The position numbers and the translations under genes were made by a program. A DNA stretch of 35,229 bases from Xenorhabdus griffiniae (GTDB lineage: Bacteria; Pseudomonadota; Gammaproteobacteria; Enterobacterales; Enterobacteriaceae), in contig NZ_LDNM01000087.1 of the NCBI RefSeq assembly GCF_001028135.1, forward strand, positions 1-35,229. Direction: 5' to 3'. The notes below the pieces were generated by a model, which saw only the letters and a program-made list of their open reading frames with translations, was not told the DNA's origin and searched no databases. Every line of letters begins with the position of its first letter. Positions within the stretch are counted from its first letter, which is position 1. Below, in pieces: positions 1-35,229 of the stretch.

Positions 1-41
1 TGTTAAAGAGCGTTGGCAACCGGAAGTACCTTCCGGGTTGC
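1..41 (-). promoter_or_regulatory. rrn leader: boxB hairpin and boxA antitermination signal
   Basis: On the minus strand an inverted repeat (CAACC-GGAA arms, 17-40) is followed by CGCTCTTTAACA (1-12), the rrn boxA sequence bound by NusB/NusE to assemble the rRNA antitermination complex. The window ends inside the leader, so the 16S gene should begin within about 200 bp beyond the left edge. Confidence 0.85.
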
Positions 42-45
42 GAGG

Positions 46-79
46 CTGCGTATCTTACGCTTTTCGCCTCGAGAGTCAA
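46..79 (-). promoter_or_regulatory. rRNA operon promoter P2 (minus strand)
   Basis: On the minus strand a -35 TTGACT (74-79) and a -10 TAAGAT (52-57) are separated by 16 bp. They lie about 100 bp downstream of P1 and just ahead of the leader hairpin and boxA. This tandem P1-P2 spacing is that of enterobacterial rrn operons. The assignment rests on motif and order; no rRNA sequence is visible. Confidence 0.82.
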
Positions 80-143
80 GCGATTATTTTCGCTTTTCCC
101 TCACTGTCCTTCGCGGCCTGTTTCAGCTCGGCGTCGGTCTGTG

Positions 144-178
144 GGGGCGCATTATAGGGTGTTTTTCAGCGCTGACAA
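144..178 (-). promoter_or_regulatory. rRNA operon promoter P1 (minus strand)
   Basis: Read on the minus strand there is a -35 TTGTCA (173-178), a 16-bp spacer and a perfect -10 TATAAT (151-156), followed by a GC-rich discriminator starting GCGCC. The 16-bp spacing and GC-rich discriminator are the hallmarks of stringently controlled, ppGpp/DksA-sensitive rrn P1 promoters. The stretch upstream of the -35 (about 179-200) is A/T-tract rich, as expected for an UP element. In E. coli purHD is likewise divergent from rrnE, so the context agrees. The rRNA genes themselves are outside the window. Confidence 0.9.
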
Positions 179-294
179 TAGTTTTTTTGAAAATAGTTAT
201 CGTTTGATGAATTACACAGCAAAATGCCACTTTATACCTAGATATGCACAGATTTATCCACGCATCGATATTTTGATAAAATTTATCGAGCATC

Positions 295-316
295 ACGCAA
301 ACGTTTTCGTTACAAT
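295..316 (+). promoter_or_regulatory. PurR operator and candidate purH promoter -10
   Basis: ACGCAAACGTTTTCGT at 295-310 matches the PurR (purine repressor) operator consensus at every position. It is followed at once by TACAAT (311-316), a plausible -10, so the operator would cover the region between -35 and -10. No good -35 stands out. The site is on the purH side of the divergent rrn/purH region, so purHD should be repressed by PurR with hypoxanthine or guanine, as in E. coli. Confidence 0.88.
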
Positions 317-450
317 CTGCGGAGGAAAAATCACCACGTGTTTTTTTAATATTGTTTTGAAATGTTATTGCAGAAACCATTTTTTCTACCAATCAGTGGA
401 TTTTCCCCAATAACACATTCTTGTTTTATGAAATTCAAGGGATCACACCA

Positions 451-2040
451 ATGCAACAGCTTCGTCCAATCCGTCGTGCCCTGCTGAGTGTTTCTGACAA
501 AGCGGGGGTTGTTGAATTTGCCAAAGCTTTATCCAATCGCAGTGTCGAACTGCTTTCAACGGGAGGCACTGCTCGTCTGCTGGCCGAAGCAGGATTGAAT
601 GTCACCGAGGTTTCTGACTATACAGGCTTCCCTGAAATGATGGATGGGCGAGTCAAAACACTTCACCCTAAAATTCATGGCGGCATCTTGGGTCGACGTG
701 GACAGGATGATGAAGTGATGGGACAACACCAGATTTCACAGATTGATATGGTGGTTGTTAACCTTTATCCCTTTGCCCAAACCGTAGCAAAACCAGACTG
801 CTCTCTGGACGATGCGGTAGAGAATATTGATATTGGTGGTCCCACAATGGTTCGCTCCGCAGCCAAAAACCACAAAGATGTGGCGATTGTTGTCAATAGC
901 CAGGATTACGACAAAATTATTGAGGAGATGGATAACAACCAAAATTCACTGACACCGTCCACTCGCTTTAATTTAGCCATCAAGGCGTTTGAACACACCG
1001 CCGCTTATGACAGCATGATTGCCAATTACTTTGGTAAATTGGTTCCACCCTATTATGGTGAAACTGATCAACCATCAGGACGTTTCCCCCGCACGCTGAA
1101 TCTCAACTTCATTAAGAAGCAGGATATGCGTTATGGTGAAAACAGCCACCAAGATGCAGCTTTCTATATAGAAGACCAAATCGCAGAAGCTTCAATTGCT
1201 ACGGCAACCCAGTTACAAGGTAAAGCACTTTCTTATAACAATATCGCGGATACCGATGCTGCACTGGAATGTGTAAAAAGCTTTTCCGAACCAGCCTGCG
1301 TCATTGTCAAACACGCCAATCCTTGTGGCGTTGCGATTGGTTCTGACCTCCATACCGCCTACGATCGCGCTTTTAAAACCGATCCTACTTCTGCATTCGG
1401 TGGCATTATTGCTTTTAACCGTGAACTCGATACCAACACTGCTCAGGCTATTATTGAACGTCAATTTGTCGAAGTCATCATTGCGCCTTCTGTGAGTGAA
1501 GCAGCGCTGCCGATTCTGGCAACAAAACAAAATGTTCGCGTTTTGGTGTGCGGCGAATGGCATTCGCCCGTTGCCAGCTTGGATTTCAAACGTGTCAACG
1601 GCGGTTTACTCGTACAAGATCGCGATTTAGGTATGGTGACAGAAGATAACCAGGTTGTTGTATCCCAACGTCAGCCAACGGAACAAGAGAGGCAAGATGC
1701 CCTGTTCTGCTGGAAAGTCGCTAAGTTCGTCAAATCCAATGCGATTGTTTATGCTAAGGATAATATGACCGTGGGTATTGGCGCCGGACAAATGAGCCGT
1801 GTTTACTCTGCCAAAATCGCTGGTATTAAGGCAGCCGATGAAGGATTGGAAGTTCAGGGCTGCGCCATGGCTTCAGATGCCTTTTTCCCATTCCGTGATG
1901 GTATTGATGCCGCAGCCGCTGTAGGGGTGAGCTGTATTATCCAACCCGGTGGTTCCATTCGTGATGATGAAGTGATTGCCGCTGCCGATGAACACGGTAT
2001 CGCCATGATTTTCACTGGCATGCGCCATTTTCGCCATTAA
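451..2040 (+). CDS. purH: Bifunctional AICAR transformylase / IMP cyclohydrolase
   Basis: PurH catalyses the last two steps of de novo purine synthesis: formylation of AICAR with 10-formyl-THF, then closure of FAICAR to IMP, in the cytoplasm. The protein is 529 residues, the same length as E. coli PurH, and nearly colinear with it. The N-terminal MGS-like cyclohydrolase domain spans about 1-200 ([22 protein letters not shown]). The transformylase domain follows ([27 protein letters not shown], ending RHFRH). I chose ATG 451 (MQQLRP) rather than the upstream in-frame TTG at 421 because it matches E. coli PurH and has AAGGGA 7 nt upstream. It is the first gene of a purHD operon, 30 bp ahead of purD, behind a perfect PurR operator. 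Confidence 0.98.
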
Positions 2041-2070
2041 CAATTTATGTCTTATTAATAGGAGACTCAG

Positions 2071-3366
2071 ATGAACATATTGGTTATTGGCAGTGGCGGA
2101 AGAGAACATGCATTAGCCTGGAAAGCAGCGCAATCCCCTCTGGCAAACAAAGTTTATGTCGCACCAGGTAATGCGGGCACCGCATTGGAAGCTCATTTAG
2201 AAAATGTGAACATTGCCGCGACAGATATTGAAGGGTTGCTGGCATTTGCCCAAAATCATGATATTGGCCTGACCATTGTTGGGCCTGAAGCGCCACTGGT
2301 TATCGGTGTAGTTGATGCTTTCCAACAGGCAGGTCTGACGATTTTTGGCCCGACAAAAGCGGCTGCTCAATTGGAGGGTTCCAAAGCTTTCACCAAAGAT
2401 TTCCTTGCCCGCCATCATATCCCTACAGCGGCCTACCAAAATTTCACCGAAATTGAACCCGCACTGGCTTATCTGGAAAAAGTAGGCGCTCCAGTCGTTA
2501 TCAAAGCTGACGGTTTGGCTGCCGGTAAAGGTGTAGTCGTTGCCACAACCCTGGATGAAGCACAAAGCGCTGTCAAAGATATGCTGGCAGGTAATGCATT
2601 TGGTAATGCCGGGCATCGTATTGTCATTGAAGAATTTCTGGCAGGCGAAGAAGCCAGTTTTATTGTCATGGTGGATGGCAAAAACGTGGTTCCTATGGCA
2701 ACCAGTCAAGATCACAAGCGCGTAGGTGACGGCGATACAGGGCCGAACACCGGAGGAATGGGGGCTTACTCCCCCGCGCCGGTCGTCACGGATGAGATCC
2801 ACCAACGAGTGATGGAAAAAATCATTTACCCTACCGTGAAAGGAATGGCGGCTGAAGGCCATACCTATGTGGGTTTTCTTTATGCGGGATTGATGATTGA
2901 TAAACAGGGTGAATCGAAAGTGATCGAATTTAACTGTCGATTTGGTGATCCCGAAACCCAACCTATCATGATGCGTCTACGTTCTGATTTGGTCGAACTG
3001 TGTCTTGCCGGAGCCAAAGGTCAGTTGGGTGAAAAAACCTCTGTATGGGACGAACGCCCTGCCTTAGGCGTCGTACTGGCGGCGGGCGGTTATCCGGCCA
3101 GTTATACCAAAGGTGACGTTATCAGTGGATTAGATAAGCCTGATGCCGATGAATCTGACATCAATGAAAAAGTCTTCCACGCAGGGACAGCCCTTAAGGA
3201 TGAAAATATTATCACCGCGGGCGGACGTGTCTTATGTGTGACTGCCTTAGGCCGCGATATTGCAGACGCCCAGAAAAAAGCTTATCTGAAAGCCGAACAA
3301 ATTAACTGGGAAGGGGGCTTTTATCGTAAAGATATTGGCTACCGAGCCATTGCCCGTTTGAAATAG
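2071..3366 (+). CDS. purD: Phosphoribosylamine-glycine ligase (GAR synthetase)
   Basis: PurD ligates glycine to 5-phosphoribosylamine using ATP, the second step of purine synthesis. The 431-residue protein fits the family length (E. coli 429). Visible features are the N-terminal Rossmann-like start (MNILVIGSGGREHALAW), the ATP-grasp domain with KADGLAAGKGV near 145-155, the metal/ATP loop around GDTGPNTGGMGAYSP, and EFNCRFGDPE. AGGAGA lies 5 nt before the ATG. It follows purH in the PurR-controlled operon and converges on yjaH with only 29 bp between stop codons. I see no strong intrinsic terminator in that gap. Confidence 0.98.
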   Translation: MNILVIGSGGREHALAWKAAQSPLANKVYVAPGNAGTALEAHLENVNIAATDIEGLLAFAQNHDIGLTIVGPEAPLVIGVVDAFQQAGLTIFGPTKAAAQLEGSKAFTKDFLARHHIPTAAYQNFTEIEPALAYLEKVGAPVVIKADGLAAGKGVVVATTLDEAQSAVKDMLAGNAFGNAGHRIVIEEFLAGEEASFIVMVDGKNVVPMATSQDHKRVGDGDTGPNTGGMGAYSPAPVVTDEIHQRVMEKIIYPTVKGMAAEGHTYVGFLYAGLMIDKQGESKVIEFNCRFGDPETQPIMMRLRSDLVELCLAGAKGQLGEKTSVWDERPALGVVLAAGGYPASYTKGDVISGLDKPDADESDINEKVFHAGTALKDENIITAGGRVLCVTALGRDIADAQKKAYLKAEQINWEGGFYRKDIGYRAIARLK

Positions 3367-3395
3367 CTCAAGCTAAGCCGGCGGAAGGAACAGAA

Positions 3396-4106
3396 TTACA
3401 GTTTATCTTTCGTCGGTTCCCAACGACAAAAATCATCATTGGCGACCAATAATAACTTTTTGCCTTCAGGCGAATCCAACCATGCAATAGTCAGTAAACC
3501 GGAACGATTGCTTTGCCTTTCTTCGAGCCATCTCTGTGCGTGAGGCTCAAATTCAATGAATAATTGTTTTCCTAAACAGGTGGTAACTCGCCCATTCTGC
3601 CAATGCCCTTGTAGCAACTTAACCTTATCTGCAATTAAAGTATCACTGATTTTTTCTATCTGTTTAGCATCAAATTTCAGACGAGCCACATCATCATCGG
3701 ACAACGGTTCATTGCTTTTTTGCAATTGCCGTAGCATAAAAATGACAGAATTATCTTGGGAGATACGTAATGTCTCTGCGATGGGCGGATTATCAAACAC
3801 ATTGCGGCGAATTTGCCACAAACTGCCATGACGATATTCGTAGAAAGTCACAACGGTGTCTTTATTATGGGGAGCTTTATTGTGGTAGGGGCTGTAAACA
3901 CTCATGATAACCTGAGGTTTACTGTTTTGATCGTTTAAACGCCATAAACGAATCACGCCGTTATCAGTCACAAAACCACTGGCGCTGAAAAGAGGTGTTG
4001 TTGGCTGAATCGAACAGGCGCTGAGCAAAGAGATGAACCCTAATGCTAACAGCCCCTGTAGAATCAACAAAAGGGGTTTATTTGCCCCTCTTATTTTTTT
4101 TCGCAA
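3396..4106 (-). CDS. yjaH: YjaH-type lipoprotein, DUF1481
   Basis: This is a 236-residue protein of unknown function, recognised by resemblance to the DUF1481 family and by position: in E. coli yjaH also sits between hupA and purD. The N-terminus has basic residues, a hydrophobic run and a lipobox LSAC around residues 28-31, so it is probably a lipidated periplasmic or membrane-anchored protein. The start is uncertain. The longest frame begins at a TTG only 5 nt after the hupA stop with a poor ribosome site, and another in-frame TTG lies about 10 codons later with GAGGGG upstream. No ATG precedes the signal sequence. The tight spacing suggests read-through from hupA. Confidence 0.85.
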   Translation of the reverse strand: MRKKIRGANKPLLLILQGLLALGFISLLSACSIQPTTPLFSASGFVTDNGVIRLWRLNDQNSKPQVIMSVYSPYHNKAPHNKDTVVTFYEYRHGSLWQIRRNVFDNPPIAETLRISQDNSVIFMLRQLQKSNEPLSDDDVARLKFDAKQIEKISDTLIADKVKLLQGHWQNGRVTTCLGKQLFIEFEPHAQRWLEERQSNRSGLLTIAWLDSPEGKKLLLVANDDFCRWEPTKDKL

Positions 4107-4111
4107 TTCGA

Positions 4112-4384
4112 TTACTTAACTGCGTCTTTCAGTGCTTTACCAGCGGAAAAAGCAGGCACGTTTGCTGCTGCGATTTTAATTTCTTTACCAGTCTGTGGGT
4201 TACGACCAGTACGCTCTGCACGATGATTAACTTTGAAAGTACCAAAGCCTACCAGCTGCACTGCATCACCATTTTTCAGAGATTCAGTGATTGCATTCAG
4301 AGTTGATTCCAGAGCAGCTTTAGCCTGGATTTTGGTCAGGTCTGCGCCTGCTGCAATTGCATCAACTAATTCAGTCTTATTCAT
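4112..4384 (-). CDS. hupA: DNA-binding protein HU-alpha
   Basis: HU is a nucleoid-associated histone-like protein that bends DNA as an alpha/beta heterodimer. The protein is 90 residues, the exact family length. The N-terminal helical dimerisation region ([11 protein letters not shown]) is followed by the DNA-contacting arm ([21 protein letters not shown], about 46-66) and the C-terminal [12 protein letters not shown]. It differs from E. coli HupA at scattered positions, mainly in the first 40 residues. AAGGATAA lies just upstream of the ATG. About 185 bp without a gene (4385-4569) separate it from yjaG and should hold its promoter; I could not settle on convincing -35/-10 boxes. Confidence 0.98.
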
Positions 4385-4569
4385 AGATTATCCTTACAGT
4401 GTGTTTATCGTTTGCAAAGCATCGAGTGCGACGGATATGCCGATTTGACAGCACCCCTGCATACACGCACCGATAGCCACTTCTTTTCGCCCTCCAATGT
4501 AGAACAGAGTGAGGGCAAATGTGAAGACTTTAAATACGGCAAATCAAGCACTAAGTCACGTTTTATAAG

Positions 4570-5160
4570 TTATTGCGCCAAATTTATGCCGATATTGCTG
4601 ACTTCCGCCTCACGGAGATCAGTCCTTAATCCTTTAATTAATTCGATGTCCCGTTCTTCGCAATCTGCCAACAAACGGTAAATCTCCCATTGAATGTCCC
4701 ATTCTTCCTCAATGGCAGGTAATACTTTTAACTCATCCTTGGTCATTTCTCTACCGGCCTGCGTCATTTCCAGCATAGCAACAGTACGGATGGATGTTTC
4801 ACTGACGGCTATTGCATGTTCTAACGTCGAGCCACTCAGACGAGAATGAATGACTTCACTCAATGCAATGCACGCATCAATCGCCGGATACACACCATAA
4901 ATATCATAATCTTCCGATGATGGGATAATGGCTTCCAATTTTTCCAGCTGATTATCAAAATTCACTTTTACATCTTTAACGACCAAAATTTCCCACACAA
5001 GATCCAGAATGCGGCGATATTGTACAGGGTCTGCAAATCTGCTTTGGAGACAAAATGCCTGATAATTTGGATACATCCGCTCACATAGACTAGCCATAAA
5101 AGTCAAATGTTGCCAACTTTCGAGTTTCTCCAACCGCAGATGGATCGGGTTTCTTAACAT
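4570..5160 (-). CDS. yjaG: YjaG family protein, DUF416
   Basis: This is a 196-residue soluble protein of unknown function, the same length as E. coli YjaG and similar from end to end: MLRNPIHLRLEKLESWQH at the start, GVYPAIDACIALSEV in the middle, and EEWDIQWEIYRLLADCEERDIELIKGLR near the end. It looks largely helical and acidic, with no signal peptide or membrane segment. It follows nfi on the same strand after 76 bp, as in the E. coli hemE-nfi-yjaG order. The ribosome site is weak. The identification is firm; no biochemical role can be given from the sequence. Confidence 0.93.
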   Translation of the reverse strand: MLRNPIHLRLEKLESWQHLTFMASLCERMYPNYQAFCLQSRFADPVQYRRILDLVWEILVVKDVKVNFDNQLEKLEAIIPSSEDYDIYGVYPAIDACIALSEVIHSRLSGSTLEHAIAVSETSIRTVAMLEMTQAGREMTKDELKVLPAIEEEWDIQWEIYRLLADCEERDIELIKGLRTDLREAEVSNIGINLAQ

Positions 5161-5236
5161 TGGTCGTTACTCATAATGCCTAATTTGCGTCGAAGTTTAC
5201 CTGAAAATCAAGAATATCCACACTTTTCCGCCACAA

Positions 5237-5926
5237 TTATAGATTTTTCTGCATTGTTTGCTTAAAAAATAACCTATTTGAGGCAATCCCGTCCGCCCAA
5301 CGGGTGGGTTCAGGCAGTTTATATCCCCCCATACACTGCTCAACCCAAAAGACCGCACTATCAATACTGATCTTGTGTCCAGGGGAAATATAGAGCGGAT
5401 TGCATCTTTTTTTGCTTCTCAATACGACACCAATCTGTTCACCGTGATCCATCAGTGGCTGACGATCACCCAGAACCTCTCCTACCTGCGCATGTTCACC
5501 ACACAAACGGCTTTTTGCCACCCCAATGGTGGGAACATCCACGAAGACCCCAAAATGGCTGGCGATACCAAAACGCCGAGGATGGGCAATGCCCTGACCA
5601 TCCACCATCACCAAATCAGGCCGCAAACTTAATTTTTGCCATGCAGCTATCAGTGCAGGATATTCACGAAATGAGAGTAAACCGGGGATATAGGGAAGTA
5701 TCGTATCAATTCTGGCAATTTGGTATTCAACCAATTCCAGTGAAGGATATTGCAATACCGCAATGGCGGCACGGGTTACCGTACCGCTTTTTTCAAACCC
5801 AACATCAGCACCCGCAATGAACTTCGGCGTAAAATCTGGCGTGAAAGCCCCAGAAAAAGCATCATGGCGGATAACCAGCCGTGATTTCTCTATCTGTTCC
5901 TGACGTAATGCCTTTGTATCAATCAT
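5237..5926 (-). CDS. nfi: Endonuclease V (deoxyinosine 3' endonuclease)
   Basis: Endonuclease V nicks DNA one nucleotide 3' of deoxyinosine, starting repair of deaminated adenine. The protein is 229 residues (E. coli 223). Family motifs are present in order: AGADVGFE with the first catalytic Asp near residue 40, [15 protein letters not shown] with the invariant PYIPG wedge and the catalytic Glu, [23 protein letters not shown], and [12 protein letters not shown]. The start ATG lies 4 nt after the hemE stop, so nfi is probably co-transcribed and translationally coupled with hemE, as in E. coli. Confidence 0.97.
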
Positions 5927-5930
5927 AGAA

Positions 5931-6995
5931 TCATTGATGGTATTTTACTGAAAGCCGATGTACTGCTTCAACGAATGCGCCTGCGTGTTCTGGCGGAACA
6001 TCCTGATGAATACCGTGCCCCAAATTGAAAACATGCCCACTGCCCACACCAAAATCTTGTAAAATTGTCGACACTTCTTCTTCAATTCGTGCTGGCGGGG
6101 CATATAACATGGACGGGTCCATATTACCCTGCAAGGCGACCTTATCTCCAACGCGCCGACGCGCATCAGCCATATTCGTTGTCCAATCCAAACCAAGCGC
6201 ATCACATCCTGTCGCCGCCATCGCTTCAAGCCACTGCCCTCCCCCTTTGGTAAACAGGGTCACAGGCACACGACGGCCTTCATGTTCGCGGATCAATCCA
6301 TCAACAATTTTATGCATGTATTGCAGGGAAAACGCCAGATAATCTCGATGAGACAAAACCCCACCCCAGGTATCGAAAATCATGACAGATTGAGCGCCAG
6401 CTTTTATTTGCGCATTCAGATATAAAATAACGCTGTTTGCCAATTTATCCAGTAACATATGCAATGTAGCAGGCTCCGCATACATCATGGCCTTAATTTT
6501 GGTGAAAGCCTTACTGCTTCCGCCTTCAACCATATATGTGGCCAATGTCCACGGGCTACCAGAAAACCCGATCAAAGGCACTTGTCCTGCCAATGCCTTA
6601 CGAATAGCCCGCACGGCATCCATAACATAGCCTAACTCCAGTTCGGGATCAGGCTCAGGCAATTTTTCTACATCAGCATGATTCTGAATCGGAGAATGAA
6701 AACGTGGCCCTTCTCCCGTTTCAAAATACAGCCCTAATCCCATCGCATCAGGAATAGTCAAAATATCAGAAAACAGGATAGCGGCATCCAGCGGAAAGCG
6801 GCGTAAGGGCTGGAGAGTCACTTCACAAGCCAATTCGGTGTTTTTACATAACGAGATGAAATCTCCCGCCGCCTGACGCGTAGCTTTATATTCAGGTAAA
6901 TATCGACCGGCCTGACGCATCATCCATACCGGGGTGATATCGACGGGCTGACGCAATAAGGCACGCAGATAGCGGTCGTTTTTCAACTCATTCAT
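5931..6995 (-). CDS. hemE: Uroporphyrinogen decarboxylase
   Basis: HemE removes four carboxylates from uroporphyrinogen III to give coproporphyrinogen III in haem synthesis. The protein is 354 residues, the usual length. Signature stretches are [15 protein letters not shown] (substrate-binding Arg) near 22-36, [12 protein letters not shown] with the catalytic Asp, [17 protein letters not shown] with the conserved Tyr, and [15 protein letters not shown] near the C-terminus. GGGAG lies 6 nt before the ATG. It follows nudC on the same strand after 106 bp containing a possible weak terminator, and precedes nfi by 4 nt. Confidence 0.98.
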
Positions 6996-7035
6996 GACAA
7001 GCTCCCTTGATTAATTTATGCACGACAAACACACG

Positions 7036-7053
7036 AAAAAACTGGCGCAGTTT
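7036..7053 (-). terminator. Possible weak intrinsic terminator after nudC
   Basis: On the minus strand AAACTG-CGC-CAGTTT forms a 6-bp stem running into a run of six T residues (7036-7041). It lies between the nudC stop and the hemE start, so it could separate the two transcription units. The stem is short and AT-containing, so termination would be partial at best. Confidence 0.4.
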
Positions 7054-7101
7054 AACATGCCTGAAATTGAACTTCTGGCATAACCTCCCATAACGTGATG
7101 A

Positions 7102-7884
7102 TTACTGATGACGACATAACGCCACCGTATCTTCAATTAAACGGCGAGCAATCGTATCAGGAGGAGGAATCAAGGGAAGATTATCATAACGGTGCCAATC
7201 TGCACTGATCAGTTCAGCGGGGTCAATATTGATTTCACCGCTCTCATAATCGGCCAGAAAGCCTACCATCAATGAATTCGGGAAAGGCCATGGCTGGGAG
7301 GCGACATAACGCAAATTACGGATCGTAATTCCGCTCTCTTCCATCACTTCACGATGCACAGTCTCCTCCAGCGTTTCCCCCACTTCAACAAAACCGGCCA
7401 GCACGGTATGGACCCCATTGCGGTGACGCTGGTGTTGTGCCAGCAAGATATGGTCATCACGGCGAATACCGACAATGATGCTGGGCGCAATTTGTGGATA
7501 GTAATGTTCGTGACAGTGGTGGCACAAACAAGCCCATTCACGCTGGCTATGCTGCATCTCATGACCACAGTAACCACAATAGTGATGTGAACGATAAAAC
7601 TCAGCCAATTGAACACCACGCCCAACCAACTGAAATAACTTAGCATCCCGATCAGCAATTAAACGGGGAGAGGACATATCTGAAACCATTTTCTGACGAA
7701 CTAACCAGACCGTCTCCCCCAACCACTCACCGATGGGTTTTGCCATATGGCCTTGCAATGACCATTGACCGGCCGTACCTAAAGGTAACTCTCCTTGTGG
7801 TAGCCAAACCCGATTCTCAAGACTGACAATCCACCAGCCTTGTTCTCTACCTGTCAGTTTTTGTTGCATAATCTGTTCCATCAT
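7102..7884 (-). CDS. nudC: NADH pyrophosphatase / NAD-capped RNA decapping Nudix hydrolase
   Basis: NudC hydrolyses NAD(H) to NMN(H) and AMP and removes the NAD cap from RNA 5' ends. The 260-residue protein carries a four-cysteine zinc ribbon (C103, C106, C121, C124), a Nudix box at about 164-186 (GFVEVGE...REVMEESGI) and the NADH-pyrophosphatase signature SQPWPFPNS at 197-205. The start is uncertain: the first ATG pair (7884, 7881) has almost no ribosome site, while the in-frame ATG at 7869 gives an N-terminus of E. coli length before GWW. In E. coli rsd lies between nudC and thiC; here the 419-bp gap to thiC contains no rsd. Confidence 0.96.
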
Positions 7885-7995
7885 GGGTTATGTGATTTAT
7901 GACGTCTTCAATCTCGTTATAGTAACCGCACTGGTGAATACTCTTCTTAAATAGGCGTCACAGTAATGTCAAAACAAATGCGCCCAAAAACGGGG

Positions 7996-8023
7996 TTGTA
8001 GTTTTCACAATCCCCTTTATACT
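7996..8023 (+). promoter_or_regulatory. Candidate thiC operon promoter
   Basis: A TATACT -10 (8018-8023) is preceded by TTGTAG (7996-8001) at a 16-bp spacing. Transcription would start near 8030, just ahead of the TPP aptamer, which is where the leader RNA must begin. The -35 is poor. Confidence 0.5.
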
Positions 8024-8037
8024 TTGGGGTGTTTTTT

Positions 8038-8145
8038 CTTGTCGGAGTGCCTAGCGTTCAACGTATATCACGATGGACACAGGCTGAGACCGTTAATTCG
8101 GGATCCGCAGAACCTGATCGGGCTAATACCCGCGAAGGGAACAAG
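8038..8145 (+). promoter_or_regulatory. Thiamin pyrophosphate (TPP) riboswitch, THI element
   Basis: The conserved TPP aptamer elements appear in order: P1 strand CTTGT (8038-8042), GGAGTGCC (8044-8051), GGCTGAGA (8082-8089), ACCTGATC (8112-8119), then GGGCTAATACCCGCGAAGGGAA, and the closing P1 strand ACAAG (8141-8145), perfectly complementary to CTTGT. TPP binding should reduce expression of the thiCEFSGH operon. A 7-nt sequence just downstream (CACTCCG, 8152-8158) is perfectly complementary to aptamer positions 8043-8049 and may form the alternative fold. Confidence 0.95.
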
Positions 8146-8168
8146 AGTAATCACTCCGCTGCCAGTAT

Positions 8169-8196
8169 TTTGTACATTTATGCAATCATGTACAAA
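8169..8196 (+). other. Hairpin in the thiC leader
   Basis: TTTGTACAT (8169-8177) and ATGTACAAA (8188-8196) form a perfect 9-bp stem with a 10-nt loop between the riboswitch aptamer and thiC. No T-run follows, so it is not an ordinary intrinsic terminator. It may be part of the riboswitch expression platform or an RNA stability element. About 107 nt lie between it and the thiC ATG. Confidence 0.6.
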
Positions 8197-8285
8197 TACC
8201 AATCAGCCCCAACCATTACTCCCTGCGAGCTCCAGACAAGCAATTTTCTCAACTTAAGCCTGATCAACAATGAGACAGGCGATAA

Positions 8286-10940
<2,655 letters not shown>

Positions 10941-10947
<7 letters not shown>

Positions 10948-11726
10948 ACGATCAAGAATTTATGCGTTACAGCCGCCAATTACTGCTGGAAGACATTGGT
11001 CCCGGAGGACAAGAGAAATTAAAAGCCAGCAAAGTGCTGGTTGTCGGTTTGGGGGGATTAGGATCGCCGGCTGCGCTCTATCTCGCGGCCGCAGGGGTAG
11101 GAAACCTTTATCTGGCAGATGATGACACGTTGCATATCTCAAACCTGCAACGCCAAATTATCTATCGCAGCGCAGATATTCCTGCCAACAAAGCCCAATT
11201 AGCCGCAAAACAACTGGCTGAACTAAACCCACAAATCCATATCACTGCACTTACTGAACGGCAAGATCGCAAATCTTTGGTTAACGCTGTCAGCCAAGTC
11301 GATTTGGTCTTGGATTGCTGCGACAATATGGCAACTCGCCATGCCATCAATGCCGCCTGTATTGCAGAAAATAAACCTCTCATCAGCGGCAGTGCCGTCG
11401 GTTTTAGTGGACAATTAATGGTATTGACTCCTCCCTACCAGCACGGTTGCTATGCCTGCCTCTATCCTAATCAAGAAGAACCTCACCGAAATTGTCGGAC
11501 AGCCGGTATCTTAGGCCCTATCGTTGGGATCATCGGCACCTTGCAATCATTGGAAGCCATAAAAATGCTGACAGGTCTTTCTTCTCCCTTAAACGGAAAA
11601 CTCCGGCTGTTTGATGGCAAGCAGCAAAGCTGGAGCACATTACAGCTTACCCGTTCATCACAGTGCCCAATTTGTGGTGCTACCAGACAAACCGATAAAA
11701 AGCGGTTAGGAAAAGAGGTCGCATGA
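10941..11726 (+). CDS. thiF: ThiS adenylyltransferase (E1-like)
   Basis: ThiF adenylates the C-terminal glycine of ThiS so sulfur can be loaded as a thiocarboxylate. The 261-residue protein has the E1-type nucleotide loop [19 protein letters not shown] at about 38-56, the [16 protein letters not shown] motif, the conserved [20 protein letters not shown] carrying the Cys equivalent to E. coli Cys184, and zinc-type cysteine pairs (CYAC, CPIC). It is ThiF rather than MoeB by context: thiS follows with a 4-nt overlap. Confidence 0.96.
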
Positions 11727-11938
11727 ACATTATCGTCAACGATCAACCCATGACACTGAGTGCCCCCATGACAGTGCAACAATTTCTGGAACATCAATTG
11801 CTGGAACCGATAGAACGCCCGCAATCAGGTACTGCTTTGGCTATCAATCAAACCATTATTCCGCGTTCAGAATGGCAAACCCATCAGATTAATGACGGGG
11901 ACACTATCTTGCTGTTTCAGGCCATTGCGGGTGGCTGA
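11723..11938 (+). CDS. thiS: Sulfur carrier protein ThiS
   Basis: ThiS is the ubiquitin-fold sulfur carrier for thiazole synthesis. The 71-residue protein has the internal [14 protein letters not shown] stretch and ends in the required Gly-Gly (LLFQAIAGG), where the thiocarboxylate forms. Its ATG overlaps the thiF stop (ATGA). It is five residues longer than E. coli ThiS, with the insertion in the middle. Confidence 0.97.
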
Positions 11939-11958
11939 TATTGTCGGAGGTTAATTTT

Positions 11959-12729
11959 ATGTTAAAAATTGCAGATACCACCTTCCAGTCCCGCCTATTT
12001 ACCGGAACAGGTAAATTTGCCAATGCAAAATTAATGATCGACGCGATCCGTGCTTCTGGCAGCCAATTGGTCACCATGGCAATGAAACGCATCGATCTCC
12101 ACGGCAATAATGACGATGGCATTCTTGCCCCACTGCAACAGTTAGGTGTCAGACTGCTACCCAATACTTCTGGCGCTAAAACTGCGGAGGAAGCGATCTT
12201 CGCCGCTCGACTCGCACGGGAAGCGTTGGGAACTCACTGGATTAAATTGGAGATCCACCCCGATGTAAAATACCTGCTGCCCGATCCGGTTGAAACCTTA
12301 AAAGGAGCGGAACAGCTAGTCAAAGAAGGATTTATCGTTCTACCCTATTGTGGCGCGGATCCTGTCCTGTGCCGCCGCCTGGAAGAAGTCGGCTGTGCTG
12401 CCGTGATGCCATTGGGTGCCCCTATCGGTTCAAATAAGGGGTTACTGACCCGCGATTTTCTACAAATCATCATCGAACAGGCTAACGTGCCCGTGGTGGT
12501 GGATGCCGGGATCGGCGCACCGAGCCATGCGCTGGCCGCTATCGAAATGGGGGCGGATGCTGTGCTGGTGAATACCGCCATCGCGGTTGCCCGCCATCCC
12601 GTTAAAATGGCACAGGCATTCAAAACGGCCATTGAAGCTGGCGAACTTTCACATCAGGCAGGCGTAGCAAGCCAGAAATCTTATGCTGAGGCTTCCAGCC
12701 CCCTGACCGATTTTCTGGGGGTATTATGA
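11959..12729 (+). CDS. thiG: Thiazole synthase ThiG
   Basis: ThiG condenses 1-deoxy-xylulose-5-phosphate, dehydroglycine from ThiH and ThiS thiocarboxylate into the thiazole phosphate. I chose ATG 11959 ([20 protein letters not shown]), giving 256 residues as in E. coli. CGGAGG lies 8 nt upstream, and an in-frame TTG at 11941 precedes that site, so it is not the start. Landmarks are [33 protein letters not shown] with the Schiff-base Lys, and PLGAPIGSN. It overlaps thiH by 4 nt (ATGA). Confidence 0.98.
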
Positions 12730-13850
12730 CAAACCGAACATTCAGCCAACGCTGGCAACAACTGGATTGGGATGACATCACCTTACACATCAACAGTAAA
12801 ACATCGCGGGACATTGAACAGGCACTAAACAGTACTCGCTTGACGTTGGATGACTTTATGGCCCTGCTCTCCCCTGCGGCCCTGCCTTATCTTGAACCGC
12901 TCGCCCAACGCGCACAACAACTGACTCGCCAACGTTTTGGTCATACCGTGGGATTTTTTATCCCACTCTATCTTTCCAATCTGTGTGCCAACAACTGCAC
13001 TTATTGTGGTTTTTCCATGAGCAATCACATTAAGCGCAAGACCCTCAATGAACAGGAGATTGAGGCAGAATGTCTTGCGCTGAAAAAACGGGGATTTGAG
13101 CATATTCTGCTGGTGACCGGAGAACACCAAAATAAAGTTGGCATGGCTTATTTTCGTCGCTATCTTCCCCTGATCCGCCGCCATTTCAGCTCTGTCTCAA
13201 TGGAAGTTCAGCCACTGGCGCAAGAAGAATATGCTGAACTGAAAACATTGGGATTGGATGGCGTGATGGTCTATCAGGAAACCTACCATCAACCCAGCTA
13301 TCAACTGCATCATCTGAAAGGCAAAAAGCAGGATTTCCACTGGCGACTGGAAACACCGGAACGCCTTGGTCGAGCGGGAATTGACAAGATTGGACTAGGC
13401 GCTTTGATTGGGCTATCCCACCATTGGCGAACAGATTGTTATATGGTGGCTGAACACCTCTTTTTCCTGCAAAAACAGTTCTGGAAAAGCCGTTATTCCC
13501 TCTCTTTTCCTCGACTACGTCCCTGTGCAGGCGGTATAGAACCCGCTTCTTTAATGAATGAAGCCGAACTGGTACAACTGATTTGCGCTTTCCGCCTATT
13601 GGCACCGGATGTAGAGCTGTCTCTGTCTACCCGTGAATCACCCTTTTTTCGTGATCACGTTGTTCCTTTTGCGATCAACAATATCAGTGCAGGTTCAAAA
13701 ACCCAGCCGGGCGGTTATGCCGATGGACACCACGAATTGGAACAATTCGCTCCCCACGACAATCGTTCTGTTTTTCAGGTCGCCAAAGCGTTGATTAAAT
13801 CGGGTTTACAGCCCGTCTGGAAAGATTGGGACAATTATTTAGGTCGATAA
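12726..13850 (+). CDS. thiH: 2-iminoacetate synthase ThiH (radical SAM tyrosine lyase)
   Basis: ThiH cleaves tyrosine with SAM to give dehydroglycine and p-cresol, supplying ThiG. The 374-residue protein (E. coli 377) carries the radical SAM CX3CX2C cluster as C87, C91 and C94 in [12 protein letters not shown], then VTGEHQ, EVQPL and YQETYH around the barrel, and [11 protein letters not shown]. Presence of ThiH rather than the glycine oxidase ThiO indicates the anaerobic-compatible tyrosine route. It is the last gene of the operon; a 15-bp perfect inverted repeat follows about 90 bp downstream. Confidence 0.98.
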
Positions 13851-13938
13851 TTTTTGGTAGACAGTTTTTATTTGGGTATGCTGCAATCGCGGCATACCTG
13901 CTTATAATGCGCAAAAATAGAATCATAATAGGTAAAAG

Positions 13939-13974
13939 AACCATTAATGTGCAGGAACATGCACATTAATGGTT
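13939..13974. terminator. Perfect 15-bp inverted repeat between convergent thiH and DUF1349 gene
   Basis: AACCATTAATGTGCA (13939-13953) and TGCACATTAATGGTT (13960-13974) form a perfect 15-bp stem with a 6-nt loop. It lies between the stops of two convergent genes, so a bidirectional terminator is the simplest reading. On the minus strand it is followed by CTTTTA; no clear T-run follows on the plus strand. A further AATCATAA/TTATGATT pair (13921-13928, 13973-13980) flanks it and partly competes with it. Confidence 0.65.
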
Positions 13975-13989
13975 ATGATTAGTAGAGAG

Positions 13990-14586
13990 CTAACTTAAAT
14001 CATGCAGGTGCTTTTTCAACGATGACGTGAGACTAAATTCTGAAAACCTCACCTGTAAGCCTTCACGTTCTGGTGAGCAGCACATCGCCCCGACAAAAAT
14101 CCGCTGATTGCCAACGGCAAAAGGGGACAATCGCAGTAACGGCCATATCACGCCATCCGTGGAATACTGCAACCGGATAGCCCCATCATGGTAAGTCAGC
14201 CGTAACCAGAATTTCTCCGGAGTACCGGGAAAAATCCCCATGGCCCAGTCCGAACATCCATTTGTCAATACACTGCCGATGGTTGCCTGACCATCAGAAT
14301 GTTCAACGCCCGCTTTTAGCCAATGTTGCTCATCCACCAATAACATCACACCAGCCTGATCATATAATTGTTCAAACTGGCCTTCGATACAAAACTGGAA
14401 GGTAAAACCTTCTTCAAGTTTAAAATCATCAATATAGCCACCAAATACATGACCACTATGACGCTGAAAACCATACCATGTATCACGCCAGAAATCGGTT
14501 TTATTGTCTGTCGTGACATGAAGTTCATTATCCTGACACCGCCATAAAGCAGGTTCATTCAACCAATAGCATTGCTGCAAATTCAT
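13990..14586 (-). CDS. DUF1349 family protein (concanavalin-like beta-sandwich)
   Basis: A protein of about 198 residues resembling the DUF1349 family (enolase-regulation-like, predicted concanavalin/glucanase-type beta-sandwich). Seen: aromatic-rich beta-like stretches (FWRDTWYGFQRHSGHVFGG, YDQAGVMLLVDEQHWLKAG, KFWLRLTYHDGAIRLQYSTDG) and no signal peptide, so it is probably cytoplasmic. The biochemical role is unknown; the fold suggests carbohydrate or small-ligand binding. I chose ATG 14586; a TTG one codon upstream is equally served by the AGGG site. It is last in the minus-strand cluster, 14 nt after the MFS gene, so the two are almost certainly co-transcribed. Confidence 0.8.
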   Translation of the reverse strand: MNLQQCYWLNEPALWRCQDNELHVTTDNKTDFWRDTWYGFQRHSGHVFGGYIDDFKLEEGFTFQFCIEGQFEQLYDQAGVMLLVDEQHWLKAGVEHSDGQATIGSVLTNGCSDWAMGIFPGTPEKFWLRLTYHDGAIRLQYSTDGVIWPLLRLSPFAVGNQRIFVGAMCCSPEREGLQVRFSEFSLTSSLKKHLHDLS

Positions 14587-14600
14587 CAATATTTACCCTG

Positions 14601-15752
14601 TTATTTCCTGGTGGGATTAACCAAACCATATCCCGCTAACAATGAAAGGGAAAGCACAGCTATACAAGCAAAAGCACCATGTAATGTTACCAGATGAGCC
14701 AAACCACCAATAATTGCCGGCCCAAGTAAAATCCCTGAATATCCCATCGTAGAAACGGCAGAAACTGCTAACGCATCAGGCATCACTTTCTGCTGACCTG
14801 AAGCGGTGAAAAACATCGGCGCCAAATTGGATAATCCCGCACCTATCATCAGGAAAGAAATGCCCAACTGAATTGGGCTGGTTGCCAGATAGATCAGCAC
14901 AAACCCTGACGACGCCAAAATCGCACTACCTAAAAATACGCGTCGATATCCACATGCCGCAATGATCTTGTCACCTAAAAATCGTCCCGCCGTCATGGTA
15001 ATGGCAAACAGCGTATAGCCAAAACCCGCCTGATGACTATTCATGTTATGCACACTACTTAATAAGATCCCGCTCCAATCCAACATGGAGCCTTCCATCA
15101 GGTAAACCACAAAACAAAGCGAACCAATCAGGATAACAATGCCGCGAGGTAAGGCAAAAAAGGGCGTTTCTTCTGTTTCGGCGTTATCCAGCATACCATT
15201 CCACGTTGGCAACAATAGCAGAATAACAAGCGCCACTACGACAATGGTGGCCTGAAATGGCGAGATCCCCAAAAACAACAATAAGCTGACCGTACCCGCT
15301 CCCGCAATTCCCCCCAGGCTGAACAATGCATGAAAGCCCGACATAATTGGTTGGTGGACTCTTTTCTCAATATTAACCGCATGGATATTGATCACCACAT
15401 CTGTCGCCCCAATTCCCATACCAAATACAAACAAAGCGCAAGCCAGTGTCAATGGGGTAGAGAGCACATTTAGCCCCGGCAATATTAAAATAGCCAATAA
15501 TGCGAAAAAGGTAAAAATCTTTCGGCAGCCAAAGCGAGTTGCCAACATTCCCGCTATTGGCATCATAATAAAAGAACCGATACCAAACACCAGTATCAGA
15601 AGCCCCATTGAACCATCATCCAGCCCAAACCGTTCCTTTACCAATGGGATCAGCGGTGCCCAACTGGCAATACTGAATCCCGCAATAAAAAATGAAACGC
15701 GCGTTGCTATAACAGGCTGCTTTATTGAAGAAACTGTATATTCCTCAGACAA
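14601..15752 (-). CDS. MFS transporter, YbjJ-like
   Basis: A major facilitator protein of about 383 residues with roughly 12 hydrophobic segments. The loop 2-3 motif A is degenerate (GMLATRFGCRKIF). GFHALFSLGGIAGAG and MGYSGILLGPAIIGGLA resemble the E. coli YbjJ family, whose substrate is unestablished. A TTG at 15752 fits best as start because GGAGG lies 7 nt upstream; the longer frame from TTG 15770 would place that site inside the gene. It lies 98 bp after the HAD gene, across a tandem repeat and a strong hairpin, and directly before the DUF1349 gene. Context suggests import of the substrate or export of the product of the neighbouring enzymes; the sequence does not decide which. Confidence 0.85.
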   Translation of the reverse strand: MSEEYTVSSIKQPVIATRVSFFIAGFSIASWAPLIPLVKERFGLDDGSMGLLILVFGIGSFIMMPIAGMLATRFGCRKIFTFFALLAILILPGLNVLSTPLTLACALFVFGMGIGATDVVINIHAVNIEKRVHQPIMSGFHALFSLGGIAGAGTVSLLLFLGISPFQATIVVVALVILLLLPTWNGMLDNAETEETPFFALPRGIVILIGSLCFVVYLMEGSMLDWSGILLSSVHNMNSHQAGFGYTLFAITMTAGRFLGDKIIAACGYRRVFLGSAILASSGFVLIYLATSPIQLGISFLMIGAGLSNLAPMFFTASGQQKVMPDALAVSAVSTMGYSGILLGPAIIGGLAHLVTLHGAFACIAVLSLSLLAGYGLVNPTRK

Positions 15753-15785
15753 TTTGAATCCTCCAATCAATATCCTTCAAAAAAC

Positions 15786-15813
15786 CATATCTTTTAAACC
15801 ATACCTTTTAAAC
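15786..15813. repeat. Two 14-bp tandem repeats
   Basis: CATATCTTTTAAAC (15786-15799) and CATACCTTTTAAAC (15800-15813) are adjacent copies differing at one base; a third, poorer copy lies toward the MFS start. They sit between the HAD-MFS hairpin and the MFS ribosome site. Their role is unknown. Confidence 0.7.
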
Positions 15814-15814
15814 A

Positions 15815-15844
15815 ATGCCTTCCGCCGGAACTGGCAGAAGGCAT
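15815..15844 (-). terminator. Strong hairpin between HAD and MFS genes
   Basis: ATGCCTTC (15815-15822) and GAAGGCAT (15837-15844) pair perfectly, with an inner GCC/GGC pairing across a one-base mismatch. On the minus strand it follows the HAD stop and is followed by TTGTTTAAAA, a weak T-rich tail. It probably acts as a partial terminator or mRNA 3'-end stabiliser, dividing the cluster into a three-gene upper part and a two-gene lower part. Confidence 0.55.
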
Positions 15845-15868
15845 CAATTATGGGTCTTCAATAAAAAA

Positions 15869-16537
15869 TCACTTTATATTTATTCCTGAAAACTGGGGAA
15901 TATCCGTTAGCTTCTCAATAACACGGGAAGCCTGCTCATACTGCTCTGCTACCGACAATGCATGAGGCCAGGCATATATCCACGCAATACCCGCCTGCTT
16001 TGCCGCCGCAATCCCCAAATCGGTATCTTCAATCACCAACGTTTGCTGAACATCCATCTTTTTCAATTTCAGCATAGCCAAATAAGGATCAGGGAAGGGT
16101 TTAGTTCTTTCCACATCATCGCCAGAAATCAAAACAGGTGGTTCATGGAGATCCAACAAACTAAGATTGGCCAAACACACATTGCGCGGCGCAGTGGAAA
16201 CAAACCCAAAGTTAGTACCATTTTGTTGCAAAGCCGCAATCAAATCAGTGATCCCCGGCCGCAAATAATGCGCAGACAATTTTTCTTGATAATGCAAAAT
16301 GATTTTTTCGGTAATGTCTTGTTGCATTGATGGCGGAAGACCAACCTTATTTAAGGTTTCCGCCAGACTTAGCCCAATCAATTGCTGAGGTTGGATATCA
16401 CTTAATTGAATATGTGTCTGTTCTTCCAATACGTTACCTGATTCATTACCTAATACATCAAGCAATACGTCAAAATGCAGTTGTTCACTATCGACAATAA
16501 CACCGTCGATATCAAAAATGACATTACATCTATTCAT
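15869..16537 (-). CDS. HAD-superfamily phosphatase/phosphomutase, beta-phosphoglucomutase-like
   Basis: A protein of 222 residues with the haloacid dehalogenase core: nucleophile motif FDIDGVIVDSE (D9 and D11), motif II VSTAP (S114-T115), motif III Lys in KPFPDP (K146) and motif IV VIEDTDLGI (E170, D171). The helical cap between residues about 16 and 90 is that of subfamily I enzymes such as beta-phosphoglucomutase and sugar- or polyol-phosphate phosphatases. I chose ATG 16537 because AAGGA is 8 nt upstream; an in-frame ATG at 16543 is too close to it. It lies 25 nt after the dehydrogenase, so it probably acts in the same pathway, perhaps dephosphorylating a sugar-phosphate intermediate. The substrate is inferred only. 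Confidence 0.88.
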   Translation of the reverse strand: MNRCNVIFDIDGVIVDSEQLHFDVLLDVLGNESGNVLEEQTHIQLSDIQPQQLIGLSLAETLNKVGLPPSMQQDITEKIILHYQEKLSAHYLRPGITDLIAALQQNGTNFGFVSTAPRNVCLANLSLLDLHEPPVLISGDDVERTKPFPDPYLAMLKLKKMDVQQTLVIEDTDLGIAAAKQAGIAWIYAWPHALSVAEQYEQASRVIEKLTDIPQFSGINIK

Positions 16538-16562
16538 CGCCATCGTCCTTCAAAATATTCAC

Positions 16563-17624
16563 TTATTTTAGGTCAGAAATACGAATTAATACCTTACAGT
16601 TTGGTGTATTGAGAGGAACTTGCGTTTTCGATGCAATATCACAACCGACAGTAAGAAAAGCCTGTTGGTAATCTTTGAAATCAAAAATCTGGCTGATAAA
16701 ACGCTTAACAGGGATTGCGCCGTCACGGATCATAGTATAGGCACGTTCAAAACTATTATTCAGCGAATCAATGGAGCCTATGACTGAAAGACTTTTATCT
16801 GCAATTTTCATAATGTCCAAATTGGCCTGTTTATCTTTCAGGGCAACATTTAATAATTTTCCACCCGGTGCCAGATGATCAAAAATATATTCAGTCAACT
16901 GCCCCGTTGTATCCACACATAAATCAATCAGGGCTGACGTATCACCATATTCCTGCATTAATGCTTCATTAAAGTCAGAATACAACTGGCATTCCGGTGG
17001 CAAATTATTTCTTGCAAACTGAATTCGGTTTTCATTCTTTTCAACCATAAAGGCTTTTACGCCCCGCTCATGCAGCGCCCAAATGTACAGCATCCCCATC
17101 GGGCCAGCACCTGCCACTGCCGCACGAATATTCGTGTGAGTGATCCCAAGCTTATCCACGCCGGTTATTGTGCAGCTTAGTGGTTCAGTCAATGAAGCCT
17201 CCTCCATACTGACATGATCATCCAGCTTGATAAGCAAATTTTCTTTTGCCAAATATTGCCCTGCGAAAGCGCCATCATAGGAAACCCCAGCTTCTGTTCC
17301 CAGTTTTCTCTCACAATGGTTAGGGCTGCCAGTCTGACACATCCGGCAATGCCCACAAAAGTAAGTCGGGTTGACGACAACACGATCCCCCGCCTGAAAT
17401 TGAGTAACACCGCTGCCAATTTGGGATACCACGCCAGTGGTTTCATGCCCCAAAGTGGTGCCCGGAATAGCAACAGGATAAGCACCTGTGATAATTCCCA
17501 CATCCGTGCCACAAATACCACACACTGCAATGTCAACAACAACATCATCGGGTTCAATACAAGACAAAGGTTCAACTTGCTGGATTTCAACATCCCAAGT
17601 TTGATGATATTTAAGTGCTAACAT
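16563..17624 (-). CDS. Zinc-dependent medium-chain dehydrogenase (sorbitol/threonine dehydrogenase-like)
   Basis: An NAD(P)-dependent alcohol dehydrogenase of 353 residues. The catalytic zinc ligands are C38 (CGICGTD), H60-E61 (GHE) and E147 in TEPLSC; the structural zinc site is C90, C93, C96 and C104; the Rossmann loop is GAGPMG at 172-177. The EPL motif and Glu ligand are typical of the sorbitol/threonine/polyol dehydrogenase branch. GGAGG lies 7 nt before the ATG, which overlaps the aminotransferase gene by 7 nt, so the two are translationally coupled. The substrate is unknown; pairing with an aminotransferase suggests an amino-alcohol or amino-polyol. Confidence 0.93.
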   Translation of the reverse strand: MLALKYHQTWDVEIQQVEPLSCIEPDDVVVDIAVCGICGTDVGIITGAYPVAIPGTTLGHETTGVVSQIGSGVTQFQAGDRVVVNPTYFCGHCRMCQTGSPNHCERKLGTEAGVSYDGAFAGQYLAKENLLIKLDDHVSMEEASLTEPLSCTITGVDKLGITHTNIRAAVAGAGPMGMLYIWALHERGVKAFMVEKNENRIQFARNNLPPECQLYSDFNEALMQEYGDTSALIDLCVDTTGQLTEYIFDHLAPGGKLLNVALKDKQANLDIMKIADKSLSVIGSIDSLNNSFERAYTMIRDGAIPVKRFISQIFDFKDYQQAFLTVGCDIASKTQVPLNTPNCKVLIRISDLK

Positions 17625-18871
17625 GATACAGCCTCCGTACGTACTTGTGCGCGGGTCGTTAATTCTGAGAACGTCAGATCCAGTTTATGGAGAATTTCTG
17701 CCAAATGTTCCTGTGTGCAAATCAGTGGAGGACGCACTTTGATTGCCCTGCCTTTACCATAACGGGAACCACGCAAGATCAAATGATGGCGGTTAGCCGT
17801 CGCGATCACCTGCGCGGCAAAATCTGGGTTTGGTGTGTCAAAGCCATACATATACCCCACCCCTCTCACTCCTGTGATCTCTGGATACCGCTCCTGTAAT
17901 TTCAACAAACCATCACGCAGATGGGCTTCATTTTGTTGCACATTTTCCAAAACGTGATCATCTTCAATAATATCGATAATTTCGTTGAGGGCGACCAAAG
18001 AGAGCGGATTAGCACCAGACGTACTGGAATGTTCGAATGATTCCAGGATATCCAGTGAATGATGCATCAACACCCCCCCCGTTGGAATACCGATACCCCC
18101 CGCTCCTTTGGCGAAAACGATGATATCTGGCTCCAGCTCTTTGGCATAACCCGTCGATGCGAAGAACGTACCAGTGCGACCAAAACCTGTTTGTACTTCA
18201 TCCGCGATAATGATGATGCCATGCTGACGACAGATTTCTCTGAGTTTCCGGTAGAAAGCCACAGGGAAAACCATGTTGCCGCCATTTCCCTGAATCGGTT
18301 CAATAATCAGACAGGCAATATTGTCATTAGAGCCTAATTGAATAAATTGTTCTAAATCGACAAATTGTTCTTCACTCGGCTGTGATTGCCCTGCCAAGAC
18401 ACTGGCTGGCGTAGGAATTTTTATTGAACCATCAATATTGATATGGAAGTCTTTAATCCTGAATGCATTGCCAGAAATTTGTGCGGTTGCAAGAGATTGT
18501 CCATGATGTGCAAGAAAGAGTGAAATAACGCCTGAGCGTCCCGTTGATTTTTGTGCTATGCGGATAGCACATTCAACCGCACCCGATCCAGAAACATCTC
18601 GCAACCAGATGCGATCGACGCCTTCAGGTGTATATTTAATTAATTTACTCAAAATATATTGTGACATTTCACGGGTATAAGCCGAACTCAAATGGGTACA
18701 TCTATCAATCTGTTGTTTGAGTTTTTCTGTAATCCGATCATTCGTATAGCCGAGCGGCAAATTAAACGTTCCCGATGCCGCATCAATATATGTTTCACCA
18801 TCAATGATCAAGTAAGGGCCATGACCAATAAAACGAGAAAGCATGCTTTCAAGATGGTTTCTATTTTCCAT
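17618..18871 (-). CDS. Class III PLP-dependent aminotransferase
   Basis: A fold-type I aminotransferase of 417 residues. PLP-site features: VSGSGAVE at 93-100 (phosphate loop), HHGQS at 122-126, EPIQGNGG at 191-198, DEVQTGFGRTG with the pyridine-N-binding Asp at 224, and the Schiff-base Lys K255 in FAKGAGG. It is class III (ornithine/GABA/DAPA type), but I do not recognise it as any E. coli enzyme. It is first in the minus-strand cluster and overlaps the dehydrogenase by 7 nt. Likely partners are a keto-sugar or keto-cyclitol, judging from the polyol-type dehydrogenase and HAD phosphatase next to it; GABA-type or diamine substrates remain possible. Confidence 0.93.
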   Translation of the reverse strand: MENRNHLESMLSRFIGHGPYLIIDGETYIDAASGTFNLPLGYTNDRITEKLKQQIDRCTHLSSAYTREMSQYILSKLIKYTPEGVDRIWLRDVSGSGAVECAIRIAQKSTGRSGVISLFLAHHGQSLATAQISGNAFRIKDFHINIDGSIKIPTPASVLAGQSQPSEEQFVDLEQFIQLGSNDNIACLIIEPIQGNGGNMVFPVAFYRKLREICRQHGIIIIADEVQTGFGRTGTFFASTGYAKELEPDIIVFAKGAGGIGIPTGGVLMHHSLDILESFEHSSTSGANPLSLVALNEIIDIIEDDHVLENVQQNEAHLRDGLLKLQERYPEITGVRGVGYMYGFDTPNPDFAAQVIATANRHHLILRGSRYGKGRAIKVRPPLICTQEHLAEILHKLDLTFSELTTRAQVRTEAVSC

Positions 18872-18894
18872 AATGACTCACCACTATTAGTTAT

Positions 18895-18923
18895 ATTAAA
18901 CAATAAGTTAGGTTTAACAACAA
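18895..18923 (-). promoter_or_regulatory. Candidate promoter of the accessory cluster in an AT-rich gap
   Basis: On the minus strand TTTAAT (-10, 18895-18900) follows TTGTTG (-35, 18918-18923) with a 17-bp spacer, 24 bp before the aminotransferase ATG. The whole 18872-19105 gap is extremely AT-rich, with A/T tracts, a 7-bp TTAATAC/GTATTAA stem near 19049-19071, and one good half-site for CRP (TGTGA near 18974). No strong GC-rich terminator follows malT, so some malT read-through is possible. H-NS-type silencing is a guess from base composition. Confidence 0.35.
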
Positions 18924-19105
18924 AAAATACCGACTGTGATGAGACTAGATTATGCTCATTAAAATTTTATTTCGATCACATAAATGCCATAAAAAACATT
19001 ATGCAAAATTAAAATTTAATTTAAATTTTTAAAATCATACAGTTATTTATTAATACTTATTAAATGTATTAAACACAGAAAAAATCACGTTTAAAAATTA
19101 GCAAG

Positions 19106-21820
19106 TTAAACCCCCAATCCCATCATTCGCATTAATTTCCGGGCCTGTTGAATGGCCTCTTGTCGATGAGCAATTCCCATTTTTTGGTATAAATTACGTA
19201 TATGCGTTTTTATCGTGGTTGCTGCCACATCCAGTTCTGTCGCAATTTGATCGTTACTGTAACCAGAATAAATTAACCCCAGCACCTGCCATTCACGCTG
19301 AGTGAGTGGACTATTACGGATAAGCTCAGGCACGTCTGGATGAGTGAGTAGTTGTTCTACAAACGTTTCGTCAAAATGGGCAAATTTATGCCGGTGCTGT
19401 CGATTGATTTCCCGGAGAATACGCTGGGCTCTATGCTGTTCCATTTCAGGCAAGATATTCAGTTGGATAAGCTGGCGCAATTGCAAAGCCATCAACTCAC
19501 CTTCAATAACAAAATGGCTGATGAACCCTGTGCAGTTAGCCAAATTCAACGCTTCCATCAACACATCCTGAGCCTCAGCCTTACGTCCAAGCTGCCAATA
19601 AAGCAAATTACACAACAGAAGATTACGATTCAAATCGCTGACCAATGCCAATTTTCTGGCATATTCATTCAGTTTCACCAGAATAGATTCAGCTTCCTCA
19701 TGCTGATCCAGTAAGATTTTAGCCCGTGCAATATTGCGCCATTGATTTTGATTGAAATGGTTACAAAAGCTCTCTGGTTGCTCTGCCTGTACCAACCATT
19801 GAGTCAAGGAATCACTATCTTCTAAAGTCTGCCAAATAATGACTCGCAACTCGTCAGTGTTCGTTCGCCAATCGCGGTGATACTGCCCATTACTCAGTAA
19901 ATTTTCACAACGGGTCAAGTAACGGCGAGCGTTATCAATATTACCCCGGACCAAAGAACATTTCGCCAGTTGGGTAAGACATTGTAATTGCTGCTGTGGC
20001 TGGTAATTGTCCAACACTTCCAACCCTTGACGCGCCACCTCTTCTGAGTCATCAATTCTAGCCCAACACCACAAAAGTTGTGAACGTATCCTCAGCAAAA
20101 ACTCATGCATTGGCAACTGTTCCAAATGCTGCTCACGGATTAAATCAAAAGCATGGGATTGGGTATCATAAGCCGCCTGCAAATAACCTTGTGCCAGTAA
20201 AATTTCACTTTGTTGCAATAACGCCCATAAAGCATAGTGATAAACATGACAAAGGCGGGCAAGCTGCTCCGTCTGCTTCATTAATGTCAATGCACTGACC
20301 AACTGACCATTGCAATGCAATACTTCCCCTTTTACTGACATCGCTACAATACGACCATATTGATTATTTGGCAGTAAGTTCTCCAACGCCTTTTCGGCCA
20401 ACGCCTCAGCATCGGCGGGCCGTCCATCATTCATCGCCACTTGGGCTCTCAGAGCATCAAACTCTGCCAGCAATTCCGGTTCGATGGCGATTTGCTTCTG
20501 CTTTAGTGATTGCTCTGCCTGATTCAATAATGCATTGACCTCATAGTAGCGATGCTGGCTTTGTGCCAGCCACGCTTGCAACAGTACCAGGCGAGGACTT
20601 TCCAGCAGCTGTTCATACGGCAGTGCATTCATACACTCTCCCAACAGGGAAAGTTTACTGTGGTTAAATAACTCCCAGGCATGTTGCAACAAAATATCCC
20701 GTAACAAAATAGTATCTCCCGCTGCCAGGGCGTGATGAATAGCCTCCCCGGGATATCCCTGCATCAGCCATCCTTGCACGGCGGCTCGATGTAATTCGGG
20801 CAATTTTGCCGCCATTTCCCATTGGCAACGTTGGCGAAGAAATGAAGCAAACAAAGGGTGAAAGCAGAACCACTCACCAGAATCATCCATTCGCTGAATA
20901 AACAACCCCTGCCGCTCAATGTCTTCCAGACGTTGCTGACCGTTTTCTTCTCCCGTCAGGCAGGTTATCAGCCCATCATTCATGGAGCGCAGGATAGAAC
21001 TATGCAACAAGAAATTCCGCGTCTTCTGATCTACTCGGTTTAAAACTTCATCTACAAGGTAATCAGCAAGATGGCTGGCATTAATTCCCGCAAGGCGCTT
21101 TGCTGAACTTTCAGTCGTATTACCGGATTGACGGGCAGAAAGGGCAATCAGTTGCAAGGCCGTTGCCCACCCAGCTACGTCATTACATAACTGTTCGCAG
21201 TGTTCAGGCTCCAATGGATTGGCTAACCGCTTGGCAAAAAATTGTTGTGTTTCCTGATAATCAAAAGCCAACTGCTGACTATCAACCTCCAATAACTGTT
21301 CACGCACGCGTAAGTTGGCAATTCCCAACGAGGGCAAATGGCGTGATAGCACCACTAATGTTAAATTTTCGGGTTGGTGGCGGAGAAAAAAGCGCATTGC
21401 TTCATGAATAATCCCATTCACGATCAGATGATAATCATCAATCACCAAAAAAATCGGTTGCTGCCATTCGTTAAGCTCAATAAATAACTGCGCAAACAGT
21501 GTAGATAAGCTGGCATATTGATGTTTCTGGGCCAGTATCTCACTTTTCACACAGTGTCCCTGCGTTGCCTGCTGAATGGCCGCAATCAGATAGCTCGCGA
21601 AACGTTCTGGCTGGTTGTCACTATCATCAAGAGAATACCACCCTAGATGATCCTGTCCGGCAGCCCATTGTGACATCAAGGTCGTTTTGCCATACCCGGC
21701 GGGACTGGTTATCAATACCAGTCGATAATCCTGAATTTCATTGAACTTTTCCAACAGACGCTCCCGCATAACCATATTATTGAGTCGAAGGGGGCGACTG
21801 AGTTTCGATGGGATAAGCAT
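19106..21820 (-). CDS. malT: Maltose regulon transcriptional activator MalT
   Basis: MalT is the ATP- and maltotriose-dependent activator of the mal genes. The 904-residue protein (E. coli 901) has the STAND NTPase Walker A SPAGYGKT at 39-46, the Walker B region LVIDDY, superhelical repeats through the middle, and a C-terminal LuxR-type HTH ([21 protein letters not shown]...[14 protein letters not shown]). I chose ATG 21820 ([10 protein letters not shown]), the E. coli start, with GGGGAG 7 nt upstream; the frame runs open 12 codons further without support. It is divergent from malP, as in E. coli, and followed on the same strand by the accessory cluster. Confidence 0.98.
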
Positions 21821-21931
21821 TAAATTTCTCCCCTCACACGCAATGAATAAAAGCAACGAATAAAACTGATACCTGAATTCTGTTTGACACGATTAAGTCA
21901 CTTACACATTAACATTCCTTTACGACCAACA

Positions 21932-22002
21932 AATGTAGAGAAACGCCCATCTTTTGCAAACAAGTTGATTAATTTCATTGTGTTAAATTGCACCTTGTCA
22001 CA
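21932..22002 (-). promoter_or_regulatory. Candidate malT promoter with CRP site
   Basis: On the minus strand TTGCAA (21954-21959) and TACATT (21932-21937) are separated by 16 bp, placing a start near 21925. A perfect left CRP half-site, AATGTGA, with a weak right half is centred near 21994.5, about 70 bp upstream. CRP activates E. coli malT from a site centred at -70.5, so the geometry agrees although the right half is poor. Confidence 0.5.
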
Positions 22003-22074
22003 TTCTTTGGGTGCAACCTTGCTATTTTTCTATGAAATTGCGAAAAAGCTCGAAAGAAATAGCTACGCCCTTGC

Positions 22075-22107
22075 GCTCCTCCCTGCGAATATTTTCACGG
22101 GATGATG
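22075..22107. promoter_or_regulatory. Candidate MalT boxes upstream of malP
   Basis: Two matches to the MalT box GGGGA(T/G)GAGG, each 8 of 10: AGGGAGGAGC on the minus strand (22075-22084) and CGGGATGATG on the plus strand (22098-22107). The second lies about 80 bp before the malP ATG, which would put a MalT-dependent start near 22140, leaving a leader of about 50 nt. MalT promoters need no good -35, and none is seen. Confidence 0.5.
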
Positions 22108-22187
22108 TTTCCCAAGCCACTAACCTTCAGCATATCCCTGTAAATAATTATCTAAACTTTCCTCAGTCAGTGACAGGATGCAACGCC

Positions 22188-24650
22188 ATGCAACTATCCA
22201 CATTAAAATCATCGACATTAAATCAAGAACCCACATTAGATAAAAACCCGAAACTCGATAACGCTTTATTTCAGGCCGCACTCACACGCCAGTGGCAATA
22301 TTTCGGTCTCAACGCAGCTCAGGAAATGACGCCACATCAGTGGTGGCAGGCCATTAGCGCAGCCGTATCAGAATTACTCCCCCTATCCCATCAGCAAAAC
22401 CGTGCCAATCCATCCTCTGACAATCAACGCCACGTGAACTATATCTCGATGGAATTTCTGATAGGCCGACTGACAGCCAACAATTTATTGAATCTTGGTT
22501 GGTATAACGATATTCAGTCTTATCTGGCAGAAAATGGCATCATTTTGAGTGACGTGCTGGAAGAAGAAACCGATCCCGCATTGGGCAATGGTGGGTTAGG
22601 AAGGCTAGCAGCCTGTTTTCTCGACTCAATGGCAACGCTCAATCAACCTGCTATCGGGTATGGTCTCAATTATCAATATGGTCTTTTCCGCCAATCCTTT
22701 GAAAATGGGCAACAAATTGAAACACCTGATAATTGGGAACGCGAGTCCTACCCATGGTTTCGCCATAACACGCAATTAAAAGTCAGCGTCAGTTTTGGTG
22801 GCGAAATCGTGACAACGGCCGATGGTCATGAAACCTGGGTTCCCGCATTTAGCCTGATTGGTGAAGCCTGGGATTTACCCGTGATTGGGTATAATAATGG
22901 GGTAACCCAACCACTTCGTTTGTGGCAGGCAACCTACGATACCCCCTTTGATCTGTCACTTTTCAATGACGGGCAGTTCCTGCATGCCGAACAACAAGGC
23001 ATTGAAGCCGCCAGTCTGACCAAAGTTCTCTACCCGAATGATAATCATCAGGCAGGTAAACGACTGCGCCTGATGCAACAATATTTCCAGTGTGCTTGTG
23101 CCGTGGCAGATATTCTGCGCCGCCATCAGCAGGCAGGGCGAAAAATAGAAGCGCTAGCACAATACGAAGTTATCCAGCTTAATGATACTCATCCCACTAT
23201 CGCAATCCCTGAAATGATGCGTCTTCTGCTTGATGAATACCAGTTAAGTTGGGAAACCGCATGGGAAATCACAGGAAAAACTTTCGCCTATACCAACCAT
23301 ACTTTGCTGCCAGAGGGCCTGGAACGTTGGGATGAACAATTGATGAGTGCACTTCTGCCACGCCATCATCGCATCATCCAGGAAATCAACCGACGCTTTA
23401 AAACAACCGTGGAACAAATTTGGCCTGATAACCGACAAATCTGGGAAAAATTGGCAGTTATCCATGACAATCAAGTCAGAATGGCTAATCTGTGTGTTGT
23501 CGCCTGCTTTGCCGTCAACGGGGTCGCAGCCCTGCATTCATCCTTGATCGTGACAGATCTGTTCCCTGAGTATCATCAACTGTGGCCAACTAAATTCCAC
23601 AATGTGACTAATGGTGTCACTCCTCGTCGTTGGTTAAAACAGTGTAACCCTGCACTCTCTTCATTAATTGACCAAACATTAGGCCATGATTGGGTAAATG
23701 ATCTGGCTGCCTTAGAACAAATCGAATCTTATGCCGATGATTCAGCTTTCCGCGAAACTTATCGCACGGTTAAGCAAGATAACAAAATTCGCCTGTCTAA
23801 CTATGTCAATAAGGTCATGGGGCTGAAAATTGATCCTAACGCCATTTTCGATATTCAGATAAAACGTCTGCATGAATACAAACGTCAACACCTGAACCTG
23901 CTCCATATCTTGTCACTTTATCGGCAAATTCAGGAAAATCCGGCCTTAGATATTCATCCTCGTGTTTTCCTGTTCGGTGCCAAAGCAGCGCCCGGTTACT
24001 ATCTGGCTAAAAACATCATCTCGGCCATCAATCATGCCGCTGAAAAGATCAATCATGATCCAATCGTCCGTGAACGCATCAAAATTGCTTTTATCCCCGA
24101 TTACAATGTTTCCGCTGCGGAACTGATGATCCCAGCGGCTGATGTATCAGAGCAAATCTCTACCGCAGGTAAAGAAGCCTCCGGTACAGGCAATATGAAG
24201 TTAGCCTTAAATGGCGCACTCACTATTGGAACACTGGATGGTGCGAATGTCGAAATCGCCGAACACGTCGGAAATGACAATATCTTTATTTTCGGCAAGA
24301 CCGTGGAAGAAGCTAAGGCTTTACTGAACAGCGGATACAATCCGCAAGATATCCTTCAGCAGGATCACCATCTAAAGGCTATCCTTGACTCTCTCGCCAA
24401 GGGTGAGTTCAGTCATGGAGATGCGCACGCGTTTAATCTTATGTTACATAGCCTGACTGACGGCGGTGACCCTTATTTAGTGCTGGCTGATTTTGCCTCT
24501 TATTGCCACGCCCACCAGCAAATTGACACTCGATATCGCGATGCCCAAAGCTGGACACGCAGTACTGTACTCAATACCGCCCGAATGGGTAACTTTAGTT
24601 CTGACCGCGCTATTCAGGATTATCAACAACGTATCTGGCAAACTAACTAG
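22188..24650 (+). CDS. malP: Maltodextrin phosphorylase
   Basis: MalP phosphorolyses alpha-1,4-glucans to glucose-1-phosphate. The 820-residue protein is colinear with E. coli MalP (797) from [16 protein letters not shown] on. Family landmarks: [56 protein letters not shown], and the PLP-lysine motif [16 protein letters not shown] chose ATG 22188 with AGGA about 10 nt upstream. The frame stays open to 22011, but that stretch contains the MalT boxes and has no phosphorylase similarity. Even so, the N-terminus is about 20 residues longer than in E. coli. malQ follows after 9 nt. Confidence 0.97.
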
Positions 24651-24659
24651 GGGTTTTGT

Positions 24660-26804
24660 ATGGAAAAAAAATGCCTCAATGATTTGGCAACTGAGGCCGG
24701 CATTGTCAGCGAATATATTAATGCCTATGGGAAACCTCAGGCGATCCCTGCTGAAATCAGGTATCGGATATTGGAAGCCATGAGTACAGATATACCGGTC
24801 GGGAGGCCGGTTTCTCATTTACGCGCCTCCCCCTTACCCAATGTTAAGGTGGTTATTCAGGAACAAAGAATAATCCTGCCTCTGGAGGATACAAATAATT
24901 ACCAGTGGCAGATACACACTGAACAAGGGCAGATATTTCAGGGTTACTGCCAACATCAGCTCACGTTGCCTGCCAATCTCCCCCTGGGATACCACACGCT
25001 GAACTTGATATCGGAGGCGAAACCAGAAACTGGCGCTTGGCAATACTCGACACAACTTATTGTTGCCCCTAAACGTTGTTACGAACCCGATGCCATAACA
25101 CGTGGAGAAAAACTTTGGGGGGCTTGTGTCCAGCTCTATACCCTGAGATCAGAAAATAACTGGGGAATTGGTGATTTTGGCGACCTGAAATATATGCTGC
25201 AAGAACTGGCACAGCGTGGTGGGGCCTTTGTTGGCCTGAACCCTCTTCATGCCATCTATCCGGCAATGCCTGAAAACGCCAGCCCTTACAGTCCGTCTTC
25301 CCGCCACTGGCTCAATATCATCTATATTGCTGTAAATCAGATAGACGACTTTAATTGTAGCGCCGAAGCACAAAAGTGGTGGCATTCAGCGGAAACACAA
25401 TCCAAACTCCAGCAAGCCCGTCAGGCAGAATGGGTTGATTACACCAGAGTAATGTCTCTAAAAATGGCTGCATTGCATCTGACTTATCCGCAATTTAAGC
25501 GCCGCTCTGGCGATGATCCCCAACAGATCGCTTTCCAACAGTTTGTGACCAAAGGAGGCAAAAATCTTTATTATCAAGCTGTTTATGATGCCCTACACCA
25601 TAAGTTATATGGGGAAAATAATGTCTATTGGGGCTGGCCTGTATGGCCGGAAGAATACCGTGAACCAGAAAATGACGCGGTTAAGGCATTCTGCCATTCA
25701 TATCCACAGGAGATAGCGTTTTTCCTTTGGCTACAGTGGGTAGCTGATACCCAGCTTGCTGAGTGCTTCACTACCAGCCAAACCCATCACATGCCAATTG
25801 GTATTTACCGTGATCTTGCCGTCGGTGTTGCACAAGGGGGTTCAGAAACCTGGTGTAACCGAAGCATCTATTGCACTAAAGCATCCGTCGGAGCGCCCCC
25901 CGATATTCTGGGACCACTGGGGCAAAATTGGGGACTTCCGCCAATGAATCCCCATGTATTAAAAACTCAGGCCTATCAACCTTTCATTGAATTATTGCGC
26001 AGCAATATGCGTCATTGCGGTGCATTACGCATCGATCATGTGATGTCACTGCTCAGACTCTGGTGGATACCACAAGGAGAAACTGCCGACAAAGGCGTTT
26101 ATGTCCATTATCCGGTTGACGATCTGCTGGCAATATTGGCGTTGGAAAGCCAGCGCAATCATTGCCTGGTGATAGGCGAAGATTTAGGTATTGTGCCAGA
26201 AGAAATTGTCGATAAGTTACGGGACAGGGGTGTTTATTCCTATAAGGTATTTTATTTCGAACGCAATGAGCAAGGTGAATACCGTTCTCCCGATGAATAT
26301 CCCGAGCAAGCGATGGCAACCATTACTACCCATGACTTACCTACTTTACGCGGATTCTGGCAAAATAAAGATTTAACCTTAGGAGAAGATATCGGTTTAT
26401 ACCCCGATAAAACTCTTCTTGTTGATTTATATTCGGAACGTAAACGCTGCAAGCAAGCGTTATTAACCAGTTTAAACCGTCACGGCTATTTATCAGTAGA
26501 ATCGCTCAAGACAGATATCTTCTCCTCGTTGCAGGGAACGGCATCACTGAAACAAACAGAATATCCGATGTCACATGTTATAAATCAAAGCATACACCGC
26601 TATATAGCTCATAGCGCCTGTGCCTTATTAGGATTACAACCTGAAGATTGGCTGGATATGGAACACCCCGTTAATATTCCTGGCACAACAGAGGAATATC
26701 CCAACTGGCGACGAAAACTTACCGCAACATTGGAAACTATGTTTGTGGATGCTCATATCAATGACTTGTTACAAACAATCGGAGAGTGCCGAAAACAGGG
26801 TTAA
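24660..26804 (+). CDS. malQ: 4-alpha-glucanotransferase (amylomaltase)
   Basis: MalQ disproportionates maltodextrins, releasing glucose and lengthening chains for MalP. The 714-residue protein (E. coli 694) is a GH77 enzyme: LWGACVQLYTLRSENNWGIGDFGDL, LNPLHAIYP, the nucleophile region GALRIDHVMSLLRLWW, the acid/base region VIGEDLG, and ATITTHDLPTLRGFW. GGGG overlapping the malP stop serves the ATG 9 nt later. The extra length relative to E. coli lies in the N-terminal domain. It converges with malG across a repeat element and a terminator. Confidence 0.97.
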   Translation: MEKKCLNDLATEAGIVSEYINAYGKPQAIPAEIRYRILEAMSTDIPVGRPVSHLRASPLPNVKVVIQEQRIILPLEDTNNYQWQIHTEQGQIFQGYCQHQLTLPANLPLGYHTLNLISEAKPETGAWQYSTQLIVAPKRCYEPDAITRGEKLWGACVQLYTLRSENNWGIGDFGDLKYMLQELAQRGGAFVGLNPLHAIYPAMPENASPYSPSSRHWLNIIYIAVNQIDDFNCSAEAQKWWHSAETQSKLQQARQAEWVDYTRVMSLKMAALHLTYPQFKRRSGDDPQQIAFQQFVTKGGKNLYYQAVYDALHHKLYGENNVYWGWPVWPEEYREPENDAVKAFCHSYPQEIAFFLWLQWVADTQLAECFTTSQTHHMPIGIYRDLAVGVAQGGSETWCNRSIYCTKASVGAPPDILGPLGQNWGLPPMNPHVLKTQAYQPFIELLRSNMRHCGALRIDHVMSLLRLWWIPQGETADKGVYVHYPVDDLLAILALESQRNHCLVIGEDLGIVPEEIVDKLRDRGVYSYKVFYFERNEQGEYRSPDEYPEQAMATITTHDLPTLRGFWQNKDLTLGEDIGLYPDKTLLVDLYSERKRCKQALLTSLNRHGYLSVESLKTDIFSSLQGTASLKQTEYPMSHVINQSIHRYIAHSACALLGLQPEDWLDMEHPVNIPGTTEEYPNWRRKLTATLETMFVDAHINDLLQTIGECRKQG

Positions 26805-26824
26805 TAACTTACTGAGCTAACAGC

Positions 26825-26922
26825 TATACTCGATAAACTTCAAGTTGCAAGACGACGCGAAGCCTTATATTTCCCCGCTGCGCGGGGAAATATAACACGC
26901 ATCTTGAAGTTGGATTGGTATA
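26825..26922. mobile_element. MITE/REP-like palindromic element, copy 1 (98 bp)
   Basis: An imperfect palindrome with ends TATAC...GTATA, sub-terminal inverted AACTTCAAG/CTTGAAGTT arms, and a perfect 14-bp central stem (TTATATTTCCCCGC with GCGGGGAAATATAA, 3-nt loop) at 26865-26895. A second copy at 34591-34695 differs by two substitutions and a 7-nt indel. It is non-coding and small, with terminal inverted repeats and TA at both ends, so a non-autonomous transposon (MITE) is likely. It lies between convergent malQ and malG and may help terminate both. Confidence 0.85.
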
Positions 26923-26947
26923 TATGTAGCCAAGTAGCCAGAAAACG

Positions 26948-26979
26948 CCCCAATCATATATAGCTAAATATGATTGGGG
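26948..26979 (-). terminator. Intrinsic terminator of malEFG operon
   Basis: CCCCAATCATAT (26948-26959) and ATATGATTGGGG (26968-26979) form a perfect 12-bp stem with an 8-nt loop, 7 bp past the malG stop. On the minus strand it is followed by CGTTTTCT, giving a moderate U-rich tail. Confidence 0.75.
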
Positions 26980-26986
26980 GAGAGGA

Positions 26987-27877
26987 TCAGCCTTTCACGC
27001 CTCCCGACGTTAGCCCACCGACTAACCAACGTTGGGCAAGTAAGAAAACCGCCGTGATAGGGATAGCAGAAAGCACAGCCGCAGCAGCAAAATCCCCCCA
27101 GAGATAGTTCTGTGGGTGAAGATATTGCTGCATTCCCACTGCCAGCGTGTAATTGTCCACATCACGTAATAATAGAGATGCAACAGGTACTTCGGTAATC
27201 ACGCCAATAAACGACAAAATAAATACGACAGCCAATATAGGTACAGAGAGTGGCAACAGTATCAAACGGAAAATTTGCCACGATGTCGCCCCATCCAACA
27301 TAGCGGCTTCTTCCAGAGAACGATCTATCGTTTCGAAATAACCTTTTATCGTCCATACATGCAGAGCAATTCCGCCCAAATAGGCGAAAATCACACCACC
27401 GTGGGTATTGAGACCAAGAAAAGGAATATATTCTCCCAATCTATCAAACAAGGCATATAGTGCCACCAAAGAAAGTACCGCCGGAAACATTTGAAAAATC
27501 AACATCGCTTTGAGTAAGGTACTTTTTCCACGAAAGCGCATTCGAGCAAATGCATAAGCACACGTCGTTGATAATGCCACAATGCCAGCGGCAGTAATCA
27601 AGGCAACCTTGACAGAATTCCAAAGCCATTGCATGACCGGAAATGGGGGAAGCATGACGTGTCCATCAGCAGACTCCACGCTATAACCAAGTGCCAGCTT
27701 CCAGTGTTCCCATGAAACGGTGTCTGGAATCAGGTTGCCCGTAGCAAAATTACCCGGACGCAAAGAAATAGCAATGACCATCAGCAGAGGAAACAAAATC
27801 GTGGCAATAAAAGCCAGCATTAATACATGTGTTCCCCATACCCGCCATCGTTGCGATTTGGGTTGTACCATCGCCAT
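26987..27877 (-). CDS. malG: Maltose/maltodextrin ABC transporter permease MalG
   Basis: An inner-membrane subunit of the MalFGK2 importer, 296 residues, as in E. coli. About six transmembrane segments; the EAA coupling motif that docks on MalK is [22 protein letters not shown], about 190-211. The N-terminus MAMVQPKSQ and C-terminus GGVKG are conserved with E. coli. It is the last gene of malEFG, 12 nt after malF. Confidence 0.98.
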
Positions 27878-27889
27878 CTTCTTTTCTCC

Positions 27890-29446
27890 TTAATCAAATT
27901 TCATGCGGGCAGTTTTCAAATTGATGATGGCTAATGCACCCACCAATAAGAAGATCAATGTTGCAATTGCTGCGGCCAGACCAAAATCCTGCCCACCACC
28001 ACCTTCAAATGCGATACGGTAGGTATAATTCACTAAAAGATCGGTATAACCCGCTGGAGTCGATGTACCAATATGATCAGGTTTACCCGTGGTTAGCAAT
28101 TGAATCAGGACAAAGTTATTAAAATTAAAAGCAAAACTGGCAATCATCAACGGCGTTAATGGCTTAATCAATAATGGAAAAGTAATTTTGGTGAAATTCT
28201 GCCACGGCCCTGCGCCATCAAGTGCTGATGCCTCATAAAGATCATCAGGGATAGATTTCAGCAAGCCCATGCAAAGAATCATCATATAGGGATAACCCAA
28301 CCACATATTTACAATAATCAACATGGTTCGAGCCAATGTCGGATCTGTAAACCAATCCGGTTTAAAACCAAACAACCCATTTAGCACCAGATTAATTTCA
28401 CCAAAACTCTGGTTAAACAAACCCTTGAAAATCAGAATGGAAATAAACGAAGGAACAGCATAAGGTAAAATAAGCAGTACACGGTAAATCACTCGTCCCT
28501 TAAGCGCTTCCCACTGTACAATGCACGCGAGAGCCATCCCCAGGGTAACCGTCAATGCCACGGTCGCCAGGGAGAAAACCATTGTCCAGACAAAAATGGA
28601 CAGAAAAGGTTTTTGGATACCTTCATCCTGTATCACCCGTAAGAAGTTTTTCCAACCGATAGAAACCGTAAATCCAGGACTTAACGTTTCCTTAGTCCAT
28701 TCTCCTTCAACATTAATGGATTGGTAGAACCCTGTATCCATATTCGGCTGGTATCGTATGCCAGTTTGTTTATCGGTCAGTGTAATCCCATCTTCATCAA
28801 GGGAATAAAGAGGGTTTATAGCAGAGAACTGACGTAAGGAACTCATTCTCAGTTTACTGCCATCAGGAAGAACGACTACCAATTGATTCAATGCCTGCCG
28901 ATATTGCGTAATAGTACGTAATGTCGCAGCATTGCCTTCAAATTTTTTCTCCTGTTCATGAAGAGACAGAATAATTTCTTCCGTTCCCGCAAGAGAAAAA
29001 GGCTCAGATACTAATAAGTGGGTGCTATCAGGAGCGCTCAAAGCCAAAACCCACTGTTCAGATACCGGATAGAGTTTGAAATTAAATGGTTCCCCTGTCT
29101 GATAGTGGCGACTCATTAATACCGTTTGAGCACGTTCAAAAGTTAACTGGTTGGTATTACTGTAATTTGTAAAAGCAATAGCAATCGTGCAGATAAGCGG
29201 AAACAGTATAAATATCCCTATTCCAGCAATCCCAGGATAGGTATAGCGCCAAACATATGCTTTCCGGTTAGAAAAAACATAGATACCGCTTCCCAGTAAT
29301 ACCAGTGTCACCATAGCAAACAGGTACTCTCCCTGTGCATACATCAGCACAACCAGATAACCTGTAAAAAGTAGGCAAATACCTACAGCAAACCATTTCA
29401 GGGCAGGATGCTGCCACCATACTGTTTTTTCTAATGTCGCTGACAT
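27890..29446 (-). CDS. malF: Maltose/maltodextrin ABC transporter permease MalF
   Basis: The larger permease subunit, 518 residues (E. coli 514), with about eight transmembrane segments. A large periplasmic P2 loop (about 95-275) between segments 3 and 4 contacts the maltose-binding protein. The EAA motif EASALDGAGPWQNFTKITFPLL lies in the C-terminal half. AGGAAG is 6 nt upstream of the ATG. It is separated from malE by 89 bp containing a hairpin. Confidence 0.98.
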   Translation of the reverse strand: MSATLEKTVWWQHPALKWFAVGICLLFTGYLVVLMYAQGEYLFAMVTLVLLGSGIYVFSNRKAYVWRYTYPGIAGIGIFILFPLICTIAIAFTNYSNTNQLTFERAQTVLMSRHYQTGEPFNFKLYPVSEQWVLALSAPDSTHLLVSEPFSLAGTEEIILSLHEQEKKFEGNAATLRTITQYRQALNQLVVVLPDGSKLRMSSLRQFSAINPLYSLDEDGITLTDKQTGIRYQPNMDTGFYQSINVEGEWTKETLSPGFTVSIGWKNFLRVIQDEGIQKPFLSIFVWTMVFSLATVALTVTLGMALACIVQWEALKGRVIYRVLLILPYAVPSFISILIFKGLFNQSFGEINLVLNGLFGFKPDWFTDPTLARTMLIIVNMWLGYPYMMILCMGLLKSIPDDLYEASALDGAGPWQNFTKITFPLLIKPLTPLMIASFAFNFNNFVLIQLLTTGKPDHIGTSTPAGYTDLLVNYTYRIAFEGGGGQDFGLAAAIATLIFLLVGALAIINLKTARMKFD

Positions 29447-29503
29447 CTTGCACTTCCTGTTACCAACAATTGTGACTATCCAACATCATCACAATAAGAG
29501 CTA

Positions 29504-29526
29504 AGGCTCCTTAAACTCAGGAGCCT
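29504..29526 (-). other. malE-malF intergenic hairpin
   Basis: AGGCTCC (29504-29510) and GGAGCCT (29520-29526) form a perfect 7-bp stem with a 9-nt loop, 10 bp past the malE stop. E. coli has REP elements at this position that protect malE mRNA and lower malF/malG expression. A simple hairpin here could play the same part; no T-run follows on the minus strand. Confidence 0.6.
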
Positions 29527-29535
29527 GTCACTCGT

Positions 29536-30735
29536 TTATTTTGTCATTCTCGCTTCAGCATCATTAAGGGCAGCATCTATTGTCTGACGCCCACTGACCG
29601 TGTTAAGAACAGCGCTACGCATTGCGTACCAGAAACTACTCATTTGGGAAATATTCGGCATAATTTCGCCGTTTTGGGCATTTGCCATCGTGGCCGCAAT
29701 ACGTGGATCTTTCGCCAGGATCTCCTGATAGGATTTCAAAGCCACCGCTCCCAGTGGTTTATCTTTGTCCATCGTTGCCAACCCTTCATTGGTAAGCAGA
29801 TAATTTTCCAAAAATTCTTTGGCTAACTCTTTATTAGGACTGGCCGCATTAATTCCCGCAGTTAAAATGCCAACAAAAGGTTTAGAGGGTTTTCCTTTAA
29901 AGGTTGGTAATAGGGTAACACCGTAATTGATCTTACTTTTATCGACATTCGCCCATGCCCAGGGACCATTAATCGTCATTGCTGCTTTACCTTTATTAAA
30001 GGCAGCTTCAGCGATGGAGTAATCGATATCGGCATTGAGATGTTTATTTTTGACTAAATCAACCAGAAATTTCAGCCCCGCTTTAGACCCCGTATTATTC
30101 ACTCCGCTGTCTTTAACATTATAAGTACCGTTCTCTGCCTTGTAGGCATATCCACCATCAGCAGCAATCAGCGGCCAAGTAAAATACGGTTCCTGCAAAT
30201 TGAACATCAGTGCACTTTTATTTTGCTTTTTCAGCTCATTATCCAAGGCAGGGATTTCTTCCCATGTTTTAGGCGGAGATTTAATCAAGTCTTTATTGTA
30301 GATAAGAGAAAGGGCTTCAACTGCGACAGGGTATCCTACTAATTTTCCGTCATAACGAACGGCATCCCATGTAAAGGGAAATAGCTTATCAATAAATAAC
30401 TTATCAGGCGTGATTTCAGCAACTAACCCTGACTGTGCATAGCCACCAAAGCGATCATGTGCCCAGAAAATAATATCCGGCCCATCTCCACTGGCTGCAA
30501 TCTGGGTATATTTCTCTTCCAGTTTGTCAGGATGCTCAACGGTGACAGGAATCCCCGTTTCTTTTGCAAATTTCTCACCAACCTGTGCCAGTCCGTTATA
30601 ACCTTTATCACCATTGATCCAAATGACCAACTTTCCTTCTTCCGGTTTTGCAAAAACCGAAGCAGACAATACACATGTTGTTAAAACGGAAAGCATCAGG
30701 GTACGAGTCCCTACTTTTAAAATTTTCTTGGTCAT
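29536..30735 (-). CDS. malE: Periplasmic maltose/maltodextrin-binding protein
   Basis: The substrate-binding protein of the maltose importer. The signal peptide is about 29 residues (basic start, hydrophobic core, SASVFA cleavage before KPEEGKLV). The mature part is colinear with E. coli Mal[84 protein letters not shown]. Two consecutive ATGs (30738, 30735) are possible starts; the second has the better spacing from AGGCGG. It is first of malEFG and divergent from malK. Confidence 0.98.
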
Positions 30736-30824
30736 CATTCCGCCTTTTTCATTTGTTAGTTCAAGATAATTATCTTTGTTACATCACGATAAAATGGCAC
30801 CAGTGTGCAATCAATGTAAAAAAG

Positions 30825-30834
30825 ACTCATCCTC
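30825..30834 (-). promoter_or_regulatory. MalT box on the malE side
   Basis: On the minus strand GAGGATGAGT matches GGGGA(T/G)GAGG at 8 of 10 positions, oriented toward malE about 90 bp upstream of its start codon. Confidence 0.6.
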
Positions 30835-30862
30835 CCTAGTCCTACGCCTCATACCGTACGAG

Positions 30863-30878
30863 TGTGAACTGGCTTACA
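30863..30878. promoter_or_regulatory. CRP-binding site 1, malE-malK region
   Basis: TGTGA-N6-TTACA at 30863-30878 matches the CRP consensus TGTGA-N6-TCACA at 9 of 10 core positions. Confidence 0.65.
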
Positions 30879-30924
30879 AAAATAATTAAAATCAGTACGT
30901 TAACATCAAGTCAGCATCCTTTTT

Positions 30925-30940
30925 TGCGATTTAAATCACA
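30925..30940. promoter_or_regulatory. CRP-binding site 2, malE-malK region
   Basis: TGCGA-N6-TCACA at 30925-30940 matches the CRP core at 9 of 10 positions, 62 bp (about six helical turns) from site 1, so both would lie on the same DNA face. Confidence 0.65.
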
Positions 30941-30982
30941 TCTTACCTGACAATTTTCTTCTTTCTTTCTCAATCGTATTAA

Positions 30983-31053
30983 TCTCGTCCTCCTGACTCC
31001 TCCACCACTAAAAATTCTGGGATGGAGGATTTTCGCGCCTGTTATTTTATACA
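30983..31053. promoter_or_regulatory. MalT boxes and -10 of the malK promoter
   Basis: Minus-strand matches TCTCGTCCTC (30983-30992, 7/10 after complementing) and ACTCCTCCAC (30996-31005, 8/10) are followed by the plus-strand match GGGATGGAGG (31019-31028, 8/10). TATACA at 31048-31053 would be the -10, giving a start near 31060, so the proximal box would be centred about 37 bp upstream, as at known MalT promoters. The leader to malK would be about 100 nt. Confidence 0.6.
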
Positions 31054-31162
31054 CAATCCAACCATCAGTTTTTCAGTAAGTTTCTCGCTGCGACAAATAG
31101 AAAACGAAGACGAATCGGAAACGAACAAAAAACTGAGGTGGCAAATCCGAGGGAGGGAACAA

Positions 31163-33565
<2,403 letters not shown>

Positions 33566-33566
<1 letters not shown>

Positions 33567-34522
33567 TGAAAAAGCAATTACTCTCACTTTGTCTCAGTGC
33601 CCTGCTCTGCAACTCAATTCCGGCGAGTTATGCTACATCAGATACTGCACTGTCTGACCCAGCAAAACCAGGCATAGAGACAACCAATTCTGCCCCAACG
33701 TTGTCTTTGCCAACCTTGCAGAAATTACAGTGGCAGCCCATTAATACTCATAGCACACAGACTCTTATTCTTGATAGCACATCACAGCAGCTTAATGATG
33801 GTCATATCCAAGGTGCGGTAGCCACATTTGCTTTACCGGCCAATCAGGGTTCATTGGAAATCACTCTGAACAGTCTGATAAAAGATAAGCAAGTATACTC
33901 ACCGAATGTTTTAGTCTTTGATGAACAACTCCACCCTGCGGCTTTCTATCCAAGCCACTACTTCCACTATCAACAACCGAGTATTATGTCCACCGATAGA
34001 CTTGAGGGTGTGTTAAAGCTGACACCGGCATTGGGACAACAACGAATTTATTTGCTGATTTATACCACCCGTTCTGATTTACAAGCTTCGACACAAATGG
34101 TCGATCCTGCTAAAGCTTATGCTAAAGGTGTCGGTAATTCTGTGCCAGATATTCCAGATCCGATCGCTCGCCATACAGCAACAGGTACATTAACGTTAAA
34201 AGTACAATCAGAAAGCAATGCAGGCAACGTTCTGATAGGCCAGGTATTTTCTCCACCTGCACCTAAACCGATCACAGTTGGTTCTACACAAACAGTATTT
34301 ACATCACCGATAAGAACAACCCCGGCCGATGTACCACAAACTACTGCCCCAGTAGTTAAACCTGTACTGAACGACACCGAACGGTATTTCAATGACGCTA
34401 TCAAAAGAGCGATTAACCATGGTGATGTTGATAAGGCATTGAAACTATTAGATGAAGCAGAACGACTTGGGTCTCCAACTGCACGGGATACTTTTATCAA
34501 GACGATAAAATACAAAAAATAA
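33566..34522 (+). CDS. malM: Maltose operon periplasmic protein MalM
   Basis: A periplasmic protein of unknown biochemical role in the maltose regulon, 318 residues (E. coli 306). The signal peptide is about 26 residues (MKKQLLSLCLSALLCNSIPASYA). Conserved parts are the central PSHYFHYQQPSIMSTDRLEG region and the C-terminal NDTERYFNDAIKRAINHGDVDKALKLLDEAERLGS, separated by a Pro/Thr-rich linker near 225-260. The ATG shares one base with the lamB stop, unlike E. coli, where a large gap with REP sequences intervenes; this implies translational coupling. TTG 33557 is a less likely start. Confidence 0.94.
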
Positions 34523-34558
34523 ATTTATTCATCAAATCATTATAGCGAGATATTTAAC

Positions 34559-34586
34559 TTAAGAGCCTAAGGGAATAGGCTCTTAA
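34559..34586 (+). terminator. Hairpin after malM, probable operon end
   Basis: TTAAGAGCCTA (34559-34569) and TAGGCTCTTAA (34576-34586) form a perfect 11-bp stem with a 6-nt loop, 37 bp past the malM stop. The following AAGATATAC is not U-rich, so termination may rely on Rho or on the palindromic element immediately downstream. Confidence 0.55.
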
Positions 34587-34590
34587 AAGA

Positions 34591-34695
34591 TATACGCGAT
34601 AAACTTCAAGTTGCAATCCACAAGACGACGCGAGGCCTTATATTTCCCCGCTGCGCGGGGAAATATAACACGCATCTTGAAGTTGGATTGGTATA
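34591..34695. mobile_element. MITE/REP-like palindromic element, copy 2 (105 bp)
   Basis: The second copy of the element at 26825-26922, in the same orientation, with the identical 31-bp central stem-loop (34638-34668), the same TATAC/GTATA ends, two base differences and 7 extra bases (near 34616-34622) absent from copy 1. It sits 5 bp past the malM hairpin. The two copies lie on either side of malEFG/malK-lamB-malM. Confidence 0.85.
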
Positions 34696-34752
34696 CTAGT
34701 TCATTATCCTTATCAGATGAATTTTCATTGCATAGAATTACTAACATCATAT

Positions 34753-35025
34753 TTACTTAAAGTAATCCATAAACCCTTTCTTATTCAGATAATCCTTTAT
34801 TTTTACACGGAATTTATAAAACAAACATATAAACATTAGTAACAGTAAAATACCCAAAATCAACCTAGGAATTATTAATGAAAATATAATGCAGAATAAA
34901 ATCCCTATGGAAAGTAATGAAACAATAGCTTCCTTCATGGCAACCTTAAATATCCATGCAAAAAACCTGATAATGCACTTTATAATGTTATAAAAAACTT
35001 CCAATATTATTCCCAGGAAATCCAT
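34753..35025 (-). CDS. Small hydrophobic membrane protein, hypothetical
   Basis: A 90-residue reading frame with two long hydrophobic segments (about 33-54 and 55-70) and an amphipathic, aromatic-rich N-terminal stretch, ending in a basic tail (FRVKIKDYLNKKGFMDYFK). I do not recognise a family. ATG 35025 is preceded by GAGG at 9 nt; a GTG one codon earlier is also possible. The coding region is very AT-rich, unlike the mal genes, which suggests acquired DNA. It stands alone between the repeat element and a new plus-strand segment. It may be real, perhaps a small inner-membrane, immunity or lysis-type protein; nothing in the sequence decides. Confidence 0.55.
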   Translation of the reverse strand: MDFLGIILEVFYNIIKCIIRFFAWIFKVAMKEAIVSLLSIGILFCIIFSLIIPRLILGILLLLMFICLFYKFRVKIKDYLNKKGFMDYFK

Positions 35026-35108
35026 CACATCTATCCTCAGTAAAAAATATCATATTAGAGTATTCTCTTGCTATTTATAAATTAAATGATTTTACATCCT
35101 ACATTCAA

Positions 35109-35128
35109 TTATCGTGATATTACGATAA
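35109..35128. promoter_or_regulatory. Operator-like dyad
   Basis: TTATCGT (35109-35115) and ACGATAA (35122-35128) are perfect inverted 7-mers around a 6-bp GATATT spacer. The length and spacing suit a dimeric repressor operator. It lies about 80 bp upstream of the small membrane protein gene and at the start of the compositionally different plus-strand segment. Confidence 0.4.
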
Positions 35129-35183
35129 AGCCGAATTGGAAAAACAGATCAACAGCGCCAAGCAAGCCAGGGCAACCGCATGA
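35118..35183 (+). pseudogene. Possible C-terminal gene remnant
   Basis: A plus-strand frame encodes YYDKAELEKQINSAKQARA followed by Thr-Ala and stop, reading like the charged helical C-terminus of a protein. An in-frame TGA at 35115 closes it upstream and there is no ATG, so it is either a decayed remnant or a chance frame. GC content and codon use jump relative to the AT-rich DNA before it. The next frame's ATG overlaps its stop (ATGA), as in an operon. Confidence 0.35.
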
Positions 35184-35229
35184 ATGATCAAATAACATTC
35201 AGGTTAGAAAATCCTGCTTGTAATACCTG
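35180..35229 (+). CDS. Start of a possible gene, cut by the window edge
   Basis: An ATG at 35180 overlaps the stop of the preceding remnant (ATGA) and opens a frame beginning MNDQITFRLENPACNT that runs off the right edge. Sixteen residues are too few to recognise. The coupled arrangement suggests that both belonged to one operon, perhaps of a prophage or island. Confidence 0.35.
   Translation, partial: MNDQITFRLENPACNT

Follow-up and report, generated by a model that had tools for sequence, protein, structure and literature searches.

A five-gene Xenorhabdus operon that likely directs azasugar synthesis and export

Positions 13990-18871 of the window (i.e., the whole 35,229-nt stretch of Xenorhabdus griffiniae DNA analysed here) constitute a single minus-strand operon of five genes, encoding an aminotransferase (AT), a dehydrogenase (DH), a HAD phosphatase, an MFS transporter and a DUF1349 protein (Table 1), and this operon likely makes and exports an azasugar (iminosugar). 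In the proposed route, the AT would aminate a ketose phosphate, either fructose-6-phosphate or a pentulose phosphate, at C2; its phosphate would next be taken off by the HAD enzyme, and the DH would turn a hydroxyl of the amino-polyol into a carbonyl, upon which amine and carbonyl would spontaneously close the ring and the MFS protein would carry the azasugar out. We infer this chemistry, the export and the role of DUF1349 from homology, trees, motifs, co-conservation and purifying selection. An azasugar prediction for such bacteria is already in print, as the survey of Beal & Horenstein 2021 (PMC8382821) reports 31 Xenorhabdus and 25 Photorhabdus hits as putative producers. When compared with the available text of that survey alone, the absence of a Cys loop from the AT, an orphan DUF1349, a covarying hairpin and copies on Erwinia plasmids are additions. 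The literature consulted reported no product for the enterobacterial branch.

Table 1. Positions of the operon genes, flanking genes and RNA features within the window.
Feature	Position	Strand	Basis or remark
ThiH	12726-13850	+	NCBIfam
Terminator-like hairpin, 15 pairs, directly 3′ of DUF1349 at the operon end	13939..13974	-	
DUF1349 protein	13990..14586	-	PF07081, 210 bits; listed ORF extends to 14589
MFS transporter	14601..15752	-	PF07690; listed ORF extends to 15770
Intercistronic RNA hairpin of 12 pairs, 3′ of the HAD gene and ahead of MFS-DUF1349	15815..15844	-	Stem scan, 27 loci
HAD (beta-phosphoglucomutase-like) sugar phosphatase	15869..16543	-	PF13419, 96 bits
Zinc-type medium-chain dehydrogenase, GutB1-like	16563..17624	-	PF08240 + PF16912
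Class III (PLP) aminotransferase, GabT1-like	17618..18871	-	PF00202, 267 bits
Intergenic gap of 234 nt, malT to AT	18872..19105	-	Sequence
MalT	19106-21856	-	NCBIfam

The ORF list and Pfam placed all five genes on the minus strand where the original prediction had them, with the AT and DH genes overlapping by 7 nt (17618-17624) as claimed, and NCBIfam likewise identified ThiH and MalT as the flanks. Two of the listed ORFs are probably slightly too long: the MFS protein probably starts at TTG 15752 (yielding 383 aa, the length of several relatives), and the DUF1349 protein probably starts at ATG 14586. No terminator-like site was listed in the gap between malT and the AT gene, and the portion of this gap covered by the alignment held no defensible motif. 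Promoter-like sites, including two on the minus strand within the gap, were no more numerous in the scan than in shuffled sequences.

The same five-gene order was found in 27 of 27 neighbourhoods from two genera (the window counted) and again at locus L180, so that the grouping goes beyond chance. Across the five genes, dN/dS ranged from 0.04 to 0.23 in the 18 of 20 computable comparisons between the window and four relatives (two DH comparisons were saturated, and many dS values exceeded 1), and the genes are under purifying selection. Moreover, the hairpin preceding the MFS gene showed a covariation of 0.492 vs. 0.297 in shuffled alignments (reached in 0 of 500 shuffles; 16 chosen sequences), with compensatory changes in relatives. 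At the gathering threshold of Rfam, the sole match in the window was a TPP riboswitch, and no family matched at this hairpin.

The AT was scrutinized against GabT1, as the original prediction had proposed. It scored 257 bits (36.5% identity) against GabT1 of Bacillus velezensis, and at most 152 bits (31%) against six PF00202 proteins from its own genome (which encodes seven others, the seventh being a partial match that was left out). In the AT tree, 60 azasugar-type ATs, among them that of the window, were separated from these six generic class III enzymes with an SH-aLRT of 99. The outcome named beforehand as refuting azasugar synthesis, an AT that falls in with enzymes for GABA, diamines or ornithine, thus did not arise in either the tree or the bit scores. 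Furthermore, the window AT carried 22 of 27 signature residues, compared to 1-9 of 28-31 in eight generic control sequences (the highest being a Cylindrospermum ORF, with 9/31), and its K255 aligned with the GabT1 lysine that we take to be the PLP lysine. Both the tree and the residue test drew on 42 of the 80 fetched loci, and ValM was left out of the tree. The AT and DH trees alike are quick trees with long-branch warnings, in which the rows of L068, L076, L082 and Cylindrospermum are unsure.

A four-cysteine loop was present in 44 of 44 other ATs in the residue test vs. none of the 16 enterobacterial ones. The window AT retained 8 of the 16 fixed positions of the consensus SGNXFRXXXFPNXXXXXXXLXVPXPYCXRC, keeping SGN, FR, F and two prolines while FPN was mostly gone and PYCxRC was missing; the survey published this consensus as a finder that some members escape (PMC8382821). 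Also on the side against the azasugar reading, the direct identity of 36.5% to GabT1 lies below the 40% AT identity used as network edge in the survey (PMC8382821); an AT from Clostridium links the window AT (52% identity) to GabT1 (44%). Since that network also puts ValM, from the aminocyclitol pathway of validamycin, within the GabT1 cluster (PMC8382821), the position of the AT in a tree cannot by itself fix the chemistry.

The DH tree (75 of 80 fetched loci before thinning, 56 rows in all after) recovered the same main groups as the AT tree, the enterobacterial branch lying beside a Clostridium/actinomycete group, followed by Paenibacillus and others and then by the Bacillus type. The DH thereby groups with enzymes of azasugar clusters, and GutB1 sits on a far branch. 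The DH contains GHE at 59, CX2CX2C...C at 90 and TEPLSC at 146, motifs that we presume to have zinc roles, and its PF00107 match fell just below the Pfam cut-off. In the HAD protein, whose best solved relative is the phosphorylated-carbohydrate phosphatase TM_1254, DxDG at 11, ST at 116, K at 148 and ED at 172 presumably serve as the usual motifs of HAD enzymes. That a HAD enzyme takes the place of an inositol-monophosphatase-type one, as originally noted, is no oddity, as it matches the Chitinophaga/Paenibacillus layout described in PMC8382821. Taken by family, adjoining genes of PF00202, PF08240/PF16912 and PF13419 are found here, in agreement with the azasugar three-gene cluster (3GC), which is defined in the survey by PF00202, by PF00107/PF08240/PF16912, and by PF13419, PF00459 or PF12710 (PMC8382821). 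At the family level, the AT tree, the signature residues and the DH groups hence support the azasugar reading.

The module is also present on Erwinia plasmids. Within the best 80 of 219 loci from an AT-only scan (run with two patterns that cover 146 aa of five ATs), a DH was tagged by blastp within 7 kb of the AT in 77 and a phosphatase in 62, counts that are not frequencies in nature. Searching with the DH, the own genome was the sole match among 369 genomes of the class (E 1e-45) and one of two matches among 148 genomes of the order.

While the MFS protein is a probable exporter, a direction that we infer, the DUF1349 protein (solved relatives 3o12 and 3mep) is more likely a non-core component that would protect the producer or bind the product. 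One possibility, put forward tentatively, is that this concanavalin A-like protein confers self-protection in azasugar clusters of the HAD type, either shielding the producer's sugar enzymes or sequestering the inhibitor. In two genomes of the genus, AT, DH, HAD and MFS are absent, apparently through independent losses, while DUF1349 is intact, which hints at protection rather than synthesis. The gene could be retained under selection in such non-producing relatives because their neighbours still make the compound, as with orphan immunity genes. It is somewhat doubtful that DUF1349 is instead a fourth biosynthetic enzyme, such as the C2 epimerase or C1 reductase for which the DNJ route has no assigned enzyme according to PMC8382821. 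Its place as last gene of the operon in 27/27 loci, its occurrence close to the AT at 18 of the 80 fetched loci and a weak match to a concanavalin A-like carbohydrate domain (GH43_C2, 23 bits) would fit such an enzyme, but its tag was absent from all 16 inositol-monophosphatase-type loci (i.e., of the Bacillus velezensis type) among those 80, 4 of 18 clusters examined had no DUF1349 match beside them, and the orphan copies persist where all four partners are gone.

AT, DH and HAD families occur in catabolism too, and the operon could conceivably encode an amino-sugar or amino-polyol catabolic route, in which the MFS protein would import an amine, the AT and DH would oxidise it and the HAD enzyme would recycle a sugar phosphate. 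The adjoining maltose genes and the many rhizobial plasmids bearing DUF1349 homologues lend this some appeal. Nevertheless, it is unlikely, since the AT as well as the DH falls among enzymes of azasugar clusters, known producer clusters are arranged as AT-DH-HAD according to PMC8382821, and neither a regulator nor a sugar kinase was found in the operon (ORF list, Pfam). Azasugar synthesis is also preferred to a validamycin-like aminocyclitol route: that a ValM-like AT aminates a cyclitol ketone is very improbable despite the shared network cluster of ValM and GabT1, the best NCBIfam match of the DH (scyllo-inosose 3-dehydrogenase, 140 bits, far below the cut-off of 450) and a homologue of a family-2 glycosyltransferase (Pfam; Streptomyces gene) in 16 of the 19 nearest loci, as Pfam found no cyclase or nucleotidyltransferase in the operon and a single PF01761 match across the 230 contigs of the draft genome, presumably the shikimate enzyme, so that this family supplies no further sugar-phosphate cyclase.

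Two-gene trees, a residue signature and selection thus make the azasugar prediction for insect-associated enterobacteria firmer, and DUF1349, still of unknown function in Pfam, gains a concrete and testable role. The purpose of bacterial azasugars is named as an open question in PMC8382821, and should the product be released inside insects and inhibit trehalase or glucosidase there, the operon would offer a small removable unit for probing it.

With regard to known systems, the gsn cluster of Pseudomonas syringae, compared here by its description in a preprint (PMC11844564), resembles the operon in having five genes that include a dehydrogenase (GsnA), a phosphatase (GsnC) and a transporter (GsnE), next to GsnD of unknown function, and its product galactosyrin is an iminosugar acting on the host. 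However, gsn lacks an aminotransferase, its RibD-like GsnB using a purine-pathway amine (PMC11844564), whereas the window operon encodes an AT but nothing RibD-like and is therefore not of the gsn type. The passages available from the HrpL-regulon literature do not name the DUF1349 family.

The gabT1-yktC1-gutB1 cluster of Bacillus velezensis (DNJ type) shares the AT family, a zinc dehydrogenase, a phosphatase and a nearby MFS gene with the window, but differs in its inositol-monophosphatase-type phosphatase, its AT-phosphatase-DH order, the remoteness of its GutB1 and the lack of a DUF1349 tag. The AT and DH trees agree in placing the actinomycete, Clostridium and other relatives L052-L070, nine of whose 19 loci have a DUF1349, as the group nearest to the enterobacterial branch. 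Unlike the window, they mostly carry the glycosyltransferase homologue, suggesting a glycosylated product, and those in the residue test keep the four-cysteine loop.

HAD-type azasugar 3GCs are described for Chitinophaga pinensis (DAB-1) and Paenibacillus polymyxa (PMC8382821). The window departs from them in its AT, which lacks the FPN and PYCxRC motif parts and the four-cysteine loop, in its MFS gene lying 3′ of the enzymes, and in a HAD protein only 27% identical to that of P. polymyxa. On the P. polymyxa plasmid, DUF1349 adjoins the cluster on the opposite strand instead of lying within the operon. Nevertheless, the AT and DH of this plasmid copy are 41% and 42% identical to those of the window, the DH homologue being annotated as gutB1, 2-amino-2-deoxy-D-mannitol dehydrogenase, and the window shares with the HAD-type 3GC (Chitinophaga being compared by description) the AT-DH-HAD order, the HAD phosphatase and the MFS neighbour.

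Reading of the ORFs in the Xenorhabdus griffiniae window recovered all five genes of the proposed azasugar operon where the original prediction had set them, i.e., a class III aminotransferase (AT) and a Zn-dehydrogenase (DH) overlapping by 7 nt, a HAD phosphatase (HAD), an MFS transporter (MFS) and a DUF1349 gene, and Pfam and NCBIfam searches of the window proteins likewise bore out its location between ThiH and MalT. A 15-pair terminator-like hairpin is situated directly 3′ of DUF1349. Ten other window proteins were tested, nine of which received ordinary names (purH, purD, endonuclease V, hemE, NAD diphosphatase, MalF, MalE, MalK and MalM) and one of which had no match; two further proteins were a carbohydrate phosphorylase and a 4-alpha-glucanotransferase, as expected of malP/malQ, and Rfam placed one TPP riboswitch in the window. 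Maltose genes stand beside the operon, with malT directly upstream of it. The operon is possibly co-regulated with maltose use.

Coordinates and family assignments of the operon and associated features
Feature	Sequence	Position (strand)	Assignment
Five-gene operon	window	13990-18871 (-)	
AT	window		PF00202 (Pfam)
DH	window		PF08240, PF16912 (Pfam)
HAD	window		PF13419 (Pfam)
MFS	window		PF07690 (Pfam)
DUF1349	window		PF07081 (Pfam)
Hairpin between HAD and MFS	window	15815-15844 (-)	no Rfam family at gathering threshold
Protein of the ten tested	window	4570-5160	no match
Maltose genes	window	19106-34522	phosphorylase, glucanotransferase, malF, malE, malK, malM
Three extra ORFs between lone DUF1349 and thiH	L141 (G001)	2170-4944	
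Gene in malT-AT gap	L042 (g166)	10618-11814 (opposite strand)	MFS transporter

Within the genus, 26 of 30 genomes carry the AT, the window's own among them (83-100% identity, E 1e-60); it was present in 0/49 genomes from outside the genus in the same sample at that threshold. A family-wide sample (E 1e-65) yielded it in 18/392 genomes and 9/154 genera. In a set of 18 neighbourhoods that were read, AT and DH were together in all, accompanied by HAD in 17, a matching MFS in 16 and DUF1349 in 14. This set includes plasmids from Erwinia tracheiphila and from Candidatus Erwinia impunctatus on which the five genes are complete and in order, with an IS91-family transposase gene ca. 0.6 kb upstream of the operon in the former. 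In the latter species, the five ORFs of the plasmid copy (L034, OZ024667.1) are all whole, and an apparent chromosomal copy (L049, in genome G172) has AT and MFS each broken into two ORFs.

Gene order was compared across every AT-bearing genome of the genus (26) and two of g166, the second genus in this comparison, with twenty further genus loci and locus L180 added. The same five-gene order was present in 27/27 loci, plus L180. Upstream, malT was found in all those loci of both genera, ca. 2 kb away in g166, where another MFS gene occupies the gap. Downstream, the adjacency of thiH varied: the first stretch already contained it for 20 of the 25 genus loci and for L180, it lay 2-3 kb beyond DUF1349 in three others, while G013 had no thiH within 14 kb of the locus and the G027 contig ends before thiH is reached.

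Comparison of the window with four relatives (L038, L159, L168 and L171) gave dN/dS values of 0.04-0.08 for AT, 0.06-0.09 for MFS, 0.07-0.10 for DUF1349, 0.09-0.23 for HAD and 0.07 for DH (computable in two of the four comparisons), next to 0.03-0.07 for ThiH and MalT (for which L141 and L142 were also compared).

The four genus genomes in which AT was missing are G001, G004, G006 and G024. In G001 and G004, an intact DUF1349 ORF follows malT after 81 and 53 nt, respectively (82% and 77% identity via tblastn), and no AT, DH, HAD or MFS was detected in the malT-thiH interval (tblastn, E 1e-3). The dN/dS between the window DUF1349 and both lone copies was 0.07. At the thresholds used, neither malT nor DUF1349 was matched in G006, and thiH, malT and DUF1349 were all unmatched in the incomplete (82%) G024 assembly; DUF1349 was present in 28/30 genus genomes. 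In a ThiH+MalT tree, G004 grouped with the full-operon loci L041 and L171 (100/100), apart from G001, which was near the operon-bearing L039/L040/L167 (90/93). A DUF1349 tree agreed weakly on G001 and placed G004 at the base of the genus, leaving its position open. The simplest reading is two separate losses, both sparing DUF1349; if either were of recent date, the case for continued selection would be weaker. Of the three extra ORFs in G001, the first has an HExxH-type motif (the Pfam search was without match) and the third we take to resemble an ADP-ribosylating toxin A subunit. DUF1349 homologues also occur on 272 PLSDB plasmid records, mostly from Rhizobium, Sinorhizobium and Agrobacterium.

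A covarying hairpin, present in the window and its relatives, splits the operon into the enzyme genes and MFS-DUF1349. When the 190 nt downstream of the HAD stop codon were scanned in 27 loci, the median stem score was 28.5, versus a mean of 15.8, a 95th percentile of 22 and a maximum of 30.5 for mononucleotide shuffles; L039 (20) and L170 (11) fell below that percentile. The top-scoring stem differed in sequence in L040 and L166, though on visual inspection L166 also has the usual kind of stem. Among 16 chosen sequences, 93.8% of the cells over 12 pairs were paired, and eight of these pairs had changes on both sides. Covariation in this set was 0.492, versus 0.297 when shuffled (0/500) and at most 0.224 when slid, and the further pair types were reached by 40/500 shuffles. 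The window's hairpin was absent from the terminator scan list. Since T-rich sequence comes after the stem in g166, the hairpin could be an attenuator there.

An AT-only scan of named genomes, of which the best 80 of 219 loci were kept and their neighbours assigned by blastp tags within 7 kb, revealed DH in 77/80, a phosphatase in 62/80 (46 of HAD type and 16 of inositol-monophosphatase type), a transporter in 52/80, DUF1349 in 18/80 (0/16 at the inositol-monophosphatase-type loci) and a glycosyltransferase in 16/80. Bacillus velezensis was among these loci, with AT, phosphatase and DH ordered as described for gabT1-yktC1-gutB1. In a 66-row tree, the window AT fell in a 30-row clade (SH-aLRT 100) with ATs from Clostridium, Eubacterium, Marinomonas, Catenovulum and actinomycetes, and the predicted azasugar affinity withstood a placement check in which 60 azasugar-type rows separated (SH-aLRT 99) from six class III ATs encoded in the window's own genome. 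In the DH tree, thinned from 87 rows to 56, the main groups were the same. Actinomycete relatives (L036, L052-L063 and L070) combine AT-DH with a family-2-type glycosyltransferase, some also with DUF1349 and a MATE transporter; their products may be glycosylated azasugars or aminocyclitols. For the operon itself, an aminocyclitol route draws on ValM, which is said to share the AT network cluster (PMC8382821), and is argued against by the genome having just one PF01761 match.

Azasugar clusters have already been predicted in Xenorhabdus (31) and Photorhabdus (25) by Beal & Horenstein 2021 (PMC8382821), who also name one Arsenophonus strain and five Erwinia hits and have PF07081 among their phosphatase annotations; we read this entry as DUF1349 mistaken for a phosphatase. 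Listings of open-licence PMC papers held nothing further of relevance on an azasugar or related product from these genera, or on DUF1349 by name. Against signature residues derived from 44 core rows versus eight generic outgroups, with enterobacterial rows excluded, the window AT scored 22/27 and three other enterobacterial ATs 22-25, compared with 1, 1, 3, 3, 4, 5, 5 and 9 of 28-31 for generic controls left out one at a time. Four cysteines were kept in 44/44 core ATs and missing in 16/16 enterobacterial ones; since each of these columns also has Cys in one or two of eight generic ATs, azasugar ATs do not have the Cys loop to themselves. Because the window AT matches the published consensus at only 8/16 positions, lacks the four cysteines and is 36.5% identical to GabT1, the enterobacterial AT represents a diverged branch.
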